Part shown: positions 1 to 64,000 of the stretch, piece by piece | How positions within the stretch are numbered: the first letter of the stretch is position 1 | Layout of the letters: every line of letters begins with the position of its first letter | Origin: Gluconacetobacter asukensis | Lineage (GTDB): Bacteria > Pseudomonadota > Alphaproteobacteria > Acetobacterales > Acetobacteraceae | Direction: 5' to 3' | Assembly (NCBI RefSeq): GCF_014174375.1 | Contig: NZ_JABEQE010000002.1 | Span: 372,001-436,000 of the forward strand | Length of the DNA stretch: 64,000 nucleotides | Notes under the pieces: generated by a model | What the model saw: only the letters and a program-made list of their open reading frames with translations | Database searches by the model: none | Told to the model about the DNA's origin: nothing | Translations under genes and position numbers: made by a program

Positions 1-203
1 AAAGCCCGTTCCACGATGCAGCCCTGCTGGAGCGCGGGATCGGCGTGCGCTTCAAGGGGGTCGAGAAAACGAATGTCGAGGAATATTGCATCAGCGAGGG
101 CTGGGTGCGGCTGGCCGTCGGCCGGACGACGGACCGGCGCGGCAACCCGATGACGATCAAGCTCCAGGGCCCGGTCGAAGTCTGGTTCAAGGACAAGGAA
201 TGA
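1..203 (+). CDS. DUF3297 family protein, 3' end only
   Basis: The first complete codon is at base 3; the start lies outside the window. The 66 visible residues match the C-terminal part of the small DUF3297 family, whose landmarks here are LLERGIGVRFKGVEKTNVEEY, then SEGWVRLAVGRT and a final GPVEVWFKD segment. The family is usually about 80 residues, so only the first 15 or so are missing. No biochemical function is known for the family. It ends 101 bases before the SQR-like gene on the same strand, and no link between the two is evident. Confidence 0.8.
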   Translation, partial: SPFHDAALLERGIGVRFKGVEKTNVEEYCISEGWVRLAVGRTTDRRGNPMTIKLQGPVEVWFKDKE

Positions 204-304
204 TCCTGCCGGCCGTCCGGCTGACCTCCGAAATTCGCCTACGCACTTCGCAGGCAAGAGACTAGGATCGCCCTCCGTACGGATACCAGCGTAAGGAGAC
301 ATCC

Positions 305-1561
305 ATGGCCCCGACCCAGACGGATATTCCGGACAGCGACCGCTTCACCGTCGTCATCGTCGGCGGCGGGGCGGCGGGCCTGACCGTCGCCGCGCGCCTG
401 CGCCGTGCGCGGCCCAACCTGTCGATCGCGGTCATCGACCCCGCCACCACCCATGCCTACCAGCCCGGATGGACATTGGTGGGGGCCGGCGTCATGGCCC
501 TCAAGGACACGCTGCGGCAGGAAGGCGGGCTGATCCCCAAGGGGGTACGCTGGCTGCGGGCGGCCGTCGCCTCTTTCACCCCGGAAGAGAATATCGTCAC
601 CCTGACCGACGGCCGGCATATCTTCTATCGCCGCCTGGTGGTCTGTCCCGGCCTGCAACTGGATTGGGGCAAGATCGACGGCCTGGTCGACACGCTGGGC
701 CGCAACGGCGTGTGCAGCAATTATTCGCGCGACACGGTCGAATATACCTGGGCCTGCATCCAGTCGCTCAAGGGCGGGACTGCGCTGTTCACCCAGCCTC
801 CCATGCCCATCAAATGCGCCGGCGCACCGCAGAAGATCGCCTATCTGGCCTCCGACCACTGGCGGCGCGAGGGCGTGCTGAGCCGCATGAAGGTGGAATT
901 CGATGTGGCGGGCGATGCGCTGTTCGGCGTGAAATATTTCGTGCCGTCGCTGCAGGATGCCATCGACTATTACGGCATCGACCTGCATCTCAAGCATAAT
1001 CTGGTGGCGGTCGACGGGCCGAAGCGCGTGGCGACCTTCGCCGTCACCGCACCCGACGGCAGCAGCAGCATGGTCACGCGCAGCTTCGACATGCTGCATG
1101 TCACCCCGCCGCAGAGCGCGCCGGATTTCATCAAGTCCAGCCCGCTCGTCAACGCCGCCGGCTGGCTGGATGTCGATGCCACGACCCTGCGCCATGCGCG
1201 TTTCGACACCGTATTCGGCCTGGGCGACGTCATCGGCACCAGCAACGCCAAGACGGCTGCCGCCGCCCGCGCCCAGGCGCCGGTGGTGGTCGAGAACCTG
1301 CTGGCCTCGCTCGACGGCCGCCCGCTGGCGGGGGCGTATGATGGCTATGGCGCCTGCCCGCTGACCGTATCCTACGGGCGGGTGGTGCTGGCGGAATTCC
1401 TCTATGGCGGCGTGCCGGCCCCCAGCTTCCATTACGACCAGCGCAAGCCCAGCCGCTTCGCCTGGTTCCTCAAGACGAAACTGTTTCCGCAGCTTTACTG
1501 GAACATGATGCTGACCGGCCGCGACGTGCAACTGCCGCACAAGTCGGTCAAGGACGCCTGA
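305..1561 (+). CDS. Type II sulfide:quinone oxidoreductase-like flavoprotein
   Basis: A 418-residue two-dinucleotide-binding-domain flavoprotein of the type II SQR group. It is expected to oxidise sulfide to polysulfide or persulfide and pass electrons to quinone at the membrane. The FAD Rossmann motif GGGAAG is at residues 20-25. The block MPIKCAGAPQKIAYL (Cys171) is the SQR signature around the first redox cysteine. At the position where human SQOR has its second catalytic cysteine (GDCTN..SKTAAA) this protein reads GDVIGTSNAKTAAA, so that cysteine is absent; Cys114, Cys137 and Cys151 are other candidates. AAGGAG lies 9 bases upstream of the ATG. Function as a true SQR is therefore likely but not certain. 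Confidence 0.75.
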   Translation: MAPTQTDIPDSDRFTVVIVGGGAAGLTVAARLRRARPNLSIAVIDPATTHAYQPGWTLVGAGVMALKDTLRQEGGLIPKGVRWLRAAVASFTPEENIVTLTDGRHIFYRRLVVCPGLQLDWGKIDGLVDTLGRNGVCSNYSRDTVEYTWACIQSLKGGTALFTQPPMPIKCAGAPQKIAYLASDHWRREGVLSRMKVEFDVAGDALFGVKYFVPSLQDAIDYYGIDLHLKHNLVAVDGPKRVATFAVTAPDGSSSMVTRSFDMLHVTPPQSAPDFIKSSPLVNAAGWLDVDATTLRHARFDTVFGLGDVIGTSNAKTAAAARAQAPVVVENLLASLDGRPLAGAYDGYGACPLTVSYGRVVLAEFLYGGVPAPSFHYDQRKPSRFAWFLKTKLFPQLYWNMMLTGRDVQLPHKSVKDA

Positions 1562-1614
1562 TACTGTATCTGTTCCCTCTGGAACGCGCGCTCGCTCGCC
1601 TGAACGAAGGCTGG

Positions 1615-1962
1615 GTGCGGCATGTCGCGCATCCTGATGACGAACAGTTGCGGGACGGCCTGATCCAGCGTTTCGCATTCACCTATGAATTGAGCCATAA
1701 GGCATTGAAGCGGTTCCTGGAAGAAAACGCGGCCTCGCCCGAGGAATATGACCGGATGGGTTTTCCGGACCTGGTCCGTTCCGCCAACGAGGCAGGCCTC
1801 CTCAGGAGTTCCTGGGCGGAATGGAGCGTGTTCCGCAAGATGCGGAACCTGACCAGCCACACTTACAACGAGGCATCTGCAAAGCAGGTCGTGGCGATCA
1901 TTCCAACCTTCAGCGAGGAGGCGGGGTTCCTTCTGGCCCTGCTGAAGGACCGCGTGCCGTGA
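1615..1962 (+). CDS. HepT-like / HI0074-family nucleotidyltransferase partner
   Basis: A small helical protein of the HI0074 (nucleotidyltransferase substrate-binding, HepT-like) family, the partner of the MNT protein encoded next. Its landmarks are IQRFAFTYELSHKALKRFLE and a C-terminal RNLTSHTYNE segment, where HepT-type toxins carry an Rx4-6H motif; RNLTSH has R and H in that arrangement. The start given is GTG, the first standard codon. However the same frame upstream reads LFPLERALARLNEGW, which looks like the family N-terminus, so translation may begin at a CTG near 1564 or 1570, just after the SQR stop. The stop overlaps the next start (GTGA), implying translational coupling. Whether the pair is a toxin-antitoxin module or an older antibiotic-type nucleotidyltransferase pair is inference. 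Confidence 0.8.
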   Translation: MRHVAHPDDEQLRDGLIQRFAFTYELSHKALKRFLEENAASPEEYDRMGFPDLVRSANEAGLLRSSWAEWSVFRKMRNLTSHTYNEASAKQVVAIIPTFSEEAGFLLALLKDRVP

Positions 1963-2279
1963 CGGTGGAACCCGTCATGTCGTCGGTCGAGCGGGCCGTG
2001 GTCATGCGGATATTGGACGAGATCGTGCCCGAACGGGAGGTGCGGGCTTTCGGGTCGCGCGTGACCGGAAAGGCCAAGCCCTATTCCGATCTCGATCTGG
2101 CGGTCATGGGCGACGAACCGTTGCCCCTGGCGACGCGCGCCCGGCTGGAGGAGGCGTTTACCGACTCGATCCTGCCTTGGAAGGTCGATGTGCTGGACTG
2201 GGCATCGACCGACGAAGGCTTCCGGGGAATCGTAGAAAGGGAATGTGTGGTCTTGAAGGAGAAGAATCCCAAGCCGTAG
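1959..2279 (+). CDS. MNT-type nucleotidyltransferase
   Basis: A minimal nucleotidyltransferase of about 106 residues, the size usual for MntA/HI0073-type proteins. The active-site signature GSRVTGKAKPYSDLDL (GS...DxD) is intact and carries the metal-binding aspartates. In the HepT-MntA toxin-antitoxin systems the MNT protein AMPylates and silences the HepT RNase. The GTG start at 1959 overlaps the stop of the preceding gene by GTGA; ATG at 1977 is the alternative. The gene ends 13 bases before the convergent hpnN stop. Confidence 0.82.
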   Translation: MTVEPVMSSVERAVVMRILDEIVPEREVRAFGSRVTGKAKPYSDLDLAVMGDEPLPLATRARLEEAFTDSILPWKVDVLDWASTDEGFRGIVERECVVLKEKNPKP

Positions 2280-2292
2280 GGCGGTCTCCCGT

Positions 2293-4887
2293 CTACCGCT
2301 CGTCGATCGCCCGCTTGGGCAGCAATGCCGGTACGAAGATCAGCGTGGCCAGCAGGGTGCAGGCCAGCGATAGCAGCAGCAGCCTGCCCATGCTGGCGGT
2401 GCCCGGATGGTGCGACGCCGCCAGCGAACCGAAGGCGGTGCTGGTGGTCAGGGCCGAGAACAGCACCGCCCGCGCCGTGGGGCTCGACAGCGGCGCCCGC
2501 ACGCCCGCGCGCCAGTTCATCACGAAATAGATGTTGAACGACACACCCACGCCCAGCAGCAACGGCAGGGCGATGATGTTCGCGAAATTCAGCTGTTCCG
2601 GCACCATGATGATCAGGATCACCGTCATCAGCGCCGACAGCAGCAGCGGCGCCAGCACCAGGGCCATGTCCAGCACGCGGCGCAGCGCCACCAGCAGGAT
2701 CACCGCGATCATGCCGATAGCCGACAGCGCGGCGAAGACGAAGGCCCGGACCATGGTGGCGGCGCTCTCCACCACGTCCACCGCCGGGCCGCCGGCATCG
2801 GGCGCGACGCTGGTGATTTGGGTGACGTAGCGGCGCAGGTCGGCATTGCTGTCCATGCCCGCCTTGGGATGCACCGAGACGATGGCGCGGCCGTCGGGCA
2901 GCAGATAGTCCTGCCGGATCGACGGCGGCACGTCATCCAGGGTCACGGCATGGGCCCCCAGCATCTGGCGCAACTGGTCGAGCTGCGCGGGCAGGAAGCG
3001 GACCAGCGCGGTATTGGCCGCCATCAGCCGCTCGTCCGGCGCGTGCGACAGCCGATCCAGCGCCGACTGGATACGGCGCAGCGGGTCGTGCGGGTCCAGC
3101 CGGTCCAGCACGGCGCCCAGATCATGCGCCGCCTTGGCGGCCGAGGCGCGCAGGGCAGCGGCATCCGGCGCCGGGCGCGGGTTGGGCACCACCAGCGTCG
3201 GCAGCAGGATCGACGCCGCATCCTGCACCATCGCCAGCTTGGGCGTCTGGTCGGCAGGGACCAGCGTGCCCAGCCACATCGCATCATCCACCATCGGCAG
3301 GCGCGACAGGCGGTCGGCCAGCGTCTGGGCCTGGTTCAGGTCGGGCACCAGAACCTCCGCGCCATAGGGCGAGGATTGCGGGTCCTTCATCAGCAGCTTC
3401 AGGGTCAGCATCCCTTCGGAATGCGGGTCCTTGGTATGCAGCGGGTCGGCATCGAAGGTCAGCACCGGGATCAGGGCCGCCCCCAGCACCGCCAGAAAGG
3501 TGAAAACGCTGAGGATCTGGGTGCGATAGACGCGCACCGCGCGGTCCGCCGGCCGGGCGAAGGCAAAGCCCGCCACCTGCTGGTCGAGCGGCGGATGGAA
3601 CAGCAGCAGCAGCGCCGGCAGCAGCGTGACGGTGCAGATAAAGGCGATCAGCATGCCGAAACCGGCGATCAGCCCCAGCTGCGCCACCCCGACAAAGGCG
3701 GTGGGCGTAAAGGCCAGGAAGCCGGCCATCGTCGCCATGGCGGCCACCAGGATCTGGTGGCCGGTTTCCTCGCCGGTATGTTCCAGCGCCGTCCGGATCG
3801 GCGGAATCTGGCCCGAGGGCAGGCGCTGGGCGCGGAAGCGCACCGAGAACTGGATCGCGAAATCAACCGCGATACCCACGAACAGCACCGCGAAGGCCAC
3901 CGAGATCAGGTTCAGCGTCCCGACCGCCAGGGCGGCAAAACCGGTCGTCAGGATCAGCCCCACGACCAGCGTCACGACGATGGGCACGATGATCCGCCAG
4001 CTGCGCACCGCCAGGAACAGCCACAGGGTGACCAGCACCAGCGACCCCACAAGCCCTGCCACCATGCCCTGGGCAACTGTGGCGAATTCCTCGTCATTGA
4101 TCTGCACATCGCCGGTGATATGGACCCGCGCATGGCCCGAGCGCACGAATTCCAGCCCGGCGATCGCCTGGCGCATCGCGTCGCTGGCCTCACCCCCCGG
4201 CTGGAACGATCCGTAATCCAGGCGCGGCCGGGACACGACGAAGACATATTTACCGGCCAGGTCGGCCAGGCTGCCAGCCAGCATCCGCTCCCACGACAAA
4301 GGCTGGGGGGTGCCGTCGGCGGCCTGTTCCAGCGTGTTGGCAAAGCCATTCAGCGCCGGCTGGAAACTCTTCAGGTCGGCCTGCCCCTGCGACACGCCCA
4401 GCGCGATCAGCGACAGCGCGTCGAACAGGCCGCGCCCCGACGGATCGGCCGCCAGGCCGCCCAGGAAGGGTTGCGCGGTCACGGTCGTATCCAGCACCGA
4501 AGCCAGGCTCTTCTGGTCCAGGAACAGCAGCCCGTTGCGCACCAGATAGGGGTCGTCCTGCGGGATCGTCACCGACATGAAGTGTTTGGTGTCATGGCGC
4601 AGCCGTTCGGCCAGTTCCCGCGCTGTAACCTGCGCCTCTTCCGGCAGGTCGGCGTCGATGACCGCCACCATCTGGTCCTGGTTCTGGGGAAACAGGCGCG
4701 CCAGCTCGTCCGACCGCTGTTTCCACGGCAGGGTGGACGAAAACATCGTCCCCGTATCGGTCGTGACCCCCAGCCGCTTCATACTGCACAGAACCGCTCC
4801 CCCGACCAGCAGCGCGAACAGCACCAGTGTGAGCACGGCATGGCGGGCACAGACCGCCACCAGGCGACCGATCGGAATGGACGGCAT
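2293..4887 (-). CDS. hpnN: Hopanoid biosynthesis-associated RND transporter HpnN
   Basis: An 864-residue RND/MMPL-family inner-membrane transporter. It has a first membrane helix at about residues 13-33, a periplasmic domain opening with RLGVTTDTGTMF, a first helical bundle at about 275-430, a second periplasmic domain, and a second bundle at about 705-855. The periplasmic segment AQPFLGGLAADPSGRGLF matches HpnN-type proteins. HpnN is known from Rhodopseudomonas and Burkholderia work to shuttle hopanoids to the outer membrane. It lies downstream of the HpnL-like gene in the same orientation, 35 kb away from the hpnA-G operon. The length is normal for the family and both halves are intact. Confidence 0.88.
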   Translation of the reverse strand: MPSIPIGRLVAVCARHAVLTLVLFALLVGGAVLCSMKRLGVTTDTGTMFSSTLPWKQRSDELARLFPQNQDQMVAVIDADLPEEAQVTARELAERLRHDTKHFMSVTIPQDDPYLVRNGLLFLDQKSLASVLDTTVTAQPFLGGLAADPSGRGLFDALSLIALGVSQGQADLKSFQPALNGFANTLEQAADGTPQPLSWERMLAGSLADLAGKYVFVVSRPRLDYGSFQPGGEASDAMRQAIAGLEFVRSGHARVHITGDVQINDEEFATVAQGMVAGLVGSLVLVTLWLFLAVRSWRIIVPIVVTLVVGLILTTGFAALAVGTLNLISVAFAVLFVGIAVDFAIQFSVRFRAQRLPSGQIPPIRTALEHTGEETGHQILVAAMATMAGFLAFTPTAFVGVAQLGLIAGFGMLIAFICTVTLLPALLLLFHPPLDQQVAGFAFARPADRAVRVYRTQILSVFTFLAVLGAALIPVLTFDADPLHTKDPHSEGMLTLKLLMKDPQSSPYGAEVLVPDLNQAQTLADRLSRLPMVDDAMWLGTLVPADQTPKLAMVQDAASILLPTLVVPNPRPAPDAAALRASAAKAAHDLGAVLDRLDPHDPLRRIQSALDRLSHAPDERLMAANTALVRFLPAQLDQLRQMLGAHAVTLDDVPPSIRQDYLLPDGRAIVSVHPKAGMDSNADLRRYVTQITSVAPDAGGPAVDVVESAATMVRAFVFAALSAIGMIAVILLVALRRVLDMALVLAPLLLSALMTVILIIMVPEQLNFANIIALPLLLGVGVSFNIYFVMNWRAGVRAPLSSPTARAVLFSALTTSTAFGSLAASHHPGTASMGRLLLLSLACTLLATLIFVPALLPKRAIDER

Positions 4888-5116
4888 GATTCGTAATTCA
4901 GCCCTTGAGATGCGGACGGCGCGACTGCAACGAAGGCGATGCCACGCGATGGGGGATCGTTTGACCCATGATGACGGCCGGATGCAAGGCGCATGTTCGG
5001 CATGCCGCCTTGCCCGTCAACGCAGGTGAAGTCGTTTCGGAACGCGCCAGAGCCTCAGGGCAGAAGAAAAACAACAGGTTAAGGCAAGGTGTGGCCCCAG
5101 GGCCGCGCCAGGACCA

Positions 5117-6121
5117 TCAATGGCCCGGCAGGCCGACGCCATGGTCCAGCTTGCGGGCCGGCCCCTGCCAGTGGGTTTCCATCCACTGCCAGCCGGCCAG
5201 CGCCGGCAGGCCCCAGGCAATCTCGCGCAGTCGCTTGATCAGCGACAATCCGATGGAAACCGCCGGCGGCAGGCCGCACAGGCTGCCGATCAGGATGAAC
5301 CCCCCTTCGGACACGCCCAGGGCACCCGGCACGGCAAAGCCCACCGATTTGGCCGCCTGTCCCACGCTTTCAATCACGAAACCGTGGGCAAGCGAGCGAT
5401 CCTGGCCCATGAAATGCAGGATCAGACACACCTCGACCGCCCCCAGCGACCAGGCGACAAGCTGGGCGAAACCCGCCCGCACCGCATGGCCCGGCGCCGT
5501 GTACAGCCCCATGATCTCGCCATGCAGGCCGCGAATGCTCTCGACCCCCGTCCAGCCCAGATGGGCGGCAATGCGCACCAGCAGCCGCTCGACGACCGAA
5601 ACCGCGCCCAGGCACTGGCTGCCCAGGAACACCGCCCCCAGCAGCAGCGCGACGCCCGCGCTCTCCACCAGTTCGTCCGTCACCGATGACCGCTTGACCA
5701 GGCACAGCAGCAGCCCCAGCCCCAGCAGGGTAAAGATCACCTGGCTCAGCAGTTCGATCGTCAGGTCGCAGATCGTTGCCGCCGCCGCCCGGCGCAGGCC
5801 GGGCCCGCGCCGCGCCAGCAGCCGGGCAGAGATCACTTCGCCCCCCACCTGGGCCACCGGCAGCAGATTGTTCACGCCCTCGCGCACGCAGCGCAGCGCC
5901 ACATAGTCCCGCAGCTTCAGCTGGGGTTCATCCCGCCCGGCGATGATCTGCCACGACCGGGCGGAGAGCAGGACCTGAATGGCATGAAACACGATCGCGG
6001 CCAGGATTCCCCAGCCGCCGACCATGACCAGATGCAGGATGGCATGCGCGCCGAAGCGGGACAGCAGCCAGAGCGTGAGCGCCATGCCGAACAACCCGGC
6101 GGCCAATGTCACCAGCTTCAT
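5117..6121 (-). CDS. UPF0104 / HpnL-like flippase-domain membrane protein
   Basis: A polytopic membrane protein of 334 residues with the lysylphosphatidylglycerol-synthetase-like transmembrane (UPF0104, flippase-like) fold. Its family marks are NNLLPVAQVGGEVISARLL at about residues 90-110 and VPGALGVSEGGFILIG near residue 270. The same fold occurs in HpnL, and the gene is next to hpnN, so a hopanoid or lipid role is plausible. A second, more divergent member lies beside hpnA at 39529-40575. The ATG at 6121 gives a typical N-terminal membrane helix; an upstream frame-extension to 6175 is low-complexity and lacks family similarity. Which of the two paralogues is the orthologue of HpnL cannot be settled here. 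Confidence 0.75.
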   Translation of the reverse strand: MKLVTLAAGLFGMALTLWLLSRFGAHAILHLVMVGGWGILAAIVFHAIQVLLSARSWQIIAGRDEPQLKLRDYVALRCVREGVNNLLPVAQVGGEVISARLLARRGPGLRRAAAATICDLTIELLSQVIFTLLGLGLLLCLVKRSSVTDELVESAGVALLLGAVFLGSQCLGAVSVVERLLVRIAAHLGWTGVESIRGLHGEIMGLYTAPGHAVRAGFAQLVAWSLGAVEVCLILHFMGQDRSLAHGFVIESVGQAAKSVGFAVPGALGVSEGGFILIGSLCGLPPAVSIGLSLIKRLREIAWGLPALAGWQWMETHWQGPARKLDHGVGLPGH

Positions 6122-6156
6122 CCCGTGCCCCCGCGTTCCGGCCCTGCCAGACCCTG

Positions 6157-6174
6157 TGCCGGCCTCCGCCGGCA
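6157..6174 (-). terminator. GC-rich hairpin after ribH
   Basis: A perfect 7-bp stem (TGCCGGC/GCCGGCA) around a 4-base loop, 15 bases beyond the ribH stop and ahead of the HpnL-like gene. There is no U-tract, so it may attenuate transcription or be an mRNA-end stabiliser rather than a full Rho-independent terminator. If it is leaky, the riboflavin transcript continues into the hopanoid transport genes. Confidence 0.4.
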
Positions 6175-6189
6175 TGCGGGGGTAGCGTA

Positions 6190-6672
6190 TCAGCCCTTGA
6201 TTTTGCGTATCAAGGCCAGACTTTCCACACAGGCCGCCGCAGCCTCGCGTCCCTTGTTATGTTCGTCGTCGCGCGACCGCAGAAAGGCCTGCTCGTCGGT
6301 GTAGGTGGTCAGCACGCCGAACGCCACCGGCACTTCGGTGGCCAGCGAGGCCTGCATCAGCCCCACCGCGGCGCCCAGGCTGATGAATTCGAAATGGGCG
6401 GTATCGCCCTTGATCACGCAGCCCAGGCAGATCACCCCCTCGTACCGCCCGGTGCGGGCCAGGGTCTGGGCCAGCAGCGGCAGTTCATAGGCGCCGGGGG
6501 CATACAGCACATCCTCGTCCGCGACGGTGATGCCGTGCTCGCCCAGCCATTCCAGCGCACCATCGCGCAGGCCGTGGGTCACCGTCTCGTTGAAGCGGCT
6601 GACCACGATCGCCAGGCGCGGCGGCCGGGCGAAGGTGAGGTCGGGCGAGGTAGAGGGCTTGTTGGTGCTCAT
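6190..6672 (-). CDS. ribH: 6,7-dimethyl-8-ribityllumazine synthase
   Basis: A 160-residue lumazine synthase that condenses 5-amino-6-ribitylamino-uracil with 3,4-dihydroxy-2-butanone 4-phosphate in the penultimate step of riboflavin synthesis. Signature segments are SRFNETVTHGL (residues 25-35), PGAYELPLLAQ (59-69), GCVIKGDTAHFEFIS (84-98, with the catalytic His93) and a C-terminal NKGREAAAA motif. The ATG at 6672 gives the normal length; longer frames upstream run into ribBA. It is the last gene of the ribD-ribE-ribBA-ribH operon, 10 bases after ribBA. Confidence 0.96.
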   Translation of the reverse strand: MSTNKPSTSPDLTFARPPRLAIVVSRFNETVTHGLRDGALEWLGEHGITVADEDVLYAPGAYELPLLAQTLARTGRYEGVICLGCVIKGDTAHFEFISLGAAVGLMQASLATEVPVAFGVLTTYTDEQAFLRSRDDEHNKGREAAAACVESLALIRKIKG

Positions 6673-6682
6673 GGTCCGTTTC

Positions 6683-7948
6683 TTACTCCGCCGCTGCGTC
6701 GATCGCGGCAAAAAGCTGGTGCCCCATGCGGGTGCGCTTGGCATCCAGATAGGCGCGGTTGAAGGGGTTGGGCGCGATTTCCAGCGGCACGCGCTCGCGG
6801 ACGGCAAAGCCATGCTGCTCCATCGCCGTGACCTTGGCCGGGTTGTTGGTCATCAGGTCCAGCGTCCGCACCCCCAGCGCGCGCAGGATCGCCCCGGCCG
6901 CCGTCCAGTCGCGCGCATCGGCCTCGAAGCCCAGCCGGTGGTTGGCATCCACGGTGTCCAGCCCGCGATCCTGCAAGGCATAGGCGCGGATCTTGTTGGC
7001 CAGGCCGATGCCCCGTCCTTCATGCCCGCGCAGATACAGCAGCACCCCGCTTTCGGCCGCGCCGATGCGCGCCAGCGCGCCCTGCAACTGGGCGCCGCAA
7101 TCGCAGCGCATCGAGCCCAGCGCATCGCCGGTGACGCATTCGGAATGCAGCCGCACCAGCGGCACGGCGCCGCGCCGGCCGGGGTCGCCCTTCACCAGCG
7201 CGACATGCTCCGTCCCGTCAGCGGCACGAAAAGCGTGGATCACCAGGTCTTCGCCGCCATAGATGCTGGGCAGCGCGGCCTGTGCCACCTTCTCGATCCG
7301 TGCTTCCGACGTGGCGGTAGCAGCGGCCTCGCGCTCCCGCAGCCAGTCCACCAGTTCCGCGATCGACAGGATCGGCAACTGGTGGCGTTCGGCATATGGG
7401 CGCAGGTCGGACATCCGCGCCATCGACCCGTCCTCGTTCATGATCTCGCAGATCACGGCGGCAGGCGCCCGGCCCGCCAGGCGCGCCAGCTCGATCGACG
7501 CCTCGGTGTGGCCGTTACGGGCCAGCACCCCGCCGGGCACCGCGCGCAGCGGAAAGATATGACCGGGCGAGACCAGGTCGGCCGGTCCGGCATCCGGCGC
7601 CACCGCCGCCTGGATGGTCCGGGCCCGGTCGGCGGCGGAAATGCCGGTATCCACGCCCTCGCGCGCCTCGATCGAGACCGTGAAGGCGGTCTCGCGCGGG
7701 CTGGTGTTCACCCGCGTCATCATCGGCAGGCCAAGCCGCTCGACCAGTCCGGCCTCCAGCGGCAGGCAGACCAGTCCGCGCGCATGCGTGACCATGAAAT
7801 TGATCGCGGCGGGCGTGACCAGATCGGCGGCCATCACCAGGTCGCCCTCGTTTTCCCGATCCTCGTCATCGACCAGGATCACCATGCCGCCCGCGCGGAT
7901 CGCCTCGATCGCCGTCCGCAGCGTCGGGCTCATGACCGGTACTGACAT
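6683..7948 (-). CDS. ribBA: Bifunctional DHBP synthase / GTP cyclohydrolase II
   Basis: A 421-residue fusion supplying both precursors of riboflavin. The N-terminal RibB half (about 1-205) carries VILVDDEDRENEGDLV and GHTEASIELARLAG and makes 3,4-dihydroxy-2-butanone 4-phosphate from ribulose 5-phosphate. The C-terminal RibA half has the zinc-binding CVTGDALGSMRCDC cluster and RGHEGRGIGL, so GTP cyclohydrolase II should be active, unlike the degenerate RibA halves found in some alphaproteobacteria. The start at 7948 overlaps the end of ribE by 19 bases, indicating translational coupling. A second in-frame ATG at 7933 is possible. Confidence 0.95.
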   Translation of the reverse strand: MSVPVMSPTLRTAIEAIRAGGMVILVDDEDRENEGDLVMAADLVTPAAINFMVTHARGLVCLPLEAGLVERLGLPMMTRVNTSPRETAFTVSIEAREGVDTGISAADRARTIQAAVAPDAGPADLVSPGHIFPLRAVPGGVLARNGHTEASIELARLAGRAPAAVICEIMNEDGSMARMSDLRPYAERHQLPILSIAELVDWLREREAAATATSEARIEKVAQAALPSIYGGEDLVIHAFRAADGTEHVALVKGDPGRRGAVPLVRLHSECVTGDALGSMRCDCGAQLQGALARIGAAESGVLLYLRGHEGRGIGLANKIRAYALQDRGLDTVDANHRLGFEADARDWTAAGAILRALGVRTLDLMTNNPAKVTAMEQHGFAVRERVPLEIAPNPFNRAYLDAKRTRMGHQLFAAIDAAAE

Positions 7949-8550
7949 AGTGTCTCCACATATTTTGCGATCACATCCACCTCGACATTTACCGCGTCGC
8001 CGGGGGCAAGCGTGCCCAGGCTGGTATGGGTCCAGGTGTGGGGAATGATCATCAGGGCCACGGGGAATTCGTCCGGCCCGGCGTCCGCCGTGCCAGCCGC
8101 GCCGATCTCGTTCAGCGTCAGGCTGATGCCGTCCAGGGTGATCGATCCCTTTTCGACCAGATAGCGGCGTAGCGTCATGGGAATGGCAAAGACCACCCGC
8201 CGCGCCTCGCCGGCCATTTCGACCGACACCAGGCGCCCGGTGCCGTCCACATGCCCCTGCACGATATGGCCCGACAGCCGGGTGGCCGGGGTCACGGCAC
8301 GTTCCAGGTTCACGCGCCCACCCTCGGCCAGGCGGCCCAGGCTGGTCCGTTCCAGCGTCTCGATGCTGATGAAGAAGGACGCATTCCCCGCCGCGTCGAA
8401 TGCGGTGACGGTCAGACACACGCCGTTGACCGCGATGCTCTCGCCCATCGACAGGTCGCCGATGCCGGTCGCGATCGCGACATGCAGCGCGCGGTCGCCA
8501 CGCCGGGCCTGCGTGACGGTGCCCAGATGTTCTATGATGCCGGAAAACAT
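7930..8550 (-). CDS. ribE: Riboflavin synthase alpha subunit
   Basis: A 206-residue riboflavin synthase that dismutates two lumazine molecules to riboflavin. It begins MFSGIIEHLG, the characteristic N-terminus, and contains two tandem lumazine-binding repeats; the first carries MGESIAVNGVCLTVT and the second LVEKGSITLDGISLTLNEI. GHIVQGHVDGTG sits between them. It overlaps ribD by 19 bases at its start and ribBA by 19 bases at its end, so it is embedded in a tightly coupled operon. Confidence 0.95.
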   Translation of the reverse strand: MFSGIIEHLGTVTQARRGDRALHVAIATGIGDLSMGESIAVNGVCLTVTAFDAAGNASFFISIETLERTSLGRLAEGGRVNLERAVTPATRLSGHIVQGHVDGTGRLVSVEMAGEARRVVFAIPMTLRRYLVEKGSITLDGISLTLNEIGAAGTADAGPDEFPVALMIIPHTWTHTSLGTLAPGDAVNVEVDVIAKYVETLCQYRS

Positions 8551-9644
8551 GCTTCCCCTTCAGGCGCCGTCAGCGACGCCGCCAGTTCCGGGAACAGGCG
8601 CAGCGGCGTGTCCGTCCCCATGCGAACGGCCACGTCCAGCCGCTCGGTCCCATCCGGGCCGACCCCGATGGTCAGCCAGTCATCCCACAGCCCCGCCGCG
8701 CGCAGCGCCGCCAGCAGGCCGGGCCCGGCCTCGACCAGGGCCCACAGCACACCCGCCGCGCCCAGCATCTCGGGCAGGCGGGTGATGTCATCGCAGATCC
8801 ATACGTCGAATCCCCGCGCGGCCGCGCTCGCGCGCCAGTCCGCCGGTACCCGGCCCTTGCGGTCGCAAACAGCCAGCAGACGGGGCGCACGGTCCGCATG
8901 ATCGGCCACCCGGCGCACATCCAGCCCCGGCCGGTCGGCCAGCACGGTGCCGCTGCCGGTCACGATCGCGTCGGTCGCCCGCCGCAGCCGGTGGGCCAGC
9001 GTCAACGCGGCATCCGATGTAAAGGTGGTCTGCCCGGCGGGCGGGATCATGGAGCCGGAGGCATCCACCGCCTGCTTGACCGTCAGCCACGCCCGCCCGG
9101 TGCGCGACCAGTGGGCGAACGGCGCGATCAGCGCCCGGCACGCGGCGGCCGGTTCCGCACCCTGGTCCAGCACGTGCACGGCACATCCCCCGGCACGCAG
9201 GCGGTCGATGCCACCGCCGGCGACACGCGGATTGGGGTCGGCCACGCCCACCCACACGGTGCGGATCGGCGACGCCAGGATGGCTTCCGAACACGGGCCG
9301 GTGCGGCCGGTATGGTTGCAGGGTTCCAGCGTCACCACCGCGATGGCGGCGCGCGCCATCAGTCCCTGTTCGGCACATTGGCGCAGGGCCAGGGCTTCGG
9401 CATGCGGCATGCCCGCGCGATGATGGGCGGCGATGGTCAGGATGTCGCCATGCCGGTCGAGAATGGCGCAGCCGACGGGGGGATTGGGGGCGGTGGCGCC
9501 CACGAACCGCGCGGCCTCGTCGATCGCGGCGCGAAAGGCGCGCGCGATCAGCGGCCACGCAACAGGGCAGGGCAGGGCGGCAGGCACGGATCGGCCGGGC
9601 GGGGCATGCCCCGCTCCATCAGACTCCGCATTGACCGCAGACAT
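8532..9644 (-). CDS. ribD: Bifunctional pyrimidine deaminase / reductase RibD
   Basis: First gene of the riboflavin operon. The N-terminal deaminase domain has the zinc site HAEALALRQ and PCNHTGRTGPC, preceded by APNPPVGCAI. The C-terminal reductase domain carries RLRRATDAIVTGSGTVLADRP. The reductase half is slightly divergent from the usual DGRIA..G.S pattern but is unbroken. Start choice: ATG 9644 gives 370 residues; ATG 9665 adds MGPLVLA and is equally compatible with the riboswitch, whose 3' end lies 67 bases upstream of 9665. The frame continues further into the riboswitch, but those codons are not expected to be translated. Confidence 0.92.
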   Translation of the reverse strand: MSAVNAESDGAGHAPPGRSVPAALPCPVAWPLIARAFRAAIDEAARFVGATAPNPPVGCAILDRHGDILTIAAHHRAGMPHAEALALRQCAEQGLMARAAIAVVTLEPCNHTGRTGPCSEAILASPIRTVWVGVADPNPRVAGGGIDRLRAGGCAVHVLDQGAEPAAACRALIAPFAHWSRTGRAWLTVKQAVDASGSMIPPAGQTTFTSDAALTLAHRLRRATDAIVTGSGTVLADRPGLDVRRVADHADRAPRLLAVCDRKGRVPADWRASAAARGFDVWICDDITRLPEMLGAAGVLWALVEAGPGLLAALRAAGLWDDWLTIGVGPDGTERLDVAVRMGTDTPLRLFPELAASLTAPEGEACFPAS

Positions 9645-9731
9645 AGCCAAAACCAATGGTCCCATCCAGCGGACGGACCCGGGGCACACCAGCCCGACGA
9701 CACGCCACGAATGGCGCGCCTTGCGGACATC

Positions 9732-9890
9732 GTTCTCTCTCATCCGGACTATGACCGTCGGCTCCGGAATCACACCGGATCTGCTGTCCCCGCCCGGCCA
9801 CAGGGCCAGACGGGCGCTCGCGGGCTTATGCGCGGCACGATGGCCGGGCGCAATTACCGCCGGTGGGGATTTTCACCCCGCCCCGAGAAC
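9732..9890 (-). promoter_or_regulatory. FMN riboswitch (RFN element)
   Basis: Read on the minus strand, the element starts GTTCTCGGGGCGGGGTGAAA and includes TCCCCACCGGCGGTAA, GCCCGCGAGC and GATTCCGGAGCCGACGGT. It closes with AGTCCGGATGAGAGAGAAC. These are the conserved RFN blocks in correct order, and the outer ends GTTCTC and GAGAAC pair to form P1. FMN binding normally represses riboflavin operons by termination or by masking the ribosome site. Here it lies 67-88 bases upstream of the two possible ribD starts and controls ribD-ribE-ribBA-ribH. Confidence 0.97.
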
Positions 9891-9988
9891 GTCAGTTCAG
9901 CCGGCTACAGGAACCGGCACATCGACAGTATTGGGCAAGGGCCCGCAGGAATGCAAGAGGCATGCCTGCGGGCGCCTCCGCCCGACGG

Positions 9989-10195
9989 TTATCGTTCCGA
10001 CGCGCCGGTCGAGTGGGTTATCGCCTTCTGCGACGCATTGGCCCCCCGCGACACGTCATGCCCGACCGAACTGACGTCCTGCCCGGCACCGCGCATCGTA
10101 TTGCAGGCCGACAGTCCGGCCGACAGGCCCAGCATGGCGACGACCAGCAGGGCGGTACGGGCCATGCCGGAAGCGGGGAAATGTGACTGGTCCAT
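9989..10195 (-). CDS. Entericidin-like small lipoprotein
   Basis: A short protein with a signal peptide ending in a lipobox (LSAC), followed by NTMRGAGQDVSSVGHDVSR, which matches the entericidin A/B family (CNTxxGxGxD). Members are tiny membrane-anchored lipoproteins of uncertain role, first described as a bacteriolytic toxin/antidote pair in E. coli. The ATG at 10165 would give the shortest, most typical signal peptide; 10195 adds ten residues. It stands alone, transcribed toward the FMN riboswitch. Confidence 0.72.
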   Translation of the reverse strand: MDQSHFPASGMARTALLVVAMLGLSAGLSACNTMRGAGQDVSSVGHDVSRGANASQKAITHSTGASER

Positions 10196-10290
10196 GGAAG
10201 CCTCCCTCATGGATTGATATTACTCAAGAAACCCAGGTGACGGCCGAGAGTTCCCGATCGCTCTCCGGCCCGGCCGCAACCCCCTGGCGG

Positions 10291-11063
10291 ATGGAGCATG
10301 CCGAGACGATGAGACATTCCGGACGACGGACGATCCTGCAGACAATGCTGGCCGTGGGCGGGGCAGGGCTCGCGGCCGGCTGCGCCAGCCCCCCATCCGG
10401 GCGGTTCGCTGCGGTCGACCGGCCGGCGAGCGGTTCGTCTACAGCGACATCAATTTCATCACGCTGGGGCTACTGGTCGAGCACCTGTCACATCAGAGCC
10501 TCGCCCAGTATGAGCAGACCCGCATCCTCTCTCCGCTGGGCATGGCACACTCATGCTTCCTCCCGCCCCCCGCCTGGTACCCCACCATTGCCCCCACCCA
10601 GTTCGACGAACATGGCGCGATGCTGCGCGGTATCGTCCATGATCCCACGGCCCGGCGCATGGGCGGCGTGGCGGGCCATGCCGGGCTGTTTTCCGACGCC
10701 GCCGACATGACCGTCTATGCCCAGGCCCTGCTGGACCGCCGGGCTGGCCGCCCCAGCGCCTTCCCTCTGAAACCCGAAACCCTGGTACTGATGACCACGC
10801 CGCAGCAACCGCCCGGCAAGGATGATTTGCGGGGACTGGGCTGGGATATCCGCACGCACTATTCCTCGCCCCGGGGCGATGTGTTTCCCGTAGGTTCGTT
10901 CGGTCATACCGGCTTCACAGGCACCTCGCTGTGGATGGATCCCGACAGCGACAGTTTCGTGCTGATCCTCACCAACCGGGTGCATCCGTCGGGCGGTCAC
11001 AGCATCGTGCGCCTGCGTCACGATGTTGCGACCGAGGCCGCCCGCGCCCTGCTGGCGCACTGA
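10291..11063 (+). pseudogene. Serine beta-lactamase-family hydrolase with internal deletion
   Basis: The 5' part (from ATG 10291) encodes a lipoprotein-type signal (MLAVGGAGLAAGCAS) and the start of a class C-like hydrolase domain (SGRFAAVDR). Immediately after this, at about 10420, the similarity switches frame to PAGERFVYSDINFITLG, which in intact homologues lies well over a hundred residues downstream. The rest, with the YSD motif, GVAGHAGLFS and the HTGFTG box, runs intact to 11063. The missing segment includes the SxxK nucleophile, and the junction is out of frame, so no active esterase/beta-lactamase can be made. A start inside the 3' part at 10542 could only yield an inactive fragment. 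Confidence 0.75.
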
Positions 11064-11168
11064 CAGCGGATCGCCTGACACCATATCCCGGTTCTAACGG
11101 CATCCCTCTCGATGGAGAATTCCGATGGCTTCTTTCACCATCACCCCGCTCATTCTGGCAGGACGTAC

Positions 11169-11663
11169 ATGACGACCTCTCCTGATCCGACCGGTGATAT
11201 CCTGCCGCCGCCTCCCGGCTTCGTTCCCCTGCCAGACTCCCTGGCCAGTGGTTTCAATGTCGCAAGCGGTGGCTTTCTGGTCGCTCAGGAAGCGGGCGCG
11301 CTGATTGGCGGTTTTCGTGTAACCGCTGCGTGCTGCAATCGGGCGGGCTTCTGTCATGGCGGCAGGCTGGCGACCGTGTGCGATATCTTCCTGGCGCTGG
11401 CGGTCGTCTTTCGGGAGGATCTGCGCGACGATTTCTTGCCCACCGTGTCGCTGACGATGGATTTCATGGCGCCGGTAGCCCGGGGTGTCTGGGCCGAATT
11501 GCAGGCGGACACGCTGCGCATCACCCGCAGCCTGGTCTTCGCGCAGGGGCTGGTAACGGTGGATGGCATCCCGGCCGCGCGTGCCAGTGCCGTCTATCAC
11601 CGCACCCCGCCCGCCCGCGACAGTGCGAATTCCATGGGCGCGATCCTGCGCGCCCTTCTGTAA
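11169..11663 (+). CDS. PaaI-type hotdog thioesterase
   Basis: A 164-residue hotdog-fold protein. The segment CNRAGFCHGGRLATVCD is the family's substrate-binding helix (HGG followed by an acidic residue), and PTVSLTMDFMAPVARG is the central strand. Such proteins hydrolyse acyl-CoA or aryl-CoA thioesters in the cytoplasm; the substrate cannot be predicted. ATG 11169 was chosen because the 19 codons upstream show no similarity. It follows the broken hydrolase gene on the same strand after a 105-base gap. Confidence 0.8.
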   Translation: MTTSPDPTGDILPPPPGFVPLPDSLASGFNVASGGFLVAQEAGALIGGFRVTAACCNRAGFCHGGRLATVCDIFLALAVVFREDLRDDFLPTVSLTMDFMAPVARGVWAELQADTLRITRSLVFAQGLVTVDGIPAARASAVYHRTPPARDSANSMGAILRALL

Positions 11664-11676
11664 TGGGACGCCGCCT

Positions 11677-12603
11677 TTAGTGGGCTGCGGTAACCGTCGT
11701 GGGGTCGAACGCACGATTGAGCAGCAGGGCCAGGCGGACTCCCGCCTTCTTCAGCTGTTCCGTGACGACACCGCGCGCCATGGCGTCATATCCCGGCGGC
11801 AGGGCCATGGGGGCGGCGTCCTGCTGGCATCCCGGAGGTGAGCCGAGGCTGTATGCGTCAGCGCGGGCCAGTTCGAAATTCTCCAGGACCCATGCCTTCG
11901 GATCGCCCTGTTCCCATCCCTGTTTCTGGCCGGTGGTGATTTCGTGGAACAGTTGCTCGGCCAGGTGCTGCGCATTCGGATCGACTTCCGACACCGCCAC
12001 GGTATCCCAGTAGCTGTGCAGGTTGACGGTGCGCGGGCCGCCCAGTGCCAGACGCACGCAATTGCCGCCCTTGTCGTGATTGTCGGCCGCATGCAGCGGC
12101 TGATGCATGTCCGCCACGAAATGAACGACATATTTCAGCGCCAGAGCGCGTTCGTCCGGGCTGGTCGCCGGATCGGCGAGTTCATGTTCGAAGGCGTCCA
12201 GACGGTCGATGACGCAGTCCTTTGCCGGCCCGGCGCTGGCGGGCACCGAGGAGGCAGGAAAGCCATGGCAGGCCGATGCCAGGTCGGGATGATCGATCTC
12301 GATATCGACGAAGTGCCACTCCCCGGTTTCGGGATGCGTGCGGCGCCAGACATCCGCCCAGACCGCGCGTGACATCAGGTCGGACCCGGTGAGGGTGTCA
12401 TGGTCGCTGGCCAGGATCGTATCGACGGTGTGTCGGCTGGCGGGCGTCAGGTAATCCCAGGCCAGGGCCGCGATCACCTGATGGCCCTCGACGCCCCATG
12501 CGCCGGCTTTCTGCGGCACGGCCAGAAATCCCAGCAGCAGCGAAGCCGCCCCGATCACGCCCATGCCCGCGCGCCTGCTATTTCTCCACACCCGGTCGGC
12601 CAT
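11677..12603 (-). CDS. Secreted S1/P1-family nuclease
   Basis: A 308-residue zinc-dependent nuclease of the S1/P1 and phospholipase C fold. After a signal peptide ending near KAGAWGVEGHQV, the mature protein would start with the zinc-ligand Trp. Further family ligands appear in WADVW (Asp), WHFVDIEID, HFVADMHQPLHAADNHDKGG and NLHSYWD. It should cleave single-stranded nucleic acids in the periplasm or outside the cell. It is convergent with the thioesterase (13 bases apart). Confidence 0.9.
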   Translation of the reverse strand: MADRVWRNSRRAGMGVIGAASLLLGFLAVPQKAGAWGVEGHQVIAALAWDYLTPASRHTVDTILASDHDTLTGSDLMSRAVWADVWRRTHPETGEWHFVDIEIDHPDLASACHGFPASSVPASAGPAKDCVIDRLDAFEHELADPATSPDERALALKYVVHFVADMHQPLHAADNHDKGGNCVRLALGGPRTVNLHSYWDTVAVSEVDPNAQHLAEQLFHEITTGQKQGWEQGDPKAWVLENFELARADAYSLGSPPGCQQDAAPMALPPGYDAMARGVVTEQLKKAGVRLALLLNRAFDPTTVTAAH

Positions 12604-12775
12604 GCTTCCCCCTCGCCGCTTTCACCCGTCCGGTGCCCACCGCCGGAAGGTGGCGGTACTCTGCCATGCCCGCTCGCCCTCTGGAACCGCATCCGGCTCT
12701 TGTCATGGAGATGAAAAAAATCGCTCAAGGGGGGTTGTCGTTTCCCGACCTCTCGGTTAAACAGCGCCCCACGAC

Positions 12776-12852
12776 GCACCCGTAGCTCAATTGGATAGAG
12801 CACCAGACTACGAATCTGGGGGTTAGAGGTTCGAGTCCTTTCGGGTGCGCCA
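12776..12852 (+). tRNA. tRNA-Arg (ACG)
   Basis: A 77-base cloverleaf. The acceptor arms GCACCCG and CGGGTGC pair perfectly, the D-arm reads AGCTCAATTGGATAGAGC, the anticodon stem CAGA/TCTG encloses CTACGAA (anticodon ACG), and the T-arm is GAGGTTCGAGTCCTTT. CCA is encoded at 12850-12852. The wobble A would be converted to inosine by TadA to read CGN codons. Confidence 0.97.
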
Positions 12853-12972
12853 TTCTCCTTAAAAATCAGATGCCTGGTTCTCGGTATTCGAGGGGTGGAC
12901 TCTTGCGGGCTTCGCCGGTCTCATGCCCGGGAAGGGCGTGGCACGCGTGAGGCGGAAGAAGGGCGAGGTCCG

Positions 12973-13320
12973 ATGTTCTTCGTGCTCAAGGCGGCATTGT
13001 CCGGCATCATCATTGCCGTGGTTTCGACCGTAGCGCGACGGTATCCTGGCTTCGGCGCCCTGATCGCGTCACTCCCGCTGATTTCGATATTGGGCATGCT
13101 CTGGCTCTGGCAGGAGACCCGGGACCCGGTGCGGATGGAGGCCCATGTCAGTGCCACCTTCTGGTATGTCATCCCGTCGCTGCCGATGTTTCTGCTGATT
13201 CCGTGGATGATGCGGCATGGCCTCCCTTTCTATGGCGCGCTGGCAGTGGGATGCGGTGTTACAGTATTGCTTTACGGACTGAGCGTGTGGTGCGCGGGAC
13301 GAATGAGTATAGGCTTGTAA
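12973..13320 (+). CDS. DUF3147 membrane protein
   Basis: A 115-residue hydrophobic protein with four predicted membrane segments (about residues 2-22, 28-46, 60-78 and 85-107). It carries the DUF3147-like pattern VSTVARRYPGFGALIASLPL. The function of the family is unknown. ATG 12973 is preceded by a weak GAGG; 26 further in-frame codons upstream are polar and unlikely to be translated. It lies downstream of the tRNA. Confidence 0.75.
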   Translation: MFFVLKAALSGIIIAVVSTVARRYPGFGALIASLPLISILGMLWLWQETRDPVRMEAHVSATFWYVIPSLPMFLLIPWMMRHGLPFYGALAVGCGVTVLLYGLSVWCAGRMSIGL

Positions 13321-13347
13321 GAACGAAATGCTGCGCTGATTTCTTGT

Positions 13348-13411
13348 CTTTCTGAAGAAAGGCAAAAAAATTCTCGAATTACCTGAAATTTTTGATTCTT
13401 TAAAAAAGAAT
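13348..13411. repeat. Degenerate copy of the A/B palindrome pair
   Basis: A CTTTC-TGAA-GAAAG hairpin followed by CAAAAAAA, then 33 bases later ATTCTTTAAAAAAGAAT. The layout (TGAA-loop palindrome, A-tract, second T/A palindrome) resembles the better copies at 16.6, 25.6 and 48.9 kb but with shorter stems. It follows the DUF3147 stop and could terminate that transcript. Confidence 0.45.
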
Positions 13412-13568
13412 ATAATACTGCCATCATGACCCAATCCGGCATCGTGGATATTCATAATATTCTCTATAGATGCCTTGGGTATTGGAAAAAATCGGCATGA
13501 TCTGTCGCCGAGCTTGTGTCCGGAAATGGTGGCGGAATAGGGCGCCCTGAAAAGAAATGTGTGCCATA

Positions 13569-13850
13569 ATGAAACGAGCCGCGGTCGTTGCCATGGTCGC
13601 ATTTGCGCTGTCAGGTTGCGCGTATTCTGCTGCTCGGCACGATGACCCTCGTGCTGTCCTGTTTCGTCACGTGGATGGGGACCCCTCCGTGGACGGGTCT
13701 GCCGGCATGGCGGACGACGGCAAGATGCATGGCCAGGTCACGTTGGGCGTGGCTTCAGGTTCCGGCCGGGGTGCGGTACCGATGAGTTCCGCCAATGTCA
13801 CGAATGTATTGCCTGGCGTCAGCATCGGGGAAACGTTGTGGGGGCGGTAG
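13569..13850 (+). CDS. Small lipoprotein of unknown function
   Basis: A 93-residue protein starting MKRAAVVAMVAFALSGCAYS, a short signal peptide with an LSGC lipobox. The mature part is polar, with no motif I recognise (DDGKMHGQVTLGVASGSGRG and NVTNVLPGVSIGETLWG). It may be anchored in a cell membrane. It lies 134 bases upstream of the phytochrome gene on the same strand; an upstream start at 13557 would only add three residues before the signal peptide. Confidence 0.55.
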   Translation: MKRAAVVAMVAFALSGCAYSAARHDDPRAVLFRHVDGDPSVDGSAGMADDGKMHGQVTLGVASGSGRGAVPMSSANVTNVLPGVSIGETLWGR

Positions 13851-13984
13851 GGTTGCGATGGGTATGAGGGAGGACGCCAGATGGCAGGCAACAGGGTCCC
13901 TGGTCTATCGGGATGGCGAACGGATGGGCACGCGGCGGGCCGGACCTGGCGGCCACCCATCGGGGCGCAACCGCGAAGCACCTC

Positions 13985-16546
13985 ATGACGAACAGTGATG
14001 ACGATCGGCGCTTTTGCCACCAGGCGGACCTGACCGATTGTGATTGCGAACCTATCCATTTGCCGGCTCATATACAGCCCAATGGCTGTCTGCTGGCATT
14101 CTCCGAGTCCGGGCATTGCCTGACCCGTTTCTCTGAAAACGCGGCCGTCGGTCTGAATCTGCCGGCGCTTCGGATCGGCATGTCCCTCGGGGAATGCGTC
14201 GGGGCGGCCGAGGCCTCGATCCTGGGCTTGCCGTTCTGCAAGCATGTTGGCCGGCCGGCTATCTGCTTCGATGTCGAACTGCCGACCGGCCTGCGCCGGG
14301 ACGTTACCGTTCACCGCACGGGAGACGAAATCGTCATCGAGTTCGAGGCGCCGGCGCCAGCAAGGCTTCACGCGCATCTGGCCGCGCAGCAGCGCATGGT
14401 CCTGGAATGCCTGCGCGACCCGGCGGATGTTCGGACCCTTCTGGAAAACGCCGCCACGGCGCTCCGCGAGGCGTTCGACTATGACCGCGTGATGATCTAC
14501 CGCTTCGCTCCGGACTGGTCGGGCCAGGTCGTGGCCGAAGACCGGAAGGACGGACTGGAGAGTTTTCTCGGACAGCATTTTCCCGCCAGCGACATGCCCG
14601 TGCAGGCTCGGGACCTCTACAGGTGGCTGCTGATCCGTGTCATCGGGGATGCGCTGCTCCCTTCCGTTGCGCTGGTCGAGGAGGCCGGACTGGCAGCGCT
14701 GAACATGTCGTTCATGCATCTGCGCGGCATTTCGCATGTCCATTACGAATATCTGGCCAACCTGGGGGTACGCGCCTCCATGTTCCTTTCGCTGATCGTC
14801 GATGGCGCCCTGTGGGGGCTGGTTATCTGCCATCATTACACGCCGCGTGGGATGTTCATGGCGGAGCGGATCGCGGCGAAAATGCTTGGCGAATATCTCG
14901 CCCTGCAGATCATGGGCCTTAACCGTTCCCGGAGGCTCAGCCTGGTGCGCGATGCGCATCTGTTCTTTTCCCGCCTTATCAGGGACGCTTCGGGTACGGC
15001 GGGCCTTGCCCATTATACCCATGGCCACCTGCCTGAACTGCTGAAGCTCCTGCCCTGTGACGGCGGTGGTCTCTGGAAGGATCGGCAGTGGCACATGTCA
15101 GGACTTGCCCTGCCGGAAGCCGATATTCGGATGCTGCTGGAGCATGCCGGAACGGCCACGACCAACCAGATCTGGTACACCGACAGCCTGACCCGTGACT
15201 GTCCGGGCTTTGCGCCCACCGTGCCCGATCTCTGCGGCGCCATGATCATCCCCGTGTGGCCGGAGCAGGAGGACTGCCTGATCCTCTTTCGTCGCGAGAT
15301 CATCCAGACCGTCAAATGGGGTGGCGACCCGGCCGGGACCTATCAACCCTGCTTTCGCGGTCCGCGCTTTCCCCCCCGCAGCGGTTTCGAGGTCTGGACC
15401 GAGGAAGTCCACGGCCGCTCCGCGAGTTGGACGGCCGACGATCTTGAACTTGCAGCGCAGTACCGTTCCGCGCTGATGGAAGTCGTCGCCCGTGCCAGCC
15501 AGCAAAAGCTGCAGGAACGCACGCAGGCGGAAGCCATGCAGCGCATGCTGAACGACGAGTTGAACCATCGCGTCAGAAACATTCTGGCCGTCATTCGTTC
15601 CCTTGTCTCCCGCCTGCCGGAAGAGGGCGACACTGCTGCCAGCTATCGCGAGATAATCGGGAAACGCATCCACGCCTTTGCCAACGCCCATGATCTTGCT
15701 GTCGGCGGCAAGGCGGGAACCTCGTTGCGGGATCTTCTGACCATCGAGCTTGCGCCCTATCGCACCGGCACGAACCCGGTCTCGCTGAGCGGGCCCGACA
15801 TCCGGCTGAATGGGCGTGCCTTGACCTTTCTCGCGCTGCTGTTTCACGAGCTGACCACCAATGCCGTCAAATATGGGGCGCTTTCCGTGCCTGGCGGGGA
15901 CCTGCAGGTGACCTGGCAGCAGGATGCCCCGTCCGAGAGTTGCGCGATCCGCTGGCAGGAACGGGGTGGCCCGCCGGTCCGGCCGCCTGAACGGTCGGGC
16001 TTCGGCAGCCTGCTGATCGACCGCGCCATCAGCCATGACCTCAAGGGAACGGCGAGCCGTCATTTCGATCCGGAAGGGGTGAGCCTGGATATTCGCCTTC
16101 CGTTGGCCGCCATCGTGGAACGTCTGCCCGCCGGCGCTCTTTCTTCTGCTGAAAAGCGGAATGAAGAATCGGGGCCCGCCACCTTGAAAGACCAGAGCAT
16201 CCTTGTCCTGGAAGACGAATTCATCATCGCGATGGAGCTGGAAGACGTGCTGGGGACGGAGCATGGGGCCCGCGTCCACATCGCGTCGACGCTTCAGGCC
16301 GCCTTCGATATCCTGAACAATCACGCGGTCGATCTCGCTATTCTTGATGTCAATATCGACGGGGAGAGTTCCCTGCCCGTCGCGCGGGCCCTGTCCGAAC
16401 GCGGGATTCCGTTCCTGTTCGCCACCGGCTACGGGTCGGCATCGTCGGCGATTGAAGCGTTTCCGGGCGTTCCGGTCCTTGCGAAACCCTATACGATGTC
16501 CAGCGTTGTCGCTGCTCTGGGTAACATGATGCGTCGCGGTGCCTGA
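13985..16546 (+). CDS. Bacteriophytochrome HWE histidine kinase with fused receiver
   Basis: An 853-residue red/far-red photoreceptor. The order is PAS (about 20-120), GAF (about 135-310), PHY (about 320-500), HWE-type kinase (about 515-720) and receiver (about 740-850). The biliverdin-attachment Cys is Cys19, three residues before the conserved EPIH. The GAF core reads FPASDMPVQARDLY, a variant of the usual PASDIP motif, and RGISHVHYEYL supplies the conserved His. The PHY tongue has PRSGFEVW in place of PRxSF. The kinase has ELNHRVRNILAV with the phosphorylated His, and WQERGGPPV. The receiver aspartate lies in AILDVNIDGE. No heme oxygenase gene is adjacent. ATG 13985 matches the family N-terminus. 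Confidence 0.92.
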   Translation: MTNSDDDRRFCHQADLTDCDCEPIHLPAHIQPNGCLLAFSESGHCLTRFSENAAVGLNLPALRIGMSLGECVGAAEASILGLPFCKHVGRPAICFDVELPTGLRRDVTVHRTGDEIVIEFEAPAPARLHAHLAAQQRMVLECLRDPADVRTLLENAATALREAFDYDRVMIYRFAPDWSGQVVAEDRKDGLESFLGQHFPASDMPVQARDLYRWLLIRVIGDALLPSVALVEEAGLAALNMSFMHLRGISHVHYEYLANLGVRASMFLSLIVDGALWGLVICHHYTPRGMFMAERIAAKMLGEYLALQIMGLNRSRRLSLVRDAHLFFSRLIRDASGTAGLAHYTHGHLPELLKLLPCDGGGLWKDRQWHMSGLALPEADIRMLLEHAGTATTNQIWYTDSLTRDCPGFAPTVPDLCGAMIIPVWPEQEDCLILFRREIIQTVKWGGDPAGTYQPCFRGPRFPPRSGFEVWTEEVHGRSASWTADDLELAAQYRSALMEVVARASQQKLQERTQAEAMQRMLNDELNHRVRNILAVIRSLVSRLPEEGDTAASYREIIGKRIHAFANAHDLAVGGKAGTSLRDLLTIELAPYRTGTNPVSLSGPDIRLNGRALTFLALLFHELTTNAVKYGALSVPGGDLQVTWQQDAPSESCAIRWQERGGPPVRPPERSGFGSLLIDRAISHDLKGTASRHFDPEGVSLDIRLPLAAIVERLPAGALSSAEKRNEESGPATLKDQSILVLEDEFIIAMELEDVLGTEHGARVHIASTLQAAFDILNNHAVDLAILDVNIDGESSLPVARALSERGIPFLFATGYGSASSAIEAFPGVPVLAKPYTMSSVVAALGNMMRRGA

Positions 16547-16568
16547 CGGAGACCGTTGCGGCAGTCTT

Positions 16569-16688
16569 GTTCTTTTTTGAAAAAAAGAACCAAAAAACTT
16601 TGATTCGTTCAGGAGCCTTGTGCTTGCGGCAGAGAATGTCCCTGAACGGATAAAAGTCTTTTTGCTTCTTTTTCTTCAGAAAAAGAAG
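16569..16688. terminator. Composite AT-rich palindromes B + A (bidirectional terminator)
   Basis: Palindrome B (GTTCTTTTTT/AAAAAAAGAAC, 16569-16590) is followed by CAAAAAACTTTGATTCGTTCAGG. After a 22-base spacer comes the inverse arrangement: CCTGAACGGATAAAAGTCTTTTTG followed by palindrome A, whose CTTCTTTTTC arm starts at 16665 and ends at 16688. The two halves face each other, so the unit can terminate from both sides. It lies between the phytochrome and the Gly-rich lipoprotein gene. Confidence 0.7.
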
Positions 16689-16711
16689 ATATCCTTAATG
16701 AGGGGCATCCA

Positions 16712-16906
16712 ATGCGAATCCTGACGTTCCTGGCCATAGCGGCCATGGCGGTCTCGCTCTTGGCTTGCGAGGAGCCACGCCACGACGGTCGGCGCGGATA
16801 TCACGGCGATCGTGGCGGCGGATGGGGTGGTGGCGGATACCGCCAGGATTCCGGCGGCGATGGCCGTGGCGGGTATGGTGGCGGCGGAAGACCCGGCGGC
16901 TATTGA
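16712..16906 (+). CDS. Gly-rich small lipoprotein
   Basis: A 64-residue protein with a signal peptide and lipobox (SLLAC), followed by a mature region made almost only of Gly, Arg, Asp and Tyr (GYHGDRGGGWGGGGY, GGYGGGGRPGGY). Such low-complexity tails are disordered; the function is unknown. It is convergent with the LysE gene 17 bases away. Because composition is biased, some doubt about expression remains, but the well-formed lipobox supports a real gene. Confidence 0.55.
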   Translation: MRILTFLAIAAMAVSLLACEEPRHDGRRGYHGDRGGGWGGGGYRQDSGGDGRGGYGGGGRPGGY

Positions 16907-16923
16907 GAGCCGCCGGCGGGCTT

Positions 16924-17559
16924 TCAATGCCTGTCGGTCAGGGCCAGCTTGAGGCCGAAGCCCATGAAGATGCAGCCGGTCAGGCGATCGAGCTGCCGCA
17001 CGACGGCGGGGCGTGAAAGAATGTGGCTGAACGGAACCGTCAGGGCGACGAGCAGGGACAGCCAGGACATGGACATGACGACCTGGAGGCCCGCCAGCAC
17101 CAGCGAGAACAGAATCACGTTGACGCCGTGGGGAATGAATTGGGGCAGGAACGTGATGTAGAAAATCCCGACCTTCGGGTTGAGGATGTTGCTCATGAAG
17201 CCCTGCCGGAAGCCGGCGGCGGGTGACAGTTTGCGGGTTGCTTCGGTGGCGTCCTCCGAAAAACCCGTGCGCGGGCACAGAAGCATGCCGATCCCGAGAT
17301 AGAACAGATAGGCGGCACCGGCCCATTTCACGATATTGAAGGCGAGCGTCGAGGCCGCGAGCAGCGCCGTCAGCCCGAACGCCGCGCTGACGCCCCAGAC
17401 CAGCAGCCCGCCCGTGATCCCCAGCGATGCGCCCAGCCCGCTTTTTGCCCCCGATATGGTCGAGGTGCGCAGGACGGTTGCCGTGTCCAGGCCGGGTGAC
17501 ATCGTGAAAATGGCCGCCGATACCGTAAAGGCGGCCAGGGACATGGTGATGGTCTGCAT
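16924..17559 (-). CDS. LysE/RhtB family amino-acid exporter
   Basis: A 211-residue inner-membrane exporter with six predicted helices and the LysE-family N-terminal signature FTMSPGLDTATVLRTSTISGAKSG (the PGP/D loop) and GAAYLFYLGIGMLL. Family members export amino acids such as lysine, homoserine or threonine, but substrate cannot be read from sequence. It lies downstream of dnaB in the same direction, 72 bases away. Confidence 0.87.
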   Translation of the reverse strand: MQTITMSLAAFTVSAAIFTMSPGLDTATVLRTSTISGAKSGLGASLGITGGLLVWGVSAAFGLTALLAASTLAFNIVKWAGAAYLFYLGIGMLLCPRTGFSEDATEATRKLSPAAGFRQGFMSNILNPKVGIFYITFLPQFIPHGVNVILFSLVLAGLQVVMSMSWLSLLVALTVPFSHILSRPAVVRQLDRLTGCIFMGFGLKLALTDRH

Positions 17560-17631
17560 GGACGTCTCGACGGGCTTCGCCCGGTTGCAGGAAGGGAAAC
17601 GATATTTCGGATCGGGTGACGATCCTGATGG

Positions 17632-19164
17632 TTACGACGGCGGGTATCCGCCTTCGTGGACCAGGTCCAGATCGCCGAAGCGGGTGAATTCGCCCTCGAA
17701 GAACAGGTGCACGGTGCCGGTGGGGCCGTGACGCTGTTTTTCCAGAATCAGTTCGGCCCGGTTGTGCGCCAGGTCCATCTTGCGTTGCCAGTCTTCCAGC
17801 GCCGTCTGGTATTTTTCGGTCGAATCGTAGGCCGTTTCCTTCGGCTGGCGCTGTTGCAGGTAATACTGGTCGCGATAGACGAACATCACCGCGTCGGCGT
17901 CCTGTTCGATCGAGCCCGATTCACGCAGATCCGACAGCATCGGCCGCTTGTCCTCGCGGCTTTCGACCTGGCGCGACAGCTGGGACAGCGCGATCACCGG
18001 TACGCTGAGTTCCTTGGCGATCGCCTTCAGTCCCTGGGTGATCATGGAAATTTCCAGCACGCGGCTTTCCGGCCGCGTGCCCACCGAGGGGCGCATCAGC
18101 TGGAGGTAATCGACCACCACCAGGCTCAGCCCCTTGGTGCGGGCCAGCCGGCGGCAGCGCGTGCGCATGGCCGACAGCGAGATGGCGGGCGTGTCGTCGA
18201 TATGCAGCGGCAATTGCGCCAGTTCACGCGTGACCTGGACGAAGCGGTCGAATTCCCTCTGCCCGATCTCGCCCCGGCGGATGCGTTCGCCCGATACGCT
18301 GGCCTGTTCGGACAGGATACGGGTGGCCAGCTGCTCGGCCGACATTTCCAGCGAGAAGATCGCCACCGACCCTTTAGGCTGGGTGCCGGGCGGCGCGTCC
18401 TGGGCCTCGCGCATCAGGGCGCGGGCGGCGCTGAAGGCGATCTTGGTGGCCAGCGCCGTCTTGCCCATGGCGGGGCGCCCGGCCAGGATCAGCAGGTCGG
18501 ACGGGTGCAGGCCGCCGGTCTTCTTGTCCATGTCGCGCAGGCCGGTCGTCAGGCCCACCACGTCGCCGGTACGGTGGAAGGCCTTTTCGGCCACGTCCAG
18601 CGCGTCGGCCAGGGCACGGTCGAAGCTGGTGAAGCCGCCATCCTGCCCCTTGTCGGTGGCCAGGCGGAACAGCGCCTCTTCGCCCGCCGCGATCTGGTCG
18701 ACGCCGTCCAGTTCCGGACGGGCGCCGAAGGCGTTGTTCACCACGTCCTCGCCGATTTCGATCAGCTGGCGGCGCACCCAGGCATCGTGGATCACCCGGC
18801 CGTAATCGCCGGCATTGATGATGCCGACCATCGCCGTCAGCAGGCGGGCCAGATAGGCCATGCCGCCCACCGGCTCCAGCACGCCGGAATGTTCGAACTC
18901 GCCGCGCAGGGTGACCGGGTCGGCCAGTTGCCCGGCCTCGATCCGCCGCGCGATGGCATCGAAGATCCGGCCGTTCACCGCGTCGGCGAAATGGGCGCCG
19001 GTCAGGAAGTCCGACACACGCTCATAGGCGCGGTTGTTGGTCAGCAGCGCGCCCAGCAGGGCCTGTTCCGCCTGCATGTTGGCGGGGGGCTGGCGTTGGG
19101 TCAGGCCCAGCAGGGAGCCGTCCCCGGCGCGGGACTCGGTCTGGGGTGTATCGATCTGGTTCAC
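17632..19164 (-). CDS. dnaB: Replicative DNA helicase DnaB
   Basis: A 510-residue hexameric replicative helicase. The N-terminal DnaB domain begins with PPANMQAEQALLGALL. The RecA-like C-terminal domain has Walker A GRPAMGKTALATKIA, the segment SLEMSAEQLATRIL, Walker B-like LVVVDYLQLM, and QLSRQVESREDKRPMLSDLR. The GTG at 19164 is chosen as start because the DnaB N-terminal homology begins about 30 residues in. It is followed by lysE and preceded, 70 bases upstream, by gmk, both on the minus strand. Confidence 0.97.
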   Translation of the reverse strand: MNQIDTPQTESRAGDGSLLGLTQRQPPANMQAEQALLGALLTNNRAYERVSDFLTGAHFADAVNGRIFDAIARRIEAGQLADPVTLRGEFEHSGVLEPVGGMAYLARLLTAMVGIINAGDYGRVIHDAWVRRQLIEIGEDVVNNAFGARPELDGVDQIAAGEEALFRLATDKGQDGGFTSFDRALADALDVAEKAFHRTGDVVGLTTGLRDMDKKTGGLHPSDLLILAGRPAMGKTALATKIAFSAARALMREAQDAPPGTQPKGSVAIFSLEMSAEQLATRILSEQASVSGERIRRGEIGQREFDRFVQVTRELAQLPLHIDDTPAISLSAMRTRCRRLARTKGLSLVVVDYLQLMRPSVGTRPESRVLEISMITQGLKAIAKELSVPVIALSQLSRQVESREDKRPMLSDLRESGSIEQDADAVMFVYRDQYYLQQRQPKETAYDSTEKYQTALEDWQRKMDLAHNRAELILEKQRHGPTGTVHLFFEGEFTRFGDLDLVHEGGYPPS

Positions 19165-19234
19165 CCGTCCATCCTAGCAGACAGGAGGGTGACGACACAG
19201 GGGCCGATGCGTGACGGCATGGTCGACGAAAGAT

Positions 19235-19903
19235 TCAGCCTTCGAAACTGGCGACGAAGCCGGGGAGGCCCTTCTGGCGTGCTGTCTGGAGCCGGGCCGC
19301 GACCAGGATCGACCGGGCCTCGGCAATCGCCTGGTCCAGGTCGGAATTCACGATGACGTGGTCGAATTCCTGCCAATGGGCGATTTCGTCGCGGGCCGCC
19401 GTCATGCGCTTGGCGATTTCCTCCGGATGATCCGAGGCGCGGCCGTGCAGCCGTCGTTCCAGTTCCGCCAGAGAGGGCGGCAGCACGAACAGGCTGATCA
19501 CGTCGTGGGGCAGTGCCGCGCGGATCTGCCGGTGGCCCTGCCAGTCGATATCGAAGACCATGTCGCGCCCTTCGGCCAGGGCGGCCTCGACCGGGCCGCG
19601 CGGGGTGCCGTAGCCCCGGCCGAACACGGTTGCCCATTCCAGCAACTCGCCGGTCGCGGCCATCTGCTCGAACTGTTCCATGGTGCGGAAATGATAATGC
19701 ACGCCGTCGCTTTCGCCCGGGCGGGGCTGGCGGGTGGTGACCGAGACGGAATGCAGCAACTGGGGCTCGGCCGCGCGCAGGGCGTTGGCGATGGTCGATT
19801 TTCCCGCACCCGAGGGCGCCGAGATCACCAGGCAGACCCCGCGCCGCGCCACCTGCGGCCGGGCGGACGGGCCCTGTCGTTCCCTGCTGGGCGTCATCGG
19901 CAT
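19235..19903 (-). CDS. gmk: Guanylate kinase
   Basis: A 222-residue guanylate kinase (GMP + ATP to GDP + ADP). Walker A is SAPSGAGKSTI at residues 28-38. The GMP-binding region includes VSVTTRQPRPGESDGVHYHF, and DIDWQGHRQIR corresponds to the family's DIDWQG motif. The start at 19903 has a GAGGGAT ribosome site; M3 (19897) is an alternative. It is divergent from the SDR gene, with 93 bases between the starts. Confidence 0.95.
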   Translation of the reverse strand: MPMTPSRERQGPSARPQVARRGVCLVISAPSGAGKSTIANALRAAEPQLLHSVSVTTRQPRPGESDGVHYHFRTMEQFEQMAATGELLEWATVFGRGYGTPRGPVEAALAEGRDMVFDIDWQGHRQIRAALPHDVISLFVLPPSLAELERRLHGRASDHPEEIAKRMTAARDEIAHWQEFDHVIVNSDLDQAIAEARSILVAARLQTARQKGLPGFVASFEG

Positions 19904-19996
19904 ATCCCTCTCGATCCTGGTCCGTTCCGATACAGTTCCGCGCCGGCCCGGCACGGATTTGCGGTCTTTTATCAGGCAGTCTCTATTCTGGCGAAT

Positions 19997-20815
19997 ATGA
20001 AACGGGACATGATTCTGATCACCGGGGCCTCGTCGGGCATCGGGCGGGCGATCGCCCTTCAACTGGCGGCCCCAGGGGTTGTGCTGCATCTGGGCGGTCG
20101 CGACGCGGGCCGGCTGGATGCGACGGCGCGGGACTGCGCCGCGCGTGGCGCGCGGGTGCTGACCCGGCGCCTGGATGTGCGGGACGCGGACGGCATGGCG
20201 GCCTGGATCGGTGGGGCCGGGCCGCTGGACCTCGTCTTCGCCTGCGCCGGCATCACCGCCTCCACCCAGCCGCGGCCCGCCGGCGCGCCGCACGAGCCTG
20301 CCGGGCAGGTGCGGCGGGTGCTGGACGTCAATCTGGGCGGGGTGATCAACACCGTGCTGCCGGCGCTGGACGTGATGGGCGGGCAGGCGTCGGACGGGCA
20401 GGGGGTGCGCGGGCGGGTCTGCGCCATTGCCTCAGTCGCCGGGCTGGTCTCGTTTCCCGGCACGCCGTCCTATTGCGCGTCGAAGGCGGCGGTAGACCGG
20501 TTCATGGTCGCGACGGGGGGCAATGTGGCGGGTGACGGCATTCTGCTGACCAGCGTCTGCTGCGGGTTTGTCCGCACGCCGATGGTGGCGGCCAACGATT
20601 TTCCGATGCCGGGCCTGACCGAGGTCGATGAAGCTGCCGCCGCGATCCTGCGCGGGGTCGCGGCCGGCCGGCGGCGGATCGTCTTTCCGTGGTGGCTGGT
20701 GGCCGGGTCGCGGCTGATGGATCTGCTGCCGCCGCGCTGGGCCGAGGCTTATTACAATCGCCAGCCGGCCGGCCAGGCCGGGTCGATGCCCGAGACGGGC
20801 GGCATGTCGTCCTGA
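19997..20815 (+). CDS. Short-chain dehydrogenase/reductase
   Basis: A 272-residue classical SDR. The cofactor motif TGASSGIG is at residues 9-16, NAG is represented by ACAG, the Ser is in IASVAG, and the catalytic YxxxK is YCASK. The C-terminus (RRRIVFPWWLVAGSRLMDLLPPRW) resembles SDRs associated with membranes. The substrate is unknown. It lies upstream of the NCS1 permease on the same strand, separated by 78 bases. Confidence 0.85.
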   Translation: MKRDMILITGASSGIGRAIALQLAAPGVVLHLGGRDAGRLDATARDCAARGARVLTRRLDVRDADGMAAWIGGAGPLDLVFACAGITASTQPRPAGAPHEPAGQVRRVLDVNLGGVINTVLPALDVMGGQASDGQGVRGRVCAIASVAGLVSFPGTPSYCASKAAVDRFMVATGGNVAGDGILLTSVCCGFVRTPMVAANDFPMPGLTEVDEAAAAILRGVAAGRRRIVFPWWLVAGSRLMDLLPPRWAEAYYNRQPAGQAGSMPETGGMSS

Positions 20816-20893
20816 CGGACGGCTTGCCACCGGTGTGGGTTCACGCCACGATTGCCGCGGCGTCATCATGATCGGGGGTCCGGACTGTTGCCG

Positions 20894-22237
20894 ATGTCCT
20901 TTCTGCGTCCCCCTTCCATGGAGGAGCTTGGCGCCGCCGCCGTTTCCCGCCCGGTCGCGCCCGAACGCAAGACCATGCCCATCGACCGGGTGTTCTGGAG
21001 CCATTTTTCGCCCAATCTCGGCCCCGGCGGCTGGGTGACGGGGGCGTTGCTGGTCTCGCTGGGGCTGGATTTCCGCTTCGGCCTGCTGGCGATCGTGATC
21101 GGCAATGTGGTCGGCGCGCTGCCGGTGGCGCTGGCCGCCGCGATCGGGCCGCCCACGGGACTGACGCAGATGGAGGCCTCGCGCCGCGCGCTGGGGCGGC
21201 TGGGCGTCCGTCCGCCGGCCTTTCTCAACTGGATCTACTGCGTCGGCTGGGACGCGGTGAACAACGTGCCCGCTGCCACGGCGCTGATCGCGTTCCTGTC
21301 GATCGTGGTTGGTGCCGCGCCGCCCTTCTGGCTGGCGCTGGGCGTGCTGGCCGCGCTGCAGATGGTGGCCAGCATCTATGGCCACGACATGGTGCAGGCG
21401 TTGCAGAAATATCTGGGCGCGGCACTGCTGGCGGCCTTTACGGTGATCGGGCTGCAATCGGCCTGGCATGGGGTGGCGCTGCCGCATGCGGCGCATCCGC
21501 CCGCGCTCGCGACCATGCTGCTGGCGGTGGCGATCCTGGCCAGTTTCAACCTGTCCTGGGCGTCCTATTCATCGGACTATACGCGCTACCTGCCGGCGGA
21601 GACCCCGCCGGGGCGGGTGGTGTGGCTGGCGCTGGCCGGGTTGCTGGGCTCTGCCGTGCCGTTCCAGATCCTTGGCCTGCTGACGGCCGCCAGCATCGCC
21701 GAGCCGTCGCCGACGGCGGTGATTGCCAGCCTGCAGCACGCGGCGGGCCCGCTGGGGCCGATGGTGCTGGCCGTCATTGCCCTGTCGTCGATCACGGGCA
21801 ACGCCTTCAACGACAATACCGCCAGCTACAGCCTGATTTCGGCCGGCGTGCATATTCCCCGGGTCCTGGCCGCGATCGTCACCGCCCTGCTGGGCTATGG
21901 GCTGGCGGTGGCCGGGGCCGGGCGGTATGCGGCGCTCTATACCGATTATCTGGTGGTGACGATGTACTGGATCGCGCCATGGATCGGAATCGTGCTGGCG
22001 GACTGGTATTTCGGCGACCGCACGGTGCATCCGGTTCCTCCAGGCTGGACGCGCGGGGCGACCATCTTCATGATCGTTTCGGTGGCGACCATCCTGCTCT
22101 TCTCGACAAGCCAGCTTTATACCGGTCCGGTCGCCCGATGGTTGGGCGGGGCCGATATCGGCTATTATGTGGGCTTCTTCGTCGCGGCATTGTGGTACGG
22201 CCGGAGCGGGGCGCGCCCTCGGGGGGTGGAAAGCTGA
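20894..22237 (+). CDS. NCS1-family purine/cytosine-type permease
   Basis: A 447-residue membrane transporter with about 12 helices. Family landmarks are WSHFSPNLGPGGWVTGALL in the first helix region, the YCVGWDAVNNVPAA segment, SWASYSSDYTRYLP in the middle, and NTASYSLISAG near the eighth helix. NCS1 proteins are cation symporters for nucleobases, hydantoins or thiamine-pyrimidine; substrate specificity cannot be assigned. ATG 20894 fits the family start; an earlier ATG at 20852 adds a basic 14-residue stretch. Confidence 0.82.
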   Translation: MSFLRPPSMEELGAAAVSRPVAPERKTMPIDRVFWSHFSPNLGPGGWVTGALLVSLGLDFRFGLLAIVIGNVVGALPVALAAAIGPPTGLTQMEASRRALGRLGVRPPAFLNWIYCVGWDAVNNVPAATALIAFLSIVVGAAPPFWLALGVLAALQMVASIYGHDMVQALQKYLGAALLAAFTVIGLQSAWHGVALPHAAHPPALATMLLAVAILASFNLSWASYSSDYTRYLPAETPPGRVVWLALAGLLGSAVPFQILGLLTAASIAEPSPTAVIASLQHAAGPLGPMVLAVIALSSITGNAFNDNTASYSLISAGVHIPRVLAAIVTALLGYGLAVAGAGRYAALYTDYLVVTMYWIAPWIGIVLADWYFGDRTVHPVPPGWTRGATIFMIVSVATILLFSTSQLYTGPVARWLGGADIGYYVGFFVAALWYGRSGARPRGVES

Positions 22238-22274
22238 TGCACAGGCCGTCGTCATCCGCTATGCGCATTCCCGT

Positions 22275-25200
22275 ATGAACCCCTGCCGTCCTTTTATTCT
22301 GCGCCCGGTGACGACGACGCTGATCGCGCTCGCGCTGGTGCTTGCGGGTCTGTTCGCCTACCGCGCGCTGCCGGTCGGGGATCTGCCGAACATTTCGGTT
22401 CCCGTCATCTATGTGGTGGCGACCCAGCCGGGGGCCTCGCCGCAGCAGATGGCGACGTCGGTCACCACGCCGCTGGAACGGCGGCTGGGCCAGATTGCCG
22501 GCATCAGTTCGATCGAATCGGATTCGACCGACAGCACCGCCTTCATCCTGCTGACCTTCGACGACAGCCGGAACATCGACGGCGCGGCCAACGACGTGCA
22601 GGCGGCATTGCGCGCGGCGATGCAGGACATGCCGACCACGCTGCAGCTGGTGCCGCAATACTGGAAGGCCAATCCGGCCGACAATCCGATCATGATCATG
22701 GCGCTGACGTCGGACAGCCGGCCGATGGCCGATCTGTACGATGTCATGAAGACGCATCTCCAGCCGATGCTGTCGCAGATCAAGGGCGTGGGCTGGATCG
22801 AGATCGCGGGCAGTTCGGCCCCGGCCGTGCGGGTGGAGATGAATCCCTACCCGCTGTTCAAATACGGAATCGGCTTCGAGGATATCCGTTCGGCCCTGGC
22901 CTCGGCCAACGCCAACACGCCCAAGGGCTATATCGATGTCGGGCCGCAGCGCTACACGATCGCGACCAACGACCAGGCCCGGCATGCGGCGGAATATCGC
23001 GACCTGGTGGTGGGGTACCGCGCTGGGCGGCCGGTGCGGCTGGCCGATGTTGCCTCGGTCGTCGATGGGGTGGAGAACGAGCGGCAGAGCGGTTATTTCA
23101 GCGGGCATCGCGCGGTCATGGCCGTTATCCGGCCGCAGCCGGGCGCCAACGTCATCCATGTGATGGACGAGATCCAGGCCCGTATCCCCAGCATGCAGGC
23201 CGCCCTGCCGTCGGGCATCACGCTGATACCGGGCATGGACCGGTCGATCACCATCCGGGCCTCGCTGACCGATACGCAGGTTACGCTGCTGATCTCGGTG
23301 CTGCTGGTGGTGGGGGTGGTGCTGGTGTTCCTGCGCGCGCCGCGTTCGACCCTGATCCCGGCGGTGACGGTCCCGATCTCGCTGGCGGGTACGCTGGCGG
23401 TGATGTACCTGCTGGGCTTCTCGCTGGATACGCTGTCGCTGATGGCGCTGACGATCGCCACCGGCTTCGTGGTTGATGATGCGATCGTGGTGGTGGAGAA
23501 CATCGCCCGCCACATGGAAGACGGGATGCCGCGCCACGAGGCCGCGCTGCTGGGCTCGGGCGAGATCGCCTTTACCGTGCTGTCGATCACCATCGCCCTG
23601 GTCGCGGTGTTCCTGCCGCTGCTGCTGATGCCGGGCACGCCGGGCAAGATCTTCTTCGAATTTGCGATGACGCTGGCCACTGCCGTCACGGTCTCGCTGT
23701 TCCTGTCGGTCACGCTGACGCCGATGATGTGCGGGCTGTTGCTGGATGTGGCCCATGGGGCGCCGCTGCCCGCCGATGCGTCGGCGCTCCGGCGGGGCCT
23801 GCGCCGCCTGTCGGACGGGTTCGAGGCGGTGTTCGAGGCGATTTTGAACGCCTATGTCCGCTCGCTGGACCGCGCGCTGCGGCATCGGTGGCTGATCCTG
23901 GCGACCCTGCCGCTGAGCCTGGTGGCGACGGTGGCCATTATCGTCGTGATGCCCAAGAACATCATCCCCAAGGAGGATGTTGCGCTGATCGTCGGCTATT
24001 TCCGGGGTGACGAATCCGGGTCGTTCCAGAAAATGGACGAGAAGATCCGTGCCGTCAGCGCCGCGATGATGGCCGACAAGGATACGGAATCGGTGGCGGC
24101 CTTCTCGGGCGATACGCGGGTGGAGGGCCAGGCCTTCGCGCAGCTGATCGGCAAGCACGAACGCAGCGACGGGCCGGACGAGATGATTGCCCGCGTGCGC
24201 GAGCGCCTGAAGGGGCTGGCGGGGGTGCGGCTGTCGCTGTTCTCGGCCGGGGATGTGAATGGCGGCGGCGGCCGCCAGCAGCAGGGTGCCTATCGCTACG
24301 TCCTGCGCAGCGACAATGCCGAGCAGATCTATGAATGGACGCCGCGCATCGTCGATGCCCTGAAGGGCAGCAAGGTGATGACCGACATCACCACCAACCT
24401 GACCGACCATGCGGTCGCGACCCATGTCGACATCGCCCGCGATACGGCCGCGCGCTACCTGGTGACGCCGCAGCTGGTCAGTCAGGCGCTGTTCGACGCC
24501 TATGGCCAGCGCAGTGCCTCGAACATTTCCACTCCGCTGGCCACCTATCATGTGGTGATGGAGGTGGCACCGCCCTATCGCCAGTCGCCCGACATCATGC
24601 AGGCGTTCCGGGTTTCGACCTCGGGCGGGACCGCCGGGGGCGGCACGGTATCCAACACGGTACGCGTGCCCACCCCCGATACGGGCAGCACGTCGAAGGC
24701 CACGTCGCTGAGCCAGCAATCCTTCCGCAACGCCATCGCCAACCGCCTGGCGGGCGGGGCCGGGGCCTCGAGCGGGTCGGCCGTGTCGTCCAGCATCGAG
24801 ACGATGGTGCCGCTGCCGGTGGTGGCCGCGATCGGGGAGCGCCCGACCTCGATCTCCGTCGGGCATCGTGACGGCTTCGTCTCCGGTGCCATTTCCTTCA
24901 ACCTGGCCAAGGGGCGGTCGCTGGACGAGGCCACGGCGGAAATCCGTGCCGCGATGGTCAGGCTGCATGTGCCGGCTTCGATCCAGGGCGGCTTTACCGG
25001 CCAGGCGGCGCAATTCCAGACCGCGCTGATCAACGAGTTGCTGGTGTTCCTGGCCGCGCTGGCGACGATGTATGTCACGCTGGGTATTCTGTACGAAAGC
25101 TATGTGCATCCGCTGACCATCCTTTCCACCTTGCCGTCGGCGGCGGTGGGGGCGGTGCTGGCGCTGTGGGTGACCGGCGAGGAATTCTCGCTGATCGCGA

Positions 25201-25598
25201 TGATCGGGGTGATCCTGCTGGTGGGTATCGTGAAGAAGAACGCGATCCTGATGGTGGATTTCGCGCTGCATGCCGAGCGTGACGGCAGCATGTCGCCCGA
25301 GGAGGCGATCCGCGAGGCCTGTGCCAAGCGTTTCCGCCCGATCCTGATGACGACGCTGGCCGCTGCCTTCGGGGCGGTGCCGCTGATCCTCAGCGGTGGC
25401 TACGGGATCGAACTGCGCCGCCCGCTGGGCATTGCGGTGGTCGGCGGGCTGCTGATGAGCCAGCTTCTGACGCTCTACACCACGCCGGTCGTGTATCTGC
25501 TGCTGGAGCGTATTCGGGCGTGGGTATCGCGTCAGGCTTCGCGCCGCTGGCGGGGGCATATTCGGCCGGCTGATATGCGGAATCGGCCGGTTGGATAA
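22275..25598 (+). CDS. RND (HAE-1/MdtBC-like) efflux pump subunit
   Basis: A 1107-residue resistance-nodulation-division inner-membrane pump. It has an N-terminal helix (RPFILRPVTTTLIALAL) and TM4 with GFVVDDAIVVVENI, whose paired Asp residues conduct protons. TM10 has GIVKKNAILMVDFAL with the conserved Lys. The family length is about 1030-1050; the excess is a Gly/Ser/Thr-rich insert at about residues 780-845 (TSGGTAGGGTVSNT ... GGAGASSGSAVSSS) in the second porter domain. No membrane fusion protein or outer-membrane channel is adjacent, so partner genes must lie elsewhere. It overlaps a 13-codon frame starting on the permease stop. Confidence 0.9.
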   Translation: MNPCRPFILRPVTTTLIALALVLAGLFAYRALPVGDLPNISVPVIYVVATQPGASPQQMATSVTTPLERRLGQIAGISSIESDSTDSTAFILLTFDDSRNIDGAANDVQAALRAAMQDMPTTLQLVPQYWKANPADNPIMIMALTSDSRPMADLYDVMKTHLQPMLSQIKGVGWIEIAGSSAPAVRVEMNPYPLFKYGIGFEDIRSALASANANTPKGYIDVGPQRYTIATNDQARHAAEYRDLVVGYRAGRPVRLADVASVVDGVENERQSGYFSGHRAVMAVIRPQPGANVIHVMDEIQARIPSMQAALPSGITLIPGMDRSITIRASLTDTQVTLLISVLLVVGVVLVFLRAPRSTLIPAVTVPISLAGTLAVMYLLGFSLDTLSLMALTIATGFVVDDAIVVVENIARHMEDGMPRHEAALLGSGEIAFTVLSITIALVAVFLPLLLMPGTPGKIFFEFAMTLATAVTVSLFLSVTLTPMMCGLLLDVAHGAPLPADASALRRGLRRLSDGFEAVFEAILNAYVRSLDRALRHRWLILATLPLSLVATVAIIVVMPKNIIPKEDVALIVGYFRGDESGSFQKMDEKIRAVSAAMMADKDTESVAAFSGDTRVEGQAFAQLIGKHERSDGPDEMIARVRERLKGLAGVRLSLFSAGDVNGGGGRQQQGAYRYVLRSDNAEQIYEWTPRIVDALKGSKVMTDITTNLTDHAVATHVDIARDTAARYLVTPQLVSQALFDAYGQRSASNISTPLATYHVVMEVAPPYRQSPDIMQAFRVSTSGGTAGGGTVSNTVRVPTPDTGSTSKATSLSQQSFRNAIANRLAGGAGASSGSAVSSSIETMVPLPVVAAIGERPTSISVGHRDGFVSGAISFNLAKGRSLDEATAEIRAAMVRLHVPASIQGGFTGQAAQFQTALINELLVFLAALATMYVTLGILYESYVHPLTILSTLPSAAVGAVLALWVTGEEFSLIAMIGVILLVGIVKKNAILMVDFALHAERDGSMSPEEAIREACAKRFRPILMTTLAAAFGAVPLILSGGYGIELRRPLGIAVVGGLLMSQLLTLYTTPVVYLLLERIRAWVSRQASRRWRGHIRPADMRNRPVG

Positions 25599-25604
25599 GA
25601 GGTT

Positions 25605-25725
25605 CTTCTTTTTCTGAAGAAAAAGAAGCAAAAAGACTTTTGTTCGTTTTGGGCCGTCGTGTGGCCCAGCATAAAAACTCCTGAACGAATCAAAGTTTTT
25701 TGGTTCTTTTTTTTCAAAAAAGAAC
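25605..25725. terminator. Composite palindromes A + B between convergent genes
   Basis: Palindrome A (arms CTTCTTTTTC and GAAAAAGAAG around TGAA, 25605-25628) is followed by CAAAAAGACTTTTGTTCGTT. A short GC hairpin (GGGCC...GGCCC) lies in the centre. The inverse of palindrome B then ends at 25725, preceded by CCTGAACGAATCAAAGTTTTTTG. It sits exactly between the convergent RND and rmlA stops, as expected for a bidirectional Rho-independent terminator. It is one of the best copies of the repeated element. Confidence 0.82.
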
Positions 25726-25730
25726 GAAGA

Positions 25731-26630
<900 letters not shown>

Positions 26631-26821
26631 CCCGGTTTCGGTCGTGCGGTCGTTTGCCGCCGGGATGTTCGCGCGATAGGGGTGCAGGTGCGACAGGTTG
26701 GTCATCGGGGTGGGCTCCGATCCGGGGTTCCGCATGGTTCGCTCTTTTCCTGGTGGTCGGTGACGCGATTGCCGCGCCGGGGGCCTGCGCGCATAATGAT
26801 GATGGCAACAGGGATTTGTGA

Positions 26822-28939
26822 GTGCTCGCCGAACGATTGACCCATGACCTGGCCTGCGTCCTCGAACGTCCCGACCTGCGCGTGATCGCGGGTGGACGGC
26901 GCATCGGGCTGGATACGGCGCTGGCCGGGCCGTTCGTGGTGCGGGCCGACGGGATGGTGGTGCTGGGGGCGCCGTGCCTGATGGCGCCGGCCTGTGCGCC
27001 GGTCGTGTTGCGTCATGCGCTGGAACTGGCCCGGCTGATCGAGGCCGTGCCCGAGGATGCGGTGCTGGCGGGGCTGTGCGCGGCCCGGACGGCCGCGCTG
27101 TTCGCGGAACTGGATGGGCCCGAGGGGGCGCCCGGACCGGACTGGCATGCTGGCATGGCGGCTGCCAATCCGCCGGGCATTGCCCGGTTGCAGCAGATCT
27201 GGGGCGAACTGGCGCCGTTGCAGCCGCCGGTTGCCCAGGAATGTGCGGGGGAGGGGGCATTCGACCGGCTGGCGGCCCGGCTGGAGGCATTGTGGCCGCT
27301 GCTGGGGCCGGCGGAAAAGCTGATGGCCGAAGGTGGCGATGCACGGCTGGCGATCGACCCGGCGACCGGGCTGAATCATTACGGCTCGTCCCACCGGCCG
27401 CGGCCTTGGGCTGTGACCTATGCGTCCTCCACCGCGTCCTCGGTGTCCGAGCGCGGGTTTGCGGGGGCCGAGGCGGCGCGGGTGCGGCTGGTGCAGGGTG
27501 GTCTGACGGGGAAGGGGGCAGAGGTCCGGGCCGGCATGGTCGCGGAGGTTCGTCGCCGGATCGCGGAGCATTACGGGATGACCGGGGCCGAGGGCGTGGT
27601 CCTGGCGCCGTCGGGGACCGATTGCGAATTGTATGCCCTGGCCCTGGCGATGCTGGGTTCTGGTGGACATCCGGTCAGCAACATCCTTCTGGCCCCCGAG
27701 GAAACCGGGAGCGGGGTACCGTTAGCGGCAAAAGGTTGCCATTTCGCGAACGACACGGCGTTGGGCGCGCAGGTACAAAAGGGCGGGCTGATCGCGGGGT
27801 TCCCGGCGGAAACGCTGCTGCTGTCCGTGCCGCTGCGCCGGCCGGATGGGGCGGCGCGCACGGGGGCCGAGATCGACCGGGATTGTATCGAACTGGCGCG
27901 GCGGGGCTGGCGGACGGGGCGGCATGTGCTGCTGCACCGGCTGGACCTGTCCAAGACCGGGCTGCTGGCGCCGGGGCTGGAGATGCTGGACCGGCTGGCC
28001 GATGCGGCCCGTGCCGACGGCGCGGCGGTGCCCGATATCGTGGTGGATGCCTGCCAGGCGCGGCTGGACCCGGCGCGGGTGCGGGCCTATCTGGACCGGG
28101 GCTGGATGGTGATGGTCACCGGGTCCAAATTCTTCACCGGGCCCCCTTTCTGTGGTGCGCTGCTGCTGCCGGAAAATGTGGCGACGCGGCTGCGCGGCGG
28201 GGGGCTGCCGCCCGGTCTGGCGGAGTACTGCCATCGCGCCGCGTGGCCGGAGGCGCCGGCGGCGCAGGTGCTGCCGGTGGGCGAGAATGTGGGGCTGATG
28301 CTGCGCTGGTATGCCGCGCTGGCCGAAATGACGGCGCTGCGGGAGATTCCGCGCCCGGTGGTGCGGGCCCGGCTGGCGCGGTTCCTGACCGCGCTGGAAG
28401 CGGCGATCGATGCCGACCCGGACCTGCGGCGCCTGCCGGTGCCGCATCCGGCGCGGCCGCCTTTGGCCGATGCGTGGGATGATCGGGGTACCATCCTGAG
28501 CTTTTTCGTGCGCGATCCGCTGGCGGCGTCCTCGTCCGGCGATGATGTCGTGCCGCTGGCGTTGGAGCCCGCGCGGGCGCTCTATCGCTGGCTGAATGCC
28601 GACCTGTCGCGGGTGGTGCCCGAGGGGGCGGATCGTGCCTTGGCGGGTCTGCTGTGCCATGTCGGCCAGCCGGTGCCGCTGCCGCACCCCATGCTGCGTG
28701 GCGGGGTGGCGGGGGCGCTGCGCCTGTCGGCCGGGGCGCGGCTGGTTTCGGGCGAGCCGTCGCATGACGGGCTGGTGCCCGATCTGCGCATGGATCGGGA
28801 AATTGCCGATGCGCAGCGGGTTCTGGCCAAGATCGGGCTGATCCTGCGCTATTGGGAGACGCTGGCGGCGGCAGACCCGGTACAGACCTATGCGCCGCTT
28901 CCGGCTATGGAGACAGGATCACCCGTCCCCCTGCCCTGA
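26822..28939 (+). CDS. Uncharacterised PLP-enzyme-like (fold type I) protein
   Basis: A 705-residue cytoplasmic protein I do not recognise as any named enzyme. The central part looks like a fold type I PLP enzyme. [14 protein letters not shown] at about 262-275 resembles the phosphate-binding SGT(D/E) motif. IVVDACQAR supplies Asp409 for the pyridine nitrogen, and [16 protein letters not shown] supplies Lys436 as the likely Schiff-base lysine. About 190 residues precede it, and a C-terminal domain of about 240 residues ends in a Pro-rich tail. The start is GTG 26822. The histidine phosphatase gene follows 14 bases later, so the pair is probably co-transcribed. Substrate and reaction are unknown; the PLP role is inference from motifs. 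Confidence 0.6.
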
Positions 28940-28953
28940 TAGGACCGGCTTGC

Positions 28954-29619
28954 ATGAACCAGAATCACGGTCATTTCCTCGACACCCCCAAGCTGACGGA
29001 TGGTGTCACCCGTTTCTGGCTGATCCGTCATGCGGTGGTCGAGGAAAATGCCCGCATGCGGGTTTATGGCACGCTGGATGTGCCGCTGTGCCCCGACAGC
29101 CTGGTGGCGCAGCGGGGCATGTATGAGGCATTGGCCGCGCGCCTGCCGCAGAATGCGCAATGGTTTACCTCGCCGCTGGGGCGCACGCAGCATACCGCGC
29201 GCACCATTCAGGACGCGGGATATGGCGCGGTGGACTGGACGGTGGAGCCCGGATTCACCGAGCAGTCGCTGGGTGAATGGCATGGGCTGCGCCATCATGA
29301 ATTGCTGGACCAGTTGAAGCTGGCGCCGCATCTGTTCTGGTCGGTCGCGGCCTCGGAACGGCCGCCCGGCGGCGAGAGCATGCTGGAGGTCTGTGCCCGC
29401 GTGGGCGAGACGATGGACCGCATGGCCGAGGCGCACGCGGGCCGGAACATGGTCGTGGTCAGCCATGGCGGGGCGATTCGCGCGGCGCTGGCCCATGCGC
29501 TGCGCGTGCATGCGGATACCGCGCTGCATTTTTCGATCCAGAATCTTTCCCTGACGATCATCGAGCGCTTTCCGGAAGCCTGGCGCATCGTGGCCGTCAA
29601 CGAATTGCCGGGAGTCTGA
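28954..29619 (+). CDS. Histidine phosphatase family protein
   Basis: A 221-residue phosphoglycerate-mutase-like phosphatase. The catalytic motif LIRHAVVEE (His26) has Ala in place of the more common Gly, and the second His lies in VVSHGGAIRAAL. The acidic proton donor is in the FTEQSLGEWHGL region, which resembles alpha-ribazole phosphatase/PhpB-type members. The gene starts 14 bases after the PLP-like gene, and joint function in one pathway is likely but undefined. It ends immediately before an inverted-repeat element at 29621. Confidence 0.85.
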   Translation: MNQNHGHFLDTPKLTDGVTRFWLIRHAVVEENARMRVYGTLDVPLCPDSLVAQRGMYEALAARLPQNAQWFTSPLGRTQHTARTIQDAGYGAVDWTVEPGFTEQSLGEWHGLRHHELLDQLKLAPHLFWSVAASERPPGGESMLEVCARVGETMDRMAEAHAGRNMVVVSHGGAIRAALAHALRVHADTALHFSIQNLSLTIIERFPEAWRIVAVNELPGV

Positions 29620-29620
29620 G

Positions 29621-29779
29621 AACCTGTCTGCACATGCGCGCTGGCGGCGATCCGACGCGCGTTTTCTGCGCTTCGCGGCGGACGGCGCATAAGGCCATTC
29701 CGCTTCGGTGGGCGAAAACACATGGCGGGCGCGGCCCTGCGGACGGTCGCGCTCGCCAGCCCACATGTGCGGACAGGTT
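29621..29779. repeat. Inverted-repeat, MITE-like element
   Basis: The left end AACCTGTCTGCACATG and right end CATGTGCGGACAGGTT form imperfect inverted repeats, and similarity continues inward (CGCGCTGGCG against CGCTCGCCAGC, GCGTTTTCTGCGC against GGCGAAAACAC). The whole 159-bp stretch could fold into one long hairpin. It starts right after the phosphatase stop and ends 72 bases before malic enzyme. It carries no reading frame with a recognisable product. It could be a small non-autonomous mobile element or a transcription-end structure. Confidence 0.5.
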
Positions 29780-29851
29780 TTGACGGGCTGTCTCTAACCC
29801 TGCCCGGCGTGGCGGTTTTGGCCGCCGATCAGTGCATGGAGGACCTCGAAC

Positions 29852-31501
29852 ATGAATTCATCCGACCGCCAGGCCGTGCGAGGCACGGCTCTGCTGAACG
29901 ATCCGTTCCTGAACCGTGGGACCGCCTTCACGACCGCCGAGCGCCGGGCCCTGGGCCTGGAGGGCCTGCTGCCGCCGCAGGTTGAAACGCTGGAGCGGCA
30001 GGCCGAACGGGTGTTGCAGCATCTGGACGCCAAGCCGACCGATCTGGAGCGCTATATCTACCTCTCCGCGCTGGTCGATCGGAATGAGACCTTGTTCTAC
30101 AAGGTGCTGATGTCGGACCCGGCGCGCTTCGTGCCGATTGTCTATGCGCCGACGCTGGGCGAGGTCTGCAAGTCGTTCAGCCATCTCTATCGCCGCCCTC
30201 GGGGCATGTATATCAGCCTGGACATGAAGGGGCGCATTGCCGAGGTGCTGCGCAACTGGCCGGTGCCGGATGTGCGCTTCCTGTGCGTGACCACGGGCGG
30301 GCGCATTCTGGGGCTGGGCGACATTGGCGCCAACGGGATGGGCATTCCGATCGGCAAGTTGCAGCTTTATACCGCCTGTGGCGCGGTGCCGCCGCACACC
30401 ACGCTGCCGGTGCAGCTTGATATCGGCACCACCAATGCGGCGCTGCGTGCCGATCCGCTCTATCTGGGCCTGCGGCGCGAGCCGCCGCCGGAAGCGGAGC
30501 TGGATGCCTTCGTCGAGGAATTCGTGACGGCGGTGCAGGAGGTGTTTCCGGCCTGCTGCATCCATTTCGAGGATTGGAAGGGCACGGACGCGATCCGCTA
30601 TCTGGAGCGGTATCGCGAAAAGGTGCTGTGCTACAACGATGACATTCAGGGCACGGCATCGGTGACGCTGGCGGGGCTGGTGACGGCGCTGCGGATCAAG
30701 GGCGAGCAGTTGGCGGACCAGACTTTCCTGTTCCTCGGTGCGGGGTCTTCGGCGCTGGGCACGTCGGACCTGCTGGTGACCGCGATGGAGGCCGAGGGGC
30801 TGACAATGGCGGAAGCGCGCTCGCGCATCGTCATGATGGATGTGAAGGGGCTGGTCGAGCCTTCGCGCACCGACCTGACCGAGGAGCAGCGGCGTTATGC
30901 CCATGCGGCGGCACCCACGCGCGACCTGCTGGAGACGATCCGTCGGGTGAAGCCGAGTGTGCTGATCGGGGTTTCGACTGCCGGGGGTGCGTTTACCCAG
31001 CCGGTGGTGGAATTGATGGCCGAGATCAATGCGCGGCCGATCATCTTCCCGCTGTCGATCCCGCGCCCGGAATGCACGGCCGAGCAAGCCTATGGTTGGT
31101 CGGACGGGCGGGCGCTGTATGCCGCCGGCATCCAGTTTCCGCAGGTGATGCGCGGGGACATGGTGTTCCGGCCCGGGCAGGCCAATAATTTCTACATCTT
31201 CCCCGGTCTGGGGCTGGCGGTTTACGCGACGCGGCCGCGCCTGATTACCGGCGCGTTGATCATTGAGGCAGCACACGCGCTGGCCGACCAGGTGTCGCCT
31301 TCGGCGCAGGCGCGGGGGATGCTTTACCCGCCGCAGTCGCAGATTCTGGAAGTCGAGGTGACGTCGGCCTGCCGGCTGGCGGAGTATCTGTTCGAGAACG
31401 GCATGGCGACTGTGCCGCGTCCGGAGGACATTCGGGCGTGGATTGAGGGGATGTGTTACAGCCCGGAATATGGGGCGATTGAGCCGGTGGCAGAAGGTTG
31501 A
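29852..31501 (+). CDS. maeA: NAD-dependent malic enzyme (SfcA/MaeA type)
   Basis: A 549-residue malic enzyme that decarboxylates malate to pyruvate. It has the long bacterial/eukaryotic form: FKV-like YKVLMSDPARFVPIVYAPTLGEVC in the N-terminal domain, VTTGGRILGLGDIGANGMGIPIGKL at about residues 148-172, the metal-site loop FEDW...YNDDIQGTA, and the Rossmann motif FLGAGSSALG. No phosphotransacetylase-like extension is fused. It follows the inverted-repeat element and is probably a single-gene transcript. Confidence 0.95.
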   Translation: MNSSDRQAVRGTALLNDPFLNRGTAFTTAERRALGLEGLLPPQVETLERQAERVLQHLDAKPTDLERYIYLSALVDRNETLFYKVLMSDPARFVPIVYAPTLGEVCKSFSHLYRRPRGMYISLDMKGRIAEVLRNWPVPDVRFLCVTTGGRILGLGDIGANGMGIPIGKLQLYTACGAVPPHTTLPVQLDIGTTNAALRADPLYLGLRREPPPEAELDAFVEEFVTAVQEVFPACCIHFEDWKGTDAIRYLERYREKVLCYNDDIQGTASVTLAGLVTALRIKGEQLADQTFLFLGAGSSALGTSDLLVTAMEAEGLTMAEARSRIVMMDVKGLVEPSRTDLTEEQRRYAHAAAPTRDLLETIRRVKPSVLIGVSTAGGAFTQPVVELMAEINARPIIFPLSIPRPECTAEQAYGWSDGRALYAAGIQFPQVMRGDMVFRPGQANNFYIFPGLGLAVYATRPRLITGALIIEAAHALADQVSPSAQARGMLYPPQSQILEVEVTSACRLAEYLFENGMATVPRPEDIRAWIEGMCYSPEYGAIEPVAEG

Positions 31502-31587
31502 GGCAAGCCCGCTACCTTCTGCTTCCAACAGGCTGACTCCCTGAGGTTTCTACCTTGTAGAAATTTCAGGGCCTGCCCTGAGATGGG

Positions 31588-31737
31588 ATGAGCAAGAGGG
31601 CCGTGAACCTGCGGGTTTTATCGATTTCGGGCGCACGGTTGTATATAGCACGTATATCCAAGGTGGAGCGTGTTCTGATGTTGCGTTACCTGCTGGATGC
31701 AAATTCCTGCTTCCGGGGGTGCGATCGGTCCTTATGA
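31588..31737 (+). pseudogene. Toxin-antitoxin relic (CcdA/VapB-like start fused to VapC-like start)
   Basis: A 49-codon frame starts MSKRAVNLRV, which resembles the N-terminus of CcdA/VapB-type antitoxins, and ends MLRYLLDANSC, the typical beginning of a PIN-domain VapC toxin with its first catalytic Asp. Almost all of both proteins is missing. Between the two pieces lie a GTATATA...GTATATC repeat like those in toxin-antitoxin promoters and an AAGGTGGAG ribosome site. Deletion remnants of one or two type II modules are the simplest explanation. It is short, so the call is tentative. Confidence 0.45.
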
Positions 31738-31745
31738 TCTGGTGA

Positions 31746-32198
31746 TTACTTCGACTTGACGGCGGTACCCATCACCTCAAAATGCGCGCCACCCAGCAGG
31801 GTACCCGCTCCGATGAAAGCGCGGGCTGGCATTGGCCCCTTGAAATAGGTCCGATAGACGGCGTTGAACGCCGCGAAATCTTTAATATCAGAAGCGAAAA
31901 TCTGTACCCAGACAAGGTCATCCATAGTAAGTCCAGCGTTTTCAACAGTCTTTTTGATATTATCAAGCACTATTCTGGCGCCAGCTGTCGCGTCGGCGCC
32001 CGGTTTGCCTGTAGCAGGGTCATGGTCAGTAGTGCCGGCGATATAGAGGGTATCGCCGGCTAAAACCGCACCGCTGAATGGCGGAGCACTGGTCAAACTC
32101 GCCGGCACGCCTTCGGGCGCAAAATGCTTAACCTTTGTCGCGGCTTGCGATGCGGTGGCGAACAGCATTGCAAGGAGGGTGGGAGCAACGTAGCGCAT
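31746..32198 (-). CDS. Exported RidA family protein
   Basis: A 150-residue RidA/YjgF fold protein with an N-terminal signal peptide (MRYVAPTLLAMLFATASQAA), so it should act in the periplasm, unlike the cytoplasmic imine deaminase RidA. The conserved Arg of the active-site pocket is in PARAFIGAGTLLGG, and HFEVMGTAV is the final strand. Substrate and role are unknown. Its GC content and codon use look lower than in the flanking metabolic genes. Confidence 0.82.
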   Translation of the reverse strand: MRYVAPTLLAMLFATASQAATKVKHFAPEGVPASLTSAPPFSGAVLAGDTLYIAGTTDHDPATGKPGADATAGARIVLDNIKKTVENAGLTMDDLVWVQIFASDIKDFAAFNAVYRTYFKGPMPARAFIGAGTLLGGAHFEVMGTAVKSK

Positions 32199-32595
32199 CA
32201 GGACCTCTTTGTGAGAAACGGATCACAATATAACAGGAAATAAAATTTATTGCGAATTCGTTGCGAAAGAGACTCTGGTGCAACGTCTGCAATGACGGCT
32301 TTCGGGATCGACGAAGGTGCCCGAGAACGGCGACGATGAGGTGAAAGCCGAAGTTTGAGGGCAGATGTTTCCGATCTCCAGTGTCAGATTACGAACAGGC
32401 GGCGTCGCGATGATCGGTATGGCAAACACCGGCATATGCGCGATGGCGGATGACTCGGCCGCTTTCACGGTAGGCTGGGGATGGCCTGCGGTAATTGTGT
32501 CCGGCAGGCTTTGTCCGTGAAAACTGGTTTCTCTCTCCCGGTGTCAGGTATGAGGTATAGAACAATAATCAGGACCTTACCGAGCGAAGGGTGCC
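32199..32595. other. Intergenic stretch without a supported gene
   Basis: A 397-base gap between divergently oriented genes. A 73-codon minus-strand frame (32247-32468) is open but has no recognisable motif, and its codon pattern is unconvincing. The first 50 bases after the ridA start are AT-rich and probably hold its promoter. The region may be degenerate DNA; no tRNA, riboswitch or IS end was seen. Confidence 0.5.
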
Positions 32596-33444
32596 ATGAC
32601 GAAGATGGAAGATATCGAAGCCCTTCCCATGGTACTGGGGTGGCGGCCGGATTCATTTCGTATGGTGAAGAGAGGGTATACTCCTGTTGCACGGTATGTC
32701 GTGTCGAACGGCACGCGACGGGCTTTCGTCAAGATTGCGACCACCGCGCATACGGGCATGCTGCTGCGTCGTGAGATCGCGGCCTATCAGGTGTTGCGTG
32801 ATGCGCCGAGGCCGACGCTGATCGGTTATTCCATTGACCGAGACATGCCAATTTTGGCCGTTGAAGATTTGAGCGATGCGATGTGGCCGCCTCCTTGGAC
32901 GGATGAGAGGGTTTCTGCCGCTGTAACAGCCATCAGGGCGTTACATGGGTTGCGCGTGGATCTGCCTTCGTTTGAAATCGTGCATGGTGGAGAAGGGAAT
33001 GGCTGGCGGGCGGTTCAGGCTGATCCGCTGCCATTTCTGGCGCTGGGGCTGGTGACGGCAGACTGGTTGAGGCGGGCGCTTCCGGCGCTGATCGAGGCTG
33101 AAGCCGCCTGTTCCACAAATGGCGTTGTTCCCTGTCACTGGGATTTACGAAGTGACAATATGTGTCTTGTGAATGGAACGATGAAGTTGGTGGATTGGGC
33201 GGAAGCCTGCCTGTCCAATCCGCAGCTTGATTTGGGATTCTGGCTGCCCAGTCTTGCGTATGAAGGGGGGCCATCGCCGGAGGCCATTTTACCCCACGCT
33301 CCCGATATTGCTGCATGGGTATCGGGATATTTCGCGGCGCGTGCGGGTTTGCCGATCATTCCGAATGCGCCGTTCGTCAGACGCGTTCAACAAGAGCAGT
33401 TATCGACGGCGCTCCCATGGGCTGTTCGGGCGTTGCGGCTGTAG
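32596..33444 (+). CDS. Aminoglycoside phosphotransferase (APH)-like kinase
   Basis: A 282-residue protein kinase-like fold enzyme of the APH/choline kinase family. The N-lobe lysine is in RAFVKIATT, the catalytic loop is CHWDLRSDNMCL (HxDxxxxN), and the metal-binding Asp is in LVDWAEA. Small-molecule phosphorylation is likely, but the substrate is unknown; antibiotic resistance cannot be inferred from the fold alone. It is convergent with pdc, with an A-type terminator between the two. Confidence 0.78.
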   Translation: MTKMEDIEALPMVLGWRPDSFRMVKRGYTPVARYVVSNGTRRAFVKIATTAHTGMLLRREIAAYQVLRDAPRPTLIGYSIDRDMPILAVEDLSDAMWPPPWTDERVSAAVTAIRALHGLRVDLPSFEIVHGGEGNGWRAVQADPLPFLALGLVTADWLRRALPALIEAEAACSTNGVVPCHWDLRSDNMCLVNGTMKLVDWAEACLSNPQLDLGFWLPSLAYEGGPSPEAILPHAPDIAAWVSGYFAARAGLPIIPNAPFVRRVQQEQLSTALPWAVRALRL

Positions 33445-33515
33445 TGATGTCCGCTGCAGCCCATGCCCGGCAGCACTCCGGCCGAAAGCCTCCGGCGGAC
33501 CAACCCGCCAGAGGC

Positions 33516-33560
33516 CAACGAATAAAGGTCTTTTTGCTTCTTTTTCTTCAGAAAAAGAAG
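33516..33560. terminator. A-type palindrome between APH-like gene and pdc
   Basis: CAACGAATAAAGGTCTTTTTG precedes palindrome A, whose CTTCTTTTTC arm starts at 33537 and ends at 33560. In the pdc direction (minus strand) this is a stem followed by an A/T tract. The element begins 8 bases beyond the pdc stop and is shared by the convergent APH-like gene. Only the A half of the composite repeat is present. Confidence 0.75.
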
Positions 33561-33568
33561 GTTCTTCC

Positions 33569-35245
33569 TCAGTTCACTTTCGGCGGGCGGCCGTTGGCGG
33601 CGGCGACTTTGGTGCCCCATTTGACCAGGGTTTCGGTGCAGTCCGAACGGTCCAGGTCGCATTCGATCAGGGTGGGGCCGTTTGTGTTGGCTTTGGCCTG
33701 TTCGATGGCGCCCGCCAGTTCGCCGGCGGTGGTGGCGCGGAGGCCCAGGCCGTGGCCGTCTTTGGCGTTGAAGGCGGTGATGAGGCCGGCGTAGTCCCAG
33801 TTCTTGATGTAATTGTAGGGGCCGTCATGGATCTTGATTTCGATGACGTAGCCGTGATTGTTCACGAGGAAGATGATGATCGGCAGTTCGTAGCGCACCA
33901 TTTGCGCGACTTCCTGCGCGGTGAGCTGGAAGGAGCCGTCGCCGACCATCAGGACGTGGCGGCGGTCGGGGGCGGCCAGCGCGCCGCCGAGGGCGGCGGG
34001 GACCGACCAGCCGATGCTGCCCCACTGCATCTCGCTTTCGACCTTGGCGCCGCCGGGCAGGGTCATGCGGACGGCGTTGAACCAGCTATCGCCGGTTTCG
34101 GCCGTGAGTGTGGTGTTGCTGTCGATCAGGGCATTGATCTGGCGGGCCATTTCATCGTTGGTCAGGCGGGCGTCGCGGGCTGCGGTGGGGATGGTGGGTT
34201 GGGGCTGGCGCGGGGTTTCGGCGGAGCCGGCGCGGCGGGGGGCGCGGGCGGTGAGGGCTTCGACATATTGACGGATGGAGAAGCCTTCGAAGACGCGGCC
34301 GTTGACGGTGATGCCTTGCAGGTCGGCCAGCAGGGTGTTTTCGGGGTTGAGCGTGGCGCGCCAGCCGACGGTGGCGTAGTCGTTGAAGATCGGGCCGAGG
34401 CAGAGGACGCCGTCGGCACCCTCGATGAGGTCCTGCGCGCCGGGAGAGCTGACTTCGCCCCAATAGACGCCGCGATAGGCGGGGTGGTCTTCGGGGAAGA
34501 AGCCTTTGGCGGCGGCCATCACCGTGACCGCGCAGCCCATGCGGTCGGCGAGGGCGGGCAGCAGGTCGATGATGCCGGAAGCGCGCATGCGGCTGCCGAC
34601 CAGCAGCACCACCTTGTCGCGGGCGTAGAGGAAGCGGCCGGTTTCCTCCAGCGCGGCTTCCAGGCTGGCTTGGTCGGCGGCGGGCTCGGACAGCAGGCTG
34701 CTGACGGGGCCGGGGGCGGCGCAGGCAGCGTTGGCGAGGTTGCAGGGGATTTCGATATAGGCGGGCTTGCGCTCGCGGAGCGCTGCGCGGATGGCGTTGT
34801 CGATCTGGTGCGGGGCGTTCTCGGCTGAGAAGATCACCTCGGTGGCGCAGGTGATGTGGCGCATCATCTCGGCCTGGTAGCCGTAATTGGTGTTGCCCAG
34901 CGTGTGGTGCAGCAGGTGGCCCGAGCCGTGATCGTTGGTGTTGGGGGCGCCGGAAATCAGGATCACCGGCACGTTCTCGGCGTAGGCGCTGCCGATGGCG
35001 TTCATGGCGGAGAGGGCGCCGACGCTGAAGGTGACGATCATGGCGGCGGCGCCGTTGGCGCGGCCGTAGCCTTCGGCGCTGTAGCCGCAATTCAGCTCGT
35101 TGCAGCTATAGATCTGTTTGGTCGAGCCTTCCGCCAGCAGTTCGTCGAGCAGGATCAGGTTGAAATCGCCGGCGACGGCGAAATGGTGTTTCAGGCCGAT
35201 CTGGCCGAGGCGGGCGGAAAGATATTGGCCGACTGTGGTGGTCAT
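33569..35245 (-). CDS. pdc: Pyruvate decarboxylase
   Basis: A 558-residue thiamine diphosphate enzyme that converts pyruvate to acetaldehyde. It carries Glu50 in [13 protein letters not shown] for cofactor activation and the catalytic His113-His114 pair in HLLHHTLGN. The ThDP/Mg motif runs from [12 protein letters not shown] to VNNHGY. These residues separate it from indolepyruvate or oxalyl-CoA decarboxylases. Bacterial PDC is rare and typical of Zymomonas and acetic acid bacteria, where it feeds acetaldehyde to oxidation toward acetate. The start MTTTVGQYL at 35245 matches the family; an upstream extension is not conserved. A LysR regulator is divergent. Confidence 0.96.
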
Positions 35246-35353
35246 GGTGATGACTCCCCCGGTGGTTTCCGGGGCGACCCGTTCGTCCCGGCTGCGTGGG
35301 GGCAGACTGGAAGCGGTCGATTTTCCTGTCCAATATATGCGAACAACGTTATC

Positions 35354-35370
35354 CATATGTTTCAGATATG
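35354..35370. promoter_or_regulatory. Inverted repeat in the pdc-lysR divergent region
   Basis: CATAT-N7-ATATG forms a perfect 5-bp inverted repeat that ends on the LysR start codon. LysR-type regulators commonly bind T-N11-A palindromes between divergent genes and often repress themselves. The whole 122-base region between pdc and the regulator is more AT-rich near this site. The operator assignment is inference. Confidence 0.35.
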
Positions 35371-36267
35371 AACATTGATTTCCGCCATTTGCGCTACATC
35401 GCCGCGATTGCAGAGCATGGCAGCTTCACGCATGCGGCACGGGCGCTGCACATGGAACAGCCGCCGCTGAGCCAGCAGATCCGTGCGCTGGAGCAGGCGT
35501 TGGGGCTGAAACTGTTCGTGCGCTCGCGGCAGGGGGCGGTGCCGACCGAGGCAGGGGCCGAACTGGTGAAGCGGGCGCGTATCCTGTTGCAGATGCGGCA
35601 GGAATTCGTGGATGTGGCGACCGGGCTGGGGCGTGGCGAGCGGGGCAGCCTGCGGGTGGGGCTGGCGGGCGCGGTGTCGCTGCTGCCGCTGATTCCGGCG
35701 GCGATCCGCCAGTTGCGGCTGGCGCTGCCGCATGCGGTGATCACGATGGAGGAGAGCAATACGCCGGCCCTCTGTGCCGCGCTGACGGAGCGGACGATCG
35801 ATGTGGCGATCATCCGTCCGCCCGCGCCGGGCGGGGTGTTCACGATCGAGACATTGTTCGAGGAACCGACGCTGCTGGCGGTGCCGGTCGGGCATCCGGC
35901 CGCCGGTCAGGCGACCGTGGCGTTGCAGGACGTGGCGCGTGATCCGCTGATCCTGTTTCCGCGTGCGCTGGGGCCGGGCTTTTTCGATGCCATCCTGGCG
36001 GCGTGCCAGAATGCGGGCTTTACCCCGCAACTGGGGCAGGAGGCGCCGCAGATCACGGCTGCCGTGCCGCTGGTGGCGGCGGGGCTGGGGGTGTCGATCG
36101 TGCCGGCGAGTCTGGACCAGATCCATGCCGGTGGCGCGGTATTTCGTCCCATTGCGGGGACGGCGCCGCGTGCGACGCTGGCGGTGGCGACGCGGGCCGA
36201 GGTGCCTGCGCCGTTGCTGCGTCGGTTTGTGGAGACGTTGCGCGCGCAGGTGCGGGGGACCGGGTGA
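35368..36267 (+). CDS. LysR-family transcriptional regulator, candidate pdc regulator
   Basis: A 299-residue LTTR. The winged helix-turn-helix is at about residues 3-60 ([21 protein letters not shown] and [15 protein letters not shown]), followed by a linker helix and the substrate-binding domain from about 90. The benzoate/BenM-like subgroup pattern is suggested by [19 protein letters not shown]. It is divergent from pdc with 122 bases between starts, so pdc is the natural target; this is inference. ATG 35368 gives the standard LTTR N-terminus. Confidence 0.88.
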
Positions 36268-36271
36268 AGAT

Positions 36272-36316
36272 CTTCTTTTTCTGAAGAAAAAGAAGCAAAA
36301 AGACTTTTGTTCGTTT
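36272..36316. terminator. A-type palindrome after the LysR gene
   Basis: The 24-base palindrome A (arms CTTCTTTTTC and GAAAAAGAAG around TGAA) starts 5 bases after the LysR stop and is followed by CAAAAAGACTTTTGTTCGTT. It is identical in the stem to the copies at 25.6 and 48.9 kb. The B half is missing; instead GC-rich hairpins follow at 36363-36404. Confidence 0.8.
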
Positions 36317-36362
36317 TGGGACATCGTGTGTTCGCAGCGCACGGGTTCTGAACGAATGGTTT

Positions 36363-36404
36363 CCAAAGGCGCCGCCTTTGGCGGGGTGCGGGGCAGAGCC
36401 CCGC
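36363..36404. terminator. Two GC-rich hairpins before nsrR
   Basis: CCAAAGGCG/CGCCTTTGG-type and GCGGGGC-AGA-GCCCCGC stems lie back to back. Together with the A palindrome they fill the gap between the convergent LysR and nsrR genes. They probably terminate nsrR transcription or act as an mRNA-end structure; no U-tract is present. Confidence 0.5.
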
Positions 36405-36409
36405 GAGGC

Positions 36410-36871
36410 CTACGAGACTTCTGCCGGGCGTGGCGCCTGAAACCGGCTGATCTCGAACGGGGTGATGACGTCGGCCAGCGTGTAGCGGTCCAGCACGTCG
36501 GTCATTGCCGTCAGGGCTTCGCCCAGCACGCCGCGCAGGCGGCAGGCGGGCATCAGCATGCATTGGCCGCGCGGGTCGGTGTCCGCGCTTTCACCCATGC
36601 AGGCCAGAAGGGCCATGTCGTCTTCCATGTAGCGCACGACGGCGCCGACGCTGATGTCGCGGGCGGGGCGGGCGAGCCGGATGCCGCCATTGCGGCCGCG
36701 AATGGTGTCGATGAAACCGCCCATGCCCAGCCGGTGGATGACCTTGACCATATGCGCTTCGGAAATGCCGTAGGCCTCGGCGATCTCGCGGATCGAGGAC
36801 AGCCGCTCGGTCCTGATCCCCAGATAGATCAATGCGCGGAGCGCATAGTCGGTTTGCAGCGTCAGTTTCAT
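36410..36871 (-). CDS. nsrR: Nitric oxide-sensing Rrf2 repressor NsrR
   Basis: A 153-residue Rrf2-family regulator. The winged helix is at the N-terminus (MKLTLQTDYALRALIYLG, then IAEAYGISEAHMVKVIHRLG), and the Fe-S ligands are Cys91, Cys104 and Cys110 with the NsrR spacing. NO destroys the cluster and releases DNA. The gene is divergent from the flavohemoprotein gene, the classic NsrR target. ATG 36871 gives the conserved start; frames reaching further upstream would run through the promoter region. Confidence 0.92.
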   Translation of the reverse strand: MKLTLQTDYALRALIYLGIRTERLSSIREIAEAYGISEAHMVKVIHRLGMGGFIDTIRGRNGGIRLARPARDISVGAVVRYMEDDMALLACMGESADTDPRGQCMLMPACRLRGVLGEALTAMTDVLDRYTLADVITPFEISRFQAPRPAEVS

Positions 36872-36917
36872 GGTCGGGAAGATGCGCGCTCTTGACAGGT
36901 TTTCCAACGGGTCCGAA

Positions 36918-36940
36918 AAGGTGCATTGATAATATACCTT
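36918..36940. promoter_or_regulatory. NsrR-type operator upstream of hmp
   Basis: An 11-1-11 palindrome with arms AAGGTGCATTG and TAATATACCTT, matching in 8 of 11 pairs. It resembles the NsrR consensus of two AAGATGCATTT half-sites. It ends 13 bases before the hmp start and so would block initiation. A TTGACA at 36892-36897 could be a -35 element. Confidence 0.7.
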
Positions 36941-36953
36941 AAAGGATCGATCC

Positions 36954-38165
36954 ATGTCTGCACCACTCGACGAGGCAACCCGCGCGATCATTCGGGCCAC
37001 CGTTCCGGCGCTGAAGGCGCATGGAGTGGCGATCACGACGGAGATGTACCGGCGCCTGCTGGCGCGGCCGGAAATCCGGGATCTCTTCAATCTCTCGCAT
37101 CAGCGCGATGGCGAGCAGCCGCGTGCGCTGGCGCTGGCGGTGCTGGCCTATGCCGAGCATATCGACCGGCTCGACGCGCTGGGCGGCATGGTGGAGCGCA
37201 TTGCCGGCAAGCATGTCGGATTGAACATCCTGCCGGAACATTATCCGTATGTGGCCGAGGCGCTGCTGGGGGCCATTGCCCATGTCCTGGGTGAGGCCGC
37301 GACGCCGGAGATCCTGGATGCGTGGGGGAAGGCCTACTGGTTTCTGGCCGATATTCTGATCGGTCGGGAAAAGCAGATCTATGAGGAACATGAGGCCGCG
37401 CCGGGGGGCTGGACGGGCTGGCGCGCGTTCCGGGTGCGGGCGCAGACGCAGGAGACGCCCGCGATCGTCTCGTTCGAACTGGTGCCGGTCGATGGGGGGC
37501 CGATCGCGCGGCACAGAGCGGGGCAGTATCTGAGCTTCCGGCTGGAGGTGCCGGGGCATGGGGCGCAGCGGCGGAATTACAGCATCTCGTCCACGCCGGG
37601 GGCGGATCATTACCGGATCAGCGTCCGCCGTGCCGAGGGGGGCGTGGTGTCGTCGTGGCTGCATGACAGCGTGCAGGAAGGCGCGGTGCTTCAGGTGGCC
37701 AATCCGGCGGGGGATTTCGTGCTCGATGAGGCGGGGGACGGCCCGGTCACGTTCCTGACGGCCGGTGTGGGGCTGACGCCTGCCATCGCGATGCTGGCCG
37801 AACTCGCGCAGGCGGGTACGGGGCGGACGATCCGCTATGTGCATGGGGCGCGGAGCGAGGATTCGGCGGCTTTTGTCGCCGATGTGGGTGGCTTTGCCGC
37901 CCGTGGGGTGGTGACGGCGGATTTCTTCTATGCGTGTGAAAGCACGGTCGCGGCAGCGGGTGGGCCCGGCATCACGTGCCATGCGGGTCGGATCGGCACC
38001 GACTGGCTGCGGCAGACGCTCGACCGGGCTGCGACCTATTATATCTGTGGTCCGGACTCGTTCATGCGGGACATGGTCGGTGCCCTGCGGGACGAGAAAC
38101 TTCCGGCTGCGCAGATCCGCTATGAGTTCTTCGGGTCGGCGGCCGATCCCGCGCTGGTCATCTGA
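36954..38165 (+). CDS. hmp: Flavohemoprotein (nitric oxide dioxygenase)
   Basis: A 403-residue Hmp that oxidises NO to nitrate with O2 and NADPH/NADH. The globin domain (about 1-135) has Tyr32 and the proximal His87 in AGKHVGLNI. The reductase part has the FAD motif RRNYSISS and the nicotinamide segment YYICGPDSFMRDMV. The full length is normal. It is controlled by the divergent nsrR through the palindrome just upstream. DUF488 follows 37 bases later on the same strand. Confidence 0.96.
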   Translation: MSAPLDEATRAIIRATVPALKAHGVAITTEMYRRLLARPEIRDLFNLSHQRDGEQPRALALAVLAYAEHIDRLDALGGMVERIAGKHVGLNILPEHYPYVAEALLGAIAHVLGEAATPEILDAWGKAYWFLADILIGREKQIYEEHEAAPGGWTGWRAFRVRAQTQETPAIVSFELVPVDGGPIARHRAGQYLSFRLEVPGHGAQRRNYSISSTPGADHYRISVRRAEGGVVSSWLHDSVQEGAVLQVANPAGDFVLDEAGDGPVTFLTAGVGLTPAIAMLAELAQAGTGRTIRYVHGARSEDSAAFVADVGGFAARGVVTADFFYACESTVAAAGGPGITCHAGRIGTDWLRQTLDRAATYYICGPDSFMRDMVGALRDEKLPAAQIRYEFFGSAADPALVI

Positions 38166-38202
38166 TCCGTCTTGAGGCCGGACGGAAGGGAGAAGGGATA
38201 GC

Positions 38203-38610
38203 ATGACACGCGACCATCTGCCTGACGTCCGGACCCGGCGTGTCTATGAGGCGCCGGAGCCCGGTGATGGGGTGCGCGTTCTCGTGGACCGGCTGTGGCC
38301 GCGCGGGATGCGCAAGGCGGATCTGCCGATGGATCTGTGGCTGAAGGATGCGGCGCCCAGCCCGGATCTGCGGCGCTGGTTCGGGCATGATCCGGCCCGC
38401 TGGGAGGCGTTTGAAGACCGGTATCGGCAGGAACTGGCGGCCGGCAATGCCGATGTGACGAAGCTGGTCGATCTGGCGCGGCATGGGACGCTCACGCTGC
38501 TTTATGCGGCCCGTGACCCGGCGCATCATCATGCGCTGGTGCTGCAGGGCTTTGTACGTGCGGCGGTTTCGCGCGGGCGTGGGGGGCAGGGACCTTTGGT
38601 TCAGGCCTGA
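38203..38610 (+). CDS. DUF488 family protein
   Basis: A 135-residue protein of the DUF488 family. It has the N-terminal RVLVDRLWPRGMRKADLPMD motif and a WFGHDPARWEAF segment followed by a TLLYAARD strand. The biochemical role is unknown, although members often lie near stress or NO-related genes, and this one follows hmp directly. Its last 10 bases overlap the convergent dehydrogenase gene. Confidence 0.88.
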   Translation: MTRDHLPDVRTRRVYEAPEPGDGVRVLVDRLWPRGMRKADLPMDLWLKDAAPSPDLRRWFGHDPARWEAFEDRYRQELAAGNADVTKLVDLARHGTLTLLYAARDPAHHHALVLQGFVRAAVSRGRGGQGPLVQA

Positions 38611-39515
38611 CGGTTCTCGAGCAGGCTGCGGCGGATGTGGCGGCCGCGTTCGATGCGGTCGACGATGAAATCCTCGTCGCCCCAGCGGATGGCGCGGGCC
38701 ATGGCCTGGGCGTCTTCCATGAAGCGGGCCAGCATTTCCAGCAGGGCCTCGCGGTTGTTGAGGAAGATGTCGCGCCACATCACCGGGTCCGACGCCGCGA
38801 TGCGGGTGAAGTCGCGGAAGCCCGAGGCCGCGAAATCCAGCACTTCGGAGCGGGTTTCGTCCGCCAGGTCGTCGGCGGTGCCGCAGATGGTGAAGGCGAG
38901 CAGATGCGGCAGGTGGCTGACGATGGCGCAGACGCGGTCGTGATGGGCCGGGTCCATGATCCGCGTGCGTGCGCCCAGGCGGTGCCATAGCGTCTCGATG
39001 ATCGCGGTGGCCGCCGGGTCGGTCTCTTCCAGCGGGGTCAGCAGGCACCAGCGGTCGTCGAACAGGGTCGCGAAGCCTGCGTCGGGGCCTGAATATTCGG
39101 TGCCGGCCATCGGGTGAGTCGGTACGAAGGCGATGTCGGGCCGCAATGCCGGGGCGATGGCGGTGATGATCGACTGTTTGGTCGAGCCGACCTCGCTGAG
39201 GATCGCGCCGGGTTTCATGGCCGGCAGGATCTGGGCGCCGACCGATGCGATCGCGCCCACCGGCACGCACAGGATGACGCAGTCGGCGTCGGCGGCGGCC
39301 AGGATGGGATCGGCTTCCACCCGGTCGGCGATGCCCAGTTCCGCGACCCGCTGGCGGGCGGTGGGGTCGATGTCGCAGGCCACCAGTTCGGCGGCGATCG
39401 TGCCGTCCCGCTGGGCGCGGCGCAGGATCGACGAGCCGATCAGGCCGGGGCCGATGACGGCCAGTTTGCCGAAGAGGGGGGCGGGCATGGGGGGCGTGGC
39501 CGGGCGGTCGGTCAT
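38601..39515 (-). CDS. Prephenate/arogenate dehydrogenase (TyrC-like)
   Basis: A 304-residue tyrosine biosynthesis dehydrogenase. The Rossmann motif LAVIGPGLIGSSILRR is near the N-terminus, followed by DCVILCVPVGAI, SEVGSTKQSI and the active-site segment VPTHPMAGTEYSGPDAG. Arogenate versus prephenate preference cannot be read; alphaproteobacterial TyrC forms commonly use arogenate. ATG 39515 gives the normal length, with an earlier ATG at 39563 adding 16 unconserved residues that overlap the next gene. Confidence 0.9.
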   Translation of the reverse strand: MTDRPATPPMPAPLFGKLAVIGPGLIGSSILRRAQRDGTIAAELVACDIDPTARQRVAELGIADRVEADPILAAADADCVILCVPVGAIASVGAQILPAMKPGAILSEVGSTKQSIITAIAPALRPDIAFVPTHPMAGTEYSGPDAGFATLFDDRWCLLTPLEETDPAATAIIETLWHRLGARTRIMDPAHHDRVCAIVSHLPHLLAFTICGTADDLADETRSEVLDFAASGFRDFTRIAASDPVMWRDIFLNNREALLEMLARFMEDAQAMARAIRWGDEDFIVDRIERGRHIRRSLLENRQA

Positions 39516-39528
39516 GGCGTGGATCGGT

Positions 39529-40575
39529 TCAGCGCGAGCGTTCGGAGGCGGGATAGGGGCCATCCTCGGGGGCGGTGGCCCGCGGGTTGCCGCGCAGGCG
39601 GCGCACCTCGGACGCCTGCCATAGCAGCAGGACGGGGATGCCGATCACCAGATCGCGGCCCCGGCGCAGCAGCGACAGGCCCAGCGAGACCGACGGGTCG
39701 ATGCCGAAGGCGGACCCCAGGGCGATATAGGCGGCTTCCTGCACGCCCAGGCCGGCCGGGACCAGGAACGAGACGGACATGATGCCGCAGGCCACGCCCT
39801 CGATGGCGATGGCGCCGGTCAGGCTGAGATGTGCGCCCAGGAAATAATAGCCCACCCAGATGGCGGCGGCGCTGCCGATCCAGGCGAGCAGATGGGCGAT
39901 CGCGGCTTCGGCGATGCGGCCGGGATGCGACCAGACTTCGTCCAGCTTCTGTTGCAGCGTGTCGGCGCTGCTGAGCATCGCGCTGTGCCATTGCGTGGCG
40001 ATGTTGCGGCTCAGCCCGCGCGCCATGCGCTTGAGGATGGTGCCGCCATGCTGCTGCGTCCAGATGAAGCCGCCGATGCCCAGTGCCAACAGCAGCGTGC
40101 CGATGATCACCGGCTTGGCGAACGGGCTGGATTGCTGGTGCGCCACCAGGAACACCACCGCGATCAGCACGAAGACGATCTGGCCCAGCACTTCGGTCGT
40201 GAGGTCGACGATGTTGGCGCTGGCGGCCTCGGGCCAGTCGATCGACCGGCCGCCGGTGCGCGGCGAGGCGTCGGCGCCGGTCGCGCGGATGCCGATCAGG
40301 ATGCCGCCGAGCTGCGAGAAGGGCAGGCAGGTCGCCGCCGCGTCGCGGACCATGCGGGCCATCGTCAGGTGCCCCAGCCCGATCTCGCGGCAGGCTGCGT
40401 GCCAGGCAACGCCCAGGATTGCATCCACTGCAAGCTGCGCGAGGATCGTGGCCCCGAATCCGACGAAGCCGATGGACAGGACGGCCTTCAGCACGGAGCC
40501 CGCGCCGAGCCATGCGGTACATCCGGTTACCAGGGCCAGTCCCAGGAAGGCCAGCAGGATCGTGAGCTTTTTCAA
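39529..40575 (-). CDS. hpnL: HpnL-type (UPF0104) membrane protein
   Basis: A 348-residue polytopic membrane protein of the same flippase-like family as 5117-6121. Family marks are CLPFSQLGGILIGIRA at about residues 83-98, VSFLVPAGLGVQEAAYIALG at about 268-287 and LGLSLLRRGRDLVIGIP. Its position just upstream of and divergent from hpnA fits the hopanoid-locus gene hpnL, which has been linked to hopanoid-related phenotypes in other bacteria. The C-terminal tail is polar. Assignment to HpnL rather than its paralogue rests on context. Confidence 0.75.
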   Translation of the reverse strand: MKKLTILLAFLGLALVTGCTAWLGAGSVLKAVLSIGFVGFGATILAQLAVDAILGVAWHAACREIGLGHLTMARMVRDAAATCLPFSQLGGILIGIRATGADASPRTGGRSIDWPEAASANIVDLTTEVLGQIVFVLIAVVFLVAHQQSSPFAKPVIIGTLLLALGIGGFIWTQQHGGTILKRMARGLSRNIATQWHSAMLSSADTLQQKLDEVWSHPGRIAEAAIAHLLAWIGSAAAIWVGYYFLGAHLSLTGAIAIEGVACGIMSVSFLVPAGLGVQEAAYIALGSAFGIDPSVSLGLSLLRRGRDLVIGIPVLLLWQASEVRRLRGNPRATAPEDGPYPASERSR

Positions 40576-40772
40576 GGATTGACCGCACTTCGTCTGCCGC
40601 GCCGTGGCGCGGTCCGCGGGGACCGTGCCGACGCATGGGTTGGGCCTGACTTACACCAGAGGAGGGTCTGGCGCCACCATGTGGTGTCGGGATAAATGGT
40701 GCCCCGCCTTCCGCCGTCCTGGCGGCCCCCCGGGTCGTGTGGATGGAACCTGCCGGAGCATTTGATCGGATC

Positions 40773-41768
40773 ATGACTGCCCCCACGCTTGTTACCGGCG
40801 CGACCGGATTCGTCGGTTCGGCCGTTGCTCGTACGCTGTTGCAACGGGGGCACAGCCTGCGGCTGATGGCCCGCAAGGGCGCCGACCTGACCAATATCCG
40901 CGACCTGCCGGCCGAAATGGTCGAGGGCGACCTGTCCGCCCCCGCGACCTTTGCCGATGCGGTGCGCGGCTGCCGCTATGTGTTTCACGTCGCCGCCGAC
41001 TATCGGCTGTGGGTGCCCGACCCGGCGCCGATGATGACGGCGAATGTGGAGGGCACGCGGCGGCTGATGCTGGCGGCGCAGGAAGCGGGGGTGGAGCGGA
41101 TCGTCTATTGCTCCTCGGTCGCGGCGCTGGGGCTGATCGGTGACGGCACGGTGTCGGACGAGGATACGCCGGTCCATGAGCATGCGGTCATCGGCATCTA
41201 CAAGCGCTCGAAATACCGGGCGGAGCAGGAAGTGCTGCGCCTGGTGCGTGAGCGCGGCCTGCCGGCAGTGATCGTGAATCCCTCGACCCCCGTGGGGCCG
41301 CGCGACATCAAGCCCACCCCCACCGGCCAGATGATCCTGGATTGTGCGGCCGGAAAGATGCCGGCCTATGTCGATACCGGTGTGAACATCGTCCATGTCG
41401 ATGATGTGGCGGAGGGGCACGCCCTGGCGCTGGAGCGTGGGCGGATCGGCGAGAAATACATCCTGGGCAGCGAGAACCTGGCGCTGAACGAGCTGTTCGC
41501 CATGACGGCGCAGATCGCGGGCGTGAAGCCGCCGCGCATCAGCCTGCCGCAGGAGGTGATCTGGCCGGTGGCGGTGGCGTCGGAATGGCTGTCGCGCGGG
41601 TTCGGCATCGCGCCGCGCGTGACGCGCGAGATGCTGGCCATGTCGCGGAAGAAGATGTTCTTTTCCTCCGCCAAGGCCCAGCGGGAGCTGGGTTATGCCC
41701 CGCGTCCGGCGCAGGGCGCGGTGACGGATGCGGTGGCGTGGTTCCGCCAGAGCGGCATGCTGAAATAA
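40773..41768 (+). CDS. hpnA: Hopanoid-associated sugar epimerase HpnA
   Basis: A 331-residue extended SDR at the head of the hopanoid operon. The cofactor motif GATGFVG is at residues 9-15, the catalytic pair is Tyr143/Lys147 (YKRSKY), and VNPSTPVGPRDIKPTP follows. HpnA is thought to modify the side-chain sugar of composite hopanoids. The in-frame ATG 40743 would extend it by 10 residues; 40773 places the Rossmann strand at the usual position. A 197-base divergent region separates it from hpnL and should hold the operon promoter. hpnB follows after 16 bases. Confidence 0.93.
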   Translation: MTAPTLVTGATGFVGSAVARTLLQRGHSLRLMARKGADLTNIRDLPAEMVEGDLSAPATFADAVRGCRYVFHVAADYRLWVPDPAPMMTANVEGTRRLMLAAQEAGVERIVYCSSVAALGLIGDGTVSDEDTPVHEHAVIGIYKRSKYRAEQEVLRLVRERGLPAVIVNPSTPVGPRDIKPTPTGQMILDCAAGKMPAYVDTGVNIVHVDDVAEGHALALERGRIGEKYILGSENLALNELFAMTAQIAGVKPPRISLPQEVIWPVAVASEWLSRGFGIAPRVTREMLAMSRKKMFFSSAKAQRELGYAPRPAQGAVTDAVAWFRQSGMLK

Positions 41769-41784
41769 GACGGACGCCAAGACG

Positions 41785-42954
41785 ATGCTCCTGCTGCTGA
41801 CGGCGCTGCTCTGCGCCCTGATCTGGCTGGTTCTGATCTGTTTCCATGGCCGTTTCTGGCAGGGGGGGCCGATTCTGGACCCTGTTCCCCTCCCTGGGGC
41901 GGCCGACTGGCCGCCGGTCTGTGTGGTCGTTCCGGCCCGGGACGAGGCCGGATCGGTCCAGGCTTGTGTGGGATCTCTGCTGGGGCAGTCCTATCCTGGC
42001 CCGCTCCGCCTGATCCTGGTGGATGACAGCAGCACTGACGGCACCGGCGACCTGGCGCGCGCGGTGCCCGACCCGCTGCGCCGGCTGACCGTCGTGACCG
42101 GCCGCGAACGGCCGCCGGGCTGGAGCGGCAAGCTGTGGGCCGTTGCCCAGGGCGTGGCCGAGGCTCGGCGTCAGGTGCCGGAGGATAATGGCTACGTGTT
42201 CCTGACCGATGCCGACATCACCCATGATCCGGCCCATGTCGCGACCCTGGTGGCCAAGGCCCGGACCGACGGGCTGGACATGGTGTCGGAGATGGTGGAG
42301 CTGAACTGCGCCAGCGTGGCCGAGCAGCTGCTGGTGCCGGCCTTCGTCTTCTTCTTCGCGCTGCTTTATCCGTTCGCGCGGGTCAACGATCCGCGCAGTC
42401 GCGTTGCCGGGGCGGCGGGTGGGTCGATCCTGATCCATCGTGCCGCGCTGGCGCGCATTGGCGGCATTGAATCGCTGCGTGGCGCGCTGATCGACGATTG
42501 CACCTTGGCCATGCACGTCAAGCGCAGCGGGGGGCGGCTCTATCTGGGGCACAGCCGGCTGGCGCGTTCGATCCGGCCCTATCCGCACCCGGCCGATGTC
42601 TGGCGCATGGTGGCCCGTACCGCCTATGTGCAGTTGCGCTATTCGCCGCTGATGCTGGCGGGCACCGTGCTGGGCATGGTGCTGGTCTGGATTGCGCCGA
42701 TGCTGCTGGCGCTGTTCGGGCATGGGCTGCCGCGCCTGCTGGGCGCCCTGGCCTGGGTCGCCTCGATGGCGTCCTTCGTGCCGACGCTGCGGCGCTTCCG
42801 CCTCTCGCCGGCCTGGGCGCTGCTGTTGCCGCTGGTGGCCGTATTCTATACCGCCGCCACCATCGGGTCGGCCGTCGACCATCATCGGGGGCGCGGCGTG
42901 GTGTGGAAAAGCCGCGCCTATCGTGAACCCACCGGGAACGCCCCGCCAAAATGA
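41785..42954 (+). CDS. hpnB: Hopanoid-associated glycosyltransferase HpnB
   Basis: A 389-residue GT2-type membrane glycosyltransferase. There is one N-terminal helix, then the GT-A domain with VCVVVPARDEAGSV, LVDDSSTDGTGD, the DAD motif in FLTDADITHDP and a late DDCTLAMHVKRSGG. Membrane segments lie at the C-terminus (about 305-365). It is expected to transfer a sugar to the hopanoid side chain. It overlaps hpnC by four bases (ATGA). Confidence 0.92.
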   Translation: MLLLLTALLCALIWLVLICFHGRFWQGGPILDPVPLPGAADWPPVCVVVPARDEAGSVQACVGSLLGQSYPGPLRLILVDDSSTDGTGDLARAVPDPLRRLTVVTGRERPPGWSGKLWAVAQGVAEARRQVPEDNGYVFLTDADITHDPAHVATLVAKARTDGLDMVSEMVELNCASVAEQLLVPAFVFFFALLYPFARVNDPRSRVAGAAGGSILIHRAALARIGGIESLRGALIDDCTLAMHVKRSGGRLYLGHSRLARSIRPYPHPADVWRMVARTAYVQLRYSPLMLAGTVLGMVLVWIAPMLLALFGHGLPRLLGALAWVASMASFVPTLRRFRLSPAWALLLPLVAVFYTAATIGSAVDHHRGRGVVWKSRAYREPTGNAPPK

Positions 42955-43856
42955 CAGGACAGCATGTGAACGCGACCCAGAGCCGGCAGGACGCCCTGCG
43001 AACCGATCAGGACGTATGGGGGACCGAGGATGTGTCGTCCGGCAAGGGGGCGGCGGACGAGAATTTTCCCGTCGGTTCGCTGCTGATCAGCCGACGGCTG
43101 CGGCCGCATGTGCATGCCTACTACGATTTCGCGCGGGTGATCGACGATATCGTCGACAATGACCGGCTGACGCCCGAAGCCAAGATCGTGCGGCTGGATG
43201 CGATGGAAGACGTGGTGCTGGGCCGGCGTGAGGCGCCGCTGCGTCGCGATGCCCAGACGGCGGTGCGCGTGGGCCGGACGCTGGCCGTGACCGGGGTGCC
43301 GGTCGAAACCGCGACCGACCTGATCGTGGCCTTTCGCCGCGATGCGGTGAAGAACCGGTATGAATCGTGGGAGGAGTTGGCGGATTACTGCCGCTATTCC
43401 GCCAATCCGGTCGGGCGTTTCCTGCTGGGGCTGCATGGTGAGAGTGCGGCCACCTTCGGCCCGTCCGATGCGCTGTGCACCTCCTTGCAGGTGCTGAACC
43501 ATTTGCAGGATTGCGCGGACGATCTGCGCACGCTCGACCGCTGCTATCTGCCGCTGCCCTGGCTGGCGCGTGAGGGCGCGTCGGTGGACGATCTGCGGGC
43601 GGCTTATGCCTCGCCGGGGCTGCGGCGGGTGATGAATGCGCTGCTGGACCGCGTGGATGCGTTGAATGACGAGGCAGGGCGCCTGCCGGGGCTGGTGCGT
43701 GACCGGCGCATGCGGCTGGAATGTGCCGTGATCGTCGGTCTGGCGCGTCGGCTGGCCGCGCGGTTGCGGCGGCAGGACCCGCTGGCCGGGCGGGTGAAGC
43801 TGACGCGCGGCGATGCCGTGGGGTCACTGGTGGGCGCGCTGCGCGTGCTTCCCTGA
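42951..43856 (+). CDS. hpnC: Hydroxysqualene synthase HpnC
   Basis: A 301-residue squalene/phytoene synthase family enzyme. The aspartate-rich motifs are DFARVIDDIVDN and LQDCADDLRTLDRCYLP. In the three-step bacterial route HpnD makes presqualene diphosphate, HpnC converts it to hydroxysqualene, and HpnE reduces that to squalene. ATG 42951 overlaps the hpnB stop; a GTG six codons on is possible but less likely. hpnD follows after an 82-base gap. Confidence 0.94.
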   Translation: MTGQHVNATQSRQDALRTDQDVWGTEDVSSGKGAADENFPVGSLLISRRLRPHVHAYYDFARVIDDIVDNDRLTPEAKIVRLDAMEDVVLGRREAPLRRDAQTAVRVGRTLAVTGVPVETATDLIVAFRRDAVKNRYESWEELADYCRYSANPVGRFLLGLHGESAATFGPSDALCTSLQVLNHLQDCADDLRTLDRCYLPLPWLAREGASVDDLRAAYASPGLRRVMNALLDRVDALNDEAGRLPGLVRDRRMRLECAVIVGLARRLAARLRRQDPLAGRVKLTRGDAVGSLVGALRVLP

Positions 43857-43938
43857 TGGGCGGGATTTTGTCTTGGGCGGCAATCCGCCCTAAACCGCTG
43901 CTGCGGAATGAACGGATGACGGAAACGGGAAGGCGGGA

Positions 43939-44820
43939 ATGGAATTGACGCGGGCACGCACGGTTCAGGCTCCTCCCCTGGGATGCGATCCGGCCGATCT
44001 GGCGCAGGTCGAGGCTGTGGTCAGCGCGTCGGGCACCTCGTTCGGCAAGGGCATGCGCATCCTGCCGCCCGATCGGCGCTATGGCATGTATGCCGTCTAT
44101 GCCTTCTGCCGGCTGGTGGATGACGTGGCGGACGATGAAGGTGCAACCGAGGACAAGGAAGCGGGGCTGGAAGCCTGGCGGCAGCGGATTGCCGGCCTGT
44201 ACGAAGGCCGGACCCATGATGCGCTGGACCGGGTGCTGGCGGTGGTGATCGCGCGCTTCTCGCTGCGGCAGGCGGATTTCGAGGCGGTGATCGACGGGAT
44301 GATGATGGACGCGCGCGGCCCCGTCGTCGCGCCGGACGAGGCGACGTTCGATCTCTATTGCGACCGTGTGGCCTCGGCCGTGGGGCGGCTGTCGGTGCGG
44401 GTGTTCGGCGATGCGTCGGAGGAAGCCGATCAGGTGGCCTATCATCTGGGCCGGGCGTTGCAGATCACGAATATCCTGCGCGACGTGGCGGAGGATTCGC
44501 GGCTCGGGCGGCTGTATCTGCCGCGCGAACTGCTGACCCGTTTCAATGTGCCGCTCGACCCCGCGCGGGCGCCGCGTGCCCAGGGGCTGGAGGGCGTGTG
44601 CCGGGTGCTGGCGGGGCGCGCGCGCGACCATTTCCGCGCCGCCCATCGGGCGATGGCGCGGTGCAACCGGCAGGCGATGCGCCCGGCGCGGCTGATGGGG
44701 GCGACTTACGGCGCCATCCTGACGGCGCAGGAGCGGCAGGGCTGGCGCCATCCGGAACGGCGCGTGTCGCTGTCGCGGCCGCGCAAGCTGCTGATCGCCG
44801 CCCGCGCGCTGGTCGGATAA
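43939..44820 (+). CDS. hpnD: Presqualene diphosphate synthase HpnD
   Basis: A 293-residue squalene/phytoene synthase family enzyme condensing two farnesyl diphosphates. The first motif is YAFCRLVDDVADDE and the second LQITNILRDVAEDSRLGRLYLP. YGMYAVYAF and ASAVGRLSVRVFG are the flanking prenyl-binding segments. It is four bases upstream of hpnE. All catalytic aspartates are present. Confidence 0.95.
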   Translation: MELTRARTVQAPPLGCDPADLAQVEAVVSASGTSFGKGMRILPPDRRYGMYAVYAFCRLVDDVADDEGATEDKEAGLEAWRQRIAGLYEGRTHDALDRVLAVVIARFSLRQADFEAVIDGMMMDARGPVVAPDEATFDLYCDRVASAVGRLSVRVFGDASEEADQVAYHLGRALQITNILRDVAEDSRLGRLYLPRELLTRFNVPLDPARAPRAQGLEGVCRVLAGRARDHFRAAHRAMARCNRQAMRPARLMGATYGAILTAQERQGWRHPERRVSLSRPRKLLIAARALVG

Positions 44821-44824
44821 CGCG

Positions 44825-46123
44825 ATGGCGGGGCATGTCCATATTGTTGGCGGCGGGCTGGCCGGCCTGTCGGCGGCGGTTGAGCTGGCGGGCAGCGGCG
44901 GCCGGCTGACGGTCTACGAGGCCGGGCCTGCCTGCGGCGGGCGGGCGCGGTCCTATTACGACCGGCATCTGGGCTGTCGGATCGACAATGGCAACCATCT
45001 GCTGCTGTCCGCCAATGATGCGGTGTTCCGCTATCTGGGCCTGATCGGGGCGGAAAAGACGCTGGTTGGTCCCGACCGGCCGATCTTTCCCTTCGTCGAT
45101 CTGGGCGACCGGTCGCGCTGGACGCTGGATCTGTCGCGGGGGCTGATCCCGTTCTGGCTGCTGTCGAAGCATCGGCGGGTGCCGGGCATGCGGCTGGGGG
45201 AGATCCGGTCGCTGACCCGGCTGATGCAGGCGGGGCCGGAGCAGACGGTGGCGGAGTGCCTGCTGCCGGGCATGTTGTCGACCCGGCTGCTGGAGCCGTT
45301 CGCGATCTCGGCCCTGAACACGATGTGCGAGACCGGCAGCGCCGCCCTGCTGGGGGCGGTGATCCGCGAAAGCCTGGCCAAGGGGGGGCGGGCCTGCCTG
45401 CCGCGCTTCCCTGCCATCGGCCTGTCGGAAAGCTTCGTCGATCCGGCGCTGGACCATCTGGCGCTGATGAAGGCGGAGGTGCGCACCGGGTGCCGCGTGT
45501 CGGGCATCGTGGCGGCCGATGGGCGTGTCACGGGGTTGCGCCTGCCGGATGGCGAGGTGGCGGTGGATGAGGACGATATCGTCATCATGGCGGTGACCGC
45601 GCCGGTGGCGGCCGATCTGCTGGGCGGCGTGCTGCCCGGCCTGCGCGTGCCCGATGCGTTCGAGAGCATCGTCAATGTCCATTTCCGCCTGGACCCGGCG
45701 CCGAAGCCGCTCGGGGCGCTGGGCCGGGCGCGCTTTATCGGCGTTGTCGGCGGGGTCAGCGAATGGGTGTTCGTCAAGGACGATATCCTGTCGGTGACCG
45801 TCAGCGCTGCCAACCGTTATGCCGACCGGGACAATGACGAACTGGCGGCCGTGATCTGGGATGAGGTTCGTGCCGCGGTCGATCCGGCCCTGGCACAGCC
45901 CCTTCCGGTGGACATGCCCCCCATGCGCATGGTGCGGGAGCGGCGGGCCACCTTTGCCGCAACCCCGGCGCAGGAGCGGCTGCGGCCGCCCGCGCGCACC
46001 GGGCTGGGCAACCTGTTTCTGGCGGGGGACTGGACGGCGACGGGATTGCCCGCGACAATCGAAGGTGCGATCAGGTCCGGCGCGACTGCGGCCCGTGCCG
46101 CCCGCGACCCTGTCCGGCGATGA
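44825..46123 (+). CDS. hpnE: Hydroxysqualene dehydroxylase HpnE
   Basis: A 432-residue FAD-dependent amine oxidase-like enzyme that finishes squalene synthesis. The FAD motif is IVGGGLAGLSAAVELA at residues 6-21, followed by CGGRARSY. The C-terminal FAD segment is LFLAGDWTATGLPATIEGAI. The gene starts four bases after hpnD, so translation is probably coupled. A 69-base gap with its own ribosome site leads into shc. Confidence 0.94.
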   Translation: MAGHVHIVGGGLAGLSAAVELAGSGGRLTVYEAGPACGGRARSYYDRHLGCRIDNGNHLLLSANDAVFRYLGLIGAEKTLVGPDRPIFPFVDLGDRSRWTLDLSRGLIPFWLLSKHRRVPGMRLGEIRSLTRLMQAGPEQTVAECLLPGMLSTRLLEPFAISALNTMCETGSAALLGAVIRESLAKGGRACLPRFPAIGLSESFVDPALDHLALMKAEVRTGCRVSGIVAADGRVTGLRLPDGEVAVDEDDIVIMAVTAPVAADLLGGVLPGLRVPDAFESIVNVHFRLDPAPKPLGALGRARFIGVVGGVSEWVFVKDDILSVTVSAANRYADRDNDELAAVIWDEVRAAVDPALAQPLPVDMPPMRMVRERRATFAATPAQERLRPPARTGLGNLFLAGDWTATGLPATIEGAIRSGATAARAARDPVRR

Positions 46124-46192
46124 GCCAGCCGCCGGAATTGTGAATGGCTGGCATTTTGCACAGGTCCCGCCTTGGGGGCGGGAGACAATGGA

Positions 46193-48184
46193 ATGATGGT
46201 GAACGCGACCGATACCCTTGAACGTCCTTCCGCCGATGTCGCGGACCTGGCCGTACCGATGATCGAGATCGACCAGGCGGTCGATGCCGGGCATGCGGCG
46301 CTGGGCCGCCGGCAGAACGATGACGGGCACTGGGTGTTCGAGCTGGAAGCCGACGCCACCATTCCGGCGGAATATGTGCTGCTGGAACATTATCTGGACC
46401 GGATCGAGCCGGCGCTGGAAGCGCGGATCGGCGTGTATCTGCGGCGCATCCAGGGCGATCATGGCGGCTGGCCGCTTTATCATGGCGGCAGGTTCGACCT
46501 GTCGGCTTCGGTGAAGGCGTATTTCGCGCTGAAGGCGATCGGCGACGATATCAACGCGCCGCACATGGCGCGCGCGCGCGCCGCGATCCTGGACCATGGC
46601 GGGGCGGAGCGCAGCAACGTCTTCACCCGTTTCCAACTGGCCCTGTTCGGCGAGGTGCCGTGGCACGCCACGCCCGCGATGCCGGTCGAGCTGATGCTGC
46701 TGCCGCGCAAGGCATTCTTCTCCGTCTGGAACATGTCCTACTGGTCGCGGACGGTGATTGCGCCGCTGCTGGTGCTGGCGGCGCTGCGGCCGCGCGCGAT
46801 CAATCCGCGCGACGTGCATGTGCCCGAATTGTTCGTCACCCCGCCCGCACAGGTGCGGGACTGGATCCGTGGCCCCTACCGGTCGCCGCTGGGCCGGGTG
46901 TTCAAATATGTGGACAAGGTGATCCGCCCCGGCGAGCGGCTGATCCCCGAGGCGACGCGCCGCCGCGCGATCAAGGCGGCGGTCGATTTCATCGAGCCGC
47001 GCCTGAACGGGGTGGACGGGCTGGGCGCGATCTATCCCGCCATGGCCAATTCCGTGATGATGTATCGCGCGCTGGGCGTGCCCGACAGCGACCCGCGCGC
47101 CGCGACGGCGTGGGAGTCGGTGCGGCGCCTGCTGGTGGAGCATGGCGACGAGGCCTATTGCCAGCCCTGTGTCTCGCCGATCTGGGATACCGGCCTGGCC
47201 GGCCATGCGATGATCGAGGCCGCGTCCGGCCCCGAGGGTATTCGCCCCGAAGAGACGAAGAAGAAGCTGGCCGCTGCCGCGCAGTGGCTGCTGGACCGGC
47301 AGATCCTGAATGTGAAGGGCGACTGGGCGATCAACTGCCCCGATGTGGCCCCCGGCGGCTGGGCCTTCCAGTATAATAACGATTACTACCCCGACGTGGA
47401 CGATACGGCTGTGGTCGGGATGCTGCTGCATCGCGAGGGCGACCCGGCCCATCACGAGGCGATCGAGCGGGCGCGCCAGTGGATCATTGGCATGCAGAGC
47501 ACCAATGGCGGTTGGGGTGCGTTCGACATCGACAATAATATGGAATTCCTCAACCATATTCCCTTTGCCGATCACGGCGCGCTGCTGGACCCGCCGACCG
47601 CCGATGTGACCGCACGCTGTGTCTCGTTCCTCGCCCAGCTCGGCCGTCCCGAGGATCGGCCGGTGATCGAGCGGGGGATCGCCTATCTGCGCACCGATCA
47701 GGAAGCCGAGGGCTGCTGGTTCGGCCGCTGGGGCACCAATTACATCTATGGCACATGGTCGGTGCTGTGCGCGCTGAACGTCGCCGGCATGTCGCATGAC
47801 GACCCCGCCATTGTGCGCGCGGTGGACTGGCTGCGTTCGGTCCAGCGCGAGGATGGCGGCTGGGGCGAGGATTGCGCGACCTATGAGGGCGCCACGGCGG
47901 GCATCTATACCGAGAGCCTGCCGTCGCAGACGGCGTGGGCGACGCTGGGCCTGATGGCCGCCGGCCTGCGTGACGACCCCGCCGTGGCGCGGGGCATGGC
48001 CTATCTGGCCCGCACGCAGAAGGAAGACGGGGAATGGGACGAGGACCCGTATAACGCCGTTGGGTTCCCCAAGGTCTTCTATCTGCGTTACCACGGCTAT
48101 CGGCAGTTCTTCCCGCTGATGGCGCTGGCGCGCTACCGCAATCTGGAATCCAGCAATACCCGCCGCGTCGCGTTCGGTTTCTGA
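46193..48184 (+). CDS. shc: Squalene-hopene cyclase
   Basis: A 663-residue monotopic membrane enzyme that cyclises squalene to hopene and diplopterol. The proton-donating DxDD motif is DVDDTAVV at residues 401-404. QW repeats are visible as QSTNGGWGAF, QREDGGWGED and QKEDGEWDED. The start is ATG 46193 (or 46196) behind GGAGACA; a TTG-started extension to 46172 lacks support. hpnG follows two bases after the stop. Confidence 0.97.
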   Translation: MMVNATDTLERPSADVADLAVPMIEIDQAVDAGHAALGRRQNDDGHWVFELEADATIPAEYVLLEHYLDRIEPALEARIGVYLRRIQGDHGGWPLYHGGRFDLSASVKAYFALKAIGDDINAPHMARARAAILDHGGAERSNVFTRFQLALFGEVPWHATPAMPVELMLLPRKAFFSVWNMSYWSRTVIAPLLVLAALRPRAINPRDVHVPELFVTPPAQVRDWIRGPYRSPLGRVFKYVDKVIRPGERLIPEATRRRAIKAAVDFIEPRLNGVDGLGAIYPAMANSVMMYRALGVPDSDPRAATAWESVRRLLVEHGDEAYCQPCVSPIWDTGLAGHAMIEAASGPEGIRPEETKKKLAAAAQWLLDRQILNVKGDWAINCPDVAPGGWAFQYNNDYYPDVDDTAVVGMLLHREGDPAHHEAIERARQWIIGMQSTNGGWGAFDIDNNMEFLNHIPFADHGALLDPPTADVTARCVSFLAQLGRPEDRPVIERGIAYLRTDQEAEGCWFGRWGTNYIYGTWSVLCALNVAGMSHDDPAIVRAVDWLRSVQREDGGWGEDCATYEGATAGIYTESLPSQTAWATLGLMAAGLRDDPAVARGMAYLARTQKEDGEWDEDPYNAVGFPKVFYLRYHGYRQFFPLMALARYRNLESSNTRRVAFGF

Positions 48185-48186
48185 TC

Positions 48187-48873
48187 GTGCCCGGACCTGA
48201 CGTGGTGCCGGCGCGCTTGGGTGTCGTGGTCGGGATGGAGGCCGAGGCCGCGTTGGTCCGCGCTGCCTTGCCTGCCGCGCGGGTCGGTATCAGCGGTGCC
48301 ACCGCCGAGGGGGCGCGGGCCGCTGTCGATGAACTGGTACGGCACGGGGTGGATGCGATCCTGTCGTTCGGGCTGGCGGCCGGGCTCGATCCCGATCTTC
48401 GGCCCGGCGCGGTGCTGGTGCCCCGGCATGTGCGGCTGCCCGATGGGCGGATTCTGGCGGCGGCGCCCTCCCTGCTGGCCTGGCTGGGCGATGAGCGGCC
48501 CGACCGGGTGGGTACCGACCTGCTGCACAGCGACGACATCGTGGCGACCGCCGGGCGCAAGGGTGCGCTGTTCCGGACGACCGGCTGCGCCGGGTTGGAC
48601 ATGGAAAGCGGCTTCGTCGCCGAAGGTGCGGAACGGGCCGGTCTGCCATTCGCCGTTTTGCGCGTGGTGTGCGACCCGGCGGGCCGGACTTTGCCGCCGG
48701 CGGCGGTGCTGGCGCTGCGGCCTGATGGTGGGATCGGGCTGGGGGGGATTCTCCTCAGCGTTCTGCGTCGGCCTGCCCAGATTCCTGCCCTGATCGCGCT
48801 GGGGTGCGATGCGGCGCAGGCGCGCAAGCGGGCGGTGCGGGTGTTGGGGGATATCGTGCGGGGCGGGTCTTAA
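48187..48873 (+). CDS. hpnG: Adenosylhopane nucleosidase/phosphorylase HpnG
   Basis: A 228-residue purine nucleoside phosphorylase-like protein that removes adenine from adenosylhopane to give ribosylhopane (or its phosphate). The N-terminal VVVGMEAEAALV, SFGLAAGLDP and GLDMESGFVAEGAE (ribose-binding Glu) fit the MTAN/PNP fold. The start is GTG 48187. It ends the operon and is followed by a composite terminator. hpnH, the radical SAM partner that makes adenosylhopane, is absent from the window. Confidence 0.9.
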   Translation: MPGPDVVPARLGVVVGMEAEAALVRAALPAARVGISGATAEGARAAVDELVRHGVDAILSFGLAAGLDPDLRPGAVLVPRHVRLPDGRILAAAPSLLAWLGDERPDRVGTDLLHSDDIVATAGRKGALFRTTGCAGLDMESGFVAEGAERAGLPFAVLRVVCDPAGRTLPPAAVLALRPDGGIGLGGILLSVLRRPAQIPALIALGCDAAQARKRAVRVLGDIVRGGS

Positions 48874-48877
48874 GGAT

Positions 48878-48995
48878 CTTCTTTTTCTGAAGAAAAAGAA
48901 GCAAAAAGACTTTTGTCCGTTGGCATCGTACGAAGCCCGTTGGATTTCCCCTTTAAAAATCAAAAGTTTTTTGGTTCTTTTTTTCAAAAAAGAAC
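48878..48995. terminator. Composite palindromes A + B after hpnG
   Basis: Palindrome A starts five bases after the hpnG stop (48878-48901) and is followed by CAAAAAGACTTTTGTCCGTT. After a 53-base spacer the inverse B half, CAAAAGTTTTTTGGTTC... to AAGAAC, ends at 48995. Unlike the copies between convergent genes, this one separates two genes on the same strand, hpnG and ackA. Confidence 0.82.
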
Positions 48996-49097
48996 GGGAA
49001 CGCTTGCCCAAGGAACCTTGATACGGGTCAATGATCCATGCCCCAGCCGGGCGTTAGGGTACGTGGCATAGCGGACAACACAGGGAACGATGCTTCC

Positions 49098-50306
49098 ATG
49101 GCGACGGCAATTCTTGCACTCAATGCCGGCTCTTCCAGCGTAAAGTTCACCCTGTTCCATCAGGAGCCGGGGGCCGAGGCGCGCCGCATTGCGCATGGCC
49201 AGTTGGAAGGGCTGCATACCCATCCGCATTTCCGCGCCACCGGGGCCGACGGTGCGGTGCTGGTCGACCAGACCTGGCCGGAGCCGGCCCCGGAAGGTGA
49301 GGACCCGCATCATGGCCCGGTGGCCAGCCTGCTGGACTGGGTGACGTCCCATCTGGGGGACGTGCCGCTGCTGGGGGTGGGGCATCGCGTGGTCCATGGC
49401 GGGCCCGAATATGCAGCCCCGATCCGCATCACGCCTGAGACTCTGGCGCGGCTGGACGCGCTGACGCCGCTGGCGCCGCTGCACCAGCCGGCCAGCCTGG
49501 GGCCGATCCGTGCCCTGCTGGCGCTGCGGCCCGACCTGCCGCAGATCGCCTGTTTCGATACGGCCTTCCACCACACGCTGCCCGTCACCGCGACGCGCCT
49601 GCCGCTGCCGGCCAGCTATGGGGCGAAGGGTGTGCGGCGGTATGGGTTCCATGGCCTGTCCTATGAATATATCGCCTCGTGTCTGCCCGGCCTGTCGCCG
49701 CGGCTGGCGGCGGGGCGGACGATCGTGGCGCATCTGGGCAACGGCGCCAGCCTGTGTGCGATGGCGGCGGGGCGCAGCATCGAGACCACGATGGGCTTCT
49801 CAGTCCTTGACGGGCTGGTGATGGGCACGCGCTGCGGGCAGATCGATCCGGGCGTGCTGCTGTACATGATGCGCGCCGAGGGGCTGGATGCGGCGGGGAT
49901 CGAGAAGGTGCTGTACCATCAGGCCGGCCTGATGGGCCTGTCGGGTGTGTCCAGCGACGTGCGGGACCTGCAGGAGCGCGCGGCTGGCGATGCGGCCGCC
50001 CGCGAGGCGCTGGAGATGTTCACCTATCGCCTGGTGCAGCAGATCGGCGGCATGATCCCGGTGCTCGGCGGCCTGGACGGGCTGGTCTTTACCGCCGGGA
50101 TCGGCGAGCATGATGCGGCCATCCGTCAGGCGGCCTGCGCCCGCCTGTCCTGGCTGGGCGTGCGGCTGGACCCGGCCGCGAACGATGCCCATGCGGCCGT
50201 GATCAGCACCCCGGACAGCGCGGTGGAAGTCCGGGTGATTCCGACGGACGAGGAAAGCATGATCCGCCGTCACGTCGCGGCCAGTCTAATGCCGGCCCGG
50301 GTCTGA
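49098..50306 (+). CDS. ackA: Acetate kinase
   Basis: A 402-residue acetate kinase that forms ATP and acetate from acetyl-phosphate. Signature segments are LNAGSSSVKF (residues 7-16), GHRVVHGGPEY, CFDTAFHHTLP, YGFHGLSYEYI, HLGNGASLCAM and TAGIGEHDA near the C-terminus. ATG 49098 places the first strand correctly. It is 62 bases upstream of xfp, so the two genes form an acetyl-phosphate-handling pair. Confidence 0.97.
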   Translation: MATAILALNAGSSSVKFTLFHQEPGAEARRIAHGQLEGLHTHPHFRATGADGAVLVDQTWPEPAPEGEDPHHGPVASLLDWVTSHLGDVPLLGVGHRVVHGGPEYAAPIRITPETLARLDALTPLAPLHQPASLGPIRALLALRPDLPQIACFDTAFHHTLPVTATRLPLPASYGAKGVRRYGFHGLSYEYIASCLPGLSPRLAAGRTIVAHLGNGASLCAMAAGRSIETTMGFSVLDGLVMGTRCGQIDPGVLLYMMRAEGLDAAGIEKVLYHQAGLMGLSGVSSDVRDLQERAAGDAAAREALEMFTYRLVQQIGGMIPVLGGLDGLVFTAGIGEHDAAIRQAACARLSWLGVRLDPAANDAHAAVISTPDSAVEVRVIPTDEESMIRRHVAASLMPARV

Positions 50307-50368
50307 TGCAGGCATAGTCCCGGCACGGGCATGACGCCGGCCGGAAACGTCAAAGGGAAGGAACGAAA

Positions 50369-52750
50369 ATGAACGAGCCCCTCTCGGAGGCCCCGTCGGT
50401 CGCGCCTCTTTCGGAAACCGAACTCGCCCTGTTCAATCGCTGGTGGCATGCCGCCAATTACCTGTCCGTCGGGCAGATCTATCTGATGGCCAATCCGCTG
50501 CTGCGCGAGCCGTTGCAACTGGAGCATACCAAGCCGCGCCTGCTGGGCCATTGGGGCACCACGCCGGGACTGAATTTCCTCTGGCTGCATCTGAACCGCA
50601 TCATCCGGGCGCGCGATACGTCCGTGCTCTTCATCGCCGGGCCGGGGCATGGGGCACCGGGTATCGTCGCCAGCACCTATCTGGAAGGCACCTACAGCGA
50701 ATATTTCCCTGAGGTGTCGCAGGATCTGGACGGGCTGGGGCGGCTGATGAAGCAGTTCTCGTTCCCCGGCGGCATTCCCAGCCACGCGGCCGCCACCACG
50801 CCGGGTTCGATCCATGAGGGTGGCGAGCTGGGCTATTCGCTGTCGCACGCCTATGGCGCGGCGTTCGACAATCCGGACCTGGTCGTGGCCTGCGTGATCG
50901 GCGATGGCGAGGCCGAGACCGGGCCGCTGGCGACCTCGTGGCACAGCAACAAATTCGTCGATCCCGCGACCGATGGCGCGGTGCTGCCGATCCTGCATCT
51001 GAACGGCTACAAGATCGCCAACCCGACGATCCTGGCCCGCATCGCGCCCCGTGAACTGGCGGCGCTGCTGCGTGGCTATGGCTATGAGCCGATCTTCGTC
51101 GAGGGGCATGATCCGGACCCGATGCACCAGAAGATGGCGGCGGCCATGGATCTGGCGTTCGACCGTATTGCCGCCATCCAGAAGGCGGCGCGCGGGGATG
51201 GAAAGACCGAGCGCCCGGCCTGGCCGATGATCGTGCTGCGCAGCCCCAAGGGCTGGACTGGCCCGAAGGAGATCGACGGGCTGCGGACCGAGGGCTATTG
51301 GCGGTCGCACCAGGTGCCGTTCTCGGACCTGACGCATCCGGGGCACCTGCAGGCGCTGGAGAGCTGGCTGCGCAGCTACAAGCCGGAAGAGCTGTTCGAC
51401 GAATCCGGGCGGCTGTTCCCCGAGATCGCGGCCCTGGCGCCCGCCGGCACGCTGCGGATGAGCGACAACCCGCATGCCAATGGCGGCCAGTTGAAGCGCC
51501 CGCTGCGGCTGCCCGACATTGCCGATTATGCGGTTCCGGTTACCGGCCCGGGGCACGAGACCGGCGAGAGCACGCGCGTGATGGGCGATTGGCTGCGCGA
51601 CGTGATGAAGCTGAACCTGGAGTCGCGCAATTTCCGGGTTCTGTCGCCGGACGAGAACAATTCCAACCGCCTGAACGCGGTGCTGGATGCTACCAACCGG
51701 GCGTGGAACGCCGAAACCTTTGATTATGACGACCATCTGGCGCGCGACGGCCATGTGATGGAAATCCTGAGCGAGCATACCTGCCAGGGATGGCTGGAAG
51801 GCTATCTGCTGACCGGGCGGCACGGTTTCCTGTCCTGCTACGAGGCGTTTATCCACATCATTGATTCGATGGTGAACCAGCATGCCAAATGGCTGAAGAC
51901 CGCGGCCGAGGTGCCGTGGCGGCGGTCGATCGCGTCGCTGAACTATCTGCTGACCTCGCATGTCTGGCGCCAGGACCATAACGGCTTCAGCCATCAGGAC
52001 CCGGGCTTCATCGACCATGTGATCAACAAGAAGGCCGAGTTCGCCCGCGTCTATCTGCCGCCCGATGCCAATACCCTGTTGTGGACCACCGCCCACTGCC
52101 TGCAAAGCTGGGACCGTATCAACGTGATCGTGGCCGGCAAGCAGCCCGAGCCGCAATGGCTGGGGCTGGACGATGCGATCCGCCATTGCGAGGCGGGCAT
52201 CGGCATCTGGGAATGGGCCAGCAACGACAAGGGTGGCGAGCCCGACGTGGTGATGGCCTGTGCCGGCGATGTGCCGACGCTGGAGACCCTGGCGGCGGTC
52301 AAGCTGCTGCGCGAGCATGCGCCGGATCTGAAGGTGCGCGTGATCAATGTCGTGGACCTGATGACGCTGGATTCCCCCAGCCAGCACCCGCACGGGCTGG
52401 ATGACGCGGCCTTCGATGCGCTGTTCACGATCGACCGGCCGGTGATCTTTGCCTTCCACGGCTATCCGCAGCTGATCCACAAGCTGATCTATCGCCGGGC
52501 GAATGCGCGGAATTTCCATGTCCACGGGTTCCGCGAGGAAGGATCGACCACGACGCCGTTCGACATGGTGGTGCGCAATCATCTCGACCGGTTCCATCTG
52601 GTCTCGAACGTCATCGACCGCGTGCCGGGACTGGCGACCCGCGCCGCCTATGCCAAGCAGGCGATCCGCGACAAGCTGGTCGATCATACCCGCTATATTG
52701 CGGAACATGGCCGTGACATGCCGGAGATCGAGGCGTGGCGCTGGTCGTAG
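50369..52750 (+). CDS. xfp: Phosphoketolase
   Basis: A 793-residue thiamine diphosphate enzyme cleaving xylulose 5-phosphate or fructose 6-phosphate to acetyl-phosphate plus an aldose phosphate. Family marks are [47 protein letters not shown] and the ThDP motif [10 protein letters not shown]...NGYKI. GGGAAGG-type ribosome site (GGGAAGGAA) precedes the ATG. Together with ackA it can convert sugar phosphates directly to acetate and ATP. Confidence 0.97.
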
Positions 52751-52876
52751 GGCCTTATTTCAAGATTGGTGTTGAGGGTGCGTTGTGAGAATTTGAACAA
52801 TCACAATGCACTCTACATCATCGGTTCCTGGAGGGTGATTCGTAATTTCGACGAGTTTGTCAGGTTGTGATTTTTT

Positions 52877-53773
52877 CTAATCTTCTGGAAACATCTTGAA
52901 ATTCATGAAAGTCGTATCTGGCTTATAGCGAGAGGTATCAAAATCTCTACTCATATTGTAATGAATATCCAGGATGAACTCGCGTTCATGATGTGAAAGT
53001 TCGTCGATATAATCGAGTAAGAAGGCGATATAATACCGATATGAACTGATGTTTTGTGCAAAAATACTGCCGATCTGTCGGCCGTGCTCGTTGTTCCAAT
53101 CCCACTGTCCTGAGAGAATCGCATTGATGGCTCCCAGCTTCGGGCCATGGAAATGCAATATCTTCGCCTCTTTATTTGCACCCCAGTATACTTTCCAATT
53201 CATCTCGAGGGCGAGTTTTTCCCACTTTCCGCGATAGAAAGTATTGTAGGCAATCTGGTCATGGAACTGATAAGTCTTTTCTTCTATATTTTTTCTTATA
53301 TATTTTTCGAATTCGGGGTACGTCTCCTGAAATTTACGCACATTGATGTGCATTACCCCCGCATTGAAATAATTCCATCCGTCCTTTTTGAATTCGGGAG
53401 CGGCCATGAAATATGATGGTTCTCTTTCCAACCCAATGGGGTTTGACAGAAACAAAACATCAATATCGGAGTACAATACATAGTCATCATTTGTCGTCAG
53501 GCAGACGTTTGTTCTGAGCCAATGCCCAACGGTTGATAGATTATATTTTCCCTCATCGGACAAGCGCTTGATTAAATCATAGTATGGAAGATGTTGATCA
53601 AGTATTTCGACCCCATGTGTCTCCAGCCATTGAGTAAATTCGTTTCTTCGCCCGATATATAACATTTTAATGTCTAAATCAGAGTGTTTCCTTGCAGACA
53701 GAACGGCGAGCTTTGTGTGTAACGCAATGTCCCCGTGGGTGCCGTGTTCGTTTAAGGCAAGGTATAATTTCAT
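52877..53773 (-). CDS. GT8-like nucleotide-sugar glycosyltransferase
   Basis: A 298-residue soluble protein resembling GT8-type retaining transferases. The DxD motif is YSDIDVLFL (Asp103/Asp105), followed by YFNAGVMHINVRKF. The C-terminal segment KILHFHGPKLGAINA resembles the HxxGxxKPW motif of the fold. Base composition is markedly AT-rich compared with xfp just before it, a sign of separate origin. The sugar donor and acceptor are unknown. It lies 64 bases after the end of the large glycosyltransferase, probably in one transcript. Confidence 0.7.
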   Translation of the reverse strand: MKLYLALNEHGTHGDIALHTKLAVLSARKHSDLDIKMLYIGRRNEFTQWLETHGVEILDQHLPYYDLIKRLSDEGKYNLSTVGHWLRTNVCLTTNDDYVLYSDIDVLFLSNPIGLEREPSYFMAAPEFKKDGWNYFNAGVMHINVRKFQETYPEFEKYIRKNIEEKTYQFHDQIAYNTFYRGKWEKLALEMNWKVYWGANKEAKILHFHGPKLGAINAILSGQWDWNNEHGRQIGSIFAQNISSYRYYIAFLLDYIDELSHHEREFILDIHYNMSRDFDTSRYKPDTTFMNFKMFPED

Positions 53774-53837
53774 TTTCTGAATCCTTTTGTTTTATAATCG
53801 TTTTTCGTTATCGATACTCTTCGTTGTGCCTTGCATG

Positions 53838-56800
53838 TCAGTGCGGGGGGATCTGCCATGGGTTCATCAGCACCATGGCAAGAGAGGCGACAGACAGATG
53901 CAAGGGAATGACGCACCCATTGCCGGTGGCCCGGACTCGTTCGGCTGGTGTTCCGATATCGAATGTGATCACGGGCAATTCCTGTCGCCAGAATTCGGTC
54001 AGGACAAAAGACCAGGTTTCCGGCCAGATTGCCGGCAGAAAGCCCCAGTCGCAGGGGTGGGCCCGAATCAGCGCAGGCAGTTCCTCGCTGCTGTATCGTC
54101 CGGTAATCTCGACTACGCCGGTGGCTAACAGGCGCTGGTCATCGCAGGTAAAGCCGATAATGACAAAGCGCAACGGCAGGGCATTATCCGCGATGTGCCG
54201 GGCCAGGGCGAGCAGGATATTGAATCCTTTCTCTTTGCTGATGGCGCCGATCAATAATATTCGACGTATGTCCTGCGGCGCTTTGGGAGGAAAAATGGCG
54301 GCACGAAGTGGTGTCGCCGGCTCCCACGAGGCTAGGGTCACCGAGGCGCTGGTATGGCGGCGGTATCGATGGGCGACATCCTGGCTGGGCGCGATGACGG
54401 CCTTAGCTCGCTGGAACAAATCGTCGCTCAACTCCCTCAGCAGCGATGGAGCGATGTCGTCATCGTTCTGGGAGCCCAGATCGGTGACACAGCGTTGGCA
54501 AATGTCCGGAGTCGGCTCGCCACAATATAGATCGTTGTACGATACTAATGTAATGCGCGGACAGAGCCATGAATAATCATGGAGATAGACGACATAATCG
54601 ATACCGAAGCGAGATATCCGGTGAACGTCCCGGATTCCGGCACCGACATAGCTGTGGATCTCGATCCGGTCGCAACCGAGCGCGACGAAGAGCGTGCGCA
54701 GCTCCATACCATGTCGGGGCATGATGATATTCGGGTAGTCTTCCGGCAGGAAGGGTTCGATCTTCCAGCATGATTCGGCCGTACCGTCAGTATGACCGGG
54801 CGAAATGATCAGGGACATCCGTCCAGTTTCCAAGTTGTTGCATGCGCGTTCACGAACGAAACGCTGGACGCCCCCCTCCCTATCGTGGGTTATCAGTGCT
54901 GTTACAGGCCGTTCGCGGATCGTATCGCGCAGGCGGACCAGATCCAGATCGCGACGCAGGGGGGCCAGCGGATCGCGCGCCAGCCATGCCTGAATCATCC
55001 CGTCATATCCGGGATGCAGGCCGTTGAGGATCGCCAGATTGCGGCGGATCAGGTCGTTACGGACCGCGCTGAAGGATTGCCCTTCCGCATGGCCGACATA
55101 GGTGCCCAGACACGCCACGTGCCGCCATCCCAGAGCAGCAGCACGGCGGCAAAAATCATTTTCCTCACCATAGCCCTGCGCAAAAACATCCTCCCGAAAA
55201 AGGCCTGTCTGATGCAGGCACTCCGCGCGGATATACATGCAGTAGCCATGGGCAGTGGGAACGTCGATCAACGCATTGTCGTCACGGGCGGCCAATAGTT
55301 CCGCAATCTCGACGACCCTTTCATAGGATGGAATGGGATTGATGCTATCTGAGCGCGGATAGCTGAAGATGGTCGCCGCGTTGGACAAAGGCGTGGCCGT
55401 GCCGATATCGGGCGCGCGATAAACCGTGCGCTGCAGCGCATCGATCCAACGTGGCGGCGGCAGCGTATCGCTATTCAGCAAGATAACATCTTCATCTGGC
55501 GCAACGGTGTGCAGGCCGCGATTGGCCGAGAAGGTGAATCCCTTGTTCTGGGGGTTGGTCAGGACCGTTACGCCCGCCAGTTCGACGAGCGTATCGAGGA
55601 AGGCGGTAATGCGTGGGTCGGGAGAGCAGTCATTGACGATGACAACGCGATTACGCAGGTCGCGATGTTGTAAAACCCGTGTAATGCAGGTTCTGGTGAT
55701 TTCATAGCCGCGATAAACCGTGATAATGACCGCGACCCGGCGGTTGGGATGAGTCGTTGCCTCAATTTCCTGTCTAGCGAAACGGGGCGTGTAAAGCGTG
55801 GGAAACGGCTGGCTGAAGGAGGGCTTCACCGGCGTGGGGTGGCCGCTGGGGAACCGGGTGGCGACCCATTCAGCCTGTGCACGAGCATAGCGCTGTCCGG
55901 CGAGGGGATCGATCGGGCTGCCGTAAAAAGCGCGGCCGAAGCGATCGGTGACGGTGACGGCTTCTGTCCGGGCGCCTTGCAACTCCTGCCAGGGAATAAC
56001 GAACTCCGTGCGCGGCTTCTCGACCTGCAAGAGCGAGGCGTATATATCAGGTGGTTTGCCGGACAGGCTGTTGCCGCCTGGTTTGATTGTACCATCAAAC
56101 AGCAATCGGTTTTCGCCGGCCGTCTGTATCCGAATCCTGTCGCCCGCATGCAGATTGCTGGGGTAGCGGCACCAGCCGCTTAGTCCTTCGGGACTGCCCT
56201 CAATAAAGGCTTCGAAGTTCCATATCGCGCTACTGTCGATGCTGCTGCCCAGCAGATTGCGGCCGTCCTGAAGGATATCGATGCGCGGAAGACTAGGCGG
56301 CAGATCGAACGGCGTGACATCCCAGATTTGATAGCCAGGACATTGCGCACGCAAGGCCAGGTCGACCGGTTGCTCTCGCCCGTCATGGTACAGGACGAGG
56401 CGGCCCGTCGTGTGATCGGGCAGGCCTACAACCAGTCCTCCGTCGGCCATCATGCCGCACCACCCTGGGCCGTGACTGGCGTCGGCGATGGTGCTGAACA
56501 GCGTGAAGGCGATTTCGGGAAAGATGATCGCTGTTTCGCTTAAAAGCGCATGAAGTTCGGTTGCGGCCACGTCGTGACCGCTGAAATGCATTCGTGTGAT
56601 CAGCAGAAAGAAGCGGGCCAGAGGTGATCGCGTAACCATGGCCAGAAACTCGAACACCTCTGACGCGCGTGGTTCGCCCGACACCAACCGACAGAAGCCG
56701 ATCCCCATTGTGATGTCACGTGCACGGGGATGCACGCGCTGTAAATATTCCAATCGAGGCAGGAGGACATCAGGAGAGAGCGAAATGCCCTGCAAATTAT

Positions 56801-56873
56801 CATATCGATATGCCAGAATATGAATATGATGATTGCATATATCTCTCACGAATCTATCGATATATGGAGTCAT
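53838..56873 (-). CDS. Large bifunctional glycosyltransferase (GT2 + GT4)
   Basis: A 1011-residue protein. About 370 N-terminal residues precede a GT2 domain (about 385-640). This has VAVIITVYRGYEITRTCI, VIVNDCSPDPRITAF, LNSDTLPPPRWIDAL and GYGEENDFCRRAAALGWRH. A GT4-like GT-B half follows (about 680-1011), with VYLHDYSWLCPR and LLIGAISKEKGFNILLALARHIA. Two enzyme domains in one chain suggest assembly of two linkages of a surface glycan. ATG 56873 is preferred; a TTG at 56936 would add 21 residues. The N-terminal part includes a possible carbohydrate-binding beta-rich segment. Confidence 0.8.
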   Translation of the reverse strand: MTPYIDRFVRDICNHHIHILAYRYDNLQGISLSPDVLLPRLEYLQRVHPRARDITMGIGFCRLVSGEPRASEVFEFLAMVTRSPLARFFLLITRMHFSGHDVAATELHALLSETAIIFPEIAFTLFSTIADASHGPGWCGMMADGGLVVGLPDHTTGRLVLYHDGREQPVDLALRAQCPGYQIWDVTPFDLPPSLPRIDILQDGRNLLGSSIDSSAIWNFEAFIEGSPEGLSGWCRYPSNLHAGDRIRIQTAGENRLLFDGTIKPGGNSLSGKPPDIYASLLQVEKPRTEFVIPWQELQGARTEAVTVTDRFGRAFYGSPIDPLAGQRYARAQAEWVATRFPSGHPTPVKPSFSQPFPTLYTPRFARQEIEATTHPNRRVAVIITVYRGYEITRTCITRVLQHRDLRNRVVIVNDCSPDPRITAFLDTLVELAGVTVLTNPQNKGFTFSANRGLHTVAPDEDVILLNSDTLPPPRWIDALQRTVYRAPDIGTATPLSNAATIFSYPRSDSINPIPSYERVVEIAELLAARDDNALIDVPTAHGYCMYIRAECLHQTGLFREDVFAQGYGEENDFCRRAAALGWRHVACLGTYVGHAEGQSFSAVRNDLIRRNLAILNGLHPGYDGMIQAWLARDPLAPLRRDLDLVRLRDTIRERPVTALITHDREGGVQRFVRERACNNLETGRMSLIISPGHTDGTAESCWKIEPFLPEDYPNIIMPRHGMELRTLFVALGCDRIEIHSYVGAGIRDVHRISRFGIDYVVYLHDYSWLCPRITLVSYNDLYCGEPTPDICQRCVTDLGSQNDDDIAPSLLRELSDDLFQRAKAVIAPSQDVAHRYRRHTSASVTLASWEPATPLRAAIFPPKAPQDIRRILLIGAISKEKGFNILLALARHIADNALPLRFVIIGFTCDDQRLLATGVVEITGRYSSEELPALIRAHPCDWGFLPAIWPETWSFVLTEFWRQELPVITFDIGTPAERVRATGNGCVIPLHLSVASLAMVLMNPWQIPPH

Positions 56874-57473
56874 AATTAGGCTATATACCTTCGATTGTAT
56901 AAAAGGCCGAACTCTGCTCCACGACGAAGATGGCAACCGCAGACATATATTATCGATTGCATGTCAATGCGTGCTGCGATGTCATTGAGTCGAGCAATGA
57001 CGCCAAGCATTATAATCGATCCGCGAACGGGCCCTTTTTTCCGAAGAATCTTTTTTGAAAAAGGGAAATATGTGAACAATAATGGCAGAATGAAAACGCC
57101 GCAGTATCCGCCATCTGCCACCTCATGCAAAATATCAAAAGAACACCCTTTCTAATCGGGTAGGGTAAAAAAAAAGTAAAATTTTTGAAGAAAAGGAAAT
57201 TAAGAAAAAGGTAAGGAAGAAAATATATTGATTCCGTGATGGCGCGTTTAGGGGAAATCCATCATATCCGAAAGGGAGCCTACCGACGCCATCTGTCGGA
57301 GAGGAGCGTCTGTGTGAAAGAACGTCCTAAAACGCAGGCGCGTCTGCGGTGGCAATTTTTGAAGAATCATATTCAAAAAACGTACGAGTCGTCGATGCCG
57401 GGATCCTGAAGTGCGCAGGACAAAAAGCGAATGCAATGGCCGTACATTATCATTTTCGACAGATGGATCTGAG
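56874..57473. other. Long AT-rich divergent intergenic region
   Basis: A 600-base region between the large glycosyltransferase (minus) and the FkbH-type gene (plus), with runs of A and T (57165-57230) and several stop-rich frames. A short hairpin (TCTTTTTTGAAAAAGG near 57050) resembles half of the A/B palindromes. It probably holds both divergent promoters. No frame longer than about 110 codons has a recognisable product. Confidence 0.55.
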
Positions 57474-59690
57474 ATGAAAATTGTCACGAACCGCGACGAA
57501 TCCGCACCCGGCCTGTCAGCGAGAGTGTCCGGGGTTCCGTTCATTTTCGGCCCTCTCTCAGGCGATGCGCTCTCGGACAATTTCATTCTCGATAAAAGTG
57601 GACATGTGGAAGGATATGTTCACGATAATGAGAAATTCTGGGAGGCGCGTGACGGCAAGATCGTCATAATGAATAAAAACGGCCTCGCTATGTGGGAGTC
57701 CGTTGGAATAATGGAATCCGATGGGCGTATCGATAAAGTCATATTGTGCTGCCCGGCCGTTCCGGAAACGAAGTTTATTATGACGCGTAATGACAGGGTG
57801 CCAGAAGATATGTCCGTGAACCAGCCGACAGCCGAATCCAGTGTCGTGCGAGACGTCGATTATCTCTTCCCCGACGAGCTGGAAGTATCCGACAGCGGCA
57901 TCAACCGCGTTCTGCTGATCGGCTCGTGCCTGACGTCGCTGTATTTCGAGGGATTCAGCGGATTATATCCGGATATGTCGTTCGACTACATACCGTATAA
58001 TTTCATCAGCGAAATTCCGAACGATCCGCCGGCCCCGATCACGGAGTATAATTTTCAGTATGTGCAGATACCCCTGCGCAGCGTCATCAGCGACCGGGTG
58101 ATCTGGGGCCAGAATTTTCTGAAGGCGGATTTCGGCGAGGAAATCCTGCGGGACGGATATAACGTCATCGACGCCATGCTTGAAACGGCAATGGCCTACA
58201 ATATCCGGCATAAGATATTGACGTTCGTTTCCAATTTCATCGTCCCGCAGCGCAGCACGGCGCCCAGCCTTCATGACGGGTTCGGCGCGAGGGACCTGTG
58301 CTGGATCGTCACGGAACTGAATGCCTATCTCGCGAAGAAAGTGTCGGAATATGACAACGCCTATGTCGCGGACATAAATTCCGTGGCGTCTTCGATCGGG
58401 AAGCAATATGTGCTGGACGACATCATCTATTTCTATTCTCATGGCGGCGTGATCTACCAGGATTGGGATGATTTTAATGCCATTCCACGGAATGAGCCCA
58501 TTCCGGATATCAGCCATGTGTATGACATAAAGAAAGAACAGTTCCTGCGCGCGGCGTTTCGCCAGGCCGAGTGCCTGTACCGAACGGTCCGGCAGGTCGA
58601 CCAGGTCAAGGTCGTGGTCTTCGATCTCGATAATACGCTATGGCGCGGCCAGATTGCCGAGAACTACCGGAGCGATACCATGCCGTGGCCGCGCAGGGAT
58701 GGCTGGCCCCTGGGCTTATGGGAAGCTGTTCATTATCTGCGCGCACGGGGCATCCTGGTCGCGCTCTGTTCCAAGAACGATCTCGAGCATGTCAGGGAAC
58801 GGTGGGACGATGTGGTGGACCCCAGATTCATCTCGCTGGACGATTTTGCCTCCATCAAGGTCAATTGGGAGCCGAAGGCGAAAAACATCGAGGAAATATG
58901 CCAGGAATTCAACGTAAAGCCCAAGAGCGTCATATTCGTCGACGATAATCCGGTGGAGCGCGAGGCCGTTGCCTCGGCTTTTCCGGATATCCGCACGATC
59001 GGCGGAAACCCTTACCTGACCCGTCGTATTCTTCTGTGGGCGGCCGAAACCCAGATCGTCCGGATGACGACCGAATCGGAAAGGCGCGAGGAGATGATCC
59101 GGGGCCAGATCCGGCGCGAGGAAACACGCAGTTCCATGAGCCGGGAGGAATTTCTGAAGTCCCTTAGGTGCGAAGTTGCCTTCATTGAAATCAGTTCCAT
59201 TCAGCAGGCCGAGTTCGGCCGTGCGATCGAACTGACGAACAAGACGAACCAGTTCAACACCACCGGGAAAAGATGGCAGTTCGAGGAGGTCTCGGGCTTT
59301 CTGGCAGCGGGCGGCCGCATATTCGCGTTCCACGTTGCGGATAAATTCACGGAATATGGGTTGGTCGGCGTCGTCTACGTCAAGGGAAGCGAGATCGTCC
59401 AGTATGTCATGAGCTGCCGCGTCCTCGGTATGGGTGTCGAGGAATTCGCGGTTGGAAAAATCGCCTCCATCATGAGAGAGCAGGGAGACAATCGCGAGAT
59501 TCGCGCGAGCATCACATATACGAAGGATAATACGCCGTGCCGGAATATCTATATTCAGTGTGGATTTTCCGAGGCCGGGTCTGAAGGGGAGACAAGATAT
59601 TTCTCCCTTCCCGCTGGACAGGCAGCCAGGGAGGTGACGCATATAAAGGACACTTCCTCCCTTTCCTCCGCGTCACGGCAGTCGGACTGA
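57474..59690 (+). CDS. FkbH-type HAD/GNAT-domain protein
   Basis: A 738-residue protein of the FkbH type. An N-terminal module (about 10-110) has GHVEGYVHDNEKFWEARDGKI. Next comes an SGNH-like segment with VLLIGSCLTSLYF. The HAD phosphatase-like domain has VVFDLDNTLWRG (Asp384, Asp386), CSKND and VIFVDDNPVERE. The C-terminal GNAT-like part carries ELTNKTNQFNTTGKRW and the SCRVLGMGVEEFA motif. FkbH proteins load glyceryl units on carrier proteins in polyketide pathways; similar proteins also occur in glycan loci. No carrier protein or synthase is adjacent. Start is ATG 57474; a GTG at 57411 is possible. Confidence 0.8.
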   Translation: MKIVTNRDESAPGLSARVSGVPFIFGPLSGDALSDNFILDKSGHVEGYVHDNEKFWEARDGKIVIMNKNGLAMWESVGIMESDGRIDKVILCCPAVPETKFIMTRNDRVPEDMSVNQPTAESSVVRDVDYLFPDELEVSDSGINRVLLIGSCLTSLYFEGFSGLYPDMSFDYIPYNFISEIPNDPPAPITEYNFQYVQIPLRSVISDRVIWGQNFLKADFGEEILRDGYNVIDAMLETAMAYNIRHKILTFVSNFIVPQRSTAPSLHDGFGARDLCWIVTELNAYLAKKVSEYDNAYVADINSVASSIGKQYVLDDIIYFYSHGGVIYQDWDDFNAIPRNEPIPDISHVYDIKKEQFLRAAFRQAECLYRTVRQVDQVKVVVFDLDNTLWRGQIAENYRSDTMPWPRRDGWPLGLWEAVHYLRARGILVALCSKNDLEHVRERWDDVVDPRFISLDDFASIKVNWEPKAKNIEEICQEFNVKPKSVIFVDDNPVEREAVASAFPDIRTIGGNPYLTRRILLWAAETQIVRMTTESERREEMIRGQIRREETRSSMSREEFLKSLRCEVAFIEISSIQQAEFGRAIELTNKTNQFNTTGKRWQFEEVSGFLAAGGRIFAFHVADKFTEYGLVGVVYVKGSEIVQYVMSCRVLGMGVEEFAVGKIASIMREQGDNREIRASITYTKDNTPCRNIYIQCGFSEAGSEGETRYFSLPAGQAAREVTHIKDTSSLSSASRQSD

Positions 59691-59834
59691 CGTCGGTCGT
59701 TTCGGAGCGGAGTCCGTTATGAAAGATCGTTGCGTGGCGCGTTTCATGAACTGGCAGAGGACGTCCGTGCCGTGAATCAACCGGACAGAATCCTGAATCA
59801 GCCATCGCAGGCACGCCATCGTTCGGGGAACGAG

Positions 59835-61685
59835 ATGTATAAGACCTACAGGGTTACGGACCATTTCGGGCGGCCGATGGTAGTCGAGGACGGGCACATA
59901 AAACCGGGCCGGAACCAGGAGACGGGCACCCGCATGACGCTTCTGGTGCCGGAAAGCGAGCAAAACGGCGGCTATCTGATGTTTAGCCGGGGCGGCCCGT
60001 TCTCTTTTGATTTCGACCCCTATGTGAGCAGGTTTCATTATGTCGATCTCCGTCGTGATGAGAGCGGAGCGGTTGCTCTTGTCATTCCGGGGACCGGTCT
60101 TTTCTTATCCAGTCATCCGGATGGATATTATTTCTGCGAGCGCCGTCAGGCCATGGAGTGGGAACTTTTTACGCTCGACGACATATCAATCGAAGATGAA
60201 CAAGATCGGTCTTACGCCGGAAAGATCTATGAATCCATATTCAAATTCAACGAATACATAGAGGCCGGAATTGACCGCAAATATATTTCCTGTCATGAGA
60301 AGCGACTTCTCCTGGATGGGCTTCTGGCCAGCGTAAAGAAGATCGCACTGGAAACCCTGGAGGATTTTGCGGGGTATATTGTTAATGATCCGGAGTGGAT
60401 TGAGGTTATTTGCGATGGCAACAGGGATGTGTGGAGTGAGAATGCGCTTCGACCCCTGATAAGGTGGCTGCGTGACCGGGATGGCTACGAGAAGCCGGGC
60501 AATCTGATAGATGAACGATATGATTTCCTGAGTTGGGGAATCGTGCCGCCTGAAGGTTTCGGCGTGCGCCCCCGTTGCCCAGTCGAAATAATCGTTCGGG
60601 CCATACGAGCGAGGGTCGAGCCCAGAAAGGATTTCTGTGTTCTGGCGACCGCCCGAAACGAGGGAATATATCTCGCGGAATGGATTTCCTATTACAAGTC
60701 GATAGGATTTGAAAAGGCATTTATATATATAAATGACTGCATCGATCATTCAGAGAGAATTCTGGCTTCCATGGAGAAGCGGAGATTCGTCTCCTATTTC
60801 GAAACTGTGTCCGGAGAAGGCGTTAATGTCCAGGGGAAGGCATATAGCCATTGCCTGTCATTTGTGCCGGAAATATTGGATTATAAATGGGTTCTGATCG
60901 TCGATCTTGATGAATTGTTTGTCTACGATAGAAGGGCCTTCGCTGATCTTAAGCAATATTTCTCTTTTATCGAGAGGCGGGAGACTGATAGCGTTGCTTT
61001 TGACTGGATTAATATTGGGAGTGGCGGCCAGATAGTGTGGCGAGACAGGCCCTTCTTCGAAAGATTTTCCCGGTCTGGCTATCATGAGGCGAACAAGATC
61101 AAGACCGCATTCAGGCCCCAGAGAGCCGCGACCTCATATCCTCATTTTCCGATTGAATATGACAATTACTCGTTTATCAGACGAAATAGCGTGGGTTCTC
61201 TTATCAGGACAAGATTGCATGAGGAGCGTCATGGTGTATTGGGAAAGCACGTAAATGACGATCCCGACAGCAGATTTGCTGTCATATATCATTATTATTT
61301 CAAATCGATCGAAGAATTTATTTGGAAATCATCGCGGAATCGCGGCGATCATCCCAAGAGCGCCGAGATACGCGATGTGGCGTTTCACGAGGAGCTTGTG
61401 CGTTATTTTCTGGAGAAGTTCGAGATCGAGGATCGCTCGACATCAGGAAATCCGTGTTTTCCAGATATCAGCCTGATCGCTGACAGGTACCATGAAGAAT
61501 ATGACAGTCTGATGGAGGATGATGAGGTCAGGAAGGCGGTAGGTGATAACGGCGATTTATATAGAAAGAAATTCGCCGACCTGATCTCCATAATGGTGGC
61601 CCGCAAGGCATGCTATCGCGAGAACCAACTCAAAATGCTCAACATGATCATCGACGCAGCTAGCTGCGTAGAGCAATCGTCCTAG
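59835..61685 (+). CDS. GT92/GT2-like glycosyltransferase with beta-trefoil-like N-terminus
   Basis: A 616-residue protein. The C-terminal half has CVLATARNEGIYLAEWISYYKS, followed by the DxD motif LIVDLDELF (Asp357/Asp359) and FDWINIGSGG, marks of GT92/DUF23-type transferases. The first 120 residues read like a beta-trefoil (fascin/lectin-like) module: LFLSSHPDGYYFCERR followed by MEWELFTL. The start ATG 59835 is preceded by GGGGAACGAG; longer frames to 59730 begin with TTG. It lies 144 bases after the FkbH-type gene and before a GT61 gene. Confidence 0.75.
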   Translation: MYKTYRVTDHFGRPMVVEDGHIKPGRNQETGTRMTLLVPESEQNGGYLMFSRGGPFSFDFDPYVSRFHYVDLRRDESGAVALVIPGTGLFLSSHPDGYYFCERRQAMEWELFTLDDISIEDEQDRSYAGKIYESIFKFNEYIEAGIDRKYISCHEKRLLLDGLLASVKKIALETLEDFAGYIVNDPEWIEVICDGNRDVWSENALRPLIRWLRDRDGYEKPGNLIDERYDFLSWGIVPPEGFGVRPRCPVEIIVRAIRARVEPRKDFCVLATARNEGIYLAEWISYYKSIGFEKAFIYINDCIDHSERILASMEKRRFVSYFETVSGEGVNVQGKAYSHCLSFVPEILDYKWVLIVDLDELFVYDRRAFADLKQYFSFIERRETDSVAFDWINIGSGGQIVWRDRPFFERFSRSGYHEANKIKTAFRPQRAATSYPHFPIEYDNYSFIRRNSVGSLIRTRLHEERHGVLGKHVNDDPDSRFAVIYHYYFKSIEEFIWKSSRNRGDHPKSAEIRDVAFHEELVRYFLEKFEIEDRSTSGNPCFPDISLIADRYHEEYDSLMEDDEVRKAVGDNGDLYRKKFADLISIMVARKACYRENQLKMLNMIIDAASCVEQSS

Positions 61686-61716
61686 AGTTCTACAATACGT
61701 AAAAAAGGTATGTGGT

Positions 61717-63453
61717 ATGTCGATGGGCGCTAGAGAGAAAATCCTGATTCTCAGGACGATGTGGCCATTCCAAGGGACGCTGCCAAGAACCTTCGTGAAC
61801 TATGATGTACAGGAAATTGACACTCTGGATGATGCAGCTTCATTCCCTGAGGCAAAGATTCTCCTGACTGCCCTGGTTTTGACGCATGCTCCCGATCTCG
61901 AAAGTGCCGGAAAATTCATAAAGGAGGCCGCCCGCCGCTTTTCCGTTGTCATGTTCTATGAACCAAGTTCGCAGCCCCGGACTTATCTCGCGGCGCTGGG
62001 CTATAAGAGCCATCATGAAAATTACCAGGAAAATTGTCTGATCGGTGAAATAGACTTAAAGTTCTTTAGCCGGATCGGACGAGAGACGAGTGTCTATCGG
62101 GTTGAACATTATGGCGGGGGGGCAACCTTCGATATTCGCGCGCCCTGGATTGTTCCCCTGGATCAGCCGGGCGATATCGATTTCAATGAACTGGGGCATC
62201 GGCCTAATCATCTTTTCGAGCAACCGGTTTTTGAGATGTCGGCGTTTGTGATACGTGGTTTCAATGCGTTGCCTTTTACGCCCGGCCAGGATCTGGAGTT
62301 CATCGAGGCAAAGATATTGCAGCCGCACGGTCGGGCTGGCGGGTTTTTTCTGGAGGGGTTCCAGAGTCCTCGAAGACTTGGACGCGCCCTTTACACGACA
62401 CCCGCCAACCCCATCGATCTGCTCAACTACCGTGTCATTCATGAACCTGCCGTGATTGTGGACGAGGCGATCTATGATAACGACCAGCGCGCCAAGACGC
62501 TGGAAAGATGGCGCGGCATGTTCGCGTCGAAATGGCTTGACCTATCGATTAATGAATTACCGAATTGCGTCATCGGAGGTTCCGGATTCATTTTTTCCGA
62601 CGGCGTGCCCGTTCACGGAAGCGATTATTTGATACCGTATCTTTATACGTCGCTCTACCAGCCCATCTGGACCGGCCTGCAACGGCCCCATCCCCGCCGC
62701 CATCTTCCGGGCGTGTCCATCATGGGTTTTAATCATCTGTATGACAATTACTATCATTTCCTGGCCGAGGCATTGAATGCGATCGCTCTTTGCCAACAGG
62801 CCATCGAGAATACATATATAGAGAAAGTATATATTATAACAGGAAAATTGAATGGCGTTAGAAGGGAGTATCTGGATATTCTCCTCGCGGGGAACGACCG
62901 CATTGAGATCATCGACCTTGATCGTGACGAGTACGTCACAACGGATCGGACGCTTTATTGCGACCATTTGCTTGGTCGCTCCGTTCCGCAGCCTGTCCTG
63001 GTCGCGGAGCGTGTGGCGTTTCAACAGAAAATTCTTGAAAATTCCGGTCTTCTTCGGATCGATCGTGGCGATCGTTTGATCTACCTATCTCGTCAGGATA
63101 CGAAGGCACGTCCGATCCTAAACGAGGAGGCCCTCATCGAGCGCCTGCGCGGGTTGGGATTCGAGATTTATCTTGCCACGGGAAAGCCGGTTCGGGAGCA
63201 GATCCAAATGTTCCGCGAGGCGCGCCTTGTGGTTGCGGGACATGGTGCCGGGGTTTCGAACATGCTGTTCGCGCGGGAGGATGCTGCCCTTCTGGAACTC
63301 ATCCAGGCCAGCTACCTGAATGTCGGGCCGATGCGCCTGACTCAACTGTCCGGTGCCCGTTATCATTCCCAGCTTTTTTTCGAAGAGGGCGAACATAACG
63401 GATGGTATGTCGATATTGAACGCGTTGTGCGGGCAATTGGACAATTGATGTAG
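61717..63453 (+). CDS. GT61 (DUF563) family glycosyltransferase
   Basis: A 578-residue protein whose C-terminal half matches the DUF563/GT61 family. It has NHLYDNYYHFLAEALNAIAL (the N-x-x-H-x-x-x-E type motif), DRLIYLSRQDTKARPILNE and the signature VVAGHGAGVSNMLFA. About 300 N-terminal residues are unassigned. The base composition is intermediate between that of the core genome and the GT8-like gene. It is 31 bases downstream of the GT92-like gene, so FkbH-type, GT92-like and GT61 genes form one probable transcript. Sugar specificity is unknown. Confidence 0.82.
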   Translation: MSMGAREKILILRTMWPFQGTLPRTFVNYDVQEIDTLDDAASFPEAKILLTALVLTHAPDLESAGKFIKEAARRFSVVMFYEPSSQPRTYLAALGYKSHHENYQENCLIGEIDLKFFSRIGRETSVYRVEHYGGGATFDIRAPWIVPLDQPGDIDFNELGHRPNHLFEQPVFEMSAFVIRGFNALPFTPGQDLEFIEAKILQPHGRAGGFFLEGFQSPRRLGRALYTTPANPIDLLNYRVIHEPAVIVDEAIYDNDQRAKTLERWRGMFASKWLDLSINELPNCVIGGSGFIFSDGVPVHGSDYLIPYLYTSLYQPIWTGLQRPHPRRHLPGVSIMGFNHLYDNYYHFLAEALNAIALCQQAIENTYIEKVYIITGKLNGVRREYLDILLAGNDRIEIIDLDRDEYVTTDRTLYCDHLLGRSVPQPVLVAERVAFQQKILENSGLLRIDRGDRLIYLSRQDTKARPILNEEALIERLRGLGFEIYLATGKPVREQIQMFREARLVVAGHGAGVSNMLFAREDAALLELIQASYLNVGPMRLTQLSGARYHSQLFFEEGEHNGWYVDIERVVRAIGQLM

Positions 63454-63502
63454 AGGAAACGGGGCGGAAGCCGCCCCGGAATGGCGCACGGGACGCGGTG
63501 GC

Positions 63503-64000
63503 TTACTCGTGCAGGGCATCGTTCATTTCGTCGGTCCACATGGCGGATTGTGCGTTCCAGACCACATCGACGCCGGTGCGACCGTGCAAACGGCAGTCTG
63601 AACAGCGTGCATGTGCACCATCCGTCAGGCCGGAGGTCGGAAGCCTGTGCCGGGTAAAGGCTGGAAATCCGGGGAGGATTCCGTCCGAACGCATTGCCAC
63701 AAGGCGGACTTCCTTCCAGCGATTGGGGGCAACGCAGACATAGTGATTGTCGGTGTCATCGGTAAATTGTCCGGCGGAGCAGGGGGCCGAGGGCGATAAG
63801 GGGGTCGACAGCCTTTCCTGGAGATATCCCCCATCCACGACCAGGCCGTCCTTGAACGTCGCCGTGCCATAGAGGGTGATGCGGTTATCATTCCGTATTT
63901 CGACGGCCGGAGTCGGATTGGGGTGTCCATGTTGCCCCGCCACGGCACCCAGCATGAGGCCGCCTGCACCGCCGAGGACGTCCGAGTCGTTGCGTCCGCC
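63503..64000 (-). CDS. Phage tail/structural-like protein, 5' end outside the window
   Basis: The frame is open from the window end to a stop at 63503 (about 165 codons), so the start lies beyond 64000. The segment LYGTATFKDGLVVDGGYLQERL and CSAGQFTDDTDNHYVCVAPNRWKEV resembles repetitive tail-fibre or structural C-termini seen in phage-derived genes, but I cannot name a family with certainty. The window gives no prophage context beyond this gene. It is convergent with the GT61 gene. Confidence 0.5.
   Translation of the reverse strand, partial: GGRNDSDVLGGAGGLMLGAVAGQHGHPNPTPAVEIRNDNRITLYGTATFKDGLVVDGGYLQERLSTPLSPSAPCSAGQFTDDTDNHYVCVAPNRWKEVRLVAMRSDGILPGFPAFTRHRLPTSGLTDGAHARCSDCRLHGRTGVDVVWNAQSAMWTDEMNDALHE

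Follow-up and report, generated by a model that had tools for sequence, protein, structure and literature searches.

The window analyzed here is the whole stretch of 64,000 nucleotides, which is part of contig 2 of the Gluconacetobacter asukensis genome. Towards its end lie the phosphoketolase gene xfp, several glycosyltransferase genes and a gene for an FkbH-type protein:

50369 to 52750, + strand: xfp, phosphoketolase (Pfam XFP_N/XFP/XFP_C), left edge of the swap site
52877 to 53773, − strand: GT8-like glycosyltransferase (PF01501, Glyco_transf_8; 24.6 bits, just above the cut-off of 24.3), GC content 0.41
53838 to 56936, − strand: GT2+GT4 fusion glycosyltransferase of 1032 amino acids (PF13641/PF00535, Glyco_tranf_2_3/Glycos_transf_2, and PF00534, Glycos_transf_1)
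57474 to 59690 (open reading frame 57411 to 59690), + strand: FkbH-type protein of 738 amino acids (TIGR01686; Pfam HAD hydrolase)
59730 to 61685, + strand: GT92/PF13704-type glycosyltransferase with an extra N-terminal region (PF13704, Glyco_tranf_2_4, 54.4 bits; PF01697, Glyco_transf_92, 41.3 bits)
61717 to 63453, + strand: GT61 glycosyltransferase (PF04577, Glyco_transf_61; 67.7 bits), probably the last gene of an FkbH-GT92-GT61 run
63460 to 63478, − strand: G+C-rich hairpin with 8/8 G-C pairs (consensus scan), between the convergent genes for GT61 and the 729-amino acid protein
63503 to 64000, − strand: 3' part of the gene for a 729-amino acid protein without a recognized Pfam family (full gene 63503 to 65692)

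The sequence-only reading had described the five consecutive genes from the GT8-like to the GT61 glycosyltransferase as an accessory glycan locus in more AT-rich DNA next to housekeeping genes. An open reading frame check of the window confirmed all five genes at the coordinates given above, and their family names agree with Pfam and, for the FkbH-type protein, with NCBIfam; the housekeeping flank with xfp, ackA and squalene-hopene cyclase is also present as described (Pfam). The ATG at position 57474 was used as start of the FkbH gene, a GTG at 57411 is also possible, and the GT92-type gene has a further in-frame ATG at 59835. The extent of the locus, however, had been underestimated: the five genes are the first half of an AT-rich island of approximately 20.4 kb (window positions ~52751 to ~73149), since the gene run continues beyond the window end up to an outer-membrane efflux gene, which forms one edge of the island, with xfp forming the other. 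The GC content is 0.548 for the island and 0.41 to 0.58 for the five individual genes, compared to 0.664 for window positions 1 to 50000. Beyond the window, the gene for the 729-amino acid protein is followed by a pyruvyl-transferase-like gene, a second GT2+GT4 fusion, a GT2 gene and a weak glycosyltransferase-like gene before the efflux gene is reached; by Pfam, the island contains six clear glycosyltransferase-type genes and a weak one. The hairpin is terminator-like as judged from its sequence, and the consensus scan found 15 such sites in the region versus 9.7 expected (standard deviation 3.2). The N-terminus of the 729-amino acid protein looks, by eye, like a signal peptide. Comparison with PHROGs revealed one weak tail-protein match for this protein (E 0.0048) and no match for the FkbH protein or for two proteins weakly similar to the 729-amino acid one, and a megablast search against plasmids gave no match.

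The genomes of 13 other species of the genus were compared at this site. xfp was found in all 14 genomes including that of G. asukensis, and the conserved DNA stops at positions 52746 to 52754, around the xfp stop codon. Beyond this point, the interval between xfp and the efflux gene is empty in three of the 13 genomes and filled with other or related sets of glycosyltransferases in seven, two genomes lack the efflux gene nearby, and one could not be determined. Relatives of the GT2+GT4 fusion encoded at 53838 to 56936 with 69-71% identity are present at the same site in 4/13 genomes (L063, L064, L065 and L067; tblastn), proteins weakly and partially similar to the 729-amino acid protein are encoded in the island versions of five of the seven occupied genomes (L063, L065, L066, L068 and L069; E 3e-11 to 3e-4), and the FkbH gene was found in none of the 13 genomes at E 1e-10 or better. 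The xfp-efflux interval is a swap site with variable content, which bears out the description of the locus as accessory; neither conserved synteny nor normal composition was found among the relatives, since the content of the interval changes from species to species, with nothing there in three of them. Modular swap loci are a known kind of bacterial locus for O-antigens and capsules. The G. asukensis site resembles them in its variable glycosyltransferase content between fixed flanks, but differs in that no polymerase or exporter was found in the island.

As the sequence-only reading had noted for the window, no Wzx, Wzy or export gene is present among the Pfam matches of the island genes, and extension of the sequence past the window end revealed no polymerase, exporter or carrier protein gene by Pfam either. 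Genome-wide profile searches for ketosynthases, carrier domains, Wzy and Poly_export placed Wzy_C matches on contigs 6, 7 (below cut-off), 8 and 11 and Poly_export matches on contigs 7 and 8, and neither of these two was matched on contig 2. Matches to ketosynthases and carrier domains are confined to contigs 6 and 12; they include a gene with a carrier domain next to one for a ketosynthase in an AcpP/FabF-like arrangement, two further carrier-domain matches and a frame of 2379 amino acids with both domains. Thus, the genome search agrees with the earlier view that no polyketide cluster adjoins the FkbH gene: neither a dedicated acyl carrier gene near it nor adjacent polyketide or NRPS genes were found.

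Relatives of the FkbH protein were collected by a profile scan, which supplied at least 80 of the 85 confirmed loci; when named genomes were scanned with a single sequence, no relative was detected. The island protein belongs to a clade of 34 with a support of 1.0. The tree does not include the fragments L139, L099 and L150, nor L051, which is interrupted by a stop, L057, whose match has a stop inside it, or most short loci. In the counts of carrier genes and glycosyltransferases, L051 was included with the clade, L057 was not counted, and L099, L139 and L150 were by default placed outside the clade; at about 40% identity, L099 and L139 may nevertheless be members of it. Up to a distance of 1 kb, a separate gene for an acyl carrier was found at 0/26 testable clade loci and at 25/48 other loci (Fisher p = 1.1e-6), a test that speaks of separate carrier genes only, since the underlying search was limited to frames of up to 400 amino acids. 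None of the 26 clade loci has such a gene within 3 kb, and within 8 kb the counts are 1/26 and 28/48. The absence of a carrier at the island is therefore not odd for this branch of FkbH proteins. Without the length limit, the carrier search additionally yielded, within the clade, a carrier domain in L095, situated at the distal end of a long PKS-like frame. PKS/NRPS-like motifs were detected by simple motif searches in long frames near six clade loci (L077, L090, L092, L093, L095 and L151), and the carrier domains built into these frames could serve FkbH there. Several clade members adjoin what, by eye, read like housekeeping genes. With home-made profiles, which missed a GT28-type gene in L079 and a GT17 gene in L049 detected by Pfam, and with some contigs being short, glycosyltransferases were found within 8 kb of 9/34 clade loci (the island's own excluded) and 13/59 other loci. 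As the former is hardly above the latter, a link to glycans as a rule for the whole clade was rejected.

The FkbH protein matches TIGR01686 with 210.4 bits (NCBIfam cut-off 146.65) and is intact. In AF2 models compared by VIA-align, an N-terminal stretch (residues 1-122) is followed by an SGNH-fold domain (~123-376), a HAD-IIIC domain (~377-530) and a GNAT domain (~566-716). The HAD residues D384, D386, S433, K468, D490 and D491, which we take to be the catalytic Asp pair, the motif II Ser, the motif III Lys and the motif IV Asp pair, are kept in all 34 clade members and all 56 others, and Cys648 of the GNAT domain in 33/34 and 56/56, respectively. The key residues of the SGNH-fold domain are Cys152, Asp316 and His323. 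Within the clade, position 152 is Cys in 32, Ser in one and a gap in one of the 34 members, so that the Ser nucleophile of the GDS block is not typical, and His323 is present throughout; Cys or Ser at 152 together with His323 occurs in 33/34 clade members but in 0/56 others. Conversely, Arg or Lys at position 653 is found in 1/34 clade members and 52/56 others. The model of the N-domain resembles SGNH esterases (Z about 11-13), which use a Ser/His pair in contrast to Cys152/His323 of the clade. Many SGNH enzymes are among the 50 matches listed (Z 10.9-13.2, rmsd 3.0-5.1), a likeness at the level of the fold alone, and just two Foldseek matches for this domain reached E 0.001. The loop carrying His323 is poorly predicted (pLDDT below 50 for residues 317-325 in the first model, block mean of 63 in the second), and Cys152/His323 is regarded as a candidate catalytic pair. 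Elsewhere in the protein, the cysteine of the CSKN motif was dismissed as a special acyl site, being variable in both groups (18/34 and 28/56), and the difference in the CoA-loop motif of the GNAT domain is weak (15/34 versus 13/56).

At a threshold of E 0.01, the sequence profile detected a single solved relative, BF1531 of Bacteroides fragilis (PDB 3slr; E 2.8e-30), which is also the best fold match over the N-domain and HAD domain among the matches listed (Z 22.2); the structure covers the N-terminal portion including the phosphatase domain, and the title of the entry gives no function. The SGNH fold is shared with the catalytic domains of the peptidoglycan O-acetylation enzymes OatA and PatB (Z 11.6 each), which have a Ser in place of the Cys of the FkbH clade. 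By description only, a Cys that follows the first strand, together with a His, is analogous to Cys14/His201 of the CoA-binding capsule protein WcbI, as given in the part of the source used here (PMC4104973); WcbI is not among the structure matches listed for the FkbH models, which excludes nothing. According to the excerpts cited, FkbH enzymes such as Mad7/Mad14 with the ACPs Mad8/Mad12 form glyceryl-ACP in tetronate and methoxymalonate pathways (PMC7489565), and FkbH domains also occur in NRPS (PMC8949500). As judged from the other-group sequences compared, the Mad proteins not being in the tree, the island protein shares with glyceryl-ACP enzymes the TIGR01686 domain, the HAD catalytic residues and a GNAT domain with the SCRV cysteine, but differs by belonging to a separate clade, by the Cys/His pair, by the lack of Arg/Lys653 and by having neither a neighboring ACP nor a PKS on its contig. 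The earlier statement, which placed the established chemistry of FkbH in polyketide pathways, was too narrow, as the flagellar glycosylation locus of Campylobacter jejuni also contains an FkbH-domain gene, cj1302. In the sections of the two papers drawn upon (PMC7099621; PMC3068675), a di-O-methylglyceroyl-modified pseudaminic acid is described as a flagellar sugar and the modification is tied to cj1295, not to cj1302; strain 12664, in which cj1302 is a pseudogene, is without the group, and so is strain 12661, but there another gene is named as missing. As in the G. asukensis island, the FkbH-domain gene of C. jejuni lies among variable genes for a probable or known surface glycan, which suggests by analogy that FkbH can serve glycans, whereas the glyceroyl modification of C. 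jejuni is tied to another gene.

Gene content, variability and composition of the island, together with the domain architecture, clade and residue conservation of the FkbH protein and the lack of a separate neighboring carrier gene, lead us to favor, tentatively and at slightly less than an even chance, a horizontally variable surface-glycan module whose FkbH protein makes a glyceryl group and transfers it to a sugar without a dedicated ACP. Glyceryl modification of a polysaccharide is plausible. Glyceryl transfer occurs in gellan, and no gene for it was among the literature matches listed. From these observations we infer substrate, acceptor, carrier-free transfer and a surface glycan as product, as follows. 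The island glycosyltransferases would extend the glycan, with polymerase and exporter encoded elsewhere. The most likely source from which FkbH would take glyceryl is 1,3-bisphosphoglycerate; the HAD domain would remove the phosphate, and the GNAT domain would handle the acyl group via Cys648, before glyceryl is placed on a sugar or nucleotide sugar; the protein's own Cys/His SGNH-fold domain and/or CoA might replace the dedicated acyl carrier protein. No carrier-free FkbH glycan enzyme was among the literature matches listed, a weak absence.

Alternatively, FkbH of the same variable glycan island might form glyceryl-ACP with a housekeeping ACP encoded elsewhere, which another transferase would then use. 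We consider this possible, though rather unlikely: the HAD and GNAT residues match those of other FkbH proteins, the genome offers the AcpP/FabF-like pair and two further carrier-domain matches, and in the same bacterial family glycosyltransferases are likewise found near other-group FkbH proteins that have an ACP next to them (L059, L061); however, a search over 3 kb revealed no separate carrier gene at any of the 26 testable clade loci, 33/34 members lack the other group's Arg/Lys653, and the Cys/His pair is left unexplained. That FkbH acts in a small-molecule or glycolipid pathway, whose product would be a glycosylated metabolite and not a surface polysaccharide, is improbable, since no synthase was found on contig 2 by ketosynthase or carrier-domain search and the seven glycosyltransferase-type genes occupy a site that relatives fill with glycosyltransferases, even though PKS/NRPS-like motifs occur at six clade loci and the 2379-amino acid frame lies on another contig. 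Least probable is a protein glycosylation island in which the proteins of no recognized family would be secreted and act as acceptors; this would fit the lack of an exporter in the island and the recurrence of proteins similar to the 729-amino acid one in five of seven occupied genomes, but secretion was judged by eye, a Sec-type signal would part the protein from cytoplasmic glycosyltransferases, and the similarity is weak and partial.

Returning to carrier-free transfer within a surface-glycan module, it is tempting to speculate, doubtful as this generalization is, that the clade comprises one-chain glyceryl transferases, in which HAD and GNAT domains make the thioester and the Cys152/His323 SGNH domain passes glyceryl directly to a sugar or CoA without an ACP, thereby decorating surface glycans in acetic acid bacteria and others. 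If the carrier-free reading holds, presence of Cys152/His323 and absence of Arg/Lys653 would be simple marks by which annotators can separate the two FkbH groups, and FkbH chemistry would extend from carrier-bound building blocks of natural products to direct acylation of glycans. Through the swap site, related species form a natural set in which the function of each glycan version can be compared.

The five genes that a sequence-only reading had placed at 52877-63453 of the window (GT8-like, GT2+GT4 fusion, FkbH-type, GT92-like and GT61) are present there as open reading frames, and searches of their proteins support the families assigned to them. That these genes lie in AT-richer DNA was also borne out, with a GC content of 0.41-0.58 per gene compared with 0.664 over window bases 1-50000. 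The source genome comprises 4.39 Mb in 64 contigs, and the window corresponds to bases 372001-436000 of contig 2, which stops 9.5 kb beyond the window end. When the sequence was followed to the contig end, the island, an AT-rich gene block downstream of the phosphoketolase gene, was found to extend rightward past the window on the minus strand:

63503-65692, minus strand: 729-aa protein without a Pfam family, start judged by eye to be signal-peptide-like
66118-66918, minus strand: polysaccharide pyruvyl transferase-like gene
66949-69918, minus strand: second GT2+GT4 fusion, a single frame spanning two fetched stretches
69970-70857, minus strand: GT2 gene
70751-72709, minus strand: weak glycosyltransferase match (E 0.024)
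end at about 73150: outer-membrane efflux gene, following the weak glycosyltransferase-like gene

The 729-aa protein gave one weak phage tail match and has weak relatives in the fetched loci L063, L065, L066, L068 and L069. Proteins without a Pfam family (three tested) occur in several island versions and are weakly alike between species; they are located at window 63503-65692, L066:10686-12077, L063:8269-9813 and L068:2115-3533. Elsewhere in the window, GC content dips at 12001-18000 (about 0.60), adjoined by a tRNA-Arg at 12776-12852, and at 31001-34000 (about 0.57).

The phosphoketolase gene is found in 14 of 14 genomes of the genus, including that of G. asukensis, and up to 20 kb onward from it was compared with the island proteins and DNA in the 13 other genomes, a comparison across relatives that the sequence-only reading had proposed. 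Gene content at this site differs. In three of the 13 genomes (G009, G008 and G002), phosphoketolase and efflux gene are adjacent, separated by a gap of 0.1-0.7 kb without any island protein. The interval of G004, G010, G005 and G001 contains genes related to the window's GT2+GT4 fusion (69-71%) and to the second fusion (41-44%), that of G006 carries relatives of the island's right half (77-90%), and that of G003 and G012 other genes together with a 31% GT92-type relative. Efflux gene and island proteins were not found within about 17.6 kb in G011 and about 7.8 kb in G013, nor in the only 2.6 kb of sequence present there in G007. DNA conservation breaks off near the stop codon of phosphoketolase on the left and, on the right, where the efflux gene ends. 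GT61, PF13704-type and GT2/GT4 families account for eight of ten genes chosen from three islands (L063, L066 and L068) for Pfam searches. The FkbH gene is absent from all 13 other genomes at E 1e-10 or better. Overall, the locus belongs to an ordinary class of variable glycan islands, one of its enzymes being unusual.

FkbH matches at E 1e-10 or better were obtained in 31 of 147 relatives searched, the source genome included, and a profile scan of named genomes yielded at least 80 loci out of 85 confirmed; among the matches listed, Acetobacter malorum and Komagataeibacter rhaeticus supply the nearest named relatives, which suggests a source related to the acetic acid bacteria. In a tree of 90 sequences, built without the fragmentary or stop-interrupted loci L139, L099, L150, L051 and L057 and without most short loci, the window's protein falls into a clade of 34 (support 1.0), apart from 56 others. 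No variation was seen in the HAD catalytic residues of either group, and the GNAT residue Cys648 (numbered from ATG 57474) is retained in 33/34 clade members and 56/56 others. Arg or Lys at position 653 is found in 52/56 others vs 1/34 clade members. Conversely, Cys or Ser152 together with His323 occurs in 33/34 clade members (32 Cys, one Ser), the remaining sequence being truncated, and in 0/56 others, whose N-domain aligns less surely and has a His within about three columns of 323 in 11/56. Counting only loci flanked by 1 kb or more of DNA on each side (26 of 35 clade, 48 of 59 others), 0/26 clade loci vs 25/48 others have a separate acyl-carrier gene no more than 1 kb away (Fisher p = 1.1e-6, uncorrected for kinship), and 1/26 (L079, 7.3 kb off) vs 28/48 have one within 8 kb. 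Within the same bacterial family, three of four fetched other-group loci (L058, L059 and L061) have an adjacent carrier; the fourth, L060, lacks one and is located near a contig end. Other-group FkbH genes with an adjacent carrier gene were also observed in archaeal metagenomes (L100 and L101, Lokiarchaeota and Thorarchaeota bins), and may be either genuine or an artefact of binning. Of two FkbH copies in one genome, that at L051:9075-10965 is broken by a stop and that at L050:9234-11408 has lost the GNAT SCRV motif, and the FkbH gene therefore seems to undergo decay.

The whole-protein AF2 model of the window's FkbH protein (mean pLDDT 79.5) resembles BF1531 of Bacteroides fragilis over N-domain and HAD domain (Z 22.2, rmsd 4.3, 340 aligned), and its single domains resemble many GNAT and HAD enzymes. 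Modelled alone (pLDDT 84.7, pTM 0.84), the N-domain matches SGNH esterases with Z about 11-13 and is alike in fold to the OatA and PatB catalytic domains (both Z 11.6); with Foldseek, BF1531 and BT3161 were the only matches at E 0.001 or better. The loop bearing His323 is poorly predicted in the models. SGNH proteins are described as known partners in polymer acylation in an excerpt of PMC12148441.

Gene neighbours of clade members are mixed. GT2-type neighbours occur in at least six loci (L051, L075, L080, L090, L092 and L151). At least eight loci have frames of PKS/NRPS or AMP-binding type; in L054 and L098 these are not megasynthases but single frames, of 645 and 496 aa. In L095 (Paraburkholderia ferrariae, 5113-11470), an ABC-2 exporter gene (27.2 vs cut-off 26.9 bits) has the clade FkbH gene on one side and, on the other, a further gene whose HAD match is just below the cut-off (25.9 vs 26.4 bits), with a PKS-like frame farther along. 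The closest relatives of the window's protein have GT4-type and GT17 genes (L049), a GT92-type gene (L050) or relatives of the window's GT2 gene (L075 and L051) nearby; the next closest, L076, neighbours TonB-receptor-type and MCRA-type genes, and some other clade FkbH genes are isolated. A glycan role is therefore argued for the window's locus and not for the whole clade. One clade member is actinobacterial (L079:9740-13099, Mycobacterium genavense), followed by a GT28/EryCIII-type glycosyltransferase gene, and a long-distance transfer is possible.

Whole-genome family searches revealed Wzy_C matches on contigs 6, 7, 8 and 11 (the one on contig 7 below cut-off), Poly_export on contigs 7 and 8, three carrier domains (two on contig 6, one on contig 12) and two ketosynthases (contigs 6 and 12), and none of these on contig 2; within the island, no export or carrier gene was found. 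If the glycan needs polymerisation, export and acyl carriers, these are therefore probably supplied from elsewhere. In the main rival explanation, the FkbH protein would load a housekeeping carrier in the ordinary way. The most likely working is that the island glycosyltransferases would extend a surface glycan built by systems encoded elsewhere, while the FkbH protein would take a glyceryl group from 1,3-bisphosphoglycerate, in the manner assumed for other FkbH proteins (excerpts of PMC7489565 and PMC8949500), and would pass it to a sugar or CoA via its own domains. Partial accounts of C. jejuni offer a glycan precedent, an FkbH-domain gene in a locus for a flagellar sugar with di-O-methylglyceroyl; this gene may make the group, which the same accounts tie to another gene. 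The part worth testing is the lack of a separate carrier gene in the clade together with its Cys/His SGNH-fold domain.
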